From Bacteroidaceae bacterium (lineage in GTDB: Bacteria > Bacteroidota > Bacteroidia > Bacteroidales > Bacteroidaceae): 64,000 nt of DNA. The first letter of the stretch is position 1; each line of letters starts with the position of its first letter. The stretch lies in the NCBI GenBank assembly GCA_017642425.1, contig JAGCPB010000078.1:16841-80840 (forward strand), written 5' to 3'. Both the position numbers and the translations under genes were made by a program. This document shows positions 1-64,000 of this stretch, piece by piece. The notes under the pieces are model-generated. The model saw nothing but the letters and a program-made list of their open reading frames with translations. It was not told the origin of the DNA and did not search any database.

Positions 1-3000
1 CCGGAACTATGTTGTCTGTAAGTTCACCGCGTAGTGATATGAGTTGTTCCAAAGCCCTTAGGTTGGCTCTGCCTCCCAACGCTGTCTGATCGGCAGCGGT
101 AAACTCATAGTTGCCGTTCTTTATATCATCCCAATAGGTTTGATTGATATTTGCGTTGGTGAGCATGGTCTCTATAGAACCGGTGTTATTGGTGATATAC
201 TGGTTCCTTTCAGTCTCTGTCATAAGCTCCTGAGCAACTATGAACTGGGTCTCTGACAACTTGATAGTGCTGGTGCAAACGTATGCCGGCTCTACCTTGT
301 TGTTAAGTGCAGCAGGCCATGTGCCGTCTTCAGAATATTCTGACATGGCAAGTTTTGCACCCTTCTGCAAGTGCTGTAGCTCATTTGTTCCTACAGGGCT
401 GGCCTCAACATACTCTGTAGTTAGGTATGCTGGCTCAAATGAAGTGGTGTCCGCATAGTCATCCTGATTACTCAGTCTCTTATATGCCGAAGCGTATTTT
501 GTATATTCAGACTTGGTAATGATATCACCCAGCTTATAGTTCCTGCGGCCGTACAAGCCACTGTTGTAAGGTGTGTACGTAGGTCCGTCTATATAGTCCA
601 CCTTACTTGTAAGTTCATTGTATTGAGCTGTGGTTACCTTGTCCTGATTGACATTCTGGCTTGCTATAGGCGTGTACCACTTGTCCCAGATGTTGGGGTT
701 GTTAATGTCAAAGGTAAGGATATAACCGTTTCCGTTGTTTATGTTGTTTGATGAACGGAATACATACTTGTTGCCTGCGGGTTCTTTATCGCCGTCAAGC
801 AGGGTGTCACCATCGGCAGTCCAGTAACTGTGGTCCTGAGCAATGATAGCCTGGTATTCATCCCTTGTAAGAACCAGGTCACCTGCCTCATAATACTTGT
901 AGTTGGATGCGTTCTTGTCAGGTGTATCCATGCTCATACCTACTATGTTAAGGTAGGTCTCCTCCTCAAACAGTGCCTGCTCTGCCTTGGTCAGCTGACT
1001 CCAGTCCCAATAGTTGATGGGGTCATTCAGGTAGTATGTCACATCATTCACCACCAGTTTCTGGCCGGGTTGCAACTTGGTCTTGGTACCGCTTGTTGAT
1101 GATGCATTTGAGTAGAGTGCGTATCTGTTGGGCTGTACATCCACCAACTTAAGTTCACTGTAAGATGCGGTGGTGATGGTTAGAGGTATGTCAACGGTCT
1201 CACTGTAAGCGTTGGGTGATCCGGAGTATGCAGATATGTACTGGTCATAGATATAGACTTCACCCTTGATGTACCAATAGTGGGCCGGTACGGCATTCTC
1301 ACCATAGTATCGTCCGCCTATGTTGTAGCAGTCATCAATGATATCCTTCTGGCTGTGGACAAAGTTACCCGATGCCTCCCAGTGATCTTCTGCATTGGAG
1401 CCTGCATATTGGAAATCATCCTTTGATACGGCACCTTGATTGAGCGCTATCACCGGCGGATGCGGGTTAGTGTGGCTGCTGCGAGTTCCGTGAATGTTCT
1501 TGGCATATACAAAGCCGCCGCCCACACCGCTTGACACATTGATAAGGTCAAGTTCTATCACACCTGTTATGATACCCCAGTCCTTCTCATAAAGATCATT
1601 GCCGGTACTCTTCTCAGTTGTGAGTTCCAGATATACGCCCGATGCCAGGGCCACTTTGTTGTGGCTGTTTCCGTTGTTACGGGACTTGTTCTTGTAGTTG
1701 GCTTTCTTCCAGATGGAGTAGGTGGCCTCACCGTAAGGAATGGAGTCTGAATCTATCTTTGCAGCTATCTGCATTGTCTCCTTGTCTGTGACACGGATAT
1801 CTCCTTCCATATTGTTGACATCGGCATTACCAAAATCAACATCGCTTGACAGGGCGCCCAGATAGTTTACTATGTTGTATATACCAAAGTAGTTACCGTG
1901 CATGGCCTGGTACTCAGCGGTATCTGATGGAATGGCTGATATCTTTTTGTTAAGTGACACCTCGCGTACGCGGTTGATGGTGTAGTTGATGTAGTCTGCG
2001 GTCTCAGGTACACGGTCCTGTGCACCCTGCATAACCATACGGCTACCCCATACACCGCTGAAATCAGCTCGCTGCATGGTGTTCATTATACGTCCTGCAT
2101 AGATGGAGCATACACCGTTCTGTTCCCAGATGCTGTCATTCGGAACCCAGGTCTTGCCATCGGCTGACGGTTTGAGAATGTCACATTCAATGCTTGAATT
2201 ATAGTGGGCCTTGAGTGAAACCATCTTCTGTTGTACGCTGTCAAACTCAAGGAACAGGGTAAGCATCTCCTGGAATGTGATTGTTGATGCCTTTGAGTTG
2301 CCGCTCTGTGGCCTGTAGGTGGTGTTCTCCTTATCCGTACACTCGCTTACGCACTTGTACTTGACTTCATAGTAAGCCTGTTCACGCGGAAGCAACTTCT
2401 CATAGTCAGCATAGCTGATCTCCATGTCATTCATCATGTTGTAGTAGTCAGTTCCGTAGTTGGTTATGTTCAGCTCACGGTAGCCGTCTACAAACGTAAG
2501 GTTGCCGTCGCCATACAGACCGCCTGTGTGGCCGGTACCTACTGTGATGAAGTCACGGTGATAAGCATCGTTGATGGTTGCAGTCGCATTGCCAAGAACG
2601 GTGCTTGTGTTGGCGTTCAAGGCCTTGCCTGACGATACGTTACCTCCGGCAAATACGGCGTTATGTATCTTTACGCCACGCTCTGTCTTTATGTTGTTAG
2701 CCAGATCTACGGTTCCGGCATCCACACCGCTCCAATCTTCAGGATTTGTCTTGTGTGATCTTAGGCCGTTAAGATATGATGTGGGGATATACTCACCCTT
2801 GGCGTATCTGGTCTTGCCTGGAAGTTCAGGTGCTTCATAATTGATTCCGTTGGCCGCTGTAACCTCAAGCCAAGGCTCCACAAGCACATTGCAGTCCTGT
2901 GTCAGGACCCTGCTGCCGCCTTCCATTACCCAATCGTTGTTTTCATCATCCCACTTATAGTAATAGCCTTCATATCCGTCATCATACCTTGTGCCGTCCT

Positions 3001-6000
3001 TCTTTCCTTCTGCGCTGAACACATAACCCTGGTCTCCGCCGCCGAACACGTTGCCGTAGCCCATTGCAACGCCGTTCTCGGTTCCTATCTCACCACCGCG
3101 TATGTTGACATCGGTCTTGCCGAATACATAACCATCAGTATGAAGATTGTGGCCGCCTCCGTATCCGAGTGCGTTGTAACCCTTGCCGCCTCCAAATATA
3201 TTGCGCTCCACATAACCGTTATACATGTATATGTGGGTCTGTCCGGGTTGGATTATGGTTATGTTGTTGTCATTGTTTGAGTTGGTTCCGCGGCCCACAG
3301 TGGCAATCTCACCGCCTCCAAATACGCTGTTGCGAATCCTGCCGCCGTAAATGGTAACAAATGAATTGTCAACGCTGCTCATGTCATCATATCCGCTGCC
3401 AAACACGTTACCACAGTCAGCCAGACTCTGTTTCCCGCGCCATTCACCTTCTGACCAGTTGGTCTCGTCATTTATTTTCTCCTCATAACGGGCATAGTTG
3501 TACTTGTCACCGTCAGCGGCAGTGGCATTAACTATGTATCCCTGTGCATCCTGCTTCTGGCCTGCAGCAAGATATACATATCCTATGCGGCCGTTGTAGA
3601 CAGTGATGTTGGCGTTACCTATCACGGATCCACCCTCACCGCCGGCGTATGCGTTACGCTGTATTGCGGGAACTCCACGTGTCAGATAATTGGTGGAGTC
3701 GGCACTATCTTCAGATATGCCCATACGGCCAATAACCACATTGGTCTCACCGGGAATATCATTTGTCGTGCTGCTCTTTTCACTGAAACCTACGTCACCT
3801 TCCCATCCGCCACCGTATACGTTACGTGCTATTCCGCCTTCAATATAGGCGTTGACGCTGGCTGTGTAACCATACTGATTGTTGTCGGCATCGTATGCGC
3901 CTACTTGGAATGCGTCATATATGGCTCCTGTTGTGCCGGCGGCATATAGATCCTTCTTTACTGTGCCGCCCAGCAATGCTATGTATGTGGTACCGTATAT
4001 ATTACCGCTCTGTACCAATTCGGGCGTGCCACGGTGACCAAGACCGCCGCCGTAAGCATAGTTGCCTACGTATGCACCTTCATTTATGATGACGTTGGTG
4101 TTAAACCTGTTGGTTTTGAATACTCCCAGCTTAACCAGTGAATCCAACTCTGTGCGCTCAGTTACCAGAGGGTTGTTAAGGTTGGTGTATTGGTTGGACT
4201 CATAGAAATGGCTCTCTTTGCCGAAATATTCGAATGCGGCTGCTGCAGAAGCAGAATCCTCATAGTGGCTACCCAACAGCCATCCTGCTTTCCATTGGGC
4301 AAGTTCAATAGAATCATTGGAGCTGTTGTTGTCAGTATTCAACCCCTGGACAGTATAGTAGTCCTGTATGTATTTCTGTATGCTGGAGGCATTGATAACC
4401 AAGCCATTATGTCCGCCGCCATAAACCTCATAAACACTCGCGCCGGAATTCAGGTTGACTTCTGTGTACTCTGACCATGTGTTCTCACCGTAGCCGGCTC
4501 CAAACACATTGGCAGTGGTTTTTCCTATATAGTTATAATGACTGTCCTTTCTAACCGGAACGTCAATGTTGATCTGGCTGTAAAGGGTGCGGCGGCGGTT
4601 GTTGTTACCTCCGAATATGGCGCCCTTCATCAGTTCGTTACCTCTGGTTACCTGGGTCTCTGCTCCTTGCTCGTCTTTTACTGTCTCGGTTCTGGCCGGG
4701 TCATAGTATAGCCATGCATCACTGCTGTGATACTCAACGTGAGCCTCATATACATCGCACGGGTCAAGGGTTACATTTCCGTATGCACCGCCGAATATAC
4801 TGCCTATGTTAATGGTTGAACCACTGGGTACATTAACCATTGTACGGCGGGTGATACCTTCATTGTAACTGCCTCCGTATGCAGCACCCACCTTTCCGCG
4901 TATCAGGTCAATCCTGGCTGTTGCCTCTTCAAGTTCTTCTTCAGTAGCTACACCGGGTAACAGACTCTCTCTCATACCAAGTCCGCAGAAACTTCCGGAT
5001 CCGAATATCTCGGTATAGCGGAAATTATCCATGGTATAAGGTACGTCTATGAGGACATAACTGTGATCCTGGAACTTGTCACAATCACGGCTGCCGTGAT
5101 AGCCTGTACCACCTCCAAAGAGAAGGTTTACTGTACTGTATTCAGGGCCTTTTATGCTCTTGTCATCCTCCGGGCGGAAGTTTACGAACGAATTGTGCAG
5201 ATATGGCATTGAAACCTTATGTCCGTCAACAAAGTACTCCGGGTCATCATATGGGTAGTTACCGTAGTTGCCGCCGAATATGGTGTCAACGCGTCCCTGC
5301 AGATACTCGATGTATGCTCTTGGGGTCTTGATGTAATTGGGAACGCTTGCAGCGTCATTGATATCAATGTTCAAAACTTGACAGACAGAATCACTTAAAT
5401 GACTGGCCATATTGTAGTCACCTTCACCGTATATGGTGCCGCTAAAGTCATTGCCGCCGTAAACGATATCACGTACAAACGGGAACCCTTTTATTATACT
5501 GCCGTCATCATCTTTCTGTCTACCTACATAGACCTCTGTATGGCCCATGATATCGGCATTACTGGCACCTCCAAACGCATCATAAATATAACCGTTACCC
5601 AGATAGACGTAAGAGTTACCGCTTACGATACCCTCATTGCCGGCTCCGTAAAGATATTCAGCCTCCGGTGTTCCGGCCGGAACGGTATCAGTCTCTGCGT
5701 AGACGGTTGTAGTTCCACGCAAGTTGACGGTGGTACTGTAACGCTTATCAAATGCGTAGCTCCTTATGGGGTATCCTGATTCATCAGTACCAGTCTGAAC
5801 GCCACGGCCTACGGCGCCTTGTTCACCTCCGCCGTACATCTGCAGTGCATAGCCGCTCTTGAAGTTGATGGTGCTGCTGCCCCAGATCTCGGTGTGTTCA
5901 CCCTTTCCGCCTCCAAATACGGATAGAGCTATAGAGTTTACATCAAAACTCTGTTCATCAAGTATGACACCGCTGTTCCTGTCACCTGTAATTACCAGTG

Positions 6001-8674
6001 AGTCAGGATTGCTTGGGTGTGGAGTGGCTACGGCAAACAGGCCCTGGAGACCTAAAGTCGGGTTGTCATATTTCTCCAGGATATTGCCGTTGATATTGAT
6101 TACGATATTGCCGTTGACGTGACCGCTGTTGTAACAACCTCCATAAATGTTACCGCCCATGAGACGACGGTTGATATCATCCTCCTCTTCATTAGTGCCA
6201 ATGGCAATAAAACCTTCATCGGTATCATCATCCCACTTGGCGGTGTTCCATTCCAGTTTGGTTCCCTGTTTTGTCAGTTCGTAATAGTATTTATTCTGGG
6301 AATAATCTGTCTGCTCCGTACCGTCGGCAATGAACATGCCGGAGCGCATGTTTGTCTCATAATATTTCTTGCCTGCGGTCAGAGTAGTGTTATCGGCCAC
6401 CTTGCTGAATTCATCATTCCATCTCATGGGCTGGATTCTTGGGCCGTTCAGACTCAGTTCCAGACGATCCTTTATGAGGCCGTTCTGCTGTCCGTCAACA
6501 GTATAGACAGTCTCTGTACTGTCACCCAGTATGCCACCGTCATAAGCAGCGTTGTAGTCTGACGGAACAATATACGCGTTGTTACAGCCGCCCACAATCT
6601 TGTCATAGATTATGGCTTTTGCAGTTATAGACAAGGAGAGTTTGCCCGGGTAGGTCATGCTACCTACGTTACCTCCCATGAACAGTGAGCCTATGTAGCT
6701 GGTGTAGTCCAGGTAATCATAGCGGTCCTGGTTTGCCCTGCTGTCAAATGATACATACGGCAGCAAACTCATGGCCGCACCCTCCATGTAGGTGCTGAAA
6801 GTAAGTGAATCCGTAAGGTCAATACTGCTGAACTCGATACCTCCCTGGGGATTATTTGTAGGCTTGCCGTCGTTATCCGTTATGAGCTTGCCGTCACTGC
6901 CTACCCAGCCGGAATAGAGCTTGAGAATATCCTCTTCAACCATATTCTCACCATTATTGCCCATGAACACGTTGTCAGCAATAACGTATGAGCCTATCTT
7001 AAGTTCAACCTTGGGGTTACTCTTGCTTGTTCTGAGTGTGGCGCTGTTACCGCCGCAATATACTGAGCCGCCTATCTTGGTGGTATCTCCCACTTTTCCC
7101 ATCAGGTGTATGGACACCTGCTCTGCATCGGGACGGAAATCATTCATGGCCTGAGCCGATGTCTTTCCGCTTGGAACGGTATAGTAGAGGTCTGAATAGA
7201 TGTCGCTATTTATAAGTTCAGCATTGTCTGTGTAAGGATATGAGCCGTTTCCGCCGCCGTACACATCGCCGCTTATACTGGTATATATACCTACAGCGTT
7301 ACCGCCGGTTACGTGACCGGTCACATCATTACCGCCATAGACATTGTTCACTTTTCCACCCCTTACTATCACTCTTGCGGAGAGACCTGCCGGGAATGCG
7401 TACTGTTCTCCTGTCTTGGTGGTATTAGTAGCGTCCAACTGGATCTGCCAATCCTCGGCATCGACAGCTGTGCCGTCTGCTATTGTACCTGATTTGAGCG
7501 GACGTACATCGGCCATACGGCTGCCTCCATAGACGTTGTCTATAACCAGCAGGTCTGTGCTATCGGGGTCTATATCCAGCAGCAATCCCTTAATGTGGGT
7601 CATGCAACCCTTGTTACCTCCGCTGTAAAGGTTACGAACCTTACCTGCTTCCAGATACCATTTGGGTTGTATGGCCATCTCGGCCAGGTTGTTACCGCCG
7701 AACATACGGCCTATCTGATACTCGTCACTGTTGGGCTTGGAGAATCCGGTGTTGATTCCCATGGCCTTGAAACGCTGGGTGGTAAGTATGTTATCGCCGT
7801 TTTCGTTATCCAGTTGGAGTGTGGTGGCGTTAACCTTGATTTCATTTACCACATCACTGAGATTGTCCATGCAGATGATGGTGGTGTCGCTAACTGTGGC
7901 CTTGTTTCCGCCGCCGTAAGCATATACAATTGAGCCGCCGTGTATGTTGATTATGGTCTTATCCAGCTCCGGTGCGTTGAATCCGGTATCAGACTTGGGT
8001 GTGGCCTTTGAAACTATCGGGGCATTGCCTGCTATTGAATCCTCCTTGGATTTGTAGATCTTGTGTGTTACGATTGTGTCTGTTCCGTTAATTACCTCAG
8101 TCGCTGAGTAGTAATAATCACCGTTACCGCCGCCAAACAGCTGGCCTATGTAAATTTTCTTGGCGTCCGAGATTACTTGAGTAGTGCCTGTTCCGGTAGT
8201 GTCCTTGTGGTTTGAGATGTGCACAAAAGCATCCCATGAATCATTGATTTTGCCGGCTGTCTTCTCTTGAGCCAGTTCTGACGGAACAGAGGCTTGTGCC
8301 GAACTCTTGCCGGTACCTATGTGACCCGATATGTCATTACCTCCGTAGACACGGTTAATAACCATGTAGTCTGTGGCACCGGCGGTCTGACCGTCTATGT
8401 TTACGAATGCGTTACCGGCTATATCAGCCATACGGGCTCCTCCAAACACGCTGCCGCCGGGGTTATCTACGTTATCTGTACCCAGGTTGCCGGACAATAC
8501 ATGTACGGTTGTGTTACCGCCCACGTTACCCATATCACCACCGCCATATACGTTACCGCCAATGGTAATCTGCGCATTGATATGGGCTGAGATACCTGTT
8601 GCCAGTATAAGCAGCATACCCCACGACCTTAAGCCGAAGGGCTGGGTTTTACGTATGTAGCTGAATATGTTCAT
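1..8674 (-). CDS. Giant secreted YGG-repeat surface protein (partial, runs off left edge)
   Basis: The frame is open from ATG 8672-8674 to base 1, which gives 2891 complete codons with no stop. The N-terminus has a basic start and a hydrophobic core ending near NAQ (residues 1-36). This is a plain signal peptide with no lipobox. The rest is a degenerate repeat, typically N-V-Y-G-G-G-(N/D/E)-x-G-x-V, recurring about every 30-70 residues. I counted about 39 copies by eye, for example NVYGGGDMGNV, QLFGGGNGDYY and SVFGGGEIATV. Between copies are strand-like runs such as TTVHVLSGN. This suggests a beta-solenoid or other repetitive beta adhesin (inference). The last roughly 900 residues seen are less repetitive and Tyr/Asn rich. 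The C-terminus is outside the window, so the export or anchoring signal is unknown. The start lies 7 bases after the stop of the upstream fimbrillin, so the two are probably co-transcribed. I cannot assign a named family. Confidence 0.85.
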   Translation of the reverse strand, partial: MNIFSYIRKTQPFGLRSWGMLLILATGISAHINAQITIGGNVYGGGDMGNVGGNTTVHVLSGNLGTDNVDNPGGSVFGGARMADIAGNAFVNIDGQTAGATDYMVINRVYGGNDISGHIGTGKSSAQASVPSELAQEKTAGKINDSWDAFVHISNHKDTTGTGTTQVISDAKKIYIGQLFGGGNGDYYYSATEVINGTDTIVTHKIYKSKEDSIAGNAPIVSKATPKSDTGFNAPELDKTIINIHGGSIVYAYGGGNKATVSDTTIICMDNLSDVVNEIKVNATTLQLDNENGDNILTTQRFKAMGINTGFSKPNSDEYQIGRMFGGNNLAEMAIQPKWYLEAGKVRNLYSGGNKGCMTHIKGLLLDIDPDSTDLLVIDNVYGGSRMADVRPLKSGTIADGTAVDAEDWQIQLDATNTTKTGEQYAFPAGLSARVIVRGGKVNNVYGGNDVTGHVTGGNAVGIYTSISGDVYGGGNGSYPYTDNAELINSDIYSDLYYTVPSGKTSAQAMNDFRPDAEQVSIHLMGKVGDTTKIGGSVYCGGNSATLRTSKSNPKVELKIGSYVIADNVFMGNNGENMVEEDILKLYSGWVGSDGKLITDNDGKPTNNPQGGIEFSSIDLTDSLTFSTYMEGAAMSLLPYVSFDSRANQDRYDYLDYTSYIGSLFMGGNVGSMTYPGKLSLSITAKAIIYDKIVGGCNNAYIVPSDYNAAYDGGILGDSTETVYTVDGQQNGLIKDRLELSLNGPRIQPMRWNDEFSKVADNTTLTAGKKYYETNMRSGMFIADGTEQTDYSQNKYYYELTKQGTKLEWNTAKWDDDTDEGFIAIGTNEEEDDINRRLMGGNIYGGCYNSGHVNGNIVININGNILEKYDNPTLGLQGLFAVATPHPSNPDSLVITGDRNSGVILDEQSFDVNSIALSVFGGGKGEHTEIWGSSTINFKSGYALQMYGGGEQGAVGRGVQTGTDESGYPIRSYAFDKRYSTTVNLRGTTTVYAETDTVPAGTPEAEYLYGAGNEGIVSGNSYVYLGNGYIYDAFGGASNADIMGHTEVYVGRQKDDDGSIIKGFPFVRDIVYGGNDFSGTIYGEGDYNMASHLSDSVCQVLNIDINDAASVPNYIKTPRAYIEYLQGRVDTIFGGNYGNYPYDDPEYFVDGHKVSMPYLHNSFVNFRPEDDKSIKGPEYSTVNLLFGGGTGYHGSRDCDKFQDHSYVLIDVPYTMDNFRYTEIFGSGSFCGLGMRESLLPGVATEEELEEATARIDLIRGKVGAAYGGSYNEGITRRTMVNVPSGSTINIGSIFGGAYGNVTLDPCDVYEAHVEYHSSDAWLYYDPARTETVKDEQGAETQVTRGNELMKGAIFGGNNNRRRTLYSQINIDVPVRKDSHYNYIGKTTANVFGAGYGENTWSEYTEVNLNSGASVYEVYGGGHNGLVINASSIQKYIQDYYTVQGLNTDNNSSNDSIELAQWKAGWLLGSHYEDSASAAAAFEYFGKESHFYESNQYTNLNNPLVTERTELDSLVKLGVFKTNRFNTNVIINEGAYVGNYAYGGGLGHRGTPELVQSGNIYGTTYIALLGGTVKKDLYAAGTTGAIYDAFQVGAYDADNNQYGYTASVNAYIEGGIARNVYGGGWEGDVGFSEKSSTTNDIPGETNVVIGRMGISEDSADSTNYLTRGVPAIQRNAYAGGEGGSVIGNANITVYNGRIGYVYLAAGQKQDAQGYIVNATAADGDKYNYARYEEKINDETNWSEGEWRGKQSLADCGNVFGSGYDDMSSVDNSFVTIYGGRIRNSVFGGGEIATVGRGTNSNNDNNITIIQPGQTHIYMYNGYVERNIFGGGKGYNALGYGGGHNLHTDGYVFGKTDVNIRGGEIGTENGVAMGYGNVFGGGDQGYVFSAEGKKDGTRYDDGYEGYYYKWDDENNDWVMEGGSRVLTQDCNVLVEPWLEVTAANGINYEAPELPGKTRYAKGEYIPTSYLNGLRSHKTNPEDWSGVDAGTVDLANNIKTERGVKIHNAVFAGGNVSSGKALNANTSTVLGNATATINDAYHRDFITVGTGHTGGLYGDGNLTFVDGYRELNITNYGTDYYNMMNDMEISYADYEKLLPREQAYYEVKYKCVSECTDKENTTYRPQSGNSKASTITFQEMLTLFLEFDSVQQKMVSLKAHYNSSIECDILKPSADGKTWVPNDSIWEQNGVCSIYAGRIMNTMQRADFSGVWGSRMVMQGAQDRVPETADYINYTINRVREVSLNKKISAIPSDTAEYQAMHGNYFGIYNIVNYLGALSSDVDFGNADVNNMEGDIRVTDKETMQIAAKIDSDSIPYGEATYSIWKKANYKNKSRNNGNSHNKVALASGVYLELTTEKSTGNDLYEKDWGIITGVIELDLINVSSGVGGGFVYAKNIHGTRSSHTNPHPPVIALNQGAVSKDDFQYAGSNAEDHWEASGNFVHSQKDIIDDCYNIGGRYYGENAVPAHYWYIKGEVYIYDQYISAYSGSPNAYSETVDIPLTITTASYSELKLVDVQPNRYALYSNASSTSGTKTKLQPGQKLVVNDVTYYLNDPINYWDWSQLTKAEQALFEEETYLNIVGMSMDTPDKNASNYKYYEAGDLVLTRDEYQAIIAQDHSYWTADGDTLLDGDKEPAGNKYVFRSSNNINNGNGYILTFDINNPNIWDKWYTPIASQNVNQDKVTTAQYNELTSKVDYIDGPTYTPYNSGLYGRRNYKLGDIITKSEYTKYASAYKRLSNQDDYADTTSFEPAYLTTEYVEASPVGTNELQHLQKGAKLAMSEYSEDGTWPAALNNKVEPAYVCTSTIKLSETQFIVAQELMTETERNQYITNNTGSIETMLTNANINQTYWDDIKNGNYEFTAADQTALGGRANLRALEQLISLRGELTDNIVP

Positions 8675-8681
8675 TATAGTC

Positions 8682-10007
8682 CTATTCTATACTTAATTCA
8701 AGTTTAGCATCATCATCAGACAACTGATACAGATACGTGGGCTTGACTGTTACTTTTACCTTGAAATGGTGACCGGGCTCCGGTACAACCTCCGGATCGT
8801 CATCTCTCTTGAACAGGTTGAGGGGGAATTTGTTCTCAACCGTCTCATTCTCTCTTATCACTCTCATTCCGCCGTTTATGTTGTCCGGGCAAAGCACATC
8901 GTAGGTTACCTTGAGCTTGGCGGCGGGATATTTGGCTCGTAAGGGGCTGTCGGCGTTGCCGGTATATGTGATCGGCAGGAAACAGAACCATCCGAACTCC
9001 TTGTAGTTTGTGGTAAGGGTTATGTAATCTGCTTCATCATCAAGGAGGGCTGTCGATGACTCTCCTCTTAGCAGATCCACCACCAGGTCCTGATTGCCCA
9101 GGGCACTGCCGAAATCGGCATTGCCTGCCAACTGCAGTCCTTCAGTGTAGGAGTATGTGTGCTCTCCTGTAAGAGTGCGTTCATCCTTGTCAACAACCAT
9201 CTTTACATCCTTGATGCGGATATCGCGGATGGCATCATATGCAGCGTCAATACGGAATGACAATGTTGCCTTGGCATAAAAATGGTCCATGGCCATCCAG
9301 ACACGGTAGAAATCATTGGGGTCACCCTCGGCTGGCTTGACCACCTTGCCTATGGAGTATGATCCCTTGGTCAGGGTGGGGGGGGCAAGGGGTTCCAGTT
9401 CAGGGGGATTTCCTTCTGTCTTAACCTGCTTTTCAATGCTCCCGTCATAGATGTCATACATGGTGTGCTTGCCTGCTGCTGCAATGTTCACCATGGGGTC
9501 TGATGATGTGATAACGTCCAGACCGGAGAATGTGAATTTTACGTTGTTTGCGTTGAAAGGTGAACCGCCCCAGTTGAATGTCTGGTTTGATGCACCGGGA
9601 AAATTGTTGGGGGTGATGGCGTAGAGGTTGTAATTCTTGCCATCAGTTGGAGTTACTGATGAACGCCATTTGTTGCTCCTGAATCTGAATGTGCCGTAGA
9701 CTGAGTCTTCTTTTACGGGGTTAGGATCTGTAGGAACGGCATACACCAGGATTATTGTGTTGTTGGCAACAGAATCGTGATAGTGGGTGGTAGTGGGAGT
9801 TCCGCTTACACTAACCTCCTGGGCGCGGGTGGTTATGACGGTCTCCGTATTTATGGAGACAGCAGGTGTGAGTGTGACTCTGGGCTCCATGCTGTAAAGG
9901 TGATCCTTACGGCATGACGCCAGCATCAACATCACAGAGATTGCGCAGACTGCGATAGTCCTTATTGTCTTTAGTCCGGCAATTAATGTGTTACCTGCCT
10001 TGGTCAT
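8682..10007 (-). CDS. Fimbrillin-like lipoprotein, last of the array
   Basis: This is a 441-residue protein. A longer reading frame exists, but ATG at 10005-10007 is preferred because it puts the signal peptide and lipobox (LMLASC, Cys32) near the N-terminus. The earlier ATG would lie inside the end of the preceding gene. After the lipobox come an ITTRAQ motif (Arg61) and strand-rich sequence with the fimbrillin-like segments NFPGASNQTFNW and FYAKATLSFRID. It ends in a KVKVTVKPTYLYQL strand rather than the D/E-W ending of the other array members. That, and its place next to the giant gene, could make it an anchor or tip-adaptor subunit (inference). It belongs broadly to the Mfa/Fim superfamily, but I cannot name a subfamily. 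It is probably co-transcribed with its neighbours. Confidence 0.75.
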   Translation of the reverse strand: MTKAGNTLIAGLKTIRTIAVCAISVMLMLASCRKDHLYSMEPRVTLTPAVSINTETVITTRAQEVSVSGTPTTTHYHDSVANNTIILVYAVPTDPNPVKEDSVYGTFRFRSNKWRSSVTPTDGKNYNLYAITPNNFPGASNQTFNWGGSPFNANNVKFTFSGLDVITSSDPMVNIAAAGKHTMYDIYDGSIEKQVKTEGNPPELEPLAPPTLTKGSYSIGKVVKPAEGDPNDFYRVWMAMDHFYAKATLSFRIDAAYDAIRDIRIKDVKMVVDKDERTLTGEHTYSYTEGLQLAGNADFGSALGNQDLVVDLLRGESSTALLDDEADYITLTTNYKEFGWFCFLPITYTGNADSPLRAKYPAAKLKVTYDVLCPDNINGGMRVIRENETVENKFPLNLFKRDDDPEVVPEPGHHFKVKVTVKPTYLYQLSDDDAKLELSIE

Positions 10008-10062
10008 AACTCTGCAAATATAATTAAATTTCTCTAACAATCCAAATTTAAATACTAAGTAT

Positions 10063-11298
10063 TTACCAGTTGTAGTAAATACGTGAAACGTCATGCTCGG
10101 TCCAGTCCTGGACGGCAATCTGCTTGACGCTTATTCCACCGCTGGAGGTGTCAATCATCAGCGTTATGATGTACTTCTTGCCCGGTTGGGTCTTATACCC
10201 AAAGTTGTCCTCTCCAATGGTGGTTGGCGTCTTGGGCGCATTAGCCAAGTCAACTAATGGATTGATGTCTGTCATTTCATCACCAACCTTGTAGTTGTAC
10301 GTGGCGGATATGTTTATGCCCTTCCACTTGCGCGGAATCATAAGCCAGCGGCCTATACGGACCGAACCTTCAGAACTCTCTACCGTATCGTTTGCAGCAG
10401 AGCTGAAAATGGTGAACCGTCCTGTGAGTTCATCCTTGAATGGAATCAGGATGCCGGCATCGTTCCTCATAAGCAGGAAATTGGTGGCCGTGTCAACAGA
10501 TGACGTCACCACTGATGCATGCGCATCCTCACTGCTCTGTATGAATTCCGATGATTCATTGTCATCACTGCCATCTGTTCCGGACAATACATCCCCGAGA
10601 CCCGGTTGTGACTCGCTCAGCATTATGGCTTTCATCTTTACGCCCCCGTCTTTCTCCTTGAATGCACCTACATAGTAGGCCCTTATCTCCAGCTGCGCCA
10701 GCAGATGCTCAAAACTCAGGTTTACTATGCCGCCTGCAAAATCATACCGGCGTGTCCCTATCCTGCGGGCGGTCATGTAGTCTTTCTCAGTATTGTTCAC
10801 TTCCTGCCAGTTGGGAACATTCGTTATGTGCACTGTCATGCTCCTGGTGCCGGTGTCGAAAGACGAATATACGTTGTCGTTATAGGGCCAATATGCAATG
10901 AACTGATAGGATCCCGCGGGGTCCCAGTATCTTGAGGGGGTATAAACCCATGGAACCTGTGTTACTGCCACAGTGGGTGCGGGACGGGCGGAAGGCTCAG
11001 GGTAGACACGCATATTGTCAAATAATTTCGTGTTGCTGCCATTCTGAGCCAACTTGTATCCAAAGACTCCGAATCCTGCATTTGCATTAGGGTTGCCGGA
11101 TATGTCATAGCATTCGCTGATCATCTTATAAAGCCTCACGGTATCTACAGGGTCTTCAATGAGGGCCTTGGAACCGGATGCCGTTACATCAATGACAATA
11201 GGTATATCGTCGGGCATCATCTTATGATGCGCGCATGATGTAACCAGACACAATGCCATTAAGGCTAATGCCGATAGGATTATTGGAGTCTTTCTCAT
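10063..11298 (-). CDS. Fimbrillin family lipoprotein
   Basis: This 411-residue protein has a type II signal peptide with lipobox LVTSC (Cys22). It shows the landmarks of Bacteroidales Mfa-like fimbrillins: a short strand after the lipid anchor, a basic residue where the others have T-R-A (here GSKAL, Lys44), then WVYTPSRYWDPAGSYQFIAY. That W.YTP..YWD...Y.F.A block recurs in every true fimbrillin here. It ends AVQDWTEHDVSRIYYNW, the V-x-D-W terminal strand. It lies 3 bases after the stop of the upstream TSP3-type fimbrillin. Family members are lipidated, carried to the outer membrane, and assembled after Arg/Lys-specific proteolysis; that is family knowledge, not seen here. Confidence 0.85.
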   Translation of the reverse strand: MRKTPIILSALALMALCLVTSCAHHKMMPDDIPIVIDVTASGSKALIEDPVDTVRLYKMISECYDISGNPNANAGFGVFGYKLAQNGSNTKLFDNMRVYPEPSARPAPTVAVTQVPWVYTPSRYWDPAGSYQFIAYWPYNDNVYSSFDTGTRSMTVHITNVPNWQEVNNTEKDYMTARRIGTRRYDFAGGIVNLSFEHLLAQLEIRAYYVGAFKEKDGGVKMKAIMLSESQPGLGDVLSGTDGSDDNESSEFIQSSEDAHASVVTSSVDTATNFLLMRNDAGILIPFKDELTGRFTIFSSAANDTVESSEGSVRIGRWLMIPRKWKGINISATYNYKVGDEMTDINPLVDLANAPKTPTTIGEDNFGYKTQPGKKYIITLMIDTSSGGISVKQIAVQDWTEHDVSRIYYNW

Positions 11299-11301
11299 TT
11301 G

Positions 11302-12813
11302 TTATTTTACGTCGTAATCAGCCATGATAACATCGTCCCAGTCGCAGACTGTGGCGGTGAACTCTATTGCGGCCTCCTCTGTGTCACGTTCCGGATAAAT
11401 CTCGCCTGTTACAGGGTCTTTCTCCAACTGTACCCAGGTATCAGGAGTGCCGTCATCATCAGTGTCAACCTTGACCAGAATCACGTCCTTGCCATCAGGA
11501 TTGTTGGGATTGCCGTCCGACGGGTCGTTATGCGGGTCACCTCCCTGGTTGGTATCATTATCCTCGTCTATGTTGTCTATGTGGCCGTCTCCGTCGCGGT
11601 CTATACCGGCTTCAAGCAGATCATCTCCGTCAACATCTTCCCATACAATGGGATACTCTACCCAATCAGGTTTGCCGTCACCGTCCTGATCCTCCTCAAG
11701 CACCTGTATCACATCCGGATTCTCCGGGTCATACTTCATTGTGCCCGGGGTGGGAGTGTCATCGGTAGTGGTGATTGTATCGCCGGTGTCAGGATCTATG
11801 ATAATGCTTCCGTCGCCATCAGCATCCCATACGCGTGTGCTCTGGGTGGGGTTGAACACCAGTGTGTAGTTGTAACGGCAGTTTATATCCCATGACGATA
11901 TCTTTACTGTACTGTCCTTAGTGGTTCCGTTTATACCAGCCAGACGAATGCCTTTCTTGGTAAAGGTTGAACTGGTTCCATCCGTGTAGCGGATACGGAA
12001 TACAGCGTCTATCATTACGTCTTGTGCCGTTGCCTGAGTGGTAAACAGCTTCTGCGGCATTACCATGTAGTCACTCAGTATGTCCGATGCCGTGCCGTCA
12101 GTGTTAACGGCTATGTTTGTGATATCAGCTATGTTCATAAGGCCGCTCTGTCCGGACCATTCTCCCACAGGAACATTGGCCGATGTCCAGCCTGTCTGAG
12201 TATATGTACCTGTGTTCTTTATTCCGCTCAGGTGAAGGCGCTGCAGTGTGGCTGAACTAACGCCGCTGGCATCAAATTTGTTAGAAATCTTTACCTTGAT
12301 ATTTAAGTTGCTCAGGATGTGGTGGAATATCATGTCAACGGTGTTGAACGGTGATATGGCACGCATCTCGGATATCATAAGGTCTGTCTGCTGGTCAGCG
12401 TCATCCGGGTTGACATAGTTGGCTATGGTAGCTTTGTTGTCATCGCCTATAACATACAGGTCCTTACTGTATGGGAACATACCGTAGAACTTGTATGTGG
12501 ACATGATATTCCACAGTTTGGTGTTGTCATACTCCCAGTCATTCTCAGCCTTGAAATATACAGGCTGGTTGTTGAATATGGTATCCACGATGTCATCTGT
12601 AGTCTGATATCCCCACACACCCATGGTGTCACCTGCCACAAACGGGGTGGCACCGTTTTTTGATGCACGTGTCATGCTTGACACGTAGTTGCTGAATTTG
12701 ATATCAGCATTTGGGCGCTGGCCTATCTCTTCAGGCTCATACAGACTTATGTTGTTTGTGCAGGCAGCCAAAATAAGCAATGCTGCTGCAACTGATACTA
12801 GTTTAAGTTTCAT
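11302..12813 (-). CDS. Fimbrillin lipoprotein with Asp-rich thrombospondin-3-like repeats
   Basis: A 503-residue protein with lipobox LILAAC (Cys18) and processing-type motif SMTRAS (Arg49). The fimbrillin body runs to the YNYTLVFNP strand near residue 330. About 150 residues of Asp/Gly-rich repeats follow, such as DADGDGSI, DQDGDGKPD, DRDGDGHID and DTDDDGTPD. They match the DxDxDGxxD calcium-binding pattern of thrombospondin type 3 repeats. The fold then resumes with the last strand, IEFTATVCDWDD. The repeat block is therefore inserted before the C-terminal strand rather than added to the end. The gene is a close paralogue of the next one upstream, and the two share PI-W-(E/Q)-D-(V/I)-D. Calcium binding is inferred from the motif. 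It could stiffen or lengthen the subunit. Confidence 0.87.
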   Translation of the reverse strand: MKLKLVSVAAALLILAACTNNISLYEPEEIGQRPNADIKFSNYVSSMTRASKNGATPFVAGDTMGVWGYQTTDDIVDTIFNNQPVYFKAENDWEYDNTKLWNIMSTYKFYGMFPYSKDLYVIGDDNKATIANYVNPDDADQQTDLMISEMRAISPFNTVDMIFHHILSNLNIKVKISNKFDASGVSSATLQRLHLSGIKNTGTYTQTGWTSANVPVGEWSGQSGLMNIADITNIAVNTDGTASDILSDYMVMPQKLFTTQATAQDVMIDAVFRIRYTDGTSSTFTKKGIRLAGINGTTKDSTVKISSWDINCRYNYTLVFNPTQSTRVWDADGDGSIIIDPDTGDTITTTDDTPTPGTMKYDPENPDVIQVLEEDQDGDGKPDWVEYPIVWEDVDGDDLLEAGIDRDGDGHIDNIDEDNDTNQGGDPHNDPSDGNPNNPDGKDVILVKVDTDDDGTPDTWVQLEKDPVTGEIYPERDTEEAAIEFTATVCDWDDVIMADYDVK

Positions 12814-12848
12814 TGTTTTCCAGTTAATTTGTGGTTTAACAGGTGGGA

Positions 12849-14693
12849 TTAGTCATTAATTATGTACTCTGCGTTGTAATCATCGTTCCACTCAGATACG
12901 GTAGCTGAGAACTGGATCTCGGTGGTTACCTCAGGTATCTCGGGCTCGCCTGAATCCTTCTCCAGCTCGTACCATACGATGTTGCCGTCGGCATCCTTTT
13001 CATAATCCTGTGATCCGTCGGTGTTATTGATTACGTGAGCGTACAGGATTACATCATACTGGTTGTCATTGCCCAGATAATCCTTGCCATCGTTATCATA
13101 GGTGTCAGCTGCGGTCAGAACGCCGTCACCATCCTTGTCGGCAATACCTTCCAGCTTACCGTCACCGTCTATATCCTTCCAAAGTACTGTGATATCGGCC
13201 TGGCCGTCATGGTCGGTGTCAACCCAGTAGTCTCCGTCGGTGTTGCTGATAAGCCATGAGGTGGGTTTCATATAACCTTCGCCTGCGGCACCGTCATAAT
13301 CAACGTATGCGGTATCAGGATAGGTGGGATCTGTGGGATCGTTGGGCAGTCCGGGATCAGAGGGTGTGGTCTTTTCACGCTCCAACTCTGTCTCAACAGC
13401 ACCGTCGTTGTCTTTATCCATCCAGATTACGTCAGGATTGCCGTCATTATCAGAATCATCGGGCTGGCCGTCATTGTCGCGGTCGGGCAGACCCTCTTCC
13501 TTACCGTCATTGTCAATATCCTGCCATATGATGGGATAGTCCTTTACGTCATCCAGATCCTCATCAATCCACCACTCATCAGTTACACCGTCACCATCAT
13601 TGTCTACCTGTATGATGTTTACGTTAGGTCCAATCGGGTTGGTGGGATCCTGGTTTGCATAGTCATCCTGATCGTGGTCGGGGTTGGCTATAGGCAGGTG
13701 CTGTCCGCCTTGCTGGGTGATTGAAGGATTCACTGAAATGGTGTAGTTGTAGCGGTAGTTGGGCTCCCACTTAGCCAGGGTTACAGACTGTGTGGGGTCT
13801 GATGCCTTGCTGCCTACAATCTTGTTCAGTGCTATGGAACGGCTGAAAACAGAGACTGAACCATCTTCATAAACAAGCTGGAATGTGATGCTTATCTGTG
13901 CATTGTCATTAATGTTCTGCGGGAGCAGAAGCAGGTCATCAGTCAGTGTCTGTGCTGTTGTTGAACCTATGGTGTAAACTGCATTGGTAACCTTGGGCAT
14001 GTCATAGACAGATGTTTCATCGGCAGTCCACAGACCGGAGAACACGTTGTTGCTGTTCCAACCGCTCTGTGCAAATGAACCCTTGCTGTACAGGCCTGTA
14101 ACATCAAAGCTGGTAACCTTTACGCTGGCAATACCGGTGGTGTTGAACTCACTGGCAGTCTTTACGTAGAAGTTTACGTTACTGAGTATGTGGTTGAACT
14201 CAAACTGAACCATATTGTAGGGCAGATGTCCTGAAATCTTCTTGGCTATCATCAGGTCAATCTGGTCACGGGCGGTATCCTGTACAGTAAAGTTGCTTAT
14301 GCTGAACAGTTTGGTGCTCTGGTTAAAACTGTTGTCATCACTGTAGGGGTATACAGCATAGAAGTCATAGGTTGAGTTCTTTTCCCAGTACTTTACGGGA
14401 GAGTATGCCCAAATCTCACCACCGTTGTTGGTTACCAGCTGCTTGTTGAAAAGCAGAGCCTCCTCAGAGTTGTCAAGTGCCTGGAAGCCATATACTTCCA
14501 TCATGTCTCCATTCTCAAATGAGGCGCCGGTAGCCTTAGATGCACGGGTCAGACCGGTTACGTAGTTGCTGAACTGGATCTCAGAACTGCTGTCCTTCTT
14601 ACTCTCAATACCATTCAGCGTTGTGCTCTCCTGACAAGCCTGGAACATCATCATCATGGCTGCTCCAGCCAAAAGAATTACTTTCTTTTTCAT
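12849..14693 (-). CDS. Fimbrillin lipoprotein with long Asp-rich thrombospondin-3-like block
   Basis: At 614 residues this is the longest fimbrillin of the array. It has a Met-rich signal peptide, lipobox MFQAC (Cys20) and GLTRAS (Arg50). The body has W.YSPVKYWEKNSTYDFYAV and closes on YNYTISVNP at about residue 330. A block of more than 200 residues of Asp/Gly-rich repeats follows: DNDGDGVTD, DIDNDGKEE, DRDNDGQPD, DTDHDGQAD, DIDGDGKLE and DKDGDGVLT. The ending is IQFSATVSEWNDDYNAEYI, the usual terminal strand. The block has two sub-arrays separated by a Thr/Pro-rich linker (TPSDPGLPNDPTDPT), so the repeats may have been internally duplicated. Repeat-array length is the main difference from its downstream paralogue. 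Ca2+ binding is inferred from the DxDxDG pattern. Confidence 0.87.
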   Translation of the reverse strand: MKKKVILLAGAAMMMMFQACQESTTLNGIESKKDSSSEIQFSNYVTGLTRASKATGASFENGDMMEVYGFQALDNSEEALLFNKQLVTNNGGEIWAYSPVKYWEKNSTYDFYAVYPYSDDNSFNQSTKLFSISNFTVQDTARDQIDLMIAKKISGHLPYNMVQFEFNHILSNVNFYVKTASEFNTTGIASVKVTSFDVTGLYSKGSFAQSGWNSNNVFSGLWTADETSVYDMPKVTNAVYTIGSTTAQTLTDDLLLLPQNINDNAQISITFQLVYEDGSVSVFSRSIALNKIVGSKASDPTQSVTLAKWEPNYRYNYTISVNPSITQQGGQHLPIANPDHDQDDYANQDPTNPIGPNVNIIQVDNDGDGVTDEWWIDEDLDDVKDYPIIWQDIDNDGKEEGLPDRDNDGQPDDSDNDGNPDVIWMDKDNDGAVETELEREKTTPSDPGLPNDPTDPTYPDTAYVDYDGAAGEGYMKPTSWLISNTDGDYWVDTDHDGQADITVLWKDIDGDGKLEGIADKDGDGVLTAADTYDNDGKDYLGNDNQYDVILYAHVINNTDGSQDYEKDADGNIVWYELEKDSGEPEIPEVTTEIQFSATVSEWNDDYNAEYIIND

Positions 14694-14737
14694 TTTCTTT
14701 TTTGTTTATATTATTTTACTTTCAATTTTCAATCTCT

Positions 14738-15826
14738 TTAGTTAATCCAACTGTGTCGTGCAGGCTCATTGTCCCACAGGGTAGATCCGGCATCGAACGT
14801 GATGATTTCAGGTCCTATGGTTATATGTAGCGTGTAGTTGTTGGCACTCTCAAACTTGGTGAATGCATCATCAAGGTCAAACAGGTAGGTGAAGTGCTCC
14901 ACACGTCCTCCCTCTGAGTGTATGGAATAGCTGATATAAACCTGCTGACTGGCTGTCACGTTTTGCGGCAACAGCAATGACTCTATTACGCAACAGCCGC
15001 TTGAAGGTACTGTAGCATCTTTTGTGCCGTACAGTGTATAGTGCTGATGTAATGAGTCTATTACCCATTCCTGTAAGGTGTCAGTACTTACAGGGGTGCG
15101 GTTAAGTTTCTGGCTGAAATCGGCCTTGCTCAGGAAATCTCCTATAGCCAGGCTGTCTAAGACAACCTGATTGCCCGATTCTGTTATTGCAGTGCTGGCC
15201 TTTACCATAACGTTGAACTTGGCCAGTATGTGCTGCATGTTGAATGTTACACGTGTGTGAATCCTTTCTTTAGGGATAAACTGCCCTGTGCGGTCAATCA
15301 TCCAGTCTGTGTCATGTACACTCTTGAATGTGCCCAGAGGCTGAGGCTGTGCTGTGGTGCTCATGGTATTGTCACCATTCAGGGTTATTCCCTGTATGTT
15401 AATGTGCCCCGTCTCATCATTAATGGTTACGGTTGCATCTGTCACGGATTTTCCGTGTGGAGCGTAAGCGTAGAATTTGTAAGAACTGCCTGTCTCCCAG
15501 TATTTTGCGGGAGAGTATGTCCATTGGTCAAGCTCAGGATTGTATGTCACTTCCTGATTCAGGAAGAGACATACAACCAGCTCGTCTTTTGTGGTCTGCC
15601 AACCCCACACACCCATACTTGATGTGTGTTCACTAAGCAGACTAAGCTGGCCGGCTTTTGTACGTACAGGAGCGTCTATGACGCCATTACCAAAGCTTAT
15701 GGCCAAGGTGTCGCCGCCTCTGCTCTCCTCAAGGAGCTCAGTGACCACGCCATCATACTGGCATCCGGCCAGCAGCAATGCGCCTGCCAGCAACCAAACC
15801 AGTCTATGTCCAGCCTTCATAAGCAT
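14738..15826 (-). CDS. Fimbrillin family lipoprotein
   Basis: A 362-residue protein. ATG at 15824-15826 is chosen because AGGAAAAAAG lies just upstream; an in-frame ATG 33 bases earlier would give an unusually long basic N-terminus. Lipobox LLLAGC (Cys22). The basic site is PVRTKAG (Arg55). The body has WTYSPAKYWETGSSYKFYAY, a conserved HILAKFNVMV strand, a VIESLLLPQN segment, and the end strand ITFDAGSTLWDNEPARHSW. The roughly 230-base gap before it holds a palindrome (15996-16028) and a possible -7 box, so it may have its own promoter or be expressed differently from the genes upstream. Confidence 0.83.
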   Translation of the reverse strand: MLMKAGHRLVWLLAGALLLAGCQYDGVVTELLEESRGGDTLAISFGNGVIDAPVRTKAGQLSLLSEHTSSMGVWGWQTTKDELVVCLFLNQEVTYNPELDQWTYSPAKYWETGSSYKFYAYAPHGKSVTDATVTINDETGHINIQGITLNGDNTMSTTAQPQPLGTFKSVHDTDWMIDRTGQFIPKERIHTRVTFNMQHILAKFNVMVKASTAITESGNQVVLDSLAIGDFLSKADFSQKLNRTPVSTDTLQEWVIDSLHQHYTLYGTKDATVPSSGCCVIESLLLPQNVTASQQVYISYSIHSEGGRVEHFTYLFDLDDAFTKFESANNYTLHITIGPEIITFDAGSTLWDNEPARHSWIN

Positions 15827-15940
15827 CTTTTTTCCTGTACTTTTTTTAAAGGCAATCACAATATATACCTATATTATAATATACCTTATTACTACATTAC
15901 TTTACAATCCAGCCAGCTTGCCTGCACAAACAATTAAAGG

Positions 15941-15948
15941 CAAACCTA
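15941..15948 (-). promoter_or_regulatory. Possible -7 promoter box inside the fimbrillin array
   Basis: Read on the minus strand this is TAGGTTTG, a full match to the Bacteroidetes -7 consensus TAnnTTTG. It lies about 115 bases before the fimbrillin start at 15826, in one of the array's longest gaps. No convincing TTG was found at the -33 spacing, so the call is tentative. Confidence 0.3.
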
Positions 15949-15995
15949 ACTTTTTATAAATACCATTGGTCATCTAAGCGCTCACGCTCTCTTTT

Positions 15996-16028
15996 GTGAC
16001 CGGAGGGGCGGTCAAGCCCCGCCGGCCT
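15996..16028. repeat. Intergenic palindrome, copy 1 (3' of a fimbrillin stop)
   Basis: A 33-base element begins GTGACCGG and ends GCCGGCCT. It folds into a stem of about 12 bp with a 6-base loop (minus-strand loop TTGACC). It lies 32 bases after the stop of the fimbrillin ending at 16060. Copy 2 (18571-18603) has the same length, outer stem and relative position. No U-run follows, so it looks like a 3'-stabilising or processing hairpin rather than an intrinsic terminator. Confidence 0.65.
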
Positions 16029-16059
16029 ATCTAAAGAAAAGAGTTAGCTTGATGATTGG

Positions 16060-17274
16060 TTATTCAACCTCCTCTTCTATGCCAGTAGCAGATGTAAAGC
16101 CTGCAACTGAGTGAACGTCAAAGAGAATAGCCTGAGGATCAATCTTGACATCCAGAACATATGAATAGTTCTGAATGAAGCTTGTCAGAGCAGTGACTGT
16201 GGTAACCTCCGAAACATGATTCTCAACAATTCCGTCTTCATAGAAGATGGTGTATCTTGCTTGTACTTTAACAGTGGCATCACCAGGAGTGGCACCAGTT
16301 GGGGTAGGAGTAACAAAGTAAGATGCTATAATTTGAGGATTATCATTCAGAAGCAATGAATCTACACCGCAGGCGGCAAGAGTAGCGTCATCTGCATAAT
16401 AACAGGTGTCAGTTATGGCATCAGTTATAGCATCGCTCCATGTATCTCCATTTGTGCGGTCCGGTGTAACGGCTCCGGCTGTTTTCTGAGCGTAATCCTG
16501 TGCCATTCCATCCAAGATAATATGTAACTCTGTCAACTTGATGTTAGGCTCTGTTGCCAGTTTGAAATCATCGGATGTAAGTACCCTGACAGTCAGCTTT
16601 GAAAGGATGTGGTTAAATATGAACTCTACATCCTTATCATTTGTTTGGTGCCTGGGAGTATTGTTGCTGGGAGTATTGTTGCTCTGATTTGCAGCACCAG
16701 TGCCGCATTCAACAATGTCGGCTATCAGATAATCTATAGCGGTGCTCTCTGTGCCTTGGCCGGTTGTATATGCCGAATCAATCAGATTGATACCGTATTT
16801 GTTATGCAGGATCTGCACTGCCGGAATATCTTGTACAGTAAATTTACGGTTGGCAGCGACGTCGTTATCTTCTTCCAGTGTAAAATAACCGTGAGGAGCT
16901 GCTGCGTAGAATTTGTATGAAGAAGCCCTGTCCCAATATTTCTTTGGGGTATAAATCCAGTTTGTTGATGCGGTGGTCACATCATCGGCATCATATTCTA
17001 CCAGTTGGTTGTCAAATACCGGCTGGGTTACATCATAAGCATCGGTTCTCCAACCCCAGACTTCAAAGGTGTTTTCGTCTTTGTTGAATGTGCTGTTAGC
17101 TGCAGTTTCATAATCAATAATCATTTCACCTGCGTTGGCACGTGTAGATTTCTCCATGAATGAGGCTGCAAACCCTATGGGTACCTCTTCCAGATCGATG
17201 TCATTCTTGACATCGTTGCTTGAGCAACTGATTACCAATGCGGTTGCTGCAATTATGAATAATGATTTTTTCAT
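16060..17274 (-). CDS. Fimbrillin family lipoprotein
   Basis: A 404-residue protein with MKKSL start, lipobox LVISC (Cys17) and processing-type site EKSTRAN (Arg45). The body contains the array signature WIYTPKKYWDRASSYKFYAA, then an FIFNHILSKLTVRV strand typical of Mfa-like fimbrillins, and ends in AILFDVHSVAGFTS. The tail is unusual: it lacks the D/E-W pair and is instead acidic (GIEEEVE). It is also distinctive for an Asn/Thr-rich loop around residues 180-210 (NQSNNTPSNNTPRH). The gene lies 34 bases after the previous fimbrillin's stop, so it is probably in the same transcript, with a hairpin at its own 3' end. Confidence 0.85.
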   Translation of the reverse strand: MKKSLFIIAATALVISCSSNDVKNDIDLEEVPIGFAASFMEKSTRANAGEMIIDYETAANSTFNKDENTFEVWGWRTDAYDVTQPVFDNQLVEYDADDVTTASTNWIYTPKKYWDRASSYKFYAAAPHGYFTLEEDNDVAANRKFTVQDIPAVQILHNKYGINLIDSAYTTGQGTESTAIDYLIADIVECGTGAANQSNNTPSNNTPRHQTNDKDVEFIFNHILSKLTVRVLTSDDFKLATEPNIKLTELHIILDGMAQDYAQKTAGAVTPDRTNGDTWSDAITDAITDTCYYADDATLAACGVDSLLLNDNPQIIASYFVTPTPTGATPGDATVKVQARYTIFYEDGIVENHVSEVTTVTALTSFIQNYSYVLDVKIDPQAILFDVHSVAGFTSATGIEEEVE

Positions 17275-17308
17275 ACTTGTACTGTTTTTAAGAATTTAAT
17301 AATATAGG

Positions 17309-18523
17309 TTAGTCAATTGTAAGGTCTTCATTTAACTTTTCAGCCCAAGGTGCAACCTTTGCATCAAATTTGATGGTTGTGGGTGAGATTGTAATGTTAA
17401 GGGTGTTCATCCAGCCTTCATTGAATGCAACCTTATTACCATCTGTCTTTTCACCGAATACATAAGCTAAATTGTAGTATGCGGTGTAATGCTCCTTGTT
17501 GGTGAGCTTGGAGCCATCCTTTGTGTTGTAGCTGTAGATGCTGTAATCTATCTTTATATAAGGTGCATCTTCATCTGCGCCAGTCGGGAATGTTCCATCC
17601 AGGTTGATAGTGTCCTTGACTATCTCCTGAGGAATCATAAGAGCCTCAATTGCATAAATAGGATTAAGGGTTGCAGTGTAATCAAGGATGTACTTGTAGC
17701 TTGCCTTGTCTGTTGCAGTCCAACGTTGGGTGGTGCCGGCCTGAAGGGCTGCTGCGCCAACATTGTTCTGGATCTCACTGAATGTACCGGCATGTGCAAA
17801 ATTGGATATCACAATTGAATCAACACACAATGAATCTAAAGTAGGATCTTCGGGATTCAAATCTGCTATAGTCTTGAGCGTGATGTTAAGACGTGAGAGA
17901 ATGTGTATGAAGTTCAGTGTTACCTTTCCGGTTTCAGGCACTTGGGCGGCCTTAAGTTCTGCACCGGAGAGTCTGCATGTGTCAGCAATCATCAGGTCAA
18001 TATCAGGAGTCTTTGTATCAGTCTTGGCTGTATTCAAATCCTTCCAGCTGATAAGCGGCTTCTGGCTGTTCATGGGTGATACATTGTCACCAACCTTGTT
18101 GTAGCTTGAAGTGATGGTAAAGTAACCGTTCTTCTGTGTGGCTACATTTGTAACTCCGTTAAAGGTAAAGGGAGCGCTCTCGGGAGCAAATGCATAGAAC
18201 TCATAGGTTGTTGCGGCCTTGTCCCAATAGCGGTTTCTAACATAAGACCACTTGCTGCTGGAATAACCTACGCTATCTCCTGCAAAAACTGCTTCATCAG
18301 CGGTGTTCTTGTATCCATACACCTTGAATGTAAGGTGATGGTCACTGAGATTCAGTTTGTAGGTGGAATCTGAATTCTCGGCACGGGTTGCTTTCTGGGC
18401 ATAGGTGCTGAAACTGATCTGAGGTCCTTCGGACTCGATGATGACCTCCTTGATGGTGTCATTACTTGAGCAGGCTGCCAGCATTGCTGTTGCTGCTGCA
18501 ATCATCAAATAACTCTTTTTCAT
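17309..18523 (-). CDS. Fimbrillin family lipoprotein
   Basis: A 404-residue protein with lipobox MLAAC (Cys18) and processing-type site QKATRAEN (Arg47). The body holds WSYVRNRYWDKAATTYEFYAF, a LNFIHILSRLNITL strand, a YAIEALMIPQEI segment, and the C-terminal strand IKFDAKVAPWAEK. It is closest to the next two upstream genes in layout (short N-terminal linker, SFSTYAQK-like strand before the Arg site). The three may be recent duplicates that diverged in the surface loops. A 95-base gap with a palindrome separates it from the upstream gene. Confidence 0.86.
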   Translation of the reverse strand: MKKSYLMIAAATAMLAACSSNDTIKEVIIESEGPQISFSTYAQKATRAENSDSTYKLNLSDHHLTFKVYGYKNTADEAVFAGDSVGYSSSKWSYVRNRYWDKAATTYEFYAFAPESAPFTFNGVTNVATQKNGYFTITSSYNKVGDNVSPMNSQKPLISWKDLNTAKTDTKTPDIDLMIADTCRLSGAELKAAQVPETGKVTLNFIHILSRLNITLKTIADLNPEDPTLDSLCVDSIVISNFAHAGTFSEIQNNVGAAALQAGTTQRWTATDKASYKYILDYTATLNPIYAIEALMIPQEIVKDTINLDGTFPTGADEDAPYIKIDYSIYSYNTKDGSKLTNKEHYTAYYNLAYVFGEKTDGNKVAFNEGWMNTLNITISPTTIKFDAKVAPWAEKLNEDLTID

Positions 18524-18570
18524 AATCTCTTTTCTTTAAAATTGTTAGTTAATAATTTGGTTTTTTTCTG

Positions 18571-18603
18571 GTGACCGGTAGGGGTTTCAATCCCTGCCGG
18601 CCT
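18571..18603. repeat. Intergenic palindrome, copy 2 (3' of a fimbrillin stop)
   Basis: The 33 bases begin GTGACCGG and end GCCGGCCT. The inner stem differs from copy 1 at 15996-16028, but base pairing is largely kept. It lies 15 bases after the stop of the fimbrillin ending at 18619. On the minus strand it is followed by an A-rich, not U-rich, run. Pairing kept despite sequence change suggests the structure matters. Confidence 0.65.
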
Positions 18604-18618
18604 GTTTGTTATATGAGA

Positions 18619-20184
18619 TTAGTTGTTGGGTGTCTCATTGTTCTTTTCAATCTCATAACTCTTCTCCTCAGTGGATGACCACTCGGCAACATCGGCTGTA
18701 AATTCAATCTTGGTAGGATTGATTATGATGTTAAGAGTGTTCTGCCATCCCTCAAAGAATCCGAATACTGTAGGATCTGAATCTTCCAGGTTTACAAGTC
18801 CGGTAGCGCTTGGCTTCTGGCTGTTGTTGTTGTAGTTCAGGAAAGCTGCTGCAAGGTTGTAATTTGCAGTAAACTCTTCACCGTCTATAGAATAGGTGAT
18901 TGTGAAATACGGCTTGGTGGGTGCTGTGTAAGCAGCGATGTTTATAGCCGGGATATCGGTTGCATCAGCAACACGGCTGTTGAATTCATCTTCATCAATG
19001 GTCTCACCGGCAACCTGGACATAAGCTGACCAAGCAACGAAGCTTCCATTATCGAACAGGGCGTTGAACTGAGCCTCAGTAAGTCTGGTTGCATCGTTGT
19101 CTCTTGCTTCCTCATATGCTGCATAAGATGCGAAAGGAACTGCGACAGAGTTGATAGCATCGTGAGCGGCACCATCAAGAGCAACTCTTTCATAATCTAT
19201 ATTCTGGGGCATAACGAGTGATTCAACTATGTACAGCTTGTCGCCTGTTGTCAATGGAACATCCTCTGTTGCACTGCTTGTAATGCCGGTCAAGATCTCA
19301 GTGGTGGTAGAGCCACTCCTGGTCCAGCGGATTTGCTTATTGCTGGATGCAAAATTGGCGGATGATTCATCAAAGGTACCTGCATTAGGCATAAGGTGCA
19401 GCTGGAAACCAAGCAGCTTGACATCATAGGTGTGGTTTGCATTATCTACATCTTGAACAGTTCCAAGAGATGTGCTTACCCTGATGTTGAGCTTGCTCAG
19501 GATATGTATGAAGTTAAGGTTTACAGCATCAGGTATAGGCTTATTATAATAGGTCTGTGCTACCTGGGTAGGAGCTGCTATCAACAGGTCAATATCTGTA
19601 GCATCATTAGTGCTTGAAACCTCAACGTTCTTGAATACATTGTCCAAAGTGGCATCTGCACCTCCATTGTCAACGTGCTTAAGGTTTACGCCATTCAGTG
19701 AGAATGCGTTTTCAATCTTGAAATAGCCTGCATTTATTGTTGTGGCAGCGTCAATGCCTTCATCTTTAAATGTCCATTTCCAGTCAGCAGATGCGGCAGA
19801 GTTGCGGGCAGGGGCAGCTGCATAGAAATGATATTCAGATGCGTTCTTATCCCAGAAACGGGCGGGATCATAACGATAGGTGTAGGTGTAATTACCTGCT
19901 GTACCTTCTCTTGTTACGGTTACCTTGGTACCGTCAAAAATCTCCTTTGTGGGCTGGTTAGCCTTGCGTGCCCAAACCTGGAAACTTTCCTGGTGCTCAT
20001 AGAATGTCCAGGTGTAGAGTGCCTCTGAATTCTCAGCCTTAGTAATTTTCTCAGTGTAAGAGGTGAAGCCTATAACTCCACCGTTCTCACCGGAGTTGTC
20101 AATGATGTCCTTTTTGAAGGTGTCATTTTCTGCGCAACCAACAAATACCAATGTAGCTGCAGCGATCAATAAATACTTTTTCAT
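18619..20184 (-). CDS. Fimbrillin family lipoprotein, long form
   Basis: A 521-residue protein with lipobox VFVGC (Cys17). The processing-type site has Lys instead of Arg (EKITKAEN, Lys49). The fimbrillin signature is YRYDPARFWDKNASEYHFYAA. An LNFIHILSKLNIRV strand and IVESLVMPQN follow. Unlike its neighbours it has about 75 extra residues, rich in Ala, Asp and Glu (around 365-440), between the VMPQN segment and the YFTITYSIDGEEF strand. It ends IEFTADVAEWSST plus an Asn-rich tail of about 15 residues. Extra length in one loop fits a variable surface-exposed insertion. Confidence 0.86.
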   Translation of the reverse strand: MKKYLLIAAATLVFVGCAENDTFKKDIIDNSGENGGVIGFTSYTEKITKAENSEALYTWTFYEHQESFQVWARKANQPTKEIFDGTKVTVTREGTAGNYTYTYRYDPARFWDKNASEYHFYAAAPARNSAASADWKWTFKDEGIDAATTINAGYFKIENAFSLNGVNLKHVDNGGADATLDNVFKNVEVSSTNDATDIDLLIAAPTQVAQTYYNKPIPDAVNLNFIHILSKLNIRVSTSLGTVQDVDNANHTYDVKLLGFQLHLMPNAGTFDESSANFASSNKQIRWTRSGSTTTEILTGITSSATEDVPLTTGDKLYIVESLVMPQNIDYERVALDGAAHDAINSVAVPFASYAAYEEARDNDATRLTEAQFNALFDNGSFVAWSAYVQVAGETIDEDEFNSRVADATDIPAINIAAYTAPTKPYFTITYSIDGEEFTANYNLAAAFLNYNNNSQKPSATGLVNLEDSDPTVFGFFEGWQNTLNIIINPTKIEFTADVAEWSSTEEKSYEIEKNNETPNN

Positions 20185-20208
20185 ATTGCCTTTTGTTTTT
20201 TATTGTTT

Positions 20209-21375
20209 TCAAATAGTTGTATTGTAAGATTCATTAGTCCAATCAGCTACATCAGCATCAAACATGATGATGGTGGGGGTGATCGTAAAGTTAAGGGTGT
20301 AGTTGTAACGGTCAAAGAAGAGACCGAATGCATCCTGAAGATCAAATTCAAATGTATAGTCCTCTGTGTGTGCGGAAACTCCTGAACCTGAAACAATTCT
20401 GTAGTCAAGCGTCAGTGTTACAGCGTCATCTGCAACAGTCTGCGGCATAACCAGTGATTCGATGAAATAGTTGGGGACTGTCTTGTTGTCGGTCACATTA
20501 TATTCATCAAGAGCCTTGCCCTGGGCAGATGCTTCAGTGTCATAAGAATAGTTATATGACAGCTTGTATGCTGCATCATCAACAGCAGGTGTCCAACCAC
20601 TTATCTGAGTGGTAATAGTATTGTTGGCGTCCTTTTCTAATTTGTAGCTGGATTCTGCATAGGTGCCTTTATCTTTCAGACCGGTAATTGTAAGGTTGCG
20701 GATATAAACGGCATATCCGTTAAGTATCTCTGCCTTTGCTATAGTAACGTTGAGCTTTGACAGAATGTGCTTGAAGGTAAGGTCTACCTCACTGTTCGCA
20801 CCGGCTACTCTGGGTACTAATCCAGAGGTCATTATGTCAACATCGTTGTTGGGAGCCTCTACAAATCCCTTGAATATCTCTGCCTGTGTGGAGTTCTTCT
20901 GAAGATTCTGGCCCTTGAGAACGTAGGGGCTGACGGTTACAAAATCATCGTTACCTACTTCTGTAAGAGATGTGGCGGTTGCATCCCAAGTGTACTTAAC
21001 AATATTGGGGTTCGGTGAAACTGCAATGAAGTTGTATGAAGCCTGCTTATCCCAGAAACGGTAGGGTGAGTATGTCCACTCGTTGGGTGATGTAGCTCCA
21101 TCATCATAAGTGCAAAGCGATGTGGCTTTTCCGTCAAATACTTCGCTGATCTTGCCGTCAACTACGGATTTCTTGCTGGCGTACACTGTGAAAGTGTTCT
21201 GATAGAACTCCAGGCTGTTGCGGTCAGTTACGCTACGCGTGGATTTCTCAGAGAAGGTGCTGAAACCGATCGCGGTTTGCTCTTTGCTGCTCTGAACGTG
21301 GTTCAGAACTTTTTCATTTGCGCAGGATGCCAGAATTGTGGCAGCTGCTGCGATGATCCAATAACTTTTTCTCAT
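20209..21375 (-). CDS. Fimbrillin family lipoprotein, first of the array
   Basis: A 388-residue protein from ATG 21373-21375. An in-frame ATG 39 bases upstream overlaps the end of the 66-residue gene and would add a Lys-rich extension before the signal peptide, so the shorter start is preferred. Lipobox TILASC (Cys18), processing-type site EKSTRSV (Arg47). The body has WTYSPYRFWDKQASYNFIAV, a LTFKHILSKLNVTI strand, FIESLVMPQT and the terminal strand IMFDADVADWTNESYNTTI. Its position directly after the small membrane peptide and DUF5119 gene could make it the major subunit (inference). Confidence 0.86.
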   Translation of the reverse strand: MRKSYWIIAAAATILASCANEKVLNHVQSSKEQTAIGFSTFSEKSTRSVTDRNSLEFYQNTFTVYASKKSVVDGKISEVFDGKATSLCTYDDGATSPNEWTYSPYRFWDKQASYNFIAVSPNPNIVKYTWDATATSLTEVGNDDFVTVSPYVLKGQNLQKNSTQAEIFKGFVEAPNNDVDIMTSGLVPRVAGANSEVDLTFKHILSKLNVTIAKAEILNGYAVYIRNLTITGLKDKGTYAESSYKLEKDANNTITTQISGWTPAVDDAAYKLSYNYSYDTEASAQGKALDEYNVTDNKTVPNYFIESLVMPQTVADDAVTLTLDYRIVSGSGVSAHTEDYTFEFDLQDAFGLFFDRYNYTLNFTITPTIIMFDADVADWTNESYNTTI

Positions 21376-21410
21376 AAGTCTTTTGTTTTTTATTGTTTGT
21401 ACTTTTTTTC

Positions 21411-21611
21411 TCAATTAATGAAGCGCACTGTTGAATGACTATGGCGTGAGTAATCTCCGTTGATTACTTGCTCGTTCTCGTGATTGGCTCTGCCCTCGGT
21501 GGTAGTGGAGGATTTGGTAGTAAACAGAGCCATAAGCGCAGCGAGGGCGAGCGATGCAATCGCAGCCATGCTCAAATAGCCTAGTTCGCTTCTCTTTAAT
21601 CTCGTAAACAT
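21411..21611 (-). CDS. Small single-span membrane protein in the fimbrial operon
   Basis: A 66-residue ORF between the DUF5119 gene and the first fimbrillin. The N-terminus is basic (FTRLKRSELGY). One hydrophobic segment covers residues 14-31 (LSMAAIASLALAALMALF). A polar tail of about 35 residues follows, rich in Ser, Thr, Asn and His. There is no lipobox Cys. The layout fits a type II membrane peptide or an uncleaved signal-anchor. It fills most of the gap between two operon genes in the same direction, and AAATAGGT precedes the ATG. I do not recognise a family. It may assist fimbrial assembly, but that is only inferred from position. Confidence 0.6.
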   Translation of the reverse strand: MFTRLKRSELGYLSMAAIASLALAALMALFTTKSSTTTEGRANHENEQVINGDYSRHSHSTVRFIN

Positions 21612-21677
21612 ACCTATTTTATTTTTTTTCTTTTTTTATTTTCCGTTAGTTTTTGTTTGAAAATCGTCCAATATTCA

Positions 21678-22910
21678 TCAAATCCTCACATCTGTGTTTA
21701 TTTCATTGGACCAATCCTCTACGTGCGCGTTAAATCCACCGCCGGAAGTCTGCTGCTTCTGATCCAGAAGATCCTGAGGAACATCATTACCGTCAATGTA
21801 TATGGTTATGACGCCACCGGCCGGCTTCTCATGCATCTGGTCGGTGATGTCACGTGTTACTGTCCAGGTATAACCGTTGCGCAGGGTTATGCCCAAACCT
21901 ATAAAGTTCTGGTCTAAGTCAAGTGCTCTTGTGCGAGCCTTGGTGTTAGCCAGAGGATCTATTCCGGGAAGACCCCAGGTGAGTACGCGGCAAGCCATGA
22001 TATCTGCGCTGTCGGCTACTGCACCGTCGGCCAGACGTACATTCTCATGGCGCTGCATTGGCTTTACACTTGCTGAGGTTACTGAAATTGTGTTCTCAAA
22101 AGTCTTGCGGGTAAACATCTCAACTCCCTGTGCCAGACCTGTCACGGTGAGACCCTGGGCGCCAACGATGCGGTTGCCCTTTTCATCGGCATTGTTGAGA
22201 ACGATTATCTGATACAGGTAGATGAAAGAATAGGGGCGGAGGGCGGCGTCAACCTTGTAGATGTAGGTGATGTTGCCTTCCTCATCATACTCCTTCTCAT
22301 ATGCTGAGGGGTCCTCATTGATGTGGAGGTCTGTGATAAGTGTTCCAAACAGCTCATCGGGCTGATTGTAATCAACATATTTCTTGTCACCTGGCATCTC
22401 GCTGTCCTGGCTTTCTGCGCGGGTGTGTGCCCATGAGGTCTGGCTGCTGACGCGTGTTGATGCGGTGTAGCTCTCGTAGTCATCACTCTGGTAGAATGTT
22501 GTGTACTCAGTACCAAAGTTGTAGAACATCATGTCATAGGTGGAACCTGCTGTAAGTGAAACGCGGCCGCCGGTAGAGTTGAATATCTTTACGAATGCGC
22601 TGAAACGCTTGCCAGTATTGAAATCTACGTTATATATAGTACCCTTTACGAGTTCGGGCTTGGTGTAACCTATATAACCGAAATCTGATGAGCTCTCATT
22701 CCAGCTGTACTGCCATTCTGTTTCCCAGTCAATACCCCAGAGAAGATCCAGACGGATATCATATATCTCAATCTTTATCTCAGTGCGGTCAACACGCAGG
22801 TACAGGTCCTTGCGCTCGCATGAGGTCATGCCAAACAGAAGAACACTTGCAAGACCCAGAATAATCTGTATCTTTGCAATTGCTTTGTTTGTTTTTGTTC
22901 TGTTTGACAT
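21678..22910 (-). CDS. DUF5119-type lipoprotein, first gene of the fimbrial operon
   Basis: A 410-residue protein from ATG 22908-22910; upstream in-frame codons overlap the -7 box and are rejected. Lipobox FGMTSC (Cys31), followed by ERKDLYLRV and a strand-rich region with an aromatic EWQYSWNES segment. The pattern C-E-(H/R)-K-D-L-(C/Y) after the lipid anchor is what I associate with DUF5119 proteins, which commonly precede Mfa-like fimbrillins in Bacteroidales. It contains an internal HTRAES, and its end (FNAHVEDWSNE) resembles the terminal strand of the fimbrillins downstream. This suggests it is itself a distant fimbrial subunit (inference). It is the promoter-proximal gene of the minus-strand operon. 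Confidence 0.75.
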   Translation of the reverse strand: MSNRTKTNKAIAKIQIILGLASVLLFGMTSCERKDLYLRVDRTEIKIEIYDIRLDLLWGIDWETEWQYSWNESSSDFGYIGYTKPELVKGTIYNVDFNTGKRFSAFVKIFNSTGGRVSLTAGSTYDMMFYNFGTEYTTFYQSDDYESYTASTRVSSQTSWAHTRAESQDSEMPGDKKYVDYNQPDELFGTLITDLHINEDPSAYEKEYDEEGNITYIYKVDAALRPYSFIYLYQIIVLNNADEKGNRIVGAQGLTVTGLAQGVEMFTRKTFENTISVTSASVKPMQRHENVRLADGAVADSADIMACRVLTWGLPGIDPLANTKARTRALDLDQNFIGLGITLRNGYTWTVTRDITDQMHEKPAGGVITIYIDGNDVPQDLLDQKQQTSGGGFNAHVEDWSNEINTDVRI

Positions 22911-22940
22911 TTGAATTTGTTCTTTTTTTTGTTTCCGTTG

Positions 22941-22975
22941 CAAAGATACGCGTTATATAGGTGGTGATTTTCCAA
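22941..22975 (-). promoter_or_regulatory. Promoter of the fimbrial operon
   Basis: On the minus strand the -7 box TATCTTTG lies at 22941-22948 with TTGG at 22972-22975 upstream, a spacing of 23 bases. The -7 box is a perfect TAnnTTTG match; the -33 element is a little far. It lies 31 bases before the DUF5119 start codon and back to back with the promoter of the regulator at 23186. Confidence 0.65.
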
Positions 22976-23126
22976 CATCGTAAAAAGTGCGTCCAAAAAT
23001 CACAAAACGAAAATCAAACAGTAGTTAAAATATCAACAACCTATGTGCGAAATGTGAATTTATAGATGAAACAACAATTGTTGATTTAACAAAAGTATTT
23101 ATTTCAACAAAAAATGATGATTATTA

Positions 23127-23158
23127 TTGCTTCTGAGCGGGATTAAGCCGTATCTTTG
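23127..23158 (+). promoter_or_regulatory. Promoter of the membrane AraC regulator
   Basis: TTG at 23127-23129, 21 bases, then TATCTTTG at 23151-23158: a good Bacteroidetes -33/-7 pair. It overlaps the beginning of the longest open frame, showing that the TTG codon there is not the start. The space between it and the divergent fimbrial promoter (about 22976-23126) is very AT-rich and has room for operators. Confidence 0.7.
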
Positions 23159-23185
23159 CATCGTAACAGATTAAAAGGACTCTAT

Positions 23186-24397
23186 ATGCTGAGTATTTTC
23201 ATTGTCCAATTACCATTCTCCGTATGTGCGGTGTGGTGTCTATTTACTCTTTTAAAAGGTAATAAAACCTATTCAGACCGTCTTCTGGCGGTACTTATGG
23301 CTCTTCTTGCCATAGGTTTCCTGTGCGGTTCAAACCACATGTCACCTTATCCTAATTATAAAAGGCTGGTGATTATAGATATCATAATGCAGTTTACAAC
23401 AATTTCTGTCTTTCCGTTCATATATTATTATATAAGGTCTCTTTTTGACGAGGAAAAGATAGGTTTCACTGCATATCTACTACTTCTGCCTTCTATATTG
23501 CTTACCACTGCTGCTGTGGTAGTTACAGTTCTCCTGGGGATAGATCATTCGTCAAAACTCATCCAGTTGATCTATGGCGGTGCCATTTCACTTAATCTTC
23601 TTGATGTTACTGAAAGGGCTTATGTGATTCTCACCTATAAGGGATACCATTTTGTGTTTTTTGTATCTTTAGTAATATCCATTGTGTACGTTTTCTCACG
23701 TCTATTTGTAGGTAGGTTTAAATTTGCACATATCCCTGCTTTTTTGAGAGGTCAAAAAACATCATTTGTTGCGAATGTGGTTTGTTTGTTTTTCATCATC
23801 TTCATGGTGCTTTGGGGAATATGCATAATTTTCAATACCGTGTTTATGAATTCTCTCTCAATCTGGTCGTCAATTTGGGCTGTTTTTACATCGTTACTGC
23901 TGTTCCTTATAGGCTATGTAGGAGCTGTTCCATCGCTTCCGGGCGGATATATAGATATTGACAGGCTGCGTCATCCTTTCAATGCCATGCGTCAGTCTCG
24001 TCAGGAGTATCTGCAAGGTATTAATTCCGGTCCTGTGGCTGATGTTCCATTATCGGGCTATGACAAGATCATGGATTCTTTCAAAAAGGTTATGGTTACT
24101 GATCAGGGATTCCTGGAGCCTAATATGTCTATTGATGAGATATCACAGAGACTTAATACTAATCGCACGTACGTGTCTAAATTGGTAAATATATATTATG
24201 GTATGCCGTTCCGCGACTACCTTAACAAGCTGCGTCTTGATTACTCAAAGGAGCTTATGGCAGCTGAGCCTGATGCGGTGATTGATTATATTGCCGCCAA
24301 GAGCGGATTCCAGAGCTCCACCCAGTTTATCCGCAAGTTCCGCGAGACTGAGGGAATCACCCCCACAGCGTGGAAAACGCTCCAGCGCCACAAATAA
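23186..24397 (+). CDS. Seven-TM membrane protein with C-terminal AraC-type DNA-binding domain
   Basis: A 403-residue protein. ATG 23186 is chosen because an upstream TTG lies inside the -7 promoter box. Seven hydrophobic segments fall roughly at 1-23, 30-50, 60-85, 95-120, 150-175, 185-215 and 220-250, followed by a cytoplasmic C-terminal AraC-type double helix-turn-helix (about 300-403; SIDEISQRLNTNRTYVSKL and DYIAAKSGFQSSTQFIRKF). The layout predicts a membrane-bound one-component regulator that binds DNA without a kinase. It is transcribed away from the fimbrial operon across about 275 bases, so that operon is the natural target (inference). The ligand is unknown. A strong terminator follows. 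Confidence 0.85.
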   Translation: MLSIFIVQLPFSVCAVWCLFTLLKGNKTYSDRLLAVLMALLAIGFLCGSNHMSPYPNYKRLVIIDIIMQFTTISVFPFIYYYIRSLFDEEKIGFTAYLLLLPSILLTTAAVVVTVLLGIDHSSKLIQLIYGGAISLNLLDVTERAYVILTYKGYHFVFFVSLVISIVYVFSRLFVGRFKFAHIPAFLRGQKTSFVANVVCLFFIIFMVLWGICIIFNTVFMNSLSIWSSIWAVFTSLLLFLIGYVGAVPSLPGGYIDIDRLRHPFNAMRQSRQEYLQGINSGPVADVPLSGYDKIMDSFKKVMVTDQGFLEPNMSIDEISQRLNTNRTYVSKLVNIYYGMPFRDYLNKLRLDYSKELMAAEPDAVIDYIAAKSGFQSSTQFIRKFRETEGITPTAWKTLQRHK

Positions 24398-24425
24398 TTT
24401 TCAAATATTGAAATCTCAGGCAGGT

Positions 24426-24465
24426 CCCAATAAAACTATTTAGGTGTTTATTGGGGCTTTTTTTA
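24426..24465 (+). terminator. Intrinsic terminator after the AraC regulator
   Basis: CCCAATAAA at 24426-24434 pairs with TTTATTGGG at 24447-24455 around a 12-base loop and is followed by CTTTTTTTATA. This separates the regulator from the V-ATPase operon. Confidence 0.85.
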
Positions 24466-24497
24466 TAACAATGTGTAAGTGGTTTTGGGGAATTGAT

Positions 24498-24505
24498 TAT
24501 ATTTG
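24498..24505 (+). promoter_or_regulatory. Probable -7 box of the V-ATPase operon
   Basis: TATATTTG fits TAnnTTTG and lies 55 bases before the first ATG of the operon, just after the preceding terminator. No clear TTG at the expected -33 position. Confidence 0.5.
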
Positions 24506-24560
24506 CGAATCTATACGGTTTAAACGTATGGCATGAAACTTGAATTATCAATTATAACCT

Positions 24561-25151
24561 ATGAATACCAAAATCCAGGAACTTACCGACATTATTTATA
24601 ATGAAGGTGTTGCTAAAGGTCAGGCTCAGGCTGACCAGATTCTGGCTCAGGCCAATGAACAAGCCCAAAAGATTGTAGCTGATGCCCGTAAGGAGGCCGA
24701 TGCGTTGCTGGCTGCCGCCCGTAAGGAGAGTGCTGACAATGCTGAGAACGTGCAGAAAGAGCTTAAGCTGTACGCTGCGCAGGCTGTTGAGGCTCTTAAG
24801 AGCCAGATTGCCACTGTCGTGACTGATAAGATTGTGGCTGATTCAGTTAAGGGCTTTGCGTCTGATCAGAAGGTGTTTAACGAGTTCATACTCAAGATCG
24901 CCCAGGAGTGGGGTAAAAACCAGCAGATTGAGATCAAGACTGCCGATGCTGAGGCTCTTACCAAGTATTTCACTGCCAATGCCAAGGCTCTGCTTGACAA
25001 GGGCGTAAAGATTACTCAGGTGAACGGTCAGGCTACAGAGTTCTCTATCCAGCCTGCTGACGGCTCATATAAGGTGAACTTTGGCACCGAGGAGTTTGAG
25101 AACTGGTTCAAGTCAATACTGCGCCCGCAGCTGGTTGAGACCCTGTTCTGA
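24561..25151 (+). CDS. atpE: V-type ATP synthase subunit E
   Basis: A 196-residue protein forming part of the peripheral stalk that links the catalytic head to membrane subunit I. Residues about 10-90 are an Ala/Gln/Lys/Glu-rich helix (AQADQILAQANEQAQKIVAD) typical of the E-subunit coiled coil. A mixed alpha/beta C-terminal half ends FENWFKSILRPQLVETLF. Length matches the family (about 190-200). It is the first gene of a seven-gene plus-strand operon and lies 11 bases before the DUF2764 gene. No partner G/H stalk gene is recognisable nearby. Confidence 0.9.
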   Translation: MNTKIQELTDIIYNEGVAKGQAQADQILAQANEQAQKIVADARKEADALLAAARKESADNAENVQKELKLYAAQAVEALKSQIATVVTDKIVADSVKGFASDQKVFNEFILKIAQEWGKNQQIEIKTADAEALTKYFTANAKALLDKGVKITQVNGQATEFSIQPADGSYKVNFGTEEFENWFKSILRPQLVETLF

Positions 25152-25162
25152 TTGGTTCCGCA

Positions 25163-25960
25163 ATGGGCAATTACTATTACATAATATCCGGACTGCCTGA
25201 CATCAGCTTTGATGACAGCAAGGCTGCGTACACTGTGGAGCAGTTCCGCACGGAGGTTTATGACGCTTTGAGCGGTGCTGACCGCAAGGTTATGGATCTG
25301 CTCCGGCTTGAAGATACCTGCAGGATTCTTATCGGCTCTGAACGTATGGATGAGCTGATTGCCGATGTAAAGGCTCAGGAGCCATGCCCGCAGGGTGTAC
25401 CTGAGTTTATGTACGCGTTTGTGCAGGAGTGGGTGGATGAGAGCTGGCGTGAGAAGGCTGCATTTGCCGAGGACCGCCTGTGGAGTCTCTTCTATGAGTA
25501 TGCGATGCAATCCGGAAATGAGTTTGTACGCAAATGGTATGAGTTCAATCTGAATATCAACAATATTTTATCGGCCATTACAGCCAGGAAATACGGGCTT
25601 GACATTCAGAAGGTTATTGTGGGGCGGAATGAGACCGCGCAGGCGTTGCGTACCAGCGGTGCGCGCGATTGGGGGCTGAGTCAGGAGCTGGACTACTTTG
25701 ATGATGTGGTGCGGTTGCTTGATGAGCCTGATCTGGCGCAGCGTGAGCGTAGGGCTGATATGTTGCGTTGGCGTTGGCTTGATGAGAACACATTCTTCAA
25801 CTATTTTACCGTTGAGGCGCTGTTCTCTTACATGGTGCGCCTGGGTATCGTGGAACGCTGGACAAGCCTTGACCGCGAGGAGGGCCAGAAGCTGTTCCGC
25901 AAGATGATAGGAACTTTGAAAGACCAGACTGAAGTTCCTGCTGAGTTTAGAATAAATTAA
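25163..25960 (+). CDS. DUF2764 family protein, V-ATPase-associated (probable C-like subunit)
   Basis: A 265-residue protein starting MGNYYYIISGLPDISFDD, the hallmark beginning of DUF2764 proteins found between the E and A genes in Bacteroidetes V-ATPase operons. It is mainly alpha-helical with many Trp, Arg and Asp residues and no signal peptide or membrane segment. A canonical C subunit (NtpC type) is missing from the operon, while this all-helical protein takes its place. It may be the diverged central-stalk C/d-type subunit that docks the rotor to the K ring. That is inference from position and fold type. It ends 9 bases before the A-subunit start. Confidence 0.8.
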   Translation: MGNYYYIISGLPDISFDDSKAAYTVEQFRTEVYDALSGADRKVMDLLRLEDTCRILIGSERMDELIADVKAQEPCPQGVPEFMYAFVQEWVDESWREKAAFAEDRLWSLFYEYAMQSGNEFVRKWYEFNLNINNILSAITARKYGLDIQKVIVGRNETAQALRTSGARDWGLSQELDYFDDVVRLLDEPDLAQRERRADMLRWRWLDENTFFNYFTVEALFSYMVRLGIVERWTSLDREEGQKLFRKMIGTLKDQTEVPAEFRIN

Positions 25961-25969
25961 TTGATATAT

Positions 25970-27727
25970 ATGGCAACAAAAGGTATTGTTAGAGGTGTCA
26001 TTGCCAACATGGTCACGCTGAAGGTTGACGGCCCTGTTGCGCAGAATGAGATCTGCTATATCGAGACAGGCGGTGACAAGCTGATGTCGGAGGTCATCAA
26101 GGTGGTGGGCGAGAATGTGTTCGTCCAGGTATTTGAGAGCACCCGAGGCCTCAAGGTTGGTTCGCCCGCCGAGTTTACCGGTCACATGCTGGAGGTTACG
26201 CTGGGTCCTGGCATGCTGTCACACAACTTTGACGGTCTGCAGAATGACCTGGACAAGATGACGGGCGTGTTCCTGAAGCGCGGTGAGTACACCTATCCGC
26301 TGGATAATGACCGCCTGTGGAAGTTTGAGCCTATCGTGAAGGTGGGCGATAAGGTGCAGGCATCGGCCTGGCTGGGTAAGGTTGAGGAGAATTTCCAGCC
26401 GCTCAAGATCATGGCTCCGTTCCAGCTTGAGGGTGAATACACCGTCAAGAAGATCGTGCCGGAAGGCGAGTACCGTATCATTGATGAGATTGCGGTGCTG
26501 GAGAACGCCAAGGGTGATACGGTTAGCGTAAACATGATCCAGAAATGGCCGGTTAAGGTGGCTATGACCAACTATCGCGAGAAACCGCGTCCATTCAAGC
26601 TGCTTGAAACAGGCGTTCGTTCTATCGATACCCTGAACCCCATCGTGGAGGGCGGTACAGGATTCATTCCCGGCCCGTTCGGTACAGGTAAGACTGTGCT
26701 GCAGCATGCCATCTCAAAGCAGGCTGAGGCCGATATCGTGGTGATTGCAGCGTGCGGTGAGCGTGCCAATGAGGTTGTGGAGATCTTTACCGAGTTCCCG
26801 GAACTGGATGACCCGCACACAGGCCGCAAGCTGATGGAGCGTACCATCATCATAGCCAATACATCAAACATGCCGGTTGCCGCGCGTGAGGCATCGGTCT
26901 ACACGGCTATGGCAATATCGGAGTATTACCGCTCAATGGGTCTGAGAGTTCTGCTTATGGCTGACTCTACTTCACGTTGGGCACAGGCTCTGCGTGAGAT
27001 GTCAAACCGTATGGAGGAGCTGCCTGGTCCGGATGCTTTCCCGATGGATATTTCATCAATCATTGCAAACTTCTACGGACGTGCAGGTTACGTTTATCTT
27101 AACAACGGCCAGCCGGGTTCAATTACGTTCATCGGAACCGTATCGCCTGCCGGCGGTAACCTTAAGGAGCCGGTGACCGAGAATACCAAGAAGGTGGCCC
27201 GCTGCTTCTATGCTCTGGAGCAGGAGCGTGCCGACCGTAAGCGTTATCCGGCCATCAACCCGATTGATTCATATTCAAAGTATCTGGATTATCCGGAGTT
27301 TGAGAAATATATCACTGACCGCATCAATGACCAGTGGACCAGTAAGGTTAACGAGCTTAAGACACGTCTGTTGCGCGGTAAGGAGATATCGGAACAGATT
27401 AACATTCTGGGTGATGACGGTGTTCCTGTTGATTATCACGTAACGTTCTGGAAATCAGAGCTTATTGACTTTATCGTGCTGCAGCAGGATGCATTTGATG
27501 AGATTGATGCCGTGACTCCGATGGAGCGTCAGGTGACTATCGTGGACCGCGTGATTGACATCTGCCACACGGAGTTCAAGTTTGATCATTTCCTGGAGGT
27601 GATAGATTACTTTAAGAAGGTAATCAACCTGTGCAAGCAGATGAACTACCAGCCGTTTGAATCGGATAAGTATTTTGAGTACGAGAAGCAGCTCAAGGCT
27701 CTTCTTGCTGAACGTAAAACCGCTTAA
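25970..27727 (+). CDS. atpA: V-type ATP synthase catalytic subunit A
   Basis: A 585-residue protein from ATG 25970; an in-frame TTG three codons earlier is less likely. It hydrolyses or makes ATP in the A3B3 head. Visible marks: N-terminal beta barrel (GIVRGVIANMVTLKVDG), the V/A-type non-homologous insert (about 100-190), Walker A GPFGTGKT near residue 237, GERANEVVE, Walker B region LRVLLMADSTSRWAQALREM, and the SPAGGNLKEPVT motif. Length fits the family (about 580-590). It is followed 12 bases later by subunit B, as is standard. Confidence 0.96.
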   Translation: MATKGIVRGVIANMVTLKVDGPVAQNEICYIETGGDKLMSEVIKVVGENVFVQVFESTRGLKVGSPAEFTGHMLEVTLGPGMLSHNFDGLQNDLDKMTGVFLKRGEYTYPLDNDRLWKFEPIVKVGDKVQASAWLGKVEENFQPLKIMAPFQLEGEYTVKKIVPEGEYRIIDEIAVLENAKGDTVSVNMIQKWPVKVAMTNYREKPRPFKLLETGVRSIDTLNPIVEGGTGFIPGPFGTGKTVLQHAISKQAEADIVVIAACGERANEVVEIFTEFPELDDPHTGRKLMERTIIIANTSNMPVAAREASVYTAMAISEYYRSMGLRVLLMADSTSRWAQALREMSNRMEELPGPDAFPMDISSIIANFYGRAGYVYLNNGQPGSITFIGTVSPAGGNLKEPVTENTKKVARCFYALEQERADRKRYPAINPIDSYSKYLDYPEFEKYITDRINDQWTSKVNELKTRLLRGKEISEQINILGDDGVPVDYHVTFWKSELIDFIVLQQDAFDEIDAVTPMERQVTIVDRVIDICHTEFKFDHFLEVIDYFKKVINLCKQMNYQPFESDKYFEYEKQLKALLAERKTA

Positions 27728-27739
27728 CCCGCTATAGCT

Positions 27740-29059
27740 ATGACAACAAAGGCATTCCAGAAGATTTACACCAAGATCAGCCAGATTACTAAGGCTACCT
27801 GCTCGCTTAAGGCGCAGGGTGTGGGTTATGATGAGCTGGCCATTATCGATGGCCGATTGGCTCAGGTTGTTAAGATTGTGGGCGATGACGTTACCCTGCA
27901 GGTGTTTGAGGGTACCGGCGGTATTCCCACCAACGCCGAGGTGGTATTTATGGGCAAGGCACCTACACTGAAAGTAAGCGAGAGCCTGGCCGGCCGATTC
28001 TTCAACGCTTACGGTGATCCTATTGACGGCGGTCCTGCCGTTGAGGGCACAGAGGTCGAGATTGGCGGCCCCAGCGTTAACCCCGTGCGCCGTAAACAGC
28101 CTTCAGAGCTGATTGCAACAGGTATTGCTGGTATTGATTTGAATAATACATTGGTTTCCGGCCAGAAGATTCCGTTCTTTGCCGATCCGGACCAGCCGTT
28201 CAACCAGGTTATGGCAACTGTGGCCATGCGTGCCAAGGCCGATAAGATTATCCTGGGCGGTATGGGTATGACCAATGATGACTATCTGTACTTTAAGAAC
28301 GTGTTCTCAAATGCAGGTGCAATGGACCGTATCATCGGCTTTATGAATACAACCGAGGACCCTGCAGTAGAGCGTCTGCTGGTGCCTGATATGGCTCTTA
28401 CCGCAGCCGAGTACTTTGCCGTACAGAAGGATGAGAAGGTACTGGTGCTGCTCAGTGATATGACATCGTATGCCGATGCTTTGGCAATCGTGTCCAACCG
28501 TATGGACCAGATTCCTTCCAAGGACTCTATGCCTGGTTCGCTCTATTCGGACCTGGCCAAGATTTACGAGAAGGCAGTGCAGTTCCCATCGGGCGGTTCA
28601 ATCACAATTATTGCTGTGACAACGCTTTCTGGTGGTGATATCACTCACGCTGTACCTGATAACACGGGTTATATCACCGAGGGTCAGCTGTTCCTGCGCC
28701 GCGACAGTGATATAGGTAAGGTTATCGTCGATCCTTTCCGTTCGCTGTCCCGCTTGAAACAGCTTGTGAACGGTAAGAAGACGCGTGCCGACCATCCGCA
28801 GGTGATGAATGCCGCTGTGCGTCTGTATGCCGATGCCGCCAATGCCAAGACTAAGGTTGAGAACGGTTTTGACCTTACGGACTACGATGAGCGTACGCTT
28901 AAGTTCGCCCATGACTACAGCGAGAAACTGCTGGCCATAGATGTGAACCTTGACACCACCGAGATGCTTGACGTAACCTGGCAGCTCTTTGCCCAGAACT
29001 TCAAGCCCGACGAGGTCAACATCAAAGCCGCCTTAGTAGAGCAGTATTGGCCAAAATAG
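27740..29059 (+). CDS. atpB: V-type ATP synthase regulatory subunit B
   Basis: A 439-residue protein forming the non-catalytic partner of A in the hexameric head. It keeps the B-type core (KIPFFADPDQPFNQVMATV) in place of a Walker A loop, and has LLSDMTSYADALAIVSNRMDQIPS and the SLSRLKQLVNGKKTR region. Family length is about 430-460. Its stop codon lies inside the left arm of a palindrome (29052-29094), so the hairpin would cover the end of the message and the space before subunit D. Confidence 0.96.
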   Translation: MTTKAFQKIYTKISQITKATCSLKAQGVGYDELAIIDGRLAQVVKIVGDDVTLQVFEGTGGIPTNAEVVFMGKAPTLKVSESLAGRFFNAYGDPIDGGPAVEGTEVEIGGPSVNPVRRKQPSELIATGIAGIDLNNTLVSGQKIPFFADPDQPFNQVMATVAMRAKADKIILGGMGMTNDDYLYFKNVFSNAGAMDRIIGFMNTTEDPAVERLLVPDMALTAAEYFAVQKDEKVLVLLSDMTSYADALAIVSNRMDQIPSKDSMPGSLYSDLAKIYEKAVQFPSGGSITIIAVTTLSGGDITHAVPDNTGYITEGQLFLRRDSDIGKVIVDPFRSLSRLKQLVNGKKTRADHPQVMNAAVRLYADAANAKTKVENGFDLTDYDERTLKFAHDYSEKLLAIDVNLDTTEMLDVTWQLFAQNFKPDEVNIKAALVEQYWPK

Positions 29060-29094
29060 TACAAAAGGGGTCAGACCCCAATTGTACTATTTTG
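29052..29094. repeat. Palindrome across the atpB stop codon
   Basis: Two 20-base arms (29052-29071 and 29075-29094) pair with two mismatches around a 3-base loop. The centre is GGGGTCAGACCCC. It lies in the only sizeable gap inside the operon. It resembles REP-type dispersed palindromes but does not share the GGGACGGTTCT core of the other elements here. Confidence 0.8.
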
Positions 29095-29107
29095 AAAAAA
29101 ATAGGAT

Positions 29108-29734
29108 ATGGCGATAAAGTTCCAATATAACAAGACTTCACTTCAGCAGCTGGAGAAGCAGCTGAAAGTGCGTAAGCGTACCTTACCTATCATTAAGAGT
29201 AAGGAGAGTGCGCTGCGCATGGAGGTGAAGAAATGCAAGGATGACCTGGTCAGACTGGAACGTGAGCTGGAGGAGGGTATCGGCCGATATGAATCCATGT
29301 TCGCGTTGTGGAACGAGTTCAAACCCGATCTGGTGCGCGTCAAGGACGTGCAGCTTACCGTGCGCAAGATTGCCGGAACGCGCATTCCGGTGCTTGACAA
29401 GGTTGATTTTGAGGTTGCTCAGTTCAGTCTGTTCAGTCAGCCCAAATGGTATTATGACGGCATCAACATATTGCAGAGTCTGGCTCATGACGCTATCCTG
29501 GTGGAGTTTACCACTGCAAAGCTGGCGCTACTGGAGAAGGCCCGCAAGAAGACTACCCAGAAGGTGAACCTGTTTGAGAAGGTGCAGATTCCGGGTTATG
29601 AGGATGCCATACGTAAGATAAAACGTTTCATGGAGGATGAGGAGAACCTCAGCAAGTCAAGTCAGAAGATTCTTAAGTCTCTGCTTGAACAGCGTGAAGC
29701 GGCTAAAGAAAAAGAAGAGGAGGCAGAGGTATGA
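29108..29734 (+). CDS. atpD: V-type ATP synthase subunit D
   Basis: A 208-residue central rotor shaft protein. It is almost entirely predicted coiled-coil helix: an N-terminal helix (NKTSLQQLEKQLKVRKRTL) and a C-terminal one (KVNLFEKVQIPGYEDAIRKI) flank a short beta region with GTRIPVLDKVDF. This is the classic D layout, and length is typical. Its stop overlaps the start of subunit I (ATGA), implying translational coupling. A small F subunit usually lies next to D in other lineages, and none is seen here. Confidence 0.93.
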   Translation: MAIKFQYNKTSLQQLEKQLKVRKRTLPIIKSKESALRMEVKKCKDDLVRLERELEEGIGRYESMFALWNEFKPDLVRVKDVQLTVRKIAGTRIPVLDKVDFEVAQFSLFSQPKWYYDGINILQSLAHDAILVEFTTAKLALLEKARKKTTQKVNLFEKVQIPGYEDAIRKIKRFMEDEENLSKSSQKILKSLLEQREAAKEKEEEAEV

Positions 29735-31587
29735 TTACAAAAATGAAGAAACTCTCCTTCCTGATTCATAGTAAGGAGTATGAGCCGTTCCTGGAGCATT
29801 TGCGCTCATTGGGAGTGGTGCATGTGATACAGAAGCAGCAGGGCGCCGTTCAGGACGCTGCCCTCCAGGATGACATCAACCTCCTGGCCCGCTGCAAGAA
29901 TGCCCTGAAAGTTCTTGAGGGGCTCAAAGGGGACGGTTCTTTTGGTGCCCCTGAGACCGGATCTCCCTTTGATGAGTTCGTAAAAAGGGCACAAAAAGAA
30001 CCGTCCCTTTTGTGCCCCGAGAAGGTGCTGGAGCGCTATGACATACTGGAGGCCGAAAAGGTGGTTCAGGAGCAGGCTCTTGCAGCTTTGAACCGCGACC
30101 GCGCTCAGTTGGCGCCTTGGGGTGATTTTGAGCCGTCATCGGTGGAGCGTCTGGCCCAGGCCGGCTACAAGATGCAGTTCTACACCTGTCCGCTGCGTGC
30201 CTACAAGGCCGAGTGGGCCGATCAATATGGCGCAATAGAGATTCTGCGTGACAAGCAGAAGGTGAATTTTGTCACACTTACACACACTGATGTGAACGTG
30301 GATATCGATGCCGAGCAGGTACATCTGCCTGCCATGTCGCTGGCATCGGTAGATAATGATATTGCCAAGACAAAGGCTACCATCGATTCTATTCCAGTAA
30401 AGATGGCGCAGTTGGCCGCGATAGGTGTTCCGGTGCTGCAAAACGCTGTCACTGAGCTTGATAACAATATCGATTTTGGACGCGTTAAGCTGACCGGTGA
30501 GAAACTTGCCGCCGATACCCTGTTGCTGCTTGAGGGATGGATTCCCGCAACTGAGGTGGAGGAGGTGAGCCGTGAGTTGGATATAAAGGGCGTGTTCTTT
30601 GACGTGGAGGATCCCACTCCTGATGATGACATTCCTATCCAGCTGAGCAACAACAAGTTCGCCAAGCTGTTTGAGCCGCTCACCAAACTTTACATGCTGC
30701 CCACATATCAGGAACTTGACCTGACGCTGCTGTTCGCCCCGTTCTTTATGCTGTTCTTTGGACTCTGTCTGGGCGATACGGGTTACGGATTGCTTATGAT
30801 TGTGGCTCTGCCCATTTTCACCAAGCTATTCCAGCTTATCAACCCCAATTTCAGCAAGTGGCTGGTGGTGCTGTTCGGCGCAAGTACGATGCTGTGCGGA
30901 CTGCTTTCGGGCACGTTTTTTGGGTTCAATATGTATGACCTTGATATCCCCTTCGTGCAGAAAATGAAGGAGTTCCTCTATACCGATAACTCCACCATGT
31001 TCACGGTGTCACTGTGCATAGGCGTAGTGCAGATCCTGTTCGGTATGGGTGTGAAGGCGGTGAACCTGGCTATCCAGTGCGGAATAAAGTATGCAATCAG
31101 CACCATCGGATGGCTGGTACTGCTCATAACGATAGGTGTATCGGTACTGGCTGGCATCCCGTTCAGCAATCCTGTGATCATGGGCATTCTGATTGCATCG
31201 GGCATATGCATATTCCTGCTCAACAGCCCGGGCAAGAATCCGCTGCTTAACATAGGACTGGGCCTGTGGGACAGCTACAACATGGCAACCGGCCTGCTGG
31301 GCGACGTGCTGTCATACGTGCGTCTGTTTGCGCTGGGCCTGAGTGGCGGAATCCTTGCCAACGTGTTCAACAGTATGGCTGTGGGCATGAAACCCGATAA
31401 CCCAGTGCTGGGATTCATAGTGATGGTGCTCATATTCGCGATTGGTCATGCTCTGAACATTTTCATGAACATCCTGGGCGCAATAGTGCATCCTATGCGA
31501 CTCACGTTCGTGGAGTTCTTCAAGAATGCCGGCTACACCGGTGGCGGCACAGAATACAGACCCTTTAGAAAAGTATTAACAAATTAA
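29731..31587 (+). CDS. atpI: V-type ATP synthase subunit I, with a translated palindromic insertion
   Basis: A 618-residue membrane stator (a-subunit) that carries ions past the K ring. The N-terminal soluble half (1-330) has the usual MKKLSFLIHSKEYEPFLEHL start. The C-terminal half has seven to eight membrane segments, with PTYQELDLTLLFAPFFMLFF and GDTGYGL. The essential Arg is in GDVLSYVRLFALGLSGG. Residues 66-96 are encoded by a 93-base palindromic element (29926-30018) that is exactly 31 codons, so the frame is kept. The encoded stretch (KGDGSFG...SLLCP) falls in a hairpin region of the soluble arm where length variation should be tolerable. Whether it is insertion or replacement needs a close homologue. 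Confidence 0.94.
   Translation: MITKMKKLSFLIHSKEYEPFLEHLRSLGVVHVIQKQQGAVQDAALQDDINLLARCKNALKVLEGLKGDGSFGAPETGSPFDEFVKRAQKEPSLLCPEKVLERYDILEAEKVVQEQALAALNRDRAQLAPWGDFEPSSVERLAQAGYKMQFYTCPLRAYKAEWADQYGAIEILRDKQKVNFVTLTHTDVNVDIDAEQVHLPAMSLASVDNDIAKTKATIDSIPVKMAQLAAIGVPVLQNAVTELDNNIDFGRVKLTGEKLAADTLLLLEGWIPATEVEEVSRELDIKGVFFDVEDPTPDDDIPIQLSNNKFAKLFEPLTKLYMLPTYQELDLTLLFAPFFMLFFGLCLGDTGYGLLMIVALPIFTKLFQLINPNFSKWLVVLFGASTMLCGLLSGTFFGFNMYDLDIPFVQKMKEFLYTDNSTMFTVSLCIGVVQILFGMGVKAVNLAIQCGIKYAISTIGWLVLLITIGVSVLAGIPFSNPVIMGILIASGICIFLLNSPGKNPLLNIGLGLWDSYNMATGLLGDVLSYVRLFALGLSGGILANVFNSMAVGMKPDNPVLGFIVMVLIFAIGHALNIFMNILGAIVHPMRLTFVEFFKNAGYTGGGTEYRPFRKVLTN
29926..30018. repeat. REP-like palindromic pair inside the atpI reading frame
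   Basis: The left unit (29926-29950) and right unit (29987-30011) are inverted copies matching at 23 of 25 bases and share the core GGGACGGTTCT. The right unit also folds by itself: GGGCACAAAA with TTTTGTGCCC ending at about 30017. The total of 93 bases keeps the frame. The same hairpin occurs at 60408-60440. Confidence 0.85.
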
Positions 31588-32052
<465 letters not shown>

Positions 32053-32053
32053 T

Positions 32054-32131
32054 AACACATTGGGGACGGTTCTCTGTGTGTTTACCAAACTCGCGAGTTT
32101 GAAACACATAGAGAACCGTCCCCAATGTGTT
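32054..32131. repeat. Long palindrome between convergent genes (REP-like, probable bidirectional terminator)
   Basis: Inverted arms of about 30 bases match at 29 positions and contain the shared core GGGACGGTTCT. The centre has its own palindrome, AAACTCGCGAGTTT. It fills the gap between the atpK stop and the convergent stop at 32141, where it could stop transcription from both sides. It is a relative of 33503-33594. Confidence 0.85.
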
Positions 32132-32140
32132 ACACAATTG

Positions 32141-33460
32141 TTACTCCTTAATTTGGATGGAGTAGGGGTAGTTTACGTAATCAGCAGCATTTTCTTCAAG
32201 CACATCCTGATGCTTGGAAGGTGTTGGTACAACTACCAGCCAAAGATATGATAGCGGCTCTCCAAGGGGAGCCGTTATGTTTACTGCACCATTACGTCCG
32301 ATAGTTGAGACAGCTGTCTCAGAATAAATGCATGAACCGTCCTGTTTCACTCCTACCAGACCAAAGCTCCAAGCTGCGTTACGTACGTATTCATCTGATT
32401 CGGCATAGGTTGTACGGCCTGGATTGAACACTCCTTTCACGCTTACGGTAACCGTCTGGCCTGCATCAGGAACGTTCAGCGATATGCCGTTATAACCATA
32501 CTGCTGCGGAACACGATCATCGGCAATGCGTTGCCATCCGTCTTCATCGGCAGGTTGCAAGGTGGAGCTATGCCTGTTGGCGTATGGTTTCATCACGCTG
32601 CGTACCTGGGGCATATCATAAGTCATAAAGTGACGCGCTGCATCAAGCATCTCTTGACCAAATGCGGCATCATCAATTCCCTTCATATCCTCATATACAG
32701 CCACCACATCGTGTCGCTTACGGGCCGAACGCCAAAGGTCTGCAATGAACCGCTTTCCATACTTTTCTGACCAATACTCAAGCACATACGGCGAATGGTA
32801 CATGTTCTCTGGATGCATGAATGCCAGATGAGTCTGTTTCATGAATGCATCCCAATGGTATTCTTCATCATTGACCCATAGAGGATTTACCTGCCACAGC
32901 ATCCATTGGGATGTCATTTCATATATGCCTCCGCCGCCAAATCCGCTGTTGTTGTCTATAGCTAACTGGCTCTGGAAACTGTGTCCAAGTTCATGGGCGA
33001 TGCAATTCATCCGTTCATCCTGCGTGCGCAGCGGCGTAACCCAAAGCGCGCCAATCTTTTCATCATAATCACCTCCGTAAGCCGTTCCCTCATCATCATA
33101 TCGCAGCATTATCATCATCTTAAGGCTGTCAGCGGCCGATCCCGGTGTGATAAAGTGGAGCGTATCCTTAAAGAAATCGTAGAAATACTGAGATTGTGTG
33201 AGCAGATTGTCCAGATTGGCGGTCATCTTATGACCTTTATAATCAGGAGCTTTTGATACATCAGGACCGAATCCTTTCTCCCAGAATACTATAATGTCAC
33301 GTGTGGAAATACTGCGCTGAAAACAGTATTCCGATGCGGTATCGCTCAGGTTCATACCCTGCAAATCCCGCGGAATATACACCTGTTTATCGATGCTTTT
33401 ACCGCAAGCCGCCAATGCTAACATTGCGACAAAGTTGATTATAATACTGTTCAATTTCAT
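32141..33460 (-). CDS. HExxH zinc metallopeptidase-like lipoprotein (DUF6055-like), PUL member
   Basis: A 439-residue protein from ATG 33458-33460. The open frame continues 47 codons further upstream only because it reads through a palindrome. Lipobox LALAAC gives a lipid anchor. IAHELGHSFQSQ near residue 155 is a zincin active site (HExxH). Before it is IIVFWEKGFGPD and after it a WMLWQVNPLWV segment. The C-terminal third is beta-rich (ISLNVPDAGQTVTVSVKG) and may bind ligand. It shares layout and motifs with the larger protein at 36498-38282. I associate this family with DUF6055, at moderate certainty. Substrate unknown; in this PUL a glycoprotein is plausible. Confidence 0.75.
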   Translation of the reverse strand: MKLNSIIINFVAMLALAACGKSIDKQVYIPRDLQGMNLSDTASEYCFQRSISTRDIIVFWEKGFGPDVSKAPDYKGHKMTANLDNLLTQSQYFYDFFKDTLHFITPGSAADSLKMMIMLRYDDEGTAYGGDYDEKIGALWVTPLRTQDERMNCIAHELGHSFQSQLAIDNNSGFGGGGIYEMTSQWMLWQVNPLWVNDEEYHWDAFMKQTHLAFMHPENMYHSPYVLEYWSEKYGKRFIADLWRSARKRHDVVAVYEDMKGIDDAAFGQEMLDAARHFMTYDMPQVRSVMKPYANRHSSTLQPADEDGWQRIADDRVPQQYGYNGISLNVPDAGQTVTVSVKGVFNPGRTTYAESDEYVRNAAWSFGLVGVKQDGSCIYSETAVSTIGRNGAVNITAPLGEPLSYLWLVVVPTPSKHQDVLEENAADYVNYPYSIQIKE

Positions 33461-33502
33461 AATTCCATCTTTTTTGAAATATAGTCTCTCATTCTGGGAC
33501 GC

Positions 33503-33594
33503 ATTGGGAAACACATTGGGGACGGTTCTCTGTGTGTTCCAAACCCACGAGTTTGGCAAACACACAGAGAACCGTCCCCAATGTGTTTCCCAAT
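33503..33594. repeat. 92-base palindrome with perfect 36-bp arms
   Basis: Arms 33503-33538 and 33559-33594 are exact inverted copies and contain GGGACGGTTCT. The centre holds a smaller inverted pair, CCAAAC/GTTTGG. It lies between the stop of the GH127-like gene and the start of the metallopeptidase gene, both on the minus strand, so it could block read-through within the PUL. Perfect arms suggest a recent insertion or ongoing homogenisation. Confidence 0.9.
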
Positions 33595-33597
33595 ATG

Positions 33598-36465
33598 TCA
33601 CTTTGCGCTTTTTAGGCGGGTGAGGGCATTCTCGATCATATCGGGGGTGCCGCTGCCGTCATTTACGTACTGGATTACCATGTCGGCGTAGGTTATGGCT
33701 TCGCGCAACTGGGTGGTCTTGTTGGGTATATTCTCCTTGCAGTCTGTTACCAGAATGACTAGCTCATTAAGGTCTTCTGGTTCAGCCAGATTACCGGGAC
33801 GCATTACCGCTAAGGCTGCCTTAAGGGCCGATACGGCATCATCAATAGCTTTTTGGTCAACATTGTTAGCACCGTGTAAAGCCTGGGCTGATTCCATACA
33901 CTCTTTCATGCGGGCATATCCGTGCGGAGCCCATGCTTCCTTATCTGCGGCACGTTCCTGTGCGCTACGTAGTGTCTGCTCAAGCTCACGGGTATCAATG
34001 CCGCCGCGTTTGGCCGATGAGCCTTTCTGCTTGCCGCTAAGTACGTTCAGACGCAGATAGTGCGTTGAGTTGTCTCGTATCCAATAGTCGGGGCGGAATG
34101 TATGTCCGGCAAAACTAAGACTGTACATATTTCCGTCAGTACCACCGGCGGCGGTTACGGGATGAACCTCTACATCGCTCATGTTTGCAGTAATGTCAAA
34201 CTCTGCATCATTCCACGATGTAATGTCAGTTGCAGCCATTACCAGCGGGCCGTACATGAGCGTGCCTACCCACTGCGGGGCGAACGGGGTGTTGGTCTGG
34301 CCCATTCCTGTGGCTGCCAGGTCCATCTTGTCGGGGCCCCAGTTGATATGCTTGCTGAAAGGCATAGTTATCTCTACACGGTCACCTTTGCTCCATGTGC
34401 GCAGCGGAATCTCCACATAGCTGCAGGGCTGGCATTTCTTAAAGAAAGTACGGCCGTTCAGCTTTACGGTGAATCCCTCTGTTGCCCAATAGGGAACGCG
34501 CAGTTTCAGCGCAAAGTCAGCACTGCCGTCAGTTACGGTAATTACAGAGCTTTCTGCTGGCCAGAGGCACTCCTGTCTAAGAGTCACCCCTTTCTGCTGC
34601 CAGCGGGCCTCTGTAGGCAGATACAGAGCCACCCACATTGTGTTGTCCGATACAAAGTAAGCAGCTTCCTGATACTTGACGTGGTTCTCGGCTCCGGTAC
34701 CGCCGCAGCAGCTCTCCTGAGGCGTCTCATTGCCCCACGGCTTGGATGCGTTCATGCCCACGGCGTACTGGTAGGTCACGCTGTAGTGCTCTGGATGCAC
34801 GGATCCTACAAGCTGGTTGTATAGCACACGCTCATAGTAATCCATATACTGTGCGTTGTCCGGGTCAAAGCAGTTCAGGTCTTTGGTCAGCTTGGCCAGG
34901 TTGTAGGCGCAGCAAGTCTCGTTTATATTGGGGTTGGGGTAGATGTTGCGCCTGTAATCGGACATGACATTGGTGTTCATGCTCAGAATTTGGGTGTAGG
35001 GCTGGCGGAACATCTCTCCGTTGCCTACGCCGCCCATGGCATAGACATAGCGGCCCTGTATCATGTTCCAGAAATTGTATGCCAGATTGTAGTAATAGGC
35101 CTTCCCGTTTGTCCGATAAGAACGCAGCGCACCGGTAATCATTGGTATGTGCTGGTTGGCATGACGCGTACGGATATCATCTATGTTCTGTGACAGCGGG
35201 TCAAAGAATGCGGGTGAATCAAAGTATGATGCGGCCTCGATAAAGCGACTGCGGTCTGTGGCATCGGTTGAGAGTTCGGCCAGTCGTGACAGGGACTCTG
35301 CCATGCCTCCAACCTCGCCGGCTATGTACATGTTCCACATCTCGTAGCGGTTGCCGGGGCGAGCCTGACGGTCGGCACGTGTGCCGTCGGTCTTTACGTA
35401 GGTGCGGTAATGCAGACGGTTCCATACCCACAGGCCCATATCATGGGCTATCAGCAGAGCTTTCCGGGCCACCTGCTCATCATCCACGTTCATGGCTATG
35501 TCTATGAGTCCTGCTAACTGTTTGTGGATGGTGTAGTAGGGGGCCCAGACTCCGCTCTCATTGTTATAGGCTGCGTATTTCTCTATCAGAACGGCATGCT
35601 GTGCCGGTATGGCGTTCAGATAGCCGTAGCCATAAACGCTGCAGTCTTTCTTGTATTTGTCAAATGCGTCCCATGTGCCTTTAAGCTCCATGAGTTCTTT
35701 CTCCGGGGCCAGGTCACGAGCCTCGCGGTAGCGGCCCAGTTTGTTGTCATAAACAAATGTAAGTTCCTGGCAGGTACGCATCTCATCAACCATACGGCGT
35801 ATCCTGTCCATAAGCTCACGGCGCAATGCGGGGTCATCGGTCCCGGCGTATGCGAATGCCAGGGCAGAGAGGTAATGCCCGGTTCCGTGTCCTTTCAGCT
35901 TGGTGTGGTGTGAGTCCCAACCGTCTGATACGGTGTAGCCTTCTGTACTAAGTCCGTATGTGTCACGGTAGTTGTATAGCTGCTGTGTCACGTCAAGGGC
36001 CAGCAGGGCACGGATGTCAAGGTCACGGTTTGATGTGAGTCGGTTATCGCCTATGAGCTTTACGCTGCCCAGGGGTAGGGGATTGGCAACAGGCTGCTTA
36101 CCGGGGATATTCCATGCATGTTCTGTAACCGTAACGGTGGCCTCAATCGGGAATCCTGAAGCTGTTGTGTTATCACCTGTAATGAATCCTTCTACAGTAT
36201 ATGTGCTGCCGGCAGGATGCTTTGAGGCATCGGCCATATCCTTCTCAGTATCGGCAGCCGAATTGCTCCAGACGGTCTGCCTGAGCTCACTCCGGCCATC
36301 AGTGTAGGTAACCAGCACCTGCCAGGGTAACCTTGCTACGGTACCTTGAGGCGTCTCTACACGGATGGGTTCCACATTCTTGATGGTACGCAGCTGGCTG
36401 CGGCCCGCACATGAAGTAGTGAGAACCAGTGCCAGAGTAAACTTAAACAGGGTCTTGTTAATCAC
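33598..36465 (-). CDS. GH127/GH146-type beta-L-arabinofuranosidase (DUF1680), multidomain lipoprotein
   Basis: A 955-residue protein. The signal peptide ends LTTSC (Cys19). Residues about 45-115 look like a bacterial Ig-like (Big_4 type) domain (RLPWQVLVTYTDGRSEL). The DUF1680 catalytic (alpha/alpha)6 barrel spans about 125-800. Cys-containing motifs are NETCCAYN near 517 and ESCCGGTGAEN near 585, matching the metal/thiol active-site region of GH127-like enzymes. The C-terminal 130 residues are two helical FIVAR-like repeats (AIDDAVSALKAAL), often used for surface attachment. The family releases beta-linked L-arabinofuranose, for example from hydroxyproline-linked arabinans. The exact GH family (127 or 146) is not settled. 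It is much longer than the GH127 at 50175. Confidence 0.82.
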   Translation of the reverse strand: MINKTLFKFTLALVLTTSCAGRSQLRTIKNVEPIRVETPQGTVARLPWQVLVTYTDGRSELRQTVWSNSAADTEKDMADASKHPAGSTYTVEGFITGDNTTASGFPIEATVTVTEHAWNIPGKQPVANPLPLGSVKLIGDNRLTSNRDLDIRALLALDVTQQLYNYRDTYGLSTEGYTVSDGWDSHHTKLKGHGTGHYLSALAFAYAGTDDPALRRELMDRIRRMVDEMRTCQELTFVYDNKLGRYREARDLAPEKELMELKGTWDAFDKYKKDCSVYGYGYLNAIPAQHAVLIEKYAAYNNESGVWAPYYTIHKQLAGLIDIAMNVDDEQVARKALLIAHDMGLWVWNRLHYRTYVKTDGTRADRQARPGNRYEMWNMYIAGEVGGMAESLSRLAELSTDATDRSRFIEAASYFDSPAFFDPLSQNIDDIRTRHANQHIPMITGALRSYRTNGKAYYYNLAYNFWNMIQGRYVYAMGGVGNGEMFRQPYTQILSMNTNVMSDYRRNIYPNPNINETCCAYNLAKLTKDLNCFDPDNAQYMDYYERVLYNQLVGSVHPEHYSVTYQYAVGMNASKPWGNETPQESCCGGTGAENHVKYQEAAYFVSDNTMWVALYLPTEARWQQKGVTLRQECLWPAESSVITVTDGSADFALKLRVPYWATEGFTVKLNGRTFFKKCQPCSYVEIPLRTWSKGDRVEITMPFSKHINWGPDKMDLAATGMGQTNTPFAPQWVGTLMYGPLVMAATDITSWNDAEFDITANMSDVEVHPVTAAGGTDGNMYSLSFAGHTFRPDYWIRDNSTHYLRLNVLSGKQKGSSAKRGGIDTRELEQTLRSAQERAADKEAWAPHGYARMKECMESAQALHGANNVDQKAIDDAVSALKAALAVMRPGNLAEPEDLNELVILVTDCKENIPNKTTQLREAITYADMVIQYVNDGSGTPDMIENALTRLKSAK

Positions 36466-36497
36466 AGCTTGTCAAACTAAAAAATTGTCCTTCCTAT

Positions 36498-38282
36498 TTA
36501 TTTTCCGTAAGGTTTTGTACCTGCAAAGTTAGCTTGCCAGGGCCATACTGACAACGGTTTGCCGTCATCATTTCCCCAGGGGTGGCGTATGTACTTGGTG
36601 GGGGCACCGGTTACCACAAACCATAGATACTGGCTGTTAGCCGGAACTGTGAATGACTGCTCTGCATCCTGAGCGCTCCATATATCACTATAGGTAGTGG
36701 TACCGTCAGTGTTGTAGCTTACAAATCCGTAGCGCCATCCTGCCAGATTGGCGGGACCAACGGTGCAGCCTGCCAGTTCACTAAGACCCTGAAGGGTAAC
36801 TTTTACGGTCTCACCTTTAGGTACGGTCATTCTCACGGCGTTTGAACCTGTTGATTCAGGAGCCTTGGCTGCCGATATGCGCCACCAGTCAGTGTCAACG
36901 TTATTGATGGCTGTTGTTGCAATGGCGGTCTTACCTATGTAGTTGCGGCCGTTGGGGCGGATTTCATCCATATCAAAGGTCATGCAGTGTGCGGCATATT
37001 TCCAGATGTCATCATTAAATGCGGCCACATCATAGTCCATGAGGCGCATGTAGGTGTCACAGGGATCCTCGGGGTACTGGGCGTTTTTCCACATTTGGGC
37101 CAGGAAAGTGATGTCATTGTTGTTCTGGCACCACCACCACTGTATGAAGTAGTTGGCGTAGCGCGGGGTCTCATGCAGTACATGCAGATGTGTCTGTGAG
37201 CAGAAAGCGCTGAAATTGTAATTCTGGAAGGCCTCATCCTTGTAGGTCTGGAAACTCTGCCACTGTGCGCACTGCTCCCAGAAACAGTTGCCGCCGGCTC
37301 CGTTCTGGCCGAATCCGTAACGCCATCCGGGACCCTGGTTGGTGTTGATGTAGGGACGCTGTGCGGCAGGAATGCCCTGGTTCTTGAGCCAGTCACAGAA
37401 TGTCATGTACTGGAATGTGTGGCCAATCTCATGGGCGATTGTGCTGCCCACGGGCTGGCAGGTGCTGGGATTTACCCATAGCGCACCTATCATATTGTCA
37501 TATCCGCTACCTGTGGCAAGCCACTCTGACTGGTAGAGGATGTAAATCTCAAACTTATAGTCGTCCAGGACAGATTTGCCTGATCCCGGCTCGGAGAACT
37601 TAAGTGTCTCCGTATTGATCTTATAGAATTGTTCAGCTTTTGCAAGCAGGTCGTCTATATCGACCTTCATCTTTGAGGATTTTGCAGTGGAAGGTGATGT
37701 ATTCTCAACGCCCATACGGTCTCCGTACAGTCCGTATTCGCCGTACTGCTTGTCCCAGAACACAACCACGTGCTCTGTCTGCTTGCTGCGGCACCAGCTC
37801 CATTTGCTGTCTGAGCGCAGCATGTCAAAATCAAACTCCAGGGGTTTGTAGTATTTTGCAAAATCCTGCACTTCATCCTCCGTAAGGATAAGGCACTTGC
37901 GGCTCTGTGTTACGGTGAACTTCTTGCTGTTGGCACCGGACACAATCTTGAACTTGGCGGTACGGGTCTCGGCCAGTCCCTCCTCAAGGGCGGTAAAGAC
38001 TATCTTCTTGTTCTTGGTGGCCACACCGTGGGTCAGGTCAGCCTTGAGCCACTCCTGTTCCTGTTTATCGGTCGATACCAGATACCACTCATGATCTACC
38101 GTAAGACGGATGAAAGCCGTACCGTCCTTTTCGGCCGGAAGGTCAACATCGTTGGCGGTAAGAGTGATTGACGAGTCATATGTGTCATTGGGATCGGGCC
38201 CGATGACGGCTTCTTCTTCATCTTTTGAACACGATGCCAGCATGGTCAATGCCACAGCTGAAAGGAATAGGATCTTGCGCAT
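36498..38282 (-). CDS. BACON-domain lipoprotein with HExxH metallopeptidase domain (DUF6055-like)
   Basis: A 594-residue protein with lipobox MLASC (Cys18). Residues about 35-130 form a BACON-like domain (LTVDHEWYLVST, then KFTVTQSRK), a module often linked to carbohydrate or mucin binding. The catalytic part has VVFWDKQYGEYG and IAHEIGHTFQYM near residue 286, the zincin HExxH signature. It is rich in Trp (WWWCQNNND, CAQWQSFQ). The beta-rich end has GETVKVTLQGLSE and YLWFVVTGAPTKY, which parallel the shorter paralogue at 32141-33460. The pair probably acts outside the cell on a protein or glycoprotein substrate (inference). A terminator-like hairpin separates it from the upstream gene. Confidence 0.78.
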   Translation of the reverse strand: MRKILFLSAVALTMLASCSKDEEEAVIGPDPNDTYDSSITLTANDVDLPAEKDGTAFIRLTVDHEWYLVSTDKQEQEWLKADLTHGVATKNKKIVFTALEEGLAETRTAKFKIVSGANSKKFTVTQSRKCLILTEDEVQDFAKYYKPLEFDFDMLRSDSKWSWCRSKQTEHVVVFWDKQYGEYGLYGDRMGVENTSPSTAKSSKMKVDIDDLLAKAEQFYKINTETLKFSEPGSGKSVLDDYKFEIYILYQSEWLATGSGYDNMIGALWVNPSTCQPVGSTIAHEIGHTFQYMTFCDWLKNQGIPAAQRPYINTNQGPGWRYGFGQNGAGGNCFWEQCAQWQSFQTYKDEAFQNYNFSAFCSQTHLHVLHETPRYANYFIQWWWCQNNNDITFLAQMWKNAQYPEDPCDTYMRLMDYDVAAFNDDIWKYAAHCMTFDMDEIRPNGRNYIGKTAIATTAINNVDTDWWRISAAKAPESTGSNAVRMTVPKGETVKVTLQGLSELAGCTVGPANLAGWRYGFVSYNTDGTTTYSDIWSAQDAEQSFTVPANSQYLWFVVTGAPTKYIRHPWGNDDGKPLSVWPWQANFAGTKPYGK

Positions 38283-38305
38283 ATTAATTGGTTTTAGGGA
38301 TAGAT

Positions 38306-38342
38306 AAAAAATACAGGGGACGGGACATTCCGTCCCCTGTAT
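38306..38342 (-). terminator. Intrinsic terminator within the PUL minus arm
   Basis: A perfect 13-bp stem (38311-38323 with 38330-38342) with a 6-base loop, followed on the minus strand by six T. It is 25 bases after the stop of the glycan-binding-type lipoprotein gene. It would reduce read-through from susC-susD into the peptidase and glycosidase genes. Confidence 0.8.
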
Positions 38343-38367
38343 TGTGTTTTGGAACTGTTACGATGAA

Positions 38368-40194
38368 TTATTCAGTAACGTTAACTGTCAGGGTAACAGT
38401 GACATGCTTCATTGTGTCAAGGTTAGCTACACGGAAGGTGGCAGTGTATGAACCACCTGCGGCTGCATGGTCAGGATGAATACCGGTCTGCAGGCCTACA
38501 AATACGTCTTCATCATAAGCAGGCTCTACGTAGAAATAGGCATTGCTCCAATCTACAATATTTCCTTCAGCATCATACCAGAAACCGTAGTTGGCTGTAT
38601 ATCCCATGCCGCCATCGGTGTCAAGAATGGTGATGTCTGTTGCACCCAGTTTCTCAAGTATGCCGGAAATAGCAACCAGCTCACCGCCGTAGCCATCAGC
38701 CATGGGCTGTGTGGCAGTCAGGCTAACTGCGTCAACCTGTTCGGTCTCATAAACGGCAGGCTCATCAACAGTGATTGTGAATGTAAGCACGCAGCTCTTT
38801 TCACCAAGCTCAAAGCCAATCTTGAAGGTGGCAGTCTCACCGCTCTCCTTCCAGAGTCCGCAACCGAATGTGTTTTCGCCTCTGTACTCAAGGTAACCGC
38901 CGCAGTCAGGATCTGAAGTTACGGTGCCGTAATCTGATACGTTACCGTTAGCCAGGTACCAGTAACCGTTGTTGGCTGTAAAGTTGCCATCATAGCGTGA
39001 GCCGTCTGCGTTTACACCGAAAATGGTTACGGTTGACAGATCAACGGAATCTACGCCAAGTGCAGCATAAATGGCAGCTAAGTTGTTTTCTGTGAGTGTG
39101 TATTCAACCTCACCTTCCTCATAAGAAGCCAGTACGTTTATTGCGGTATAGTCAATGCCTGCAACTTCTACGGCAACCTTGATTACGTATGCATCGCCAT
39201 CCTCATTTGCAAATGCAATTGCACCGTTAACGGTGGTTCCGGCCAGTGTCTCATCGGGGAACAGGCAGAAAATCCAGTGATCCTGCTCGTTGTTGTTAAG
39301 GCAAACGGCAGCACCTTCACCCCATGAACCAACTGTACCGTCCTTCATGAACCAGAAGTTGTTACCCATAGCTGCTGAGTATGTACCGTCAGGATTTACA
39401 GCGTATGCCTTTGCACTCTGAGCATCAACGCCAATCTTGGTCCTGATATCCTCTACAGGCAGATTAATAGCATAGTGGATGTATTCAGCATCAAACTCTA
39501 CGGGGTAATTGAGCTGTGCAGTCTCAACTACGTTCAACTCAACCTCTGCAGCCTCAACAATGTTGAAAATCATCTCTACATAGCAGTACAGGTCGGGCTC
39601 GCCGTCCTCTTCGGCCTCCTTGAGGAAGAAATATGTAGCCTTTACCACATCACCGGCCTTGTATTCGTTGTGGCCAGGGTAGAAACCAAATACATATGTC
39701 CACATGTTGGCAAGAGTCTCCTCATCGGGATCCTCAAGGCCCCACTCAATAGCGCTCTCATGATAGAACACAGCATCATCACCCCAAGTGGTAACTGCTG
39801 ATCCGGCAGTCATCCAGCAACCAAAGTTGTTGGTGCTTGAAGGGCAGAAATTCATCTTGTCAATGTCATTGCCTGTGCAGACGCCGAACTGGATGGTGTT
39901 GTCAACCTGTGTTGTTGCAGGTGCAGTACCGGTAAAAGTACCCATTGCCTTGTAGAACTCGGCAGCTGTCATGTCAAAGAACTCCAGGATCTTGTCGCCC
40001 GGCATAGACATCTCTCCCATACCGTAACCTACGGTCTCTATACCTGCCATAAGGTTAACAGAGCAGGAGACTGTTAACTCCTTGTAGTCTTCATCACCAC
40101 CTTCAGGGGTAATGCTCTTCTTGTCGTCATCGTTACAAGCTACAATAGTCATTGCAGCAAGTGCCATTGTGGCGAATCTGAAAAAATTTCTCAT
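38368..40194 (-). CDS. Surface glycan-binding-type lipoprotein with four tandem DUF4859-like repeats
   Basis: A 608-residue protein with lipobox TIVAC (Cys20) followed by NDDDKK, an acidic sequence of the kind that exports lipoproteins to the Bacteroidetes surface. About four repeats, roughly 42-215, 222-350, 355-485 and 490-608, each carry an aromatic (G/N)-x-W/F-(Y/M)-x-x-x-G-x-(V/I)-x-x-W/Y segment: NFGCWMTAGSAVTTW, NFWFMKDGTVGSW, GYWYLANGNVSDY, YGFWYDAEGNIVDW. I associate this pattern with DUF4859. Very acidic. It directly follows susD, where SusE/SusF-type binding proteins normally sit, so glycan capture is the likely role (inference). Confidence 0.75.
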   Translation of the reverse strand: MRNFFRFATMALAAMTIVACNDDDKKSITPEGGDEDYKELTVSCSVNLMAGIETVGYGMGEMSMPGDKILEFFDMTAAEFYKAMGTFTGTAPATTQVDNTIQFGVCTGNDIDKMNFCPSSTNNFGCWMTAGSAVTTWGDDAVFYHESAIEWGLEDPDEETLANMWTYVFGFYPGHNEYKAGDVVKATYFFLKEAEEDGEPDLYCYVEMIFNIVEAAEVELNVVETAQLNYPVEFDAEYIHYAINLPVEDIRTKIGVDAQSAKAYAVNPDGTYSAAMGNNFWFMKDGTVGSWGEGAAVCLNNNEQDHWIFCLFPDETLAGTTVNGAIAFANEDGDAYVIKVAVEVAGIDYTAINVLASYEEGEVEYTLTENNLAAIYAALGVDSVDLSTVTIFGVNADGSRYDGNFTANNGYWYLANGNVSDYGTVTSDPDCGGYLEYRGENTFGCGLWKESGETATFKIGFELGEKSCVLTFTITVDEPAVYETEQVDAVSLTATQPMADGYGGELVAISGILEKLGATDITILDTDGGMGYTANYGFWYDAEGNIVDWSNAYFYVEPAYDEDVFVGLQTGIHPDHAAAGGSYTATFRVANLDTMKHVTVTLTVNVTE

Positions 40195-40231
40195 AATTTA
40201 AAGATTAAGTTATTGAATAAGTTAGTTGTCT

Positions 40232-42145
40232 TTACTCTTGGGTCTCCTGTGCGTCAGAGAATCCGTAGTTCTGCACCAGCTTGACGTTTGATGTCAGGAA
40301 CTCGGTGTAGATGGGGAACACGTTGTTGTGCCAGTCACCCACATCGGCCTTGTTTTTGTGGCAGAACCAGGTCTTGCCGTTATAGACGTTGCGGCCGTCG
40401 GAGCACATAAAGCGGATAAGGTCCTGACGGCGGTGATGCTCGCCTACAAACTCCCATGCCAGGTCATCCAGCAGACCGCCCAACTCAATGGTGGTCTCAT
40501 TGTCAACGGTATAGGTTGTGAATGATGATGACTTGACCTTACCGTCGCCGTCATACTGGAAATCATTGTAGGGGTTGGCAGATCCGCTGGTGGTGCACTC
40601 GCGGATTCCGTAGTCATAGACGCTGTTGCCCTTGAGTTGGGCAGCGGTACGGGTAGCCTTGGCAGGATTGTCCTTGAATGCGCGCTGGCGTACCTCTGTT
40701 ACCCATGCGGCTGCATCATCCTCAGTCTTGCCGTCATATGTACCGCCTATACGCAGGATGCATTCTGCCTTGATGAACATGGCGTCGGCCAGACGATAGA
40801 AGCATACGTCATCTCCGTATGTGCCACGGTTGCCAGGTACAATCTCCTGCTTGTGGAAACGAGCTCCCTCAAAGTCATATGCGCCGGGGTTGTTGATTGA
40901 GTGAACCTCGACAGTATAGATAAGGGGATAGTAACCTACAGAGTTTCCGAACTTGGCGTGACGCTCATCGGCATCATACTGCTCTTTGGTAAGACGCAGC
41001 GGGTCACTGTCGGCCACTTTCTGCTCCTCCTCATAGATGGGGAATGTCTTGTCATCAAAATAGTACTGCTGGCCTATTGCCCAGGTGTCAGTAAGACGGG
41101 TGTCATCCGGGTCATATGTGTGGATGAACTGCGGTACTGCGCATGAGCCGTTCCACGGGGTTCCGCTGTAGCCGTAAGCCTGTCCGCCACGACCTACAAA
41201 GCACTTGTTTACAAGGTAGTTGTGGCTGGCCTTGGCACCGTCAAGCGGCAGTACGAATATAGCCTCGGTTGATGTGATCTTGTTGCGGCTGTTGTCCTTG
41301 TAGTTCTCAGCCAGGGTGTAACCGCCCTCATCAGTGACAATCTTGGCGTAATCATATGCTTTCTTGTACCATTTGTTGTCATTCTGGGCGTTTGTCTTGA
41401 ACCATTCGCTCTGCAGGTTGCGGTTGTTCTTGGCGTTATCGGCCATGATGAGTTTGCTGTTCTCATCCCAACCGCGCAGCCATGCGTCATGGTTAAGGAA
41501 TATCTTGGCTGCAAGCATGCATGCAGCATACTTGTTCATGCGGCCGTATTTCTTATCTGTGGTCATATCGGGCACTGCCTCTTCAATCTCCTTTACAAGG
41601 AAATCCCAGATGTGCTCAGGAGCTACCTGCAGGGGCAGATAACCTTGCTCTGTTACCAATTCTGTCTCAAGCGGTATGTTGCGCCACAGATCAAACAGGA
41701 TAAAATAGTAGAGAGCGCGGATGGCACGGACCTCGGCCTTGGCCTGCGGGTTGTTCTGTATGGTGGAAACCTCCAGAAGCTGGTTGGCCTCAGTGATACC
41801 CTTGTTGCAGTAGTACCACTCCTGCCACAGGTGAGGTATTCCGGCATAGAATTCATGCTGGTGCAGGTTGATGTACTGTGCGCCCCAGCCGCCGTATGTG
41901 CGGTAAGGGGTCATAAGCAGGTCACTTGACTCCTCATTGATATCAAAGTAGCCCTCCCATGCCCAGTACATGAAACGCAACTGTACATAGAGGTTGCCAA
42001 GGATATCCTGGGTCTCCTCATCGGAGCCGGTCAGGTTTGAAGGTGACAGGCTGTCATAGATGTTCTCATCCAGGTCTGTGCATGAACTGGTCATGAGGGT
42101 CAGTCCCAGAAACATTGCTGTAAAATAATTCAGTATCTTTTTCAT
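40232..42145 (-). CDS. SusD/RagB-type outer-membrane nutrient-binding lipoprotein
   Basis: A 637-residue lid protein that captures glycan over the SusC channel. The lipoprotein signal is MTSSC (Cys22), then TDLDENIYDSLSPSNL. It has the N-terminal helical TPR-like SusD region (HLWQEWYYCNKGITEANQLL, AEVRAIRALYYFILFDLW) and the C-terminal RagB region with VRQRAF and DDLAWEFVGEHHRRQDLIRF. All are standard SusD marks, and length is normal to slightly long. It lies 17 bases after the susC stop. The aromatic-rich TYGGWGAQYINLHQHEF region may form the ligand platform. Confidence 0.95.
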   Translation of the reverse strand: MKKILNYFTAMFLGLTLMTSSCTDLDENIYDSLSPSNLTGSDEETQDILGNLYVQLRFMYWAWEGYFDINEESSDLLMTPYRTYGGWGAQYINLHQHEFYAGIPHLWQEWYYCNKGITEANQLLEVSTIQNNPQAKAEVRAIRALYYFILFDLWRNIPLETELVTEQGYLPLQVAPEHIWDFLVKEIEEAVPDMTTDKKYGRMNKYAACMLAAKIFLNHDAWLRGWDENSKLIMADNAKNNRNLQSEWFKTNAQNDNKWYKKAYDYAKIVTDEGGYTLAENYKDNSRNKITSTEAIFVLPLDGAKASHNYLVNKCFVGRGGQAYGYSGTPWNGSCAVPQFIHTYDPDDTRLTDTWAIGQQYYFDDKTFPIYEEEQKVADSDPLRLTKEQYDADERHAKFGNSVGYYPLIYTVEVHSINNPGAYDFEGARFHKQEIVPGNRGTYGDDVCFYRLADAMFIKAECILRIGGTYDGKTEDDAAAWVTEVRQRAFKDNPAKATRTAAQLKGNSVYDYGIRECTTSGSANPYNDFQYDGDGKVKSSSFTTYTVDNETTIELGGLLDDLAWEFVGEHHRRQDLIRFMCSDGRNVYNGKTWFCHKNKADVGDWHNNVFPIYTEFLTSNVKLVQNYGFSDAQETQE

Positions 42146-42162
42146 AGCTGTATCCTCCTTTG

Positions 42163-45100
42163 TTATTTGTCACCGAAAGTGAAGTTAACGCCAAATGTGA
42201 ATGTACGGATTGTGGGGTACTTGTTGCGGTAGTCCACACCGAATGAGTAGATATCGCCGTAAGACATCTCAGGATCGATGCCCTTGTATCCGGTCAGGCA
42301 GAGCAGGTTGGTACCTGATACATATACTCTGGCCTTATCAACATACTTCCAGTTCTTGGTGTTGAAGTTGTAGCCGAATGTGGCGTTGTCAAGCTTTACA
42401 TAGTCACCCTTTTCAAGATAGTAGCTTACTGCTACAGGCTCCTGTGATGTGCTCAGTGTCCTTCCATAGACGGGATCTACGGCTGACTTGTAACGGTTAA
42501 GACCTATGTTCAGGTTCTCATAGAACATTCTCTGGCTGTTGTAGATCATGTGGCCGAAAGCGCCGCTCATCTGCAGGGCCAGGTCAAAGTTCTTGTAGCG
42601 GAATGTGTTGCTCCAACCTATGTTGATCTTAGGCAGACCTGAACCCATGTACTGACGGTACTTGGAATCGGCGTCACGCATTCCTGATACGAACATATCG
42701 CTCTTGCCGGTCTCGGGGTTCTCAATCATCCAGTAGCCCTTACCCTTCTTTGAGTTTGAGAGGCCGGTTGATTTGAGCATGTAGAAGTCACCTACTGAGT
42801 GACCCTCATATACACGCTGTGTAGGCATGCTAGTGGGCTCTTCAAGCCATCCTGCATCAATGTAGTTGTCGGTCTCATACATATCGTTTGACAGGCTTAC
42901 CAGGATGTTCTTGTTGTGTGACATGGTCAGGGTGGTGGTCCATTCAAAGTCCTTGGTGCGGAATGGTGAACCTCCCAGCATGAACTCTATACCACGGTTG
43001 TCCATCTCACCTACGTTTGCGGTCTGCAGGTTGTAGAGGTTTGGCGGAACGGGTACGTTGTACTCCCAGAGCATATCGGTGGTCTTCTTGCTGTAGACAT
43101 CGACCGAACCAAACAGACGGCCGTCCAGGAATCCGAAGTCAATACCGGCATTGAGCTCGGCTGTCTTCTCCCAGCGCAGGTCATCGTTGGGGTTCTGTGT
43201 GGTGGTAAGTGACGGACGCCAGTTACCATCGGCATCAACGTAGTTTCCGTATGATGTGTCATAGTCATAAAGCAGCAGTGACATGTATGAACTCTGCGGA
43301 ATCACACCGGTAACACCGTAACCGGCACGCAGTTTCAGGTTGTCAAGCCATTTTACGCGACGCAGCCACTTCTCATTTGAGAGTGTCCAACCACCTGATA
43401 TGGCGGGGAAATTACCCCACTTGTGGTCGGCACCAAACTTGGTGGAGCCTTCACGACGGAAACTCAGCAATACGTTGTAACGGTTGTCATATCCGTAAGA
43501 TACACGACCGAAGAAACCTATCAGGCGTGACTCGTTCTTGTATGATGATACGCCTCCGTAGGTCTTAAGATATGCGGTGGTCTTATCCTCGGGGTCTGAG
43601 TATAGCATCTCGGCATACTTACCGCGCTCCAGTGCGTTGTACAGGTATGCATCGGTGGGGAATTCAGAGTTGGATGCACCGAATCCGGTGGATGTGCTCT
43701 CCATCCAGCTGTAACCTACCATGCCGCTGAAGTGGTGACGGTCCCAATCCTGTTCATACTTGGAGGTAATCTCCAGCATGTCCTGGACAAAGTCACTCTG
43801 GCTCTTTCCGGCCGATCCGTTTACGTCACCCCAACGGTTGCTCTGATAGAGCGGGGTGTTGTAATACTCGTTGAGTCCGTTGTTGGAACGACGGCTTACC
43901 TGGAAATTGGTTTCCCAGCCTGCCAGCGGAGTTACGGTGACGTTACCGGTCATACGTGTGCTCTCGCTGCGGGAATCTCCCTCATGCTCGTTGATGTAGG
44001 GCATAGGATTATAATAGTAAAGAGGTGCCGACTGCTCGTAGTAGTCGCCGTTTTCACGATATACCGGCATCGTCGGGTTGCGTATTACAGCCTGATGATA
44101 TATGGTGTAGCTGTCCTGATTGTCGCTTTTGGAAAGAGACTTGAGCACGTTCATGTTCAGTTTTACCATGTCACCGAACAGATACTGTGTCAGGTCCATC
44201 TGAACGCGGAGGTCATTTGAATATGAGCCCTTCATAACACCGTTGTCATCATTCCAGGTGATGTTGGCTGAATAAGCCATATTCTGTGTTCCGCCCTCAA
44301 GAGCCAGGTTGTGGTTCTGGGTAAAGCCTGTACGGGATACCAGATCCAGCCAGTCTGTGCTTGCGCCCAGGTCACCGAAAGCAGAGTACTCTGCCTGACC
44401 GTTGGCAATGAGGTTACGTATGAAATCTGCGTCCATGAAATCAATCTTCTTTGAGAAGTTTGATGCCGATGCATAACCTGAATATGATACGTTGTGATGC
44501 TCACCGCGCTTTCCGGTCTTGGTAGTAATAAGGATCACACCGCTCGCGCCGCGCGTACCATATATAGCTGCGGCCGATGCATCCTTAAGGACTGTAATCT
44601 CCTCGATGCTCTCGGGGGCTACTGTCTCAAGGCTTCCCTCAATACCGTCAACCAGAACCAGCGGGGTATAGCCTCCCATGAGGGATGTCACACCGCGAAG
44701 CATGATGGTTGATGATGATTTGGGGTCACCGTTACCTTTTGTAACTGAAAGACCGGGAACCTTACCTTTTACAAGCTGAGCGGCATCGCCCACGTAACCT
44801 GTAATGAAGTCCTCTGCCTTGACTGATGATACGGCCGATGTGATATCAGCTTTACGTTGCGTACCGTAACCGATTACCACCACCTCGTCAAGAGCAAGGA
44901 GGTCCTCCTCAAGGGTGATGTTGATAACGGCGTTATCAGCCTTTACCTCTACTGTCTTGTAACCAAGATAAGACACTCTCAGTGTGGCACCACGGTTTAC
45001 GGTGAGACTGAAATCACCGTCCAGTCCGGTTGATGTACCAACCGATGTGCCTACCTGAAGGATTCCTGCGCCCATGATGGGTTCGCCACTCTCATCGCTT

Positions 45101-45213
45101 ACCACACCGGACACGCTTATGGTGTTCTGGGCTACTGCCTTGAACGGTACCATGGAGAGTCCGATGACGGCTATCAGAGCGATAGTGGCACTGCGGATGT
45201 TTTTACATTTCAT
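42163..45213 (-). CDS. SusC/RagA-type TonB-dependent outer-membrane transporter
   Basis: A 1016-residue protein from ATG 45211-45213, directly followed by a good signal peptide ending KAVAQ. Earlier in-frame ATGs add a Met/Lys-rich leader and overlap a -7-like box. Order: carboxypeptidase-regulatory-like beta sandwich (about 25-110), TonB box region LDEVVVIGYGTQRKADI, plug with GTRGASGVILITTKTG, then a 22-strand barrel to the final FGVNFTFGD. It imports glycan with the SusD partner, driven by TonB. No N-terminal anti-sigma-interaction (STN) domain is visible, consistent with control by the AraC-type regulator next door. Confidence 0.95.
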   Translation of the reverse strand: MKCKNIRSATIALIAVIGLSMVPFKAVAQNTISVSGVVSDESGEPIMGAGILQVGTSVGTSTGLDGDFSLTVNRGATLRVSYLGYKTVEVKADNAVINITLEEDLLALDEVVVIGYGTQRKADITSAVSSVKAEDFITGYVGDAAQLVKGKVPGLSVTKGNGDPKSSSTIMLRGVTSLMGGYTPLVLVDGIEGSLETVAPESIEEITVLKDASAAAIYGTRGASGVILITTKTGKRGEHHNVSYSGYASASNFSKKIDFMDADFIRNLIANGQAEYSAFGDLGASTDWLDLVSRTGFTQNHNLALEGGTQNMAYSANITWNDDNGVMKGSYSNDLRVQMDLTQYLFGDMVKLNMNVLKSLSKSDNQDSYTIYHQAVIRNPTMPVYRENGDYYEQSAPLYYYNPMPYINEHEGDSRSESTRMTGNVTVTPLAGWETNFQVSRRSNNGLNEYYNTPLYQSNRWGDVNGSAGKSQSDFVQDMLEITSKYEQDWDRHHFSGMVGYSWMESTSTGFGASNSEFPTDAYLYNALERGKYAEMLYSDPEDKTTAYLKTYGGVSSYKNESRLIGFFGRVSYGYDNRYNVLLSFRREGSTKFGADHKWGNFPAISGGWTLSNEKWLRRVKWLDNLKLRAGYGVTGVIPQSSYMSLLLYDYDTSYGNYVDADGNWRPSLTTTQNPNDDLRWEKTAELNAGIDFGFLDGRLFGSVDVYSKKTTDMLWEYNVPVPPNLYNLQTANVGEMDNRGIEFMLGGSPFRTKDFEWTTTLTMSHNKNILVSLSNDMYETDNYIDAGWLEEPTSMPTQRVYEGHSVGDFYMLKSTGLSNSKKGKGYWMIENPETGKSDMFVSGMRDADSKYRQYMGSGLPKINIGWSNTFRYKNFDLALQMSGAFGHMIYNSQRMFYENLNIGLNRYKSAVDPVYGRTLSTSQEPVAVSYYLEKGDYVKLDNATFGYNFNTKNWKYVDKARVYVSGTNLLCLTGYKGIDPEMSYGDIYSFGVDYRNKYPTIRTFTFGVNFTFGDK

Positions 45214-45251
45214 AATTCCCATAAATGACATTGACATTTTTTTGTTGTGCC

Positions 45252-45259
45252 CAAAGGTC
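45252..45259 (-). promoter_or_regulatory. Possible -7 box of susC
   Basis: On the minus strand this reads GACCTTTG, one mismatch from TAnnTTTG, 38 bases before the chosen susC start. The regulator-site-like motif at 45321-45346 lies about 60-90 bases upstream. Confidence 0.3.
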
Positions 45260-45312
45260 ATTTATTATGAAATGACAAGCGTGGCATTAAATCCAAATCA
45301 ATAGCAAAAAAG

Positions 45313-45346
45313 TCCAAATGTTGGATATTTGAACAAATTTGGATAC
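45313..45346. promoter_or_regulatory. Candidate regulator site, susC side
   Basis: TCCAAAT (45313-45319) and ATTTGGA (45337-45343) form inverted 7-mers. Within the block TTGGAT, TTTGAAC and ATTTGGATA occur in order. The same three words occur in the same order and strand at 48064-48091. It lies between susC and the regulator gene, upstream of the susC promoter. Confidence 0.4.
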
Positions 45347-45368
45347 TTTACCGAATGTTTTGGGTTGC

Positions 45369-48017
45369 TCAGCTGTTGTTCCAATCCCTTGGATTACAGC
45401 CGTATTTCTGCTTGAAACACTTAGAGAAATAATTTGACGAATTGAATCCGGTCATGGCGCAGACGTCATGGACATTGTGGTTGCCCTCCGACAGGATCCG
45501 GGCGGCCTCTTCAAGCCTTGCGTCCATAATCAGCTGGTGGGGTGTGGCGCCGGTTATCTCCTTGACCTTGGCGAACAGGCTGGACCTGGAGACATAGAGG
45601 TTGTCGGCAAGCATCTCGCTTGATAGTTCTGGATTGGATAGGTTCTGCTGTATCAGCTCCCTTATCCTCCTTTCAAAATCCATAGAGCGGCGCTCTTTCT
45701 CTGAACGCTCAAACTCACGGACGTAACTGTTCAGCTTCCTCTCGGATTCTATCTGTATGCGCATGTCAATAAGGTACAGGGCCAGTACAGTCAGCAGGAC
45801 AAAGAGTATTGAATAGACTACTATGGCCATTGGGCTGAGCAGGAAGTGGGGCGCTATGGTAAACGATACTTGTGTCTCATCATCACTCCAGACTCCGTCA
45901 CTGTTGCTGCTTATTACCTTGAACGTGTACTTTCCGGCCGGCAGGTTGGTGTAGACGGCCCGACGCTGGTCTGTCTCGGTCCACTCCTCATCAAACCCCT
46001 CCAGCTTGGTCATGTAGCGGTTACGCTGGGGTACCCGGTAGCTGAGTGCCGCATATGTGATGCTGACGTTGTTGTATTTGTGTTTCATGCTGATTTCATC
46101 GGCGGTTGTGGCGGCATCTATGGTTTTGGGGCTTTCTATCACACCGGCTCTGATACGGGTCCTGAAGGCCACTCCCGTTATCAGTGCAGGGGGTGAGTAG
46201 GTGTTGGTCCAGATTTTGCCGGGGTGGAAAGATGTGGTGCCTTTATAAGTGCCCAGCCAGATGCGCCCGTCATTGCCTACGAATCCGGCCCCTGCTATGA
46301 AACCTCCGTCATACAGACCGGTCTCTCCGCCGTAATAGCTCAGCTTCTCCTCACGGACGTCATACTTGTTGAGGCCCTTGGTGGTGGTGTACCAGATGTT
46401 CTGCATATCGGACGCGGCGTACAGTACCTTCTCTGATTCGGGCGTATGCACGGTTATGAATCCGTTCATACCGGGCAACAGGTAGGAAACCCCCTTGTCG
46501 CCTGCGGCTATGAGCACTCCTCCATCAGACATGAAGAGGGAGTTGACGGTTGAGCTCTCAAATCCTTGGTCTATAGTGTAATCCCTCCAGGTTCCTTCAA
46601 CGGGGCTGTATGACAGCAGGCCTTTTGTCTCAGTGGCACACCAGACCATACCGTCAACTCCTGTCTTTATGGAGGATACCAGTCCCGTACGGTCACACAT
46701 GAGTTCCGGATTCCCGTTGGGGAGCTGCATCCTGAAGATACCATCCAGAGTTCCGAACCACAGGTAGCCCTCATGGTCTGTGGCCAATGAGTATACGCTC
46801 TCAAAGACCAGCCGGGATGACCGGCCCGTGCGGTAGTCCAGCAGGTCAATTCCGCCGGCATAGGAGCCCACCAGCATCCTTCCGTTCCAGGGCAGCAGTG
46901 CGTGGACGTTACGGTCTGTCAGGTAGTGTCCTGTGGGCTGTCCTGTGTTGGCGTCAAAGCGTATTACGCCCAGATTGTCCGATCCTGCCCACATACTACC
47001 GTCAGGGGTCTGTGTAAAGCAGCTTACAATGCATTCCTGGCTCTCGGAGAGCGGAAAGGTGAGGAAGCGTCTGAAATCATCCAGCAGGCGGTAGTGGACG
47101 CCGCTGTAATAGGATCCTATCCACAAGCCGTTCTCGGCATCGCTCATGATTGCATATATGAATTTCTTGCGGGAGTCTGTCCTCATGGTGCCTAACAGGA
47201 GGTTGAGACGGGCCAATCCGTCATCGGACCCCACCACCAGGACGTAAGGCTCCGTGTTGCGTGCTATGTGGATGCGGTTCATCCCGGGGACTCCGGTGAA
47301 GGGGGTTCTGACCACCTGTTTGGAACCGCTCTCCATTTTGAATACACCGTTATCCCATGTGCAGAGCCACATGTTTCCCGATGGGTCCTGATATACGTCA
47401 ATGACCCATTGCGGGTTGCTTCCGGCCCAGTCCAGGTCTACCTTCTGCATATCCTCTGAAACGTAATCGTAATTGAGTACCGTGCCGTCATTGCAGAATA
47501 CCCAAAGGATGTCATGGCTGTCAATGAATATCTTGTCAACCGTCTTGTCTTGGGCAAACTGCCGCAAGCCGGATGCTCCGTCCATGCTATTATTAAAAAG
47601 GTATACGCCACTGCTTCTGGTTCCCACCCAGATGTTACCTTCCTGGTCATCGGCTATGCAGTTGACCACAGCGTTGATCCTGACTACGGTTGGATGGGTT
47701 CGCTCCAGACTATAGACGGCATCATCGGTGCCTACCCATATTACATCATTGCGGTCTATATGTAGACAGTCCACATAGTCACTCAAGCCTTGGGCGGCGA
47801 ATGGTATGACGGTAACCTCATAGCCGTCATAGCTGCAGAGTCCCTGACCGGTGCCTATCCATATAAGGCCGTTGCTGTCCTGCACTATGGCCCGGACAGT
47901 GTTGGACGGGATACCGTTGCCGGTATCAACAGTACGCACCTCGGGCTGCGCCCATGTGGTGGCGCAAAGGATTGCCGAAACAAGAAAACTTATTACTGAT
48001 CTGACTGTCCTTTCCAT
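45369..48017 (-). CDS. Propeller-type periplasmic sensor fused directly to AraC output (HTCS-like, no kinase)
   Basis: An 882-residue protein. Signal peptide (1-23), then a periplasmic beta-propeller with many Reg_prop repeats (GLIWIGTGQG, GNIWVGTRSSG, GYLWFGTLDG, GRIWLGTYKG), a Y_Y_Y domain (about 650-725; YMTKLEGFDEEW, LPAGKYTFKVISSNSDGVW), one membrane segment (about 735-757), a 25-residue coiled linker, and an AraC-type HTH (about 785-882; LADNLYVSRSSLFAKVKEIT, CAMTGFNSSNYFSKCF). Classical hybrid two-component sensors have HisKA, HATPase and receiver domains between membrane and HTH; all are absent, and the frame is continuous. It should sense an oligosaccharide and act on DNA from the membrane. 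It sits between the PUL arms and probably controls both. Confidence 0.9.
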   Translation of the reverse strand: MERTVRSVISFLVSAILCATTWAQPEVRTVDTGNGIPSNTVRAIVQDSNGLIWIGTGQGLCSYDGYEVTVIPFAAQGLSDYVDCLHIDRNDVIWVGTDDAVYSLERTHPTVVRINAVVNCIADDQEGNIWVGTRSSGVYLFNNSMDGASGLRQFAQDKTVDKIFIDSHDILWVFCNDGTVLNYDYVSEDMQKVDLDWAGSNPQWVIDVYQDPSGNMWLCTWDNGVFKMESGSKQVVRTPFTGVPGMNRIHIARNTEPYVLVVGSDDGLARLNLLLGTMRTDSRKKFIYAIMSDAENGLWIGSYYSGVHYRLLDDFRRFLTFPLSESQECIVSCFTQTPDGSMWAGSDNLGVIRFDANTGQPTGHYLTDRNVHALLPWNGRMLVGSYAGGIDLLDYRTGRSSRLVFESVYSLATDHEGYLWFGTLDGIFRMQLPNGNPELMCDRTGLVSSIKTGVDGMVWCATETKGLLSYSPVEGTWRDYTIDQGFESSTVNSLFMSDGGVLIAAGDKGVSYLLPGMNGFITVHTPESEKVLYAASDMQNIWYTTTKGLNKYDVREEKLSYYGGETGLYDGGFIAGAGFVGNDGRIWLGTYKGTTSFHPGKIWTNTYSPPALITGVAFRTRIRAGVIESPKTIDAATTADEISMKHKYNNVSITYAALSYRVPQRNRYMTKLEGFDEEWTETDQRRAVYTNLPAGKYTFKVISSNSDGVWSDDETQVSFTIAPHFLLSPMAIVVYSILFVLLTVLALYLIDMRIQIESERKLNSYVREFERSEKERRSMDFERRIRELIQQNLSNPELSSEMLADNLYVSRSSLFAKVKEITGATPHQLIMDARLEEAARILSEGNHNVHDVCAMTGFNSSNYFSKCFKQKYGCNPRDWNNS

Positions 48018-48063
48018 AAATAAATGTCTAATATTTGGCGAACTTAATAATAAAATCCGATAA

Positions 48064-48091
48064 TTGGATTTTTTTGAACCTTATTTGGACA
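48064..48091. promoter_or_regulatory. Candidate regulator site, GH97 side
   Basis: TTGGAT (48064), TTTGAAC (48073) and ATTTGGACA (48083) repeat the word order of 45321-45346, with 1-3 bases difference in spacing. The block ends 8 bases before the -33 element of the GH97 promoter, the usual place for an AraC-type activator. Confidence 0.45.
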
Positions 48092-48099
48092 TTTATGAA

Positions 48100-48129
48100 T
48101 TGATAAGGAAAGGTTAAGTCATACTTTTG
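48100..48129 (+). promoter_or_regulatory. Promoter of the plus-strand enzyme operon
   Basis: TTG (48100-48102), 19 bases, TACTTTTG (48122-48129): a complete Bacteroidetes -33/-7 promoter, 24 bases before the GH97 start codon. Confidence 0.75.
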
Positions 48130-48153
48130 TTAATCAAAAATCAGTAAAACCGT

Positions 48154-50166
48154 ATGGATTCTAAACTTTCACGACATCTTTTGGCATTGGGAGCGGTTTT
48201 AATGCTTGCTTTATTGACCGGCTGTAACAGGGATTATTCCCTTAAGTCTCCCGGCGGAGATGCCGTACTTATGATAAATCCGGCAGACGGGACATATGAC
48301 GTGACCTATGCCGGACACCGGATGGTAAGGAACTGCCGTGCCGCCATAGTAATCCAGGGCGACACCGTTGACATGAGAGGCGCCCGGCTGATTGAGACTG
48401 GACAGGAAACCGAGACCGAGACCACGGTCCTGTACAGGCAGAAGGAGGTATGCGTTACATACAATTACGCTCTCTACTCTCTTGCCGACGGATGGAAGAT
48501 TGAGTGGCGCGCCTTTGACGACGGTATCTGCTACCGTTTCATATCGGACTGTCCGCAGGATTTCACGGTCGATGACGAGGTGCTGGTAATCCCGTTTGAC
48601 GGGGACCCGGAAATAACCTGGGCTCACAGCAACGGGGAGGCTGACCCGTTCAAGGCATCGTTTGAGAACAGATATTCAGTAGAAGCGCTGAGCAAGGCAG
48701 GCACCGTCCCGGCATTCCTCCCGGCCAGCGTTGACTGCGGCGGCGGACTCAGGGTGACCGTGGTTGAGAGTGACCTTAAGGAGTATCCCGGAATGTATCT
48801 GGTTCCGGCATCGGCCCCGGACAGCAAATCGGGCCAGCCGCTGAATGCCGTCAAGGCTCTGTTTGCGCACTATCCGGCAACATTCTCCAAATACCCGTGG
48901 CGGGATATGTCTTACGTTGATTCCACATATGATTATATAGCCCAGGCCCGGGGAGAACGCACGTTCCCGTGGCGCATCCTGAAACTGACCGATGACGATG
49001 CCCGCCTTCCGGAGGACGATCTGATCTATGCGCTGGCCGAACCCATTCATAAGGATGCCTTTGCCGGTGGTACGGACTGGATAAGGCCCGGATTCTCCGC
49101 CTGGGAATGGTGGAATGACTGGGGTCTGGAGGGTGTGGACTTCAAGCCCGGCGTAAACCAGCGTACCTATGAGTATTATATAGACTTTGCAGCCCGCAAC
49201 GGACTGGAGTACGTGGTTCTGGATGAGGGCTGGTATCCGGTAAATGAAGGCCTTATCATGCAGCCGGTACCTGAGCTGGACCTGCCAGCCCTGGTGCAGT
49301 ACGGACGCCAGCGCGGCGTAAGGCTGATTCTGTGGGCTATCTTCAATACGGTGGATGAACAGTTGGAGACCGTGATGCGTCACTACTCAGGAATGGGCAT
49401 AGCAGGGTTCAAGATAGACTTTCTGGACCGCAATGACCAGACTGCGGTAGAGATGGCATGGCGCATAGCCGATGCCGCCGCCCGCCACAGGCTCATTCTG
49501 GATTATCACGGCATATTCCCGCCCGCAGGCCTGAGCCGCACCTATCCCAATGTGGTGAACTATGAGGGCATAATGGGTCTGGAGAACTGCAAATGGAACG
49601 ATACCGATGCCATGGACCATCCGCTGTATGATGTCACGGTTCCCTATCTGAGAGGTATGTGCGGTTATTGCGACTACACTCCCGGAGCCATGAGGAATGC
49701 CTACAGGAAAGACTTCAAGGTTGATTACTCCAAGCCCATGTCAATGGGTACCAGAGCTCATCAGCTGGCTCTATACATAACGCTTGACTCGCCGCTGTCC
49801 ATGCTGGCCGATACCCCCACCAACTATGAGAAGGATGCGGTCACCACATCGTTCATAGCCTCCCTGCCGCGCAGGTATCAGGAGAAACGGGTGGTGGCAG
49901 GTACCATGGGCAAGTATATAGTGGTGGCCCGCCGTAGCGGCAACGACTGGTTTGTAGGCGGACTGACCAACTGGGAGAGCCGTGACATCGAGATGGACTG
50001 GAGCTTCCTGGACAGTGACCGCAAGTATATGATACAGGCATATACCGATGCATCGCAGGCCAGCGGGTTCTATCTCAGGGAGACCCGTCCAGAAGAGTGC
50101 AGGACCATCCATATGGCAAGCGGGGGCGGGTTCCTGCTTAAAGTGATAGCCGACAGAAACAAATAA
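48154..50166 (+). CDS. GH97 family glycoside hydrolase, retaining type
   Basis: A 670-residue lipoprotein (LLTGC, Cys24). N-terminal beta-sandwich with YSLKSPGGDAVLMIN and AFDDGICYRFIS, the standard GH97 opening. Then a (beta/alpha)8 barrel with AWEWWNDWG and VLDEGWYPV, and a C-terminal beta domain. GFKIDFLDRNDQ puts an Asp at about residue 425. In GH97 enzymes of the retaining branch (BtGH97b type) an Asp nucleophile lies on this strand; SusB-type inverting alpha-glucosidases lack it. It is therefore probably an alpha-galactosidase and/or beta-L-arabinopyranosidase rather than an alpha-glucosidase (inference). First gene of a four-gene operon; GH127 starts 8 bases after it. Confidence 0.9.
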   Translation: MDSKLSRHLLALGAVLMLALLTGCNRDYSLKSPGGDAVLMINPADGTYDVTYAGHRMVRNCRAAIVIQGDTVDMRGARLIETGQETETETTVLYRQKEVCVTYNYALYSLADGWKIEWRAFDDGICYRFISDCPQDFTVDDEVLVIPFDGDPEITWAHSNGEADPFKASFENRYSVEALSKAGTVPAFLPASVDCGGGLRVTVVESDLKEYPGMYLVPASAPDSKSGQPLNAVKALFAHYPATFSKYPWRDMSYVDSTYDYIAQARGERTFPWRILKLTDDDARLPEDDLIYALAEPIHKDAFAGGTDWIRPGFSAWEWWNDWGLEGVDFKPGVNQRTYEYYIDFAARNGLEYVVLDEGWYPVNEGLIMQPVPELDLPALVQYGRQRGVRLILWAIFNTVDEQLETVMRHYSGMGIAGFKIDFLDRNDQTAVEMAWRIADAAARHRLILDYHGIFPPAGLSRTYPNVVNYEGIMGLENCKWNDTDAMDHPLYDVTVPYLRGMCGYCDYTPGAMRNAYRKDFKVDYSKPMSMGTRAHQLALYITLDSPLSMLADTPTNYEKDAVTTSFIASLPRRYQEKRVVAGTMGKYIVVARRSGNDWFVGGLTNWESRDIEMDWSFLDSDRKYMIQAYTDASQASGFYLRETRPEECRTIHMASGGGFLLKVIADRNK

Positions 50167-50174
50167 TACATTAT

Positions 50175-52598
50175 ATGAATATGAAAAGAACGCTTTCAAT
50201 CCTGACTGCATCATTGGCAGTGTCAGTAACCCTTTCTGCCCAGCAGAGCGGTAGTGGTTATCCTACCGATCCGGTTCCGTTCACCAACGTTAAGGTGGCT
50301 CAGGAGTCATTCTGGGGCCAGCGCCTGAAAGCCAGCCGTGAGGTTACCATACCTCTGGCATTCAGCAAGTGTGAGGAGACAGGCCGTTATGACAACTTTA
50401 CCAAGGCTGCACAGCAGATGCATGCCGACCATAACCTTGGATTCAAGGTGGGCGGTTACTCTTTTGATGACACCGATGTCTATAAGACCATTGAGGGTGC
50501 AAGCTACCTGCTGCAGACCTATCCCGACAAGAAACTTAAGCTCTATATTGACAGTGTGCTCAAGGTGGTGGCTGCCGCACAGGAGCCGGACGGTTACCTT
50601 TACACGGCGCGTACCATGAATCCCGAGCATCCGCACGAGTGGGCAGGCCCCACACGCTGGAGCATGGTTGAGGACTTGAGCCATGAGTTCTATAACCTGG
50701 GCCACATGGTTGAGGGTGCAATAGCCCACTATCAGGCTACGGGCAAGCGCAATTTCCTGGACATTGCAATCAAATATGCTGACTGCGTGTGCCGTGAGAT
50801 TGGCGACGGTCCTGATCAGGTGGTCCGCGTACCCGGACATCAGATTGCAGAGATGGCGCTGGCCAAGCTGTACACCGTGACCGGACAGAAGAAGTATCTG
50901 GATATGGCCAAGTTCTTCCTCGACAAGCGCGGTTATACCGAGCGTCGTGACGAGTACAGCCAGGCTCACAAGCCGGTTCTGCAGCAGGATGAGGCCGTAG
51001 GTCATGCCGTACGTGCCGCTTACATGTATTCAGGTATGGCCGATGTGGCCGCCCTGACCGGTGACAAGGGTTACATTGATGCCATTGACCGCATCTGGGA
51101 CAACATAGTAAGCAAGAAACTCTACATTACCGGCGGTATAGGCGCTACGTCGAGCGGTGAGGCTTTCGGAGCCAACTATGAGCTGCCTAACATGAGTTCA
51201 TACTGCGAGACTTGCGCTGCAATAGGCAATGTATATGTGAACTACCGCATGTTCCTGCTGCATGGTGACAGCAAGTATTTTGACGTGCTGGAGCGCACCC
51301 TGTATAACGGTCTTATAAGCGGCGTAAGCCTGGACGGCGGCGGGTTCTTCTATCCCAATCCGCTGGAGAGCATAGGCCAGCATCAGCGTCAGGCATGGTT
51401 CGGGTGCGCATGCTGCCCCAGCAATATCTGCCGTTTCATCCCGTCACTGCCCGGATACATCTATGCAGTCAAGGATGACAACCTTTATGTGAACCTGTTT
51501 GCTGCAAACTCACTGACCCAGAAGGTAAACGGCAAGGAGGTCAAGCTGACTCAGACCACAAACTACCCGTGGGACGGTGACGTTACCGTGAGCATTGACA
51601 AGAATGCCGGCAAGAATGCTTTCAACCTGAAGATAAGGATTCCGGGATGGGTACGTAATGATGTGGTTCCCAGTGACCTCTATTATTATTCAGACGGTAA
51701 GAATCCGGGTTACTCAATCACAGTGAACGGACAGCCTGCCGACGGCACTCTGACAGAGGACGGCTACTTTACCATCGGCCGTCAGTGGAAGAAGGGTGAC
51801 AAGGTGCAGATACATTTTGATATGGAACCCCGCACAGTCAAGGCTCACCAGAACGTAAAGGCTGATGTGGGCCGTATAGCCGTGGAGCGCGGTCCTATAG
51901 TTTATTGCGCAGAGTGGCCAGACAACGATTTCTCCGTACGTAACATCATCATCAACCAGAATCCCACTTTCACAGTTGAGCATACCGATGAGCTTTACGG
52001 TCTGAACAAGATCACTACCCAGGCCCAGAGCGTGGGCTTTGGCGAGGACGGACGTCTGAATGTGGTGGACCGCAAGCTGGTTATGATTCCCTATTATGCA
52101 TGGTGCCACAGGGGCAGCGGCGAGATGACAGTCTGGATTCCGCAGGAGCTGCGCGCAACACGTGCCAGCATGCCTGCTACGGTGGCATCGCAGAGCAAGG
52201 TGGATGCATCAACCCGTACATCGGCCTTGAGTTCCATAAATGACGGATTGGCTCCCGGCAGTACCGATGAGGCAGTACCTTATTATCACTGGTGGCCCAA
52301 GAACGGCGGAACCGAGTGGCTTACCTATACTTTCAAGCAGAAGGCTACCGTGAGCCGCAGCTGGGTATATTGGTTTGAGGACCAGCCCTGGGGCGGTTGC
52401 GGACTGCCTAAGGCATGGAGAATCTATTATCAGGATGACAACGGAGCCTGGCAGCCTGTAAAGGCCGATGCATATCCCGTGGCCAAGGGTACAAACTGTA
52501 CTGTTAAGTTTGAGCCCGTAACAACTACCGCAATAAAGCTTGAGGTTGACCTGCCGGCTAACCTGTCTACCGGTATATATGAGTGGGATGTACGTTGA
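50175..52598 (+). CDS. GH127 beta-L-arabinofuranosidase (DUF1680) with C-terminal beta domain
   Basis: An 807-residue protein with signal peptide ending LSAQQ. The catalytic barrel starts FTNVKVAQESFWGQRLK. The metal/thiol active site is visible: SSYCETCAAIGN with Glu345 and Cys347, and FGCACCPSN with Cys413 and Cys414. These match Glu338, Cys340, Cys417 and Cys418 of the Bifidobacterium enzyme HypBA1, where a Zn-bound Cys is the nucleophile. About 130 extra C-terminal residues (YYHWWPKNGGTEWLTYTF) resemble a CBM32/discoidin-like fold. It cleaves beta-L-Araf linkages such as those of hydroxyproline-linked arabinans. It lies 10 bases before the GH51 start. Confidence 0.92.
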   Translation: MNMKRTLSILTASLAVSVTLSAQQSGSGYPTDPVPFTNVKVAQESFWGQRLKASREVTIPLAFSKCEETGRYDNFTKAAQQMHADHNLGFKVGGYSFDDTDVYKTIEGASYLLQTYPDKKLKLYIDSVLKVVAAAQEPDGYLYTARTMNPEHPHEWAGPTRWSMVEDLSHEFYNLGHMVEGAIAHYQATGKRNFLDIAIKYADCVCREIGDGPDQVVRVPGHQIAEMALAKLYTVTGQKKYLDMAKFFLDKRGYTERRDEYSQAHKPVLQQDEAVGHAVRAAYMYSGMADVAALTGDKGYIDAIDRIWDNIVSKKLYITGGIGATSSGEAFGANYELPNMSSYCETCAAIGNVYVNYRMFLLHGDSKYFDVLERTLYNGLISGVSLDGGGFFYPNPLESIGQHQRQAWFGCACCPSNICRFIPSLPGYIYAVKDDNLYVNLFAANSLTQKVNGKEVKLTQTTNYPWDGDVTVSIDKNAGKNAFNLKIRIPGWVRNDVVPSDLYYYSDGKNPGYSITVNGQPADGTLTEDGYFTIGRQWKKGDKVQIHFDMEPRTVKAHQNVKADVGRIAVERGPIVYCAEWPDNDFSVRNIIINQNPTFTVEHTDELYGLNKITTQAQSVGFGEDGRLNVVDRKLVMIPYYAWCHRGSGEMTVWIPQELRATRASMPATVASQSKVDASTRTSALSSINDGLAPGSTDEAVPYYHWWPKNGGTEWLTYTFKQKATVSRSWVYWFEDQPWGGCGLPKAWRIYYQDDNGAWQPVKADAYPVAKGTNCTVKFEPVTTTAIKLEVDLPANLSTGIYEWDVR

Positions 52599-52608
52599 AT
52601 TCTGTGTT

Positions 52609-54675
52609 ATGAGAAAGATTTTATCATTTATTGCGGCGGTTGGAGTATCGGCTTTCATGTTGGCCCAGCCTACGCTTAAGATAGAGACTCAGGACGCCGG
52701 CATTACGGTGCAGAAGACCATGTACGGTCTGTTCTTTGAGGATATAAACTATGCTGCCGACGGCGGACTCTATGCGGAGCTTGTAAAGAACCGCTCTTTT
52801 GAGTTTGACAACCCGCTTATGGGCTGGACCACTTTCGGTAATGTACAGGTTCGTGATGACGGCCCGTTTGAGCGCTGCCCTCACTATGTACGTTTGAGTT
52901 ATGCCGGACATCCGGTGATGTTCAGCGGCCTGGAGAACGAGGGCTATTTTGGCATGGGCATTGAGGAGGGTAAACAGTACCGGTTCACCATGTGGGCACG
53001 TACAGCACCGTTCAGCAAGAAGGCCAAACCCGCCAAGAAGGAGTTTGTCACTTTCCATCTGTGTGATGATGATACCCAGGATGAGAACCAGATGTTTCAC
53101 GATGAGGTGATTGAGGTCACGGGCTCTGAGTGGAAGAAATATGAGGTAGTGTTTACCGCCCCCAAGACGGTTATCGATGCTACGCTCAGGATTTACCTTG
53201 AGACCTGGAGCGAGGATGAGAATGTGGAGTACCGCAAGGACTGCTGCGTGGATCTGGAGCACATCTCTCTGTTCCCGGTTGATACGTATAACAATGATGA
53301 GAACGGTCTGCGTGCCGACATTGCCCAGGCGCTGGCTGAGCTTAAGCCGGGTGTGCTGCGTTTTCCGGGAGGCTGCATTGTAGAGGGTACAACCCTTGAG
53401 CAGCGTTACCAGTGGAAGAACAGCGTAGGTCCGGTAGAGAACCGTCCGGTCAACATGAACCGCTGGAACTACACCTTTGCAGAGCGTCAGTTCCCGGACT
53501 ATTACCAGAGCTACGGCCTGGGATTCTATGAGTTCTTCCGTTTTGCCGAGGAGATTGGCGCCGAGGCCCTGCCCGTGATAAGCTGCGGTATGGCCTGCCA
53601 GTTCCAGAATGACCCCAATGACAAGCCTCATGCAGCCATCAAGGAGCTGCAACCTTATATAAATGATGCTCTTGACCTTATTGAGTTTGCCAACGGCCCT
53701 GCCACATCAAAATGGGGTAAGGTACGTGCCGACATGGGGCATCCCGCACCGTTCAACCTGCACTATCTGGCTGTAGGTAACGAGCAGTGGGGTGATGATT
53801 TCATTGAGCATCTAAAGCCGTTTGTGGAGCAGATCCGTGCCAAGTATCCGGACATCAAACTGATAGGTTCATCGGGCCCGTATTCAGGCGGAGAATGGTT
53901 CAATGACCTGTGGCCTCAGATGCGTGAGCTGGGTTGTGACCTGGTTGATGAGCATTTCTACAGTTCTGAGACATTCTTTGAGAACAACGCCACACGTTAT
54001 GACAACTATCCGCGTGAGGGCACCAAGGTGTTTGCCGGTGAGTATGCCTGCCACGGTGCCGACGGCAAGAAATTCAACCATTTCAATGCAGCGCTGGTGG
54101 AATCGGCCTTCATGACCGGATTGGAGCGCAATGCCGATGTGGTCTATATGGCTACGTACGCACCTCTTCTGGCTCATATTCAGGGATGGCAGTGGCGTCC
54201 TGACCTGGTCTGGTTTGACAATACACGCGTGATGCGCAGCTGCAGTTATTACGTCCAGCAACTCTATTCTGTGAACAAGGGTGATTATGTGCTGCCTGCC
54301 AAGGTTGACGGCAAGCCGCTTACCGGACAGCAGCAGTTGTATGCATCGGCAGTGCGTCAGGATGATGAGATTATCGTGAAGATTACCAACCTGAGCAAGT
54401 ACAGCCAGACTCTGAACATTGAGTTTGACGGCTTGCAGGGAGCGGTTACAGGAGGTACGCTGACCACTCTCTATTCATCGGACGCGATGGCAGAGAATAC
54501 TCTGGATGAGCCGGATAAGGTGATTCCCGTGACTAAGGCTGTGGATATGGCGCGTTGCCAGAATCCGCAGGACTACTGGCAGAAAGGTTGGTACAGGAAT
54601 GATCAGGGCAACAGGGTGCTCAAGACCTCTGTGGCCGGCAGCACATTCTCTGTATTCAAATTCAAAGTAAGGTAA
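52609..54675 (+). CDS. GH51 alpha-L-arabinofuranosidase
   Basis: A 688-residue protein from ATG 52609, which begins a clean signal peptide (ends MLAQP); the longer frame overlaps the GH127 end. Residues about 30-240 carry the MYGLFFEDINYAADGGLYAEL motif and an inserted CBM4-like sandwich (YVRLSYAGHPVMF). The barrel has GVLRFPGGCIVEG, the acid/base Glu392 in VGNEQWGDD, and the nucleophile Glu478 in FAGEYACHG. The enzyme removes alpha-L-arabinofuranosyl residues with retention. Together with the two DUF1680 enzymes it can remove both alpha- and beta-linked arabinose. It ends 2 bases before the CotH-like gene. Confidence 0.95.
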   Translation: MRKILSFIAAVGVSAFMLAQPTLKIETQDAGITVQKTMYGLFFEDINYAADGGLYAELVKNRSFEFDNPLMGWTTFGNVQVRDDGPFERCPHYVRLSYAGHPVMFSGLENEGYFGMGIEEGKQYRFTMWARTAPFSKKAKPAKKEFVTFHLCDDDTQDENQMFHDEVIEVTGSEWKKYEVVFTAPKTVIDATLRIYLETWSEDENVEYRKDCCVDLEHISLFPVDTYNNDENGLRADIAQALAELKPGVLRFPGGCIVEGTTLEQRYQWKNSVGPVENRPVNMNRWNYTFAERQFPDYYQSYGLGFYEFFRFAEEIGAEALPVISCGMACQFQNDPNDKPHAAIKELQPYINDALDLIEFANGPATSKWGKVRADMGHPAPFNLHYLAVGNEQWGDDFIEHLKPFVEQIRAKYPDIKLIGSSGPYSGGEWFNDLWPQMRELGCDLVDEHFYSSETFFENNATRYDNYPREGTKVFAGEYACHGADGKKFNHFNAALVESAFMTGLERNADVVYMATYAPLLAHIQGWQWRPDLVWFDNTRVMRSCSYYVQQLYSVNKGDYVLPAKVDGKPLTGQQQLYASAVRQDDEIIVKITNLSKYSQTLNIEFDGLQGAVTGGTLTTLYSSDAMAENTLDEPDKVIPVTKAVDMARCQNPQDYWQKGWYRNDQGNRVLKTSVAGSTFSVFKFKVR

Positions 54676-54677
54676 TA

Positions 54678-56024
54678 ATGAGGCGTTTTATAGGACTGTT
54701 GGTTGGTGCGCTGGCACTGGTTCTGGTGGCAGGTTGCGTTAAGGATGACGATTTTTCGTTACCCGAGACTGGGCATCAGGGACCGCCTGTAAAGGTTCCT
54801 TTCACTTTCCAGGATCCGGCCACCGACAGATTCTATAACTTTGATATTACAGAGGTCAGCATCAAGACAGAACGGAATAAAAGAATCAACTCAAAGAAGA
54901 CATATATACCTTGTACAGTGACTGTTACGGCCAATGAGTCCGTCAAAGGCTTTGAGGCCAAGGGGCAGATTCGCGGACGCGGCAACTCCACCTGGGAGTG
55001 GTATGCCAAGAAACCGTACAGGCTCAAGCTTGATGAGTCAGCCTCATTCCTAGGTATGCCCAAGAACCGCGACTGGGTGTTTATGGCCGATTACCGGGAT
55101 GTTACCCACATGATGAATCTGGTAGGTTTTGCGCTTGCCCGTTGTCTGGAGGTCCCTTACGCCAACCACATACGTTACGTGCATTTGGAACTGAACGGTG
55201 AGGACCAGGGGCTTTACGCTGTGACCGAGCAGGTGGAGGAGGGTGGAAACCGTGTCGTGCTGGATCAGGATGAGGGTATTCTGCTGGCGCTTGACGTCAA
55301 TGACGGACCCGATGATGAGCCAAATGCTACAAACAACTTCTGGTCTGATGTATATGGCACGGCATGTGCCGTGAAATATCCCAAGGATGCCGGTGAGTAT
55401 GATGTGGAGTGGGTGAAGGATGCTTTTGCGGAGCTGGAGAGTGCGATAGAGTCTATGGACTGGGATGAGATATGCAGTGTGCTTGATGTGGAGAGCATGG
55501 CCGGTTATCTGCTTGCCCAGGAGATTATGGGTAATGTTGAGATGAACAACGGCTCCAGTATACGCAGCGGTTACATAAACCGCTATTGCGATACCACAAA
55601 GTGGGTGATGGGCCCCATATGGGACTGTGACGGCGGTTTTAGCTATGACTGGAGTGATATGTATGATTCACGTGGCTGGGGACATACTTATTTTGGTAAT
55701 TACCAATATCTAGTGTTCGGATCGGACCCATACCGTAGGATTGGTAAGTATGGCAGTTTCCCGCATTGGATATCGGATTTGTTCGGCGTTCCGGAATTTG
55801 TAGACCTGGTCCAGGATATCTGGAATGAAAGACATGAAAAGACACTCTCATATCTGTTGGACCTTATTGATATGGCCTCCACATCCATATCCCGCACGGC
55901 CAGGAATGACCTTACGCTCTGGGGGATATCCAATTATACGTTCCGCTCTCAGGTATCGGGCCTGAAAACCTGGCTCACAAACCGCTTTGACTACCTGGAC
56001 ACCGTCATCAACGCTTATCCTTAG
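54678..56024 (+). CDS. CotH-like kinase family lipoprotein
   Basis: A 448-residue protein with lipobox LVAGC (Cys20) and acidic VKDDD after it, suggesting surface export. It has the CotH marks QIRGRGNSTW near 100, KKPYRLKLDES, DWVFMADYRD, and a C-terminal GPIWDCDGGFSYDW near 312 that would supply the metal-binding Asp. CotH of Bacillus is an atypical protein kinase of spore coats; Bacteroidetes versions are secreted and of unknown substrate. Co-transcribed behind three arabinose-releasing enzymes, it may modify a PUL surface protein or hold a structural role. The active-site set looks complete, but activity is inferred. Confidence 0.82.
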   Translation: MRRFIGLLVGALALVLVAGCVKDDDFSLPETGHQGPPVKVPFTFQDPATDRFYNFDITEVSIKTERNKRINSKKTYIPCTVTVTANESVKGFEAKGQIRGRGNSTWEWYAKKPYRLKLDESASFLGMPKNRDWVFMADYRDVTHMMNLVGFALARCLEVPYANHIRYVHLELNGEDQGLYAVTEQVEEGGNRVVLDQDEGILLALDVNDGPDDEPNATNNFWSDVYGTACAVKYPKDAGEYDVEWVKDAFAELESAIESMDWDEICSVLDVESMAGYLLAQEIMGNVEMNNGSSIRSGYINRYCDTTKWVMGPIWDCDGGFSYDWSDMYDSRGWGHTYFGNYQYLVFGSDPYRRIGKYGSFPHWISDLFGVPEFVDLVQDIWNERHEKTLSYLLDLIDMASTSISRTARNDLTLWGISNYTFRSQVSGLKTWLTNRFDYLDTVINAYP

Positions 56025-56074
56025 GTTGTTGATAAAAGAGTGTTAATGTTATGATGATGAGTGCGGAAAATGTG

Positions 56075-56082
56075 TAACTTTG
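56075..56082 (+). promoter_or_regulatory. -7 box of the glycogen gene pair
   Basis: TAACTTTG matches TAnnTTTG, 28 bases before ATG 56110. It covers the TTG codon from which the open frame could otherwise be read, so that codon is not a start. No good -33 TTG seen. Confidence 0.55.
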
Positions 56083-56109
56083 CGCCCTGAAAATCTGATA
56101 AAAAGGATT

Positions 56110-57786
56110 ATGGGTAGTACCAACAATACCAATAAGAAGAAACCAGATTTCATTTTTTCCGTGAGCTGGGAGGTCTGCAACAAGATTGGAGGCATTTACA
56201 CAGTACTCTCCACCCAGGCCAAGACGCTCAAGGAGGAGAGCGGCGCCACGCTCATCTACGTTGGCCCGGACCTTTGGGAGGGCAAGAACAATCCGCTTTT
56301 TATTGAGGACAAATCACTTTACGCAATTTGGAAGGATTACGCTCGTGATACCGATGGCATTCCGGTCCGCATAGGTTATTGGAACGTGCCGGGACGTCCT
56401 ATTGTGTTCCTGGTGGATTTCATGGTCAACTACTCAATGAAGAACAGCATCTACGGCCGCGCCTGGGAACTGTTCCAGGTGGATTCCATGCATGCCTACG
56501 GTGATTATGACGAGGCATCGATGTTCTCATACACCGCCGCTATGGCCGTAAAGAGTTTCTACAACTTCAACATAAGTGCCAATGACACCGTGATTTACCA
56601 TGCTCATGAGTGGATGACCGGTCTGGGCGCACTGTTCCTGAAGCATTTCATCCCACAGATATCGACTGTATTCACAACTCACGCCACGTCCATAGGCCGC
56701 TCAATCTGCGGTAACGGCAAGGCTCTGTATGAGTACTTTAACGGTTATAACGGTGACCAGATGGCACGTGAGCTGAACATGGAGTCAAAGCACTCAATAG
56801 AGAAGCAGACGGCACACCTGGTGGATTGCTTTACCACAGTTAGTGACATTACCGCACGTGAATGCACACAGCTGCTGGACAAGACTCCTGATGTGGTGAC
56901 CGTGAACGGATTTGAGGATGGATTCGTGCCTGCTCCCGATAAGTTTGACGCCGCACGCCGCGATGCCCGCAAGTGCATCCTGAATGTGACGAACAAGCTG
57001 TTTGGAACAGGGTGGGGCGATGAGACCGTGATTGTGGCAACCGGAGGCCGCTATGAGTTCCGTAACAAGGGTATTGACCTGTTCCTGGAGTCTCTGCGCC
57101 ATTTGCGTGACAGCCGCAAGACAGGTGATGCACATATATTGGCGCTGATTAATGTGCCGGCCTGGGTGATGGAGCCGCGCCGTGACCTTCAGGACCGCGT
57201 CCTGATGCACGATACCGGCAAGACACCGCTGCCAATGCCGCTTACCACGCACTGGCTTCACAACATGGCCGAGGACCGCGTGCTCTGCACACTGCAGGCA
57301 ATGGGATTCCGCAACGCACCGGAGGATAATATCAAGGTACTGTTTGTGCCCTGTTATCTGGACGGCAATGACGGAATATTCAACAAGACATACTATGACC
57401 TGCTCATAGGTCAGGACCTGGCAGTGTTCCCGTCATACTATGAGCCTTGGGGCTACACTCCGCTTGAGAGTGCCGCTTTCAGGGTGCCTACGGTGACATC
57501 GGATCTGGCAGGATTCGGACTGTGGGTGAACTCGGTGCTTAAGCGTGACGCGGAGCTGGAGGATGGAGTAAAAGTTGTGCACAGGAATGACAGCAACTGG
57601 AATGAGGCATCGGCCGATATCAGCCTGCAGATTGAGAAGTGGGTAAGCAAGAGCGCCGCTGAGCGCGAAGAGATACGCAAGAAAGCAGGAAAAATTGCGC
57701 AGAGGGCTCTCTGGAAGCACTTTATCAAGTACTACCTTGAGGCCTATGATGTGGCTATGGAGAAGACATGGGGAGATGAAAAATAA
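56110..57786 (+). CDS. Glycogen synthase, GT3-like (eukaryotic type)
   Basis: A 558-residue protein. Begins [20 protein letters not shown], with the E-V-x-x-K-I-G-G-I-(Y/H) nucleotide-sugar loop of GT3/GT5-type synthases. [18 protein letters not shown] follows, then [21 protein letters not shown] and the C-terminal [17 protein letters not shown], which holds the catalytic E-x7-E region. It transfers glucose from UDP- or ADP-glucose to the non-reducing end of glycogen. Overall it is closer to the GT3 (animal/yeast) layout than to bacterial GlgA, as usual in Bacteroidetes. It is followed 50 bases later by the phosphorylase, so synthesis and breakdown genes are linked. Confidence 0.92.
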
Positions 57787-57836
57787 CATCGCGAAGCGCA
57801 GTTAATAAAGGAACTTTTTTTGAGAAACGAAATAAT

Positions 57837-60401
57837 ATGAAGATTAAAGCAAGCAATTCAAATCAGCCCTCATGGCGTGATTTTTATGTAAAATCAAGCG
57901 TGCCTGAGGCTTTGCAGAAACTTGACGAGTTGGCACACAACATCTGGTGGGTATGGAACGAGGACGCCAAAGCCCTGTTCAAGGAAATCAACCCCGAGTT
58001 ATGGTCTGCAGTGCGCCACAATCCTATCATGATGCTCCAGCGTCTGGGATATGACAAGCTGGAGGAACTCTCCAAGGACCAGATGTTCCTGGACAAGATG
58101 AACGCCATCTATTACAAATTCCGCAACTATATTGACGTTAAACCCGATCAGAACCGTCCGTCGGTGGCTTACTTCTGCATGGAGTATGGTCTGACCCACG
58201 TGCTCAAGATCTATTCGGGTGGTCTGGGCGTCCTGGCCGGTGACTACATGAAGGAGGCCAGTGACAGCAACGTCGATATGTGCGGTGTGGGTTTCCTGTA
58301 CCGTCACGGCTACTTTACTCAGACCCTCTCTATGGACGGTCAGCAGATTGCCAACTACGAGCCGCAGGATTTCAATACCCTGCCTCTGGAGCGTGTCTTT
58401 GACAAGAACGGACAGCCTTTGACTGTGGCCGTACCTTATATCAACTATACCGTTTATGCCGCCATCTGGAGGGTTAACGTTGGACGCGTGCCTCTGTATC
58501 TGATGGATACCGATATAGACATGAACAGTGATTATGACCGCCCCATCACCTCACAGCTCTATGGCGGTGACTGGGAGAACCGCTTGAAGCAGGAGATCCT
58601 GCTGGGTATAGGCGGTATGCTTACCCTTGAGGCTCTGGGTATCAAGAAGGATATCTACCACTGCAATGAAGGCCATGCAGCACTGTGCAACCTGTACCGT
58701 CTGACCCAGTATGTGAAGCAGGGCCTGACATTCAACCAGGCTATGGAGGTGGTTCGCGCATCATCTCTCTACACCGTTCATACTCCGGTTCCGGCAGGTC
58801 ATGACTACTTTGACGAGGGTCTGTTCGGCAAGTATATGAGCGGTTATGCACAGCAGTTGGGCATATCATGGGCCGAACTGATGGATATGGGCCGCACAAA
58901 TCCGGGCGATGCAGGAGAGCGTTTCTGCATGTCAACATTTGCCTGCAACACCTGCCAGGAGGTCAACGGTGTGAGCTGGCTGCACGGTGAGGTATCCAAG
59001 AAGATGTTCTCAGGCATCTGGAAGGGTTACTATCCTGAGGAGAGCCACGTGGGTTATGTTACCAACGGTGTTCACATGCCTACATGGGCAGCCAAGGAGT
59101 GGCAGGAGCTTTATGCCAAGTATTTTGACAAGAAGTTCCTTTCAGACCAGTCTAACGAGAAGATGTGGGAGGATATCTATAAGGTACCTGACAAGGTTGT
59201 ATGGGATCTGCACAATGACCTTAAGAAGCAGCTCATAGAGTATATCCGTGAGCAGTTCAAGGACAGCTGGCTTAAGAACCAGGGTGATCCTTCACGTATC
59301 ATGTCCCTGATGGAGAAGATCAACCCCAATGCACTGACAATAGGTTTCGGCCGTCGTTTTGCTACTTACAAGCGTGCACACCTGCTCTTCACTGACCTGG
59401 ACCGTCTGGCCAAGATCGTGAACAACCCGCAGTATCCGGTGCAGTTCTTCTTTACCGGTAAGGCTCACCCGCACGATGGTGCAGGCCAGGGTCTTATCAA
59501 GCAGATCATCGATATCAGCCGCCGTCCGGAGTTCCTGGGCAAGATCATATTCCTTGAGAATTATGACATGCATCTGGCCCGCCGTCTTGTATCGGGCGTA
59601 GATATCTGGCTGAATACTCCTACCAGGCCGCTGGAGGCATCGGGTACATCGGGCGAGAAGGCTCTGATGAACGGTGTTGTGAATTTCTCTGTGCTTGACG
59701 GATGGTGGTATGAGGGTTATCGTCAGGGTGCCGGCTGGGCATTGACCGATAAGCGTACCTACCAGAACCAGAGCTATCAGGACCAGTTGGATGCAGCTAC
59801 CATCTACAGCCTGCTGGAGAATGAGATACTGCCGCTTTACTACAACAAGAATGCCGAGGGTATATCCGAGGGTTGGGTCATGACAATGAAGAACTCAATT
59901 GCACAGATTGCTCCTCATTATACTATGAAGCGTCAGCTTGATGACTATTTCAGCAAGTTCTACTGCAAGATGGCCGAGCGCTCACACTACCTGCAGGCCA
60001 ATGACTATGCCAAGGCTAAGGAGATTGCCGCCTGGAAAGAGGTTGTGGCACAGCGCTGGGATTCAATCGAGGTGGTAAGCTCACGTAAGAGCGATACCCT
60101 GCTTGAGGGCCTGTTTGAGACAGGCAAGCACTATGAGGTTGAGTATGTGATTGATGAGAAGGGCCTGGACGATGCAATAGGTGTGGAGATGGTGGTTATG
60201 GGCTATGACGCCGATGGTACCGAGAAACTACAGAAGGTGGTTCCGTTGGAGCTGGTAAAGCGCGAGGGTAACCTCTACACATTCCACGGAAATATCAAGA
60301 ATGAATTCCCTGGATCATTCAAGGTAACATACCGCATGTATCCCAAGAACGCGGACCTGCCTCACCGTCAGGACTTCTGCTACGTCAAGTGGTTCTATTG
60401 A
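57837..60401 (+). CDS. glgP: Alpha-glucan (glycogen) phosphorylase, GT35
   Basis: An 854-residue protein. The N-terminal DUF3417-like section ([20 protein letters not shown]) marks the long AgP-type phosphorylases. [19 protein letters not shown], and [17 protein letters not shown] follow. The PLP lysine is in [14 protein letters not shown] (Lys608), then [10 protein letters not shown]. It releases glucose-1-phosphate from glycogen by phosphorolysis. The C-terminal 150 residues (about 705-854) form a beta domain. Length is normal for this subfamily. The stop is followed 6 bases later by a REP-like hairpin. Confidence 0.94.
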
Positions 60402-60407
60402 ATGAAA

Positions 60408-60440
60408 GGGGCACAAAAAGAACCGTCCCTTTTGTGCCCC
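60408..60440. repeat. REP-like hairpin between convergent glgP and mnmA
   Basis: A perfect 11-bp stem (60408-60418 and 60430-60440) around an 11-base loop holding the core (AGAACCGTCCC). It is identical over most of its length to the right unit inside atpI at 29987-30018. It fills the gap between two convergent stops and could terminate both messages. Confidence 0.85.
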
Positions 60441-60445
60441 TTACT

Positions 60446-61828
60446 TCATCGTATCACGCCGGAGCCGAGCATCTCATCGTCAGCTGCGTACCAGACTGCA
60501 AACTGTCCGGGAGTGATGCCGCGCTGCGGCTCGTCAAAGAGGATGTAGAGGCCCGATGCGCGCTGTATGAGCCAGGCGTTCTGTAACGGTTGGCGATATC
60601 GTATGCGCACGCGGTAACGCCTAATCTCGCCCTCCTGCATCTTTAAATCCTGACGTATCCAATGAATATCGTTGGGGTCTATGCACAAGCAACTTCGTGA
60701 AAGCCCCGGGTGAGTGTGACCTTCGCCTGCATACACGGTATTGCTCTCAATATCAGTGGCTATCACAAACAGAGAATCATCGTGTCCGCCCACGTTGAGT
60801 CCGTGGCGCTGGCCGATGGTAAAGAACTGTGCGCCGTCATGCGTACCTATTATCTTGCCCCAGGGGTTGGCCTTGTATCGGGTTTTCTTAACGTGCTTTC
60901 GGCCTGAGCGATAAGTCTCGGTTATGAACTTTATGGAATCGTAACGGTACGGAGTGGCCAGCCGTTCAAATGTTCCGTCGTCCAATGCAGCAATCTTGTC
61001 AGGGTCATAGCTGTTGGAGCTGAGTGTGTCGGTGCACTTGTCTTCGCTTATGTATCCTGTTACCAGATTGGCCTGCACTCCACCCACGGTAAGGCCTGAA
61101 AGCGTCTCCTGCTGGAACCTGTAATGCGGATTGTTAGTGTAGAAATCAGGATAAACCTCCACTATATTGCCTTCCACACTCTTGAGCTTCTGCTTAAGAA
61201 ATTCCGGCAGATCCACCTTGCCCACAAAACAGATTCCCTGAGAGTCTTTCTTGGTGGCCGATGGAAGGCCTGCATCGGCTGCAATCTGACGGACCTCTTT
61301 CTTGAGTAGATGGCCTATCGGGAAGAGGGCCTTAGAAAGCTGTTCCTGGTTAAGCTGACACAGAAAATAGCTCTGGTCCTTGCCGGGATCAACACCCTCA
61401 AATATGCGATAGATGGGTTTGCCGTCAGGGCTTTCTATGGTCTCCTTGCGGCAGTAATGCCCCGTGGCAACCATATCGGCCCCAAGCTTAAGCGCGGCAT
61501 CCATGAACGCATCAAACTTTATCTCGCGGTTGCACAGTACATCGGGATTTGGTGTGCGGCCCTGCTCATACTCACTGAACATGTAGTCCACAACGCGGCG
61601 GCGGTACTCATCACTCAGGTCCACAAAATGGAACGGTATGCCTATCTTCTTGGCCACCATCTCGGCCACCAGGCGGTCCTCCTCCCACTCGCAGTCACCG
61701 TGCAGCGTGCCCTCGGTATCGTGCCAGTTCTGCATGAACATGGCAAAAACATCATAGCCCTGCTGCTTGAGCAACAGAGCCGCTACGCTGGAATCAACAC
61801 CTCCAGAAAGGCCGATGCACACTTTCAT
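60446..61828 (-). CDS. mnmA: tRNA-specific 2-thiouridylase MnmA with about 95-residue insertion
   Basis: A 460-residue protein from ATG 61826-61828; the longer frame reads through the promoter. It thiolates U34 of Lys, Glu and Gln tRNAs. Marks: PP-loop GLSGGVDSSVA (6-16), NPDVLCNREIKF with catalytic Cys99, ATGHYC, and DSQGICFVG with the second Cys. Ordinary MnmA is about 360-370 residues. Here the segment between NIVEV (about 225) and GTHDGAQFFTIGQRHG (about 325) is about 95 residues longer, containing YPDFYTNNPHYRFQQETLSG and RKHVKKTRYKANPWG. Core motifs are intact, so it should be active. The insertion could be a tRNA-contacting addition in a Bacteroidales paralogue. Confidence 0.92.
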   Translation of the reverse strand: MKVCIGLSGGVDSSVAALLLKQQGYDVFAMFMQNWHDTEGTLHGDCEWEEDRLVAEMVAKKIGIPFHFVDLSDEYRRRVVDYMFSEYEQGRTPNPDVLCNREIKFDAFMDAALKLGADMVATGHYCRKETIESPDGKPIYRIFEGVDPGKDQSYFLCQLNQEQLSKALFPIGHLLKKEVRQIAADAGLPSATKKDSQGICFVGKVDLPEFLKQKLKSVEGNIVEVYPDFYTNNPHYRFQQETLSGLTVGGVQANLVTGYISEDKCTDTLSSNSYDPDKIAALDDGTFERLATPYRYDSIKFITETYRSGRKHVKKTRYKANPWGKIIGTHDGAQFFTIGQRHGLNVGGHDDSLFVIATDIESNTVYAGEGHTHPGLSRSCLCIDPNDIHWIRQDLKMQEGEIRRYRVRIRYRQPLQNAWLIQRASGLYILFDEPQRGITPGQFAVWYAADDEMLGSGVIR

Positions 61829-61832
61829 GCTG

Positions 61833-61840
61833 CAAAGGTA
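61833..61840 (-). promoter_or_regulatory. -7 box of mnmA
   Basis: On the minus strand TACCTTTG matches TAnnTTTG exactly but ends only 4 bases before the ATG, so the message would be leaderless or nearly so. No TTG at the -33 spacing; that position lies in the palindrome at 61844-61884. Confidence 0.5.
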
Positions 61841-61843
61841 AAC

Positions 61844-61884
61844 AAAAACGTGCAAAAGGGGACAGGCCCCTTTTGCACGTTTTT
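61844..61884 (-). terminator. Palindromic terminator upstream of mnmA
   Basis: Perfect 18-bp arms (61844-61861 and 61867-61884) with a 5-base loop; the minus-strand arm ends in five T, followed by GTTTACC. It would terminate the lipoprotein gene ending at 61901. The centre (AGGGGACAGGCCCCTT) resembles the REP-like elements but lacks the full core. Confidence 0.75.
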
Positions 61885-61900
61885 TGAATCTGCCAAATCG

Positions 61901-63529
61901 TTATTTGGTTTTGGCTTTTACTATGGTCATATTACGTCCAAACAGACCTCCGTATGCTTTGACGTCAGATACTAAGGCAAAGGTGAATCTTTCCAGTTCC
62001 AGCTTGCGCTCACTTAAGACCTCGCTGTCCATCTGCCACCATTCATAACCTTCTGTGAGTCTAAGTGTCTCAGGGTCAAGATTGCCGGCTTCCCAGCTCC
62101 AGCTCTCTGCATTACCGGTCCGTGCGTTATAGCCTTCTCTGAGACTGAAGTTGATGACACCTCCTTCATGAGTGTATGAGCCCTTGAACTGTTCACCCCA
62201 GGCAATGATGTAAAACTCGACCTCGTTCTCATAGAAGAAATAAACTATTCCATAATCGGCCTCTTCCTCACCCATTAATCCATTCCAACGGCCTGTTGAA
62301 ACTTTTTTGTCAAATGCGCCGTTGGACCTGTACCATACATCTCCGGTGGGATATAAATCACCCGTAGACTCATCGATATACGCCCAGGTCATAACGTCTC
62401 CTTCTATAGTAATCTGAAATTTAGACTCTTGGTCATAGACAAGGATACCGTCTTCATAAGTGAAATTGAAACTTTCATCCCACATTAAGCCTGTGCCGTT
62501 TGAATTGAGTGTAAGTGTACCATAGGGATTTGCCAGATCATTTACCCAGGTTCCATAGATGGAGTTACCGGTAATGTCACCATCACCACCCTGATTGCCA
62601 CCACCTTGGTTGCCGTTTTCCGTGGGCTCGGACGGCTGGGGAAGTTTGGAATTATCCTGTTTGGTATATATGACAGTTTCTCCTTGTTCTATAGCCTTCA
62701 ACTGTCCGTTTTCTATTTCAACCGTCATGCTTGTGCTTGCATTGATGGTTAATTCTATCTTGCCGGTAGTCAGGTTACCCTCTAAGATTTTGTATGCTCC
62801 GCTGGTTATTATTGCACGCTGCGGGTATTCACCATTAGGACCCGATAACAACATATTGCTGGTAGCTACATACGTATAATCATCAAAGAAATATATTGCT
62901 GCCACAAATTTTATGTCATACCCGGAGTCTGACATCGTACCTCCGTATGAGTACCAACCCGATATGGTCTTGTTTGCATATGCAGTCGGCAAGAAGGCCT
63001 CCAAGCCATTATTCTGGTTATTGCCACCACCCTGGTTGTTATTTCCGGTGGGATCAGTAGCCTTGGGGAGTTTTGCGTTATCCTGCTTGATGAATACCTC
63101 ATCTCCCATCTCCGTAGTAAGCTTGCCGTCTTTTATTACTACGGTCATTGTGCCGCCATCAGCAATCACGACCTGAGCCTTACCGTTGGTATAGTCACCC
63201 TCAATCAAACTATATTGACCTACAGCCTCTATCTCACGCTCGGGGCTACGGCCGTCCTCTTTTGAATAGACCTTGTTCTTGGTCACCACAAAAGTGTTGT
63301 CCTTAAACAAAAATACAGCCTCAGTCTTGGTCTTGTCCTTATCCTTCTCAGTCCAAGAATACCACGCGGCTATTTCCTTATCGGCATAAGCCTTTGGAAA
63401 GAAAGCCACATCACCAGAAACGTTTTCCTCTGAATCATCAACAAGATCTTCCAGTTCTTCACATGATGTGTAGGTCAGGCTGAACATAACTGCTGCAACC
63501 AGTCCTACAAGGAACTTAAACTTTTTCAT
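61901..63529 (-). CDS. Lipoprotein with duplicated beta domain and lipocalin-like end
   Basis: A 542-residue protein from ATG 63527-63529; lipobox LTYTSC (Cys23) followed by EELEDLVDDSEEN, an acidic surface-export-type sequence. Two homologous domains of about 135 residues follow: FFPKAYADKEIAAWYS ... VFIKQDNAKLPK and FLPTAYANKTISGWYS ... VIYTKQDNSKLPQ. They are joined by Asn/Gly linkers (NNNQGGGNNQNN). The last 230 residues (GTWVNDLANPYGTLTLNSNG) look like a lipocalin-type single beta barrel. No enzyme motif seen. Possible cell-surface binding protein; function unknown. A weak -7 box (TATGTTTA on the minus strand, 63566-63573) precedes it. Confidence 0.75.
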   Translation of the reverse strand: MKKFKFLVGLVAAVMFSLTYTSCEELEDLVDDSEENVSGDVAFFPKAYADKEIAAWYSWTEKDKDKTKTEAVFLFKDNTFVVTKNKVYSKEDGRSPEREIEAVGQYSLIEGDYTNGKAQVVIADGGTMTVVIKDGKLTTEMGDEVFIKQDNAKLPKATDPTGNNNQGGGNNQNNGLEAFLPTAYANKTISGWYSYGGTMSDSGYDIKFVAAIYFFDDYTYVATSNMLLSGPNGEYPQRAIITSGAYKILEGNLTTGKIELTINASTSMTVEIENGQLKAIEQGETVIYTKQDNSKLPQPSEPTENGNQGGGNQGGDGDITGNSIYGTWVNDLANPYGTLTLNSNGTGLMWDESFNFTYEDGILVYDQESKFQITIEGDVMTWAYIDESTGDLYPTGDVWYRSNGAFDKKVSTGRWNGLMGEEEADYGIVYFFYENEVEFYIIAWGEQFKGSYTHEGGVINFSLREGYNARTGNAESWSWEAGNLDPETLRLTEGYEWWQMDSEVLSERKLELERFTFALVSDVKAYGGLFGRNMTIVKAKTK

Positions 63530-63839
63530 AATCTCATAAAGCATTAATAAGACAATAATTAGCCGTAAACATAGCAATTATTTTTTATAAAATACGCATA
63601 AAAACAAAAAAAGCCGCCATCGGCGACCTTTTTTCATGTGGAGCATACAAGAACATTTGGCAAGAAACTATCGGAATATATTTTGGGCATAAATTATTGA
63701 TATTGATATAATTCCCCAAAAACTTATTCCGAGGAGTTCCGAGGGATTAGGAAATTATTAGTACCACGTTCCAATAACTATTGTATCTATAGACGGGGCG
63801 AAAACACCTATTTAGATATCCAACAAGCTTTTTTACATA
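63530..63839. other. 310-base AT-rich non-coding stretch
   Basis: It holds the weak lipoprotein-gene promoter, one hairpin (63606-63634), and about 200 bases (63640-63839) in which I see no convincing ORF, repeat or RNA structure. Confidence 0.5.
63606..63634. terminator. Probable bidirectional terminator hairpin
   Basis: A-run, GCCG-CCAT-CGGC stem, then T-run. It could terminate the minus-strand gene ending at 63840, about 200 bases upstream of it, or plus-strand transcripts. Confidence 0.4.
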
Positions 63840-64000
63840 TTACGCATTCTGTGTACGGGGATAATGCCATAATGCTTTTCTAAAATACCAAACCGAGAAT
63901 CCGATAATAGGCAATAGAATTATGAGCATGACATAGAGCCATCTGCCGAGTATTCTGGAATGGATCACATCAGTTATTGCCAGAACATCCATTAAAAGAA
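63840..64000 (-). CDS. Small membrane protein, C-terminal end only (partial)
   Basis: An open frame of 53 codons reaches the right edge and ends with TAA at 63840-63842. It reads DVLAITDVIHSRILGRW, then one hydrophobic segment (LYVMLIILLPIIGFSVWYF) and a basic tail (RKALWHYPRTQNA). The W-x-x-x-x-I-x-x-x-P-x-I-G pattern recalls the short PLDc_N membrane domain, but this is uncertain. The N-terminus is beyond the window. Confidence 0.5.
   Translation of the reverse strand, partial: LLMDVLAITDVIHSRILGRWLYVMLIILLPIIGFSVWYFRKALWHYPRTQNA

What the first reader, a model, noticed from the sequence alone, without database searches (positions are those of the whole stretch)
1..8674. Giant secreted protein built from about forty Y/F-G-G-G/N motifs at the end of a fimbrial operon
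Seen: one frame of at least 2891 codons with a signal peptide and a degenerate repeat every 30-70 residues. Inference: a very long repetitive beta-structured adhesin displayed with, or capped by, the fimbrillins upstream. I know no named family with this repeat. It is the strongest candidate for an undescribed component.
Basis: partly seen in the sequence, partly recalled or inferred. Interest (0 to 1): 0.8.

Follow-up and report, generated by a model that had tools for sequence, protein, structure and literature searches.

The report
Giant secreted proteins beside pilus genes
Gut bacteria related to Prevotella, a good part of them from ruminants, carry next to their pilus genes a conserved protein of about 4,000 amino acids with a type IX secretion signal, often followed by further proteins built from the same short repeat (one of 11,862 amino acids), and the family catalogues that we searched have no name for this repeat.

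Summary
The giant frame is real but cut by the window. On its contig it has 4252 aa: signal-peptide-like start, 28 [YF]GG motifs, long non-repeat regions, and a marginal C-terminal type IX secretion (T9SS) type A sorting domain. It is not the end of the operon: a second giant with the same repeat overlaps its stop by 4 bp and runs off the contig (>=4253 aa); in a same-genus genome one such frame has 11,862 aa. The unit is about 25-26 residues. Pfam, NCBIfam and PDB sequence searches name no repeat family. Giant1 is in 23 of 151 family genomes and 5 of 295 of the order (own included) and in three named strains; in 71 aligned rows, 1131 of 4252 columns are >=90% identical. Two fimbrillin-like genes precede it in 75 of 76 loci. 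The order resembles mfa3-mfa4-mfa5 of Porphyromonas type V fimbriae, whose Mfa5 is T9SS-exported and part of the tip complex. Best reading: a T9SS-exported surface protein, perhaps a beta-solenoid, tied to type V pili through the two adjoining pilins, with repeat partners that lack a recognised sorting domain. Export is well supported; pilus coupling rests on gene order; no structure was modelled (tool off).

The parts
2..8674 (-). Giant1: first 2891 of 4252 residues; the rest lies left of the window on the same contig (ends at contig C75:12756)
   Evidence: orthologs
8573..8674 (-). Signal-peptide-like N-terminus, residues 1-34 (by eye); Gln35 next to it is >=90% conserved
   Evidence: Q-rule PMC5837995 (start of abstract in the listing)
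3035..8548 (-). Region (residues 43-1880) holding 27 of the 28 [YF]GG motifs of giant1; over all 28, GG is >=90% conserved at 21 in 71 rows
1175..2692 (-). Non-repeat middle region (residues 1995-2500), well conserved, used as ortholog probe A1
8682..10007 (-). Divergent fimbrillin-like lipoprotein ('TYLY' protein) directly upstream of giant1; start codon by inspection; no Pfam match of its own; the query used in searches began at 9947, inside its signal peptide
10063..11298 (-). Fimbrillin-like protein ending in YNW (Mfa_like_1, 47.5 bits)
11302..21414 (-). Seven further Mfa_like_1 fimbrillins (11302-12813, 12849-14693, 14738-15859, 16060-17274, 17309-18523, 18619-20184, 20209-21414)
21678..22943 (-). 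DUF5119 protein, first gene of the run
23156..24397 (+). Divergent AraC-type regulator; on the contig of the giant1 or mini-giant1 locus in 10 of the 12 genus genomes that have both

Best explanation
Giant1 is a T9SS-exported surface protein that works with a type V (Mfa/FimA-like) pilus, in the position that Mfa5 holds in Porphyromonas gingivalis. Steps: (1) Sec export and signal peptidase I cleavage before Gln35 (well supported by sequence). (2) Passage through the SprA/Sov translocon by its C-terminal type A sorting domain (supported by sequence, score marginal). (3) The Y/F-G-G-G units fold as short-strand coils of a solenoid, about 25-26 residues a turn where regular, with many insertions (inferred from the residue pattern; no model made). 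(4) The two fimbrillin-like proteins encoded just upstream join giant1 to the pilus, as Mfa3 and Mfa4 do for Mfa5 (inferred from gene order). (5) Giant2, with the same repeat, a signal-peptide-like start and no recognised sorting domain, is a partner or extension of giant1, perhaps by end-to-end stacking (speculative). Net role: a long, conserved surface fibre or platform for attachment in the gut.
For: Frames of 3840-4465 aa (median 4005.5) in 70 of 80 loci, also in P. lacticifex JCM 34664, Prevotella sp. tc2-28 and tf2-5. Sorting domain: TIGR04183 23.8 bits, cut-off 23; 54 of 73 ortholog C-termini match at E<=0.01. SprA_N 653.5 bits in the same genome. Gln35 conserved. Pilin pair upstream in 75 of 76 loci; of 75 'YNW' proteins 25 match FimA, 9 Mfa_like_1, 6 Mfa2, 4 Mfa_like_2, overlaps possible. 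The pair also precedes giant1 in G581 and G677, of other families of the order, and both mini-giant1 genes. mfa1-2-3-4-5 order, Mfa5 export by T9SS, tandem mfa5 in some strains: PMC8313007 passages; Mfa3 bridges Mfa1 with Mfa4 and Mfa5 at the tip: PMC5954841 passages. Repeat columns 1, 2, 10, 16, 18 and 23 are >=80% hydrophobic; V/I/L autocorrelation peaks at lag 26 in giant2 (z 4.5; 5.4 in G104).
Against: No physical evidence of pilus association; co-transcription would give the same gene order. In the whole-protein scan the sorting domain scores 17.9, below cut-off, and 19 of 73 orthologs do not match at E<=0.01. Giant1 itself shows no lag-26 peak (top V/I/L lags 8 and 36, z 2.8 and 2.6), and runs of four or more units at 23-28 spacing were found only three times in 24 giant frames, so long regular arrays are rare. 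Only 5 of 76 'TYLY' proteins match a fimbrillin model. Giant1 is more conserved than its pilins, while Mfa5 is the variable member of its set (PMC8313007). Distances of giant1 correlate with those of TYLY and YNW (rho 0.45, 0.43; 0 of 500 permutations as high) but shared descent gives that too, and nearest neighbours agree in only 26 and 18 of 70. L115 has giant1 without the pair. How giant2 crosses the outer membrane is unexplained: 0 of 15 C-termini match any NCBIfam model.
Confidence: 0.5

Rival explanations
1. Giant1 is an autonomous T9SS surface protein, anchored by the usual type A route, merely co-transcribed with the fimbriae and not part of them.
For: Type A sorting domain; other T9SS type A cargo in the genome (11 TIGR04183 matches, 6 over cut-off); giant1 conserved while the pilins diverge.
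Against: The same two pilin genes precede it in 75 of 76 loci, in both mini-giant1 loci and in G581 and G677 of other families.
Confidence: 0.3
2. Giant1 and giant2 form a stand-alone giant filament or coat, and the fimbrillin-like proteins serve it rather than the reverse.
For: Giant2 reaches 11,862 aa; the giant2 repeat query was positive only in genomes with giant1 (14 of 14, in 151), though the query comes from this very locus; giant1 is the conserved element.
Against: Eight Mfa_like_1 genes and a DUF5119 gene precede the giants here, so a pilus operon is plainly present.
Confidence: 0.12
3. Gliding-type T9SS adhesin of the SprB or RemA kind.
For: Large, T9SS; a very weak profile match of the C-terminus to RemA (8gl6_D, E 0.082).
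Against: The match is not significant; the best-matching sorting model is type A, while gliding adhesins use another type (recalled); Prevotella is not known to glide (recalled).
Confidence: 0.03
4. Assembly artefact: metagenome contigs that stitch repeats into a false giant frame.
For: The window genome is fragmented (114 contigs) and giant2 pieces share contig ends.
Against: Alignable full-length frames in 70 loci and in three named strains, at least one a culture-collection strain; position-by-position conservation.
Confidence: 0.02

Closest known systems
Mfa5 of Porphyromonas gingivalis Mfa1 (type V) fimbriae
   Same: T9SS sorting domain; follows two accessory pilins at the end of a run of fimbrial genes; sometimes two tandem copies; genotypes D and E lack the VWF domain (PMC8313007, PMC5954841, passages)
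   Different: Frames of 3840-4465 aa against genes of 2.9-6.6 kb; Y/F-G-G-G repeats; no VWF match; giant1 is more conserved than its pilins; repeat-sharing giant2 often follows; sequence not compared with Mfa5
T9SS type A cargo (TIGR04183, Por_Secre_tail)
   Same: Sec signal with conserved Gln, C-terminal sorting domain, SprA in the genome
   Different: Size and repeat; the domain is marginal by score
Apilactobacillus kunkeei Giant1-5
   Same: Consecutive genes for surface proteins of 3,000-8,000 aa, four with a predicted beta-solenoid domain (PMC12863079, abstract)
   Different: Lactic acid bacterium; no T9SS or type V pili (recalled); homology not tested
Peptidase_M26_N (GLUG-like) repeats
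   Same: Giant2 N-terminus matches PF05342, 34.7 bits, cut-off 27.7, profile positions 181-247 of 250
   Different: No HExxH in giant1, giant2 or the 11,862-aa frame; the YGGG array is not matched

Membership tests
T9SS type A cargo | C-terminal type A sorting domain over the curated cut-off | tested here: met
   23.8 bits vs 23 in the genome search, but 17.9 in the whole-protein scan; 54 of 73 orthologs at E<=0.01
T9SS type A cargo | T9SS translocon in the genome | tested here: met
   SprA_N 653.5 bits; other T9SS parts not sought
T9SS type A cargo | Signal peptide, with Gln at the mature start | tested here: met
   Q35 >=90% conserved in 71 rows; 56 of 71 by a pattern that allows Q or E; no signal-peptide predictor was on hand
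Mfa5 | Place after accessory pilins in a type V fimbrial operon | tested here: met
   75 of 76 loci by C-terminal patterns set after seeing the first loci; pilin models
Mfa5 | VWF type A domain (genotypes A-C only) | tested here: not met
   No Pfam match at E<=0.1
Mfa5 | Homology to the shared C-terminal half of Mfa5 | not tested
   No Mfa5 sequence was fetched
Mfa5 | Presence in the fimbrial tip complex | not testable with these tools
   needs protein work
RTX beta-roll | HemolysinCabind (PF00353) match | tested here: not met
   No match in giant1 or giant2 at E<=0.1 or in three segments at E<=10
Peptidase M26 | Catalytic HExxH | tested here: not met
   None in giant1, the 4253 aa of giant2, or G104 giant2
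Beta-solenoid | Regular solenoid fold | tested here: inconclusive

The most novel reading that the evidence does not exclude
A pilus-coupled, two-component giant surface fibre not described before: a conserved ~4,000-aa T9SS protein is the exported hub, and one or more repeat proteins of up to 11,862 aa, with no sorting domain of their own, are carried out or docked by it through stacking of like solenoid coils, while two dedicated pilins tie the assembly to type V pili.
Probability: 0.22. Interest if true: 0.82.

Novelty: new variant of a known kind. Interest (0 to 1): 0.57.

Why it matters
Type V pili are common in gut Bacteroidales (recalled), and what sits on them is little known outside Porphyromonas (recalled). 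A conserved, very large accessory system, here in many Prevotella-type genomes of which at least 20 of 80 are named for a ruminant, could explain how such cells hold on to surfaces or to each other. It gives a testable case of two export routes (lipoprotein pilins and T9SS) meeting in one structure, and supplies alignments for genes that the Pfam and NCBIfam copies searched here do not cover.

Tried and rejected
Known-family explanations. Giant1 and giant2 against Pfam and NCBIfam: besides the PF05342 and TIGR04183 matches told above, only DUF4875 at E 0.12 (12.5 bits, cut-off 25) and a lantibiotic ABC model at E 0.52, both taken as noise. PDB sequences: repeat and N-terminal queries, middle region and the two pilins gave nothing but a photosystem II subunit at E 0.19 (95); the C-termini gave RemA at E 0.082 (76). 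Plasmids and phages: no match to the giant2 repeat (82, 83). DNA tandem repeats in L003: none at the default score. Protease and RTX readings rejected.

Test of absence. Of 37 genus genomes 20 have the AraC regulator, 14 have giant1 (two matches of G119 and both of G452 lie in mini-giant1), 12 have both (Fisher p 0.0055). I looked at 5 of the 8 with the regulator and no giant1 (G465, G467, G470, G444, G462): in each the contig ends within the pilus operon, in G444 already in its first gene (genes named by eye). So absence is not shown there, and genome counts may be lower bounds. The other 3 were not looked at. Four same-genus genomes of 96-100% completeness have no giant1 match. The TYLY protein was found by single-sequence search in 10 of 151 genomes, one (G111) without a giant1 match; that search is insensitive for so divergent a protein.

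Literature. Eight searches. Listings were capped (15 of 35; 12 of 138; 10 of 32; 5 of 12). No listed title or abstract start deals with this repeat or locus, and the string VYGGGN is in no paper of the library. The library is open access only. I saw passages of PMC13104272, PMC5954841 and PMC8313007, outline and abstract of PMC12863079, and the listing alone of PMC5837995; none in full.

Full report
What is there. The window is G000:C75:16841-80840, so 16,840 bases of the same contig lie to its left. The frame of the finding (window 2-8674, minus) continues there and ends at contig 12756: 4252 residues. A second frame starts inside its stop (4-bp overlap) and runs off the contig end after 4253 residues. 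I call them giant1 and giant2. Upstream on the same strand, with gaps of 3 to 263 bp, lie a fimbrillin-like lipoprotein (8682-10007), eight Mfa_like_1 fimbrillins (10063-21414, the one ending in YNW included) and a DUF5119 protein (21678-22943); an AraC-type regulator points the other way (23156-24397).

The repeat. In the window part there are 20 [YF]GG[GN] motifs against 0.8 in shuffles; in the 4253 residues of giant2, 54 against 2.2. An HMM started from 19 regular units of giant2 ends with the consensus VYGGGNLADVGGNTTVNINGGTVIG and finds 63 units in giant2 and 10 in giant1 above 2 bits, a low bar. Giant2 has a V/I/L period of 26 (z 4.5; 5.4 in the G104 frame); giant1 has no such peak. Columns 1, 2, 10, 16, 18 and 23 of the unit are hydrophobic in at least 80% of cases, with polar residues and glycines between. 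Three short strands per coil of a beta-solenoid would give this pattern; it is an inference. Against great regularity: in 24 giant frames only three runs of four or more units at 23-28 spacing turned up.

Conservation. With the C-terminal 2253 residues as query, 23 of 151 family genomes match (own included), in 5 of 30 genera. Probe A1 from the middle region matches 14 of 37 genomes of the genus and 5 of 295 of the order: the own genome and four from two other families. In named genomes 272 of 328 pattern matches encode a relative; only the best 80 were kept, so the counts that follow concern the nearest relatives. Their titles read Prevotella, Prevotellaceae, Bacteroidaceae or Bacteroidales; 20 of 80 name a ruminant, and many others bear RUG numbers, a series that I recall as rumen genomes. 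As the query is itself close to these, the list does not show that the family is confined to ruminants. Seventy of 80 loci have a frame of 3840-4465 aa (first start codon of the frame); six are cut by contig ends and four are shorter closed frames (L065, L109, L126, L133). In 71 aligned rows, the window's own included, 1131 of 4252 columns are at least 90% identical, and the GG of 21 of 28 motifs is conserved at that level in place. This looks like an old architecture with each unit fixed in place rather than a slipping repeat. Mini versions of 1859 and 1904 aa with a like upstream pair exist in G119 and G452. In P. lacticifex JCM 34664, Prevotella sp. tc2-28 and tf2-5 (strains by their titles) giant1 frames have 3893, 3877 and 4038 aa, and frames that match the giant2 C-terminal profile 3101, 3080 and 2196 aa.

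Giant2. It varies. Closed frames in the 12 tiled relatives run from 1134 to 11,862 aa and most are shorter than giant1. In the window genome other contigs hold further pieces: two different C-termini (C47, C48), a second N-terminus (C47) and two contigs that are one open frame throughout (C32, C34); C32 shares its end with C75. That points to at least two giant2 genes; they were not assembled. A homolog of the giant2 N-terminus lies after giant1 in 46 of 62 loci with at least 3 kb of flank; in 16 none was found within the flank. In G677, of another family, giant1 has no giant2 after it, but a divergent YGGG frame of at least 1801 aa lies upstream of the operon. None of 15 closed giant2 C-termini matches an NCBIfam model; by eye 9 of 15 end in a last coil of the kind GNVYGGGNNAxVTGxTxVxIGK. 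The giant2 repeat query is positive in 14 of 151 family genomes, all 14 among the 23 with giant1 (hypergeometric 4e-14; not independent, since the query comes from this locus), and in 1 of 296 of a phylum sample, the own genome, in which few genomes of the family were drawn.

Export. Giant1 has a signal-peptide-like start, and Gln35 is the only column before Ile38 that is at least 90% conserved, as the Q-rule for Bacteroidetes signal peptidase I substrates would have it (PMC5837995, start of abstract in the listing). Its C-terminus scores 23.8 bits for TIGR04183, cut-off 23, in the genome search and 17.9 in the whole-protein scan; 54 of 73 ortholog C-termini match at E<=0.01. SprA_N is present.

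Link to pili. In 75 of 76 loci with the giant1 start inside, a protein ending in (Y/H/F/P)NW and then one ending in a P-T/S-Y/F-L-type sequence come before it; L115 has neither. The second ends within 302 bp of the giant1 start in 72 of the 75; in the other three (gaps 1567, 4296, 4364) the giant1 frame is one of the shortened ones. I set these patterns after seeing the first loci, so this describes synteny and is no independent test. The first class matches FimA, Mfa_like_1 (9), Mfa2 (6) or Mfa_like_2 (4) among 75 scanned; the second matches Mfa_like_1 in 5 of 76. In P. gingivalis mfa1 to mfa5 stand in this order, Mfa5 goes through the T9SS, some strains have two mfa5 genes, and genotypes D and E lack the VWF domain (PMC8313007, passages). 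Mfa3 bridges Mfa1 with Mfa4 and Mfa5 in the tip complex (PMC5954841, passages). Giant1 sits where Mfa5 sits. I do not claim that it is Mfa5: a VWF domain was not found and homology was not tested.

Reading. Shown by sequence: a conserved giant with Sec and T9SS signals in a type V fimbrial locus, with repeat-sharing partners. Inferred: solenoid coils; coupling to the pilus through the two pilins. Speculative: giant2 docking on giant1. If every 26 residues made one coil with the usual rise of about 0.48 nm (recalled), the 11,862-aa protein would be at most about 220 nm long. Against a fast-changing adhesin: giant1 is much more conserved than its pilins (mean identity 0.57 against 0.29 and 0.34 over 70 loci).

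Novelty. No repeat family in the Pfam, NCBIfam or PDB sequence searches made here, and no paper seen in eight searches of an open-access library, four of them with capped listings. I file it as a new variant of a known kind: type V pilus loci with a T9SS accessory protein, here with an unusually large and conserved member and repeat-sharing partners.

Noticed in passing
L153:10122-19406 (G000:C110): A separate 3095-aa frame of the same genome with a TIGR04183 match of 37 bits and one YGG-type motif: another very large T9SS protein.
   Followed up: no
L172:3672-9248; joined and reversed L173+L174, 20907-26618: 'Mini' giant1 of 1859 and 1904 aa in two same-genus genomes, with a like pair of pilins before it.
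   Followed up: partly
L169-L171 (G677): Giant1 without a following giant2, but a divergent YGGG frame of at least 1801 aa just upstream of the operon.
   Followed up: partly
L161-L165: In five genomes with the regulator but no giant1 found, the contig ends inside the pilus operon, as if this locus often breaks metagenome assembly.
   Followed up: partly
window 33598-52598: A likely polysaccharide utilisation locus: SusC/SusD-like pair, a Reg_prop/Y_Y_Y/AraC regulator, two GH127 and one GH97 enzymes.
   Followed up: no
L026-L028 (G021), 39018-57821 of the reversed join: A giant2 of 6267 aa whose end looks BACON-like by eye, in place of the usual last YGGG coil.
   Followed up: no
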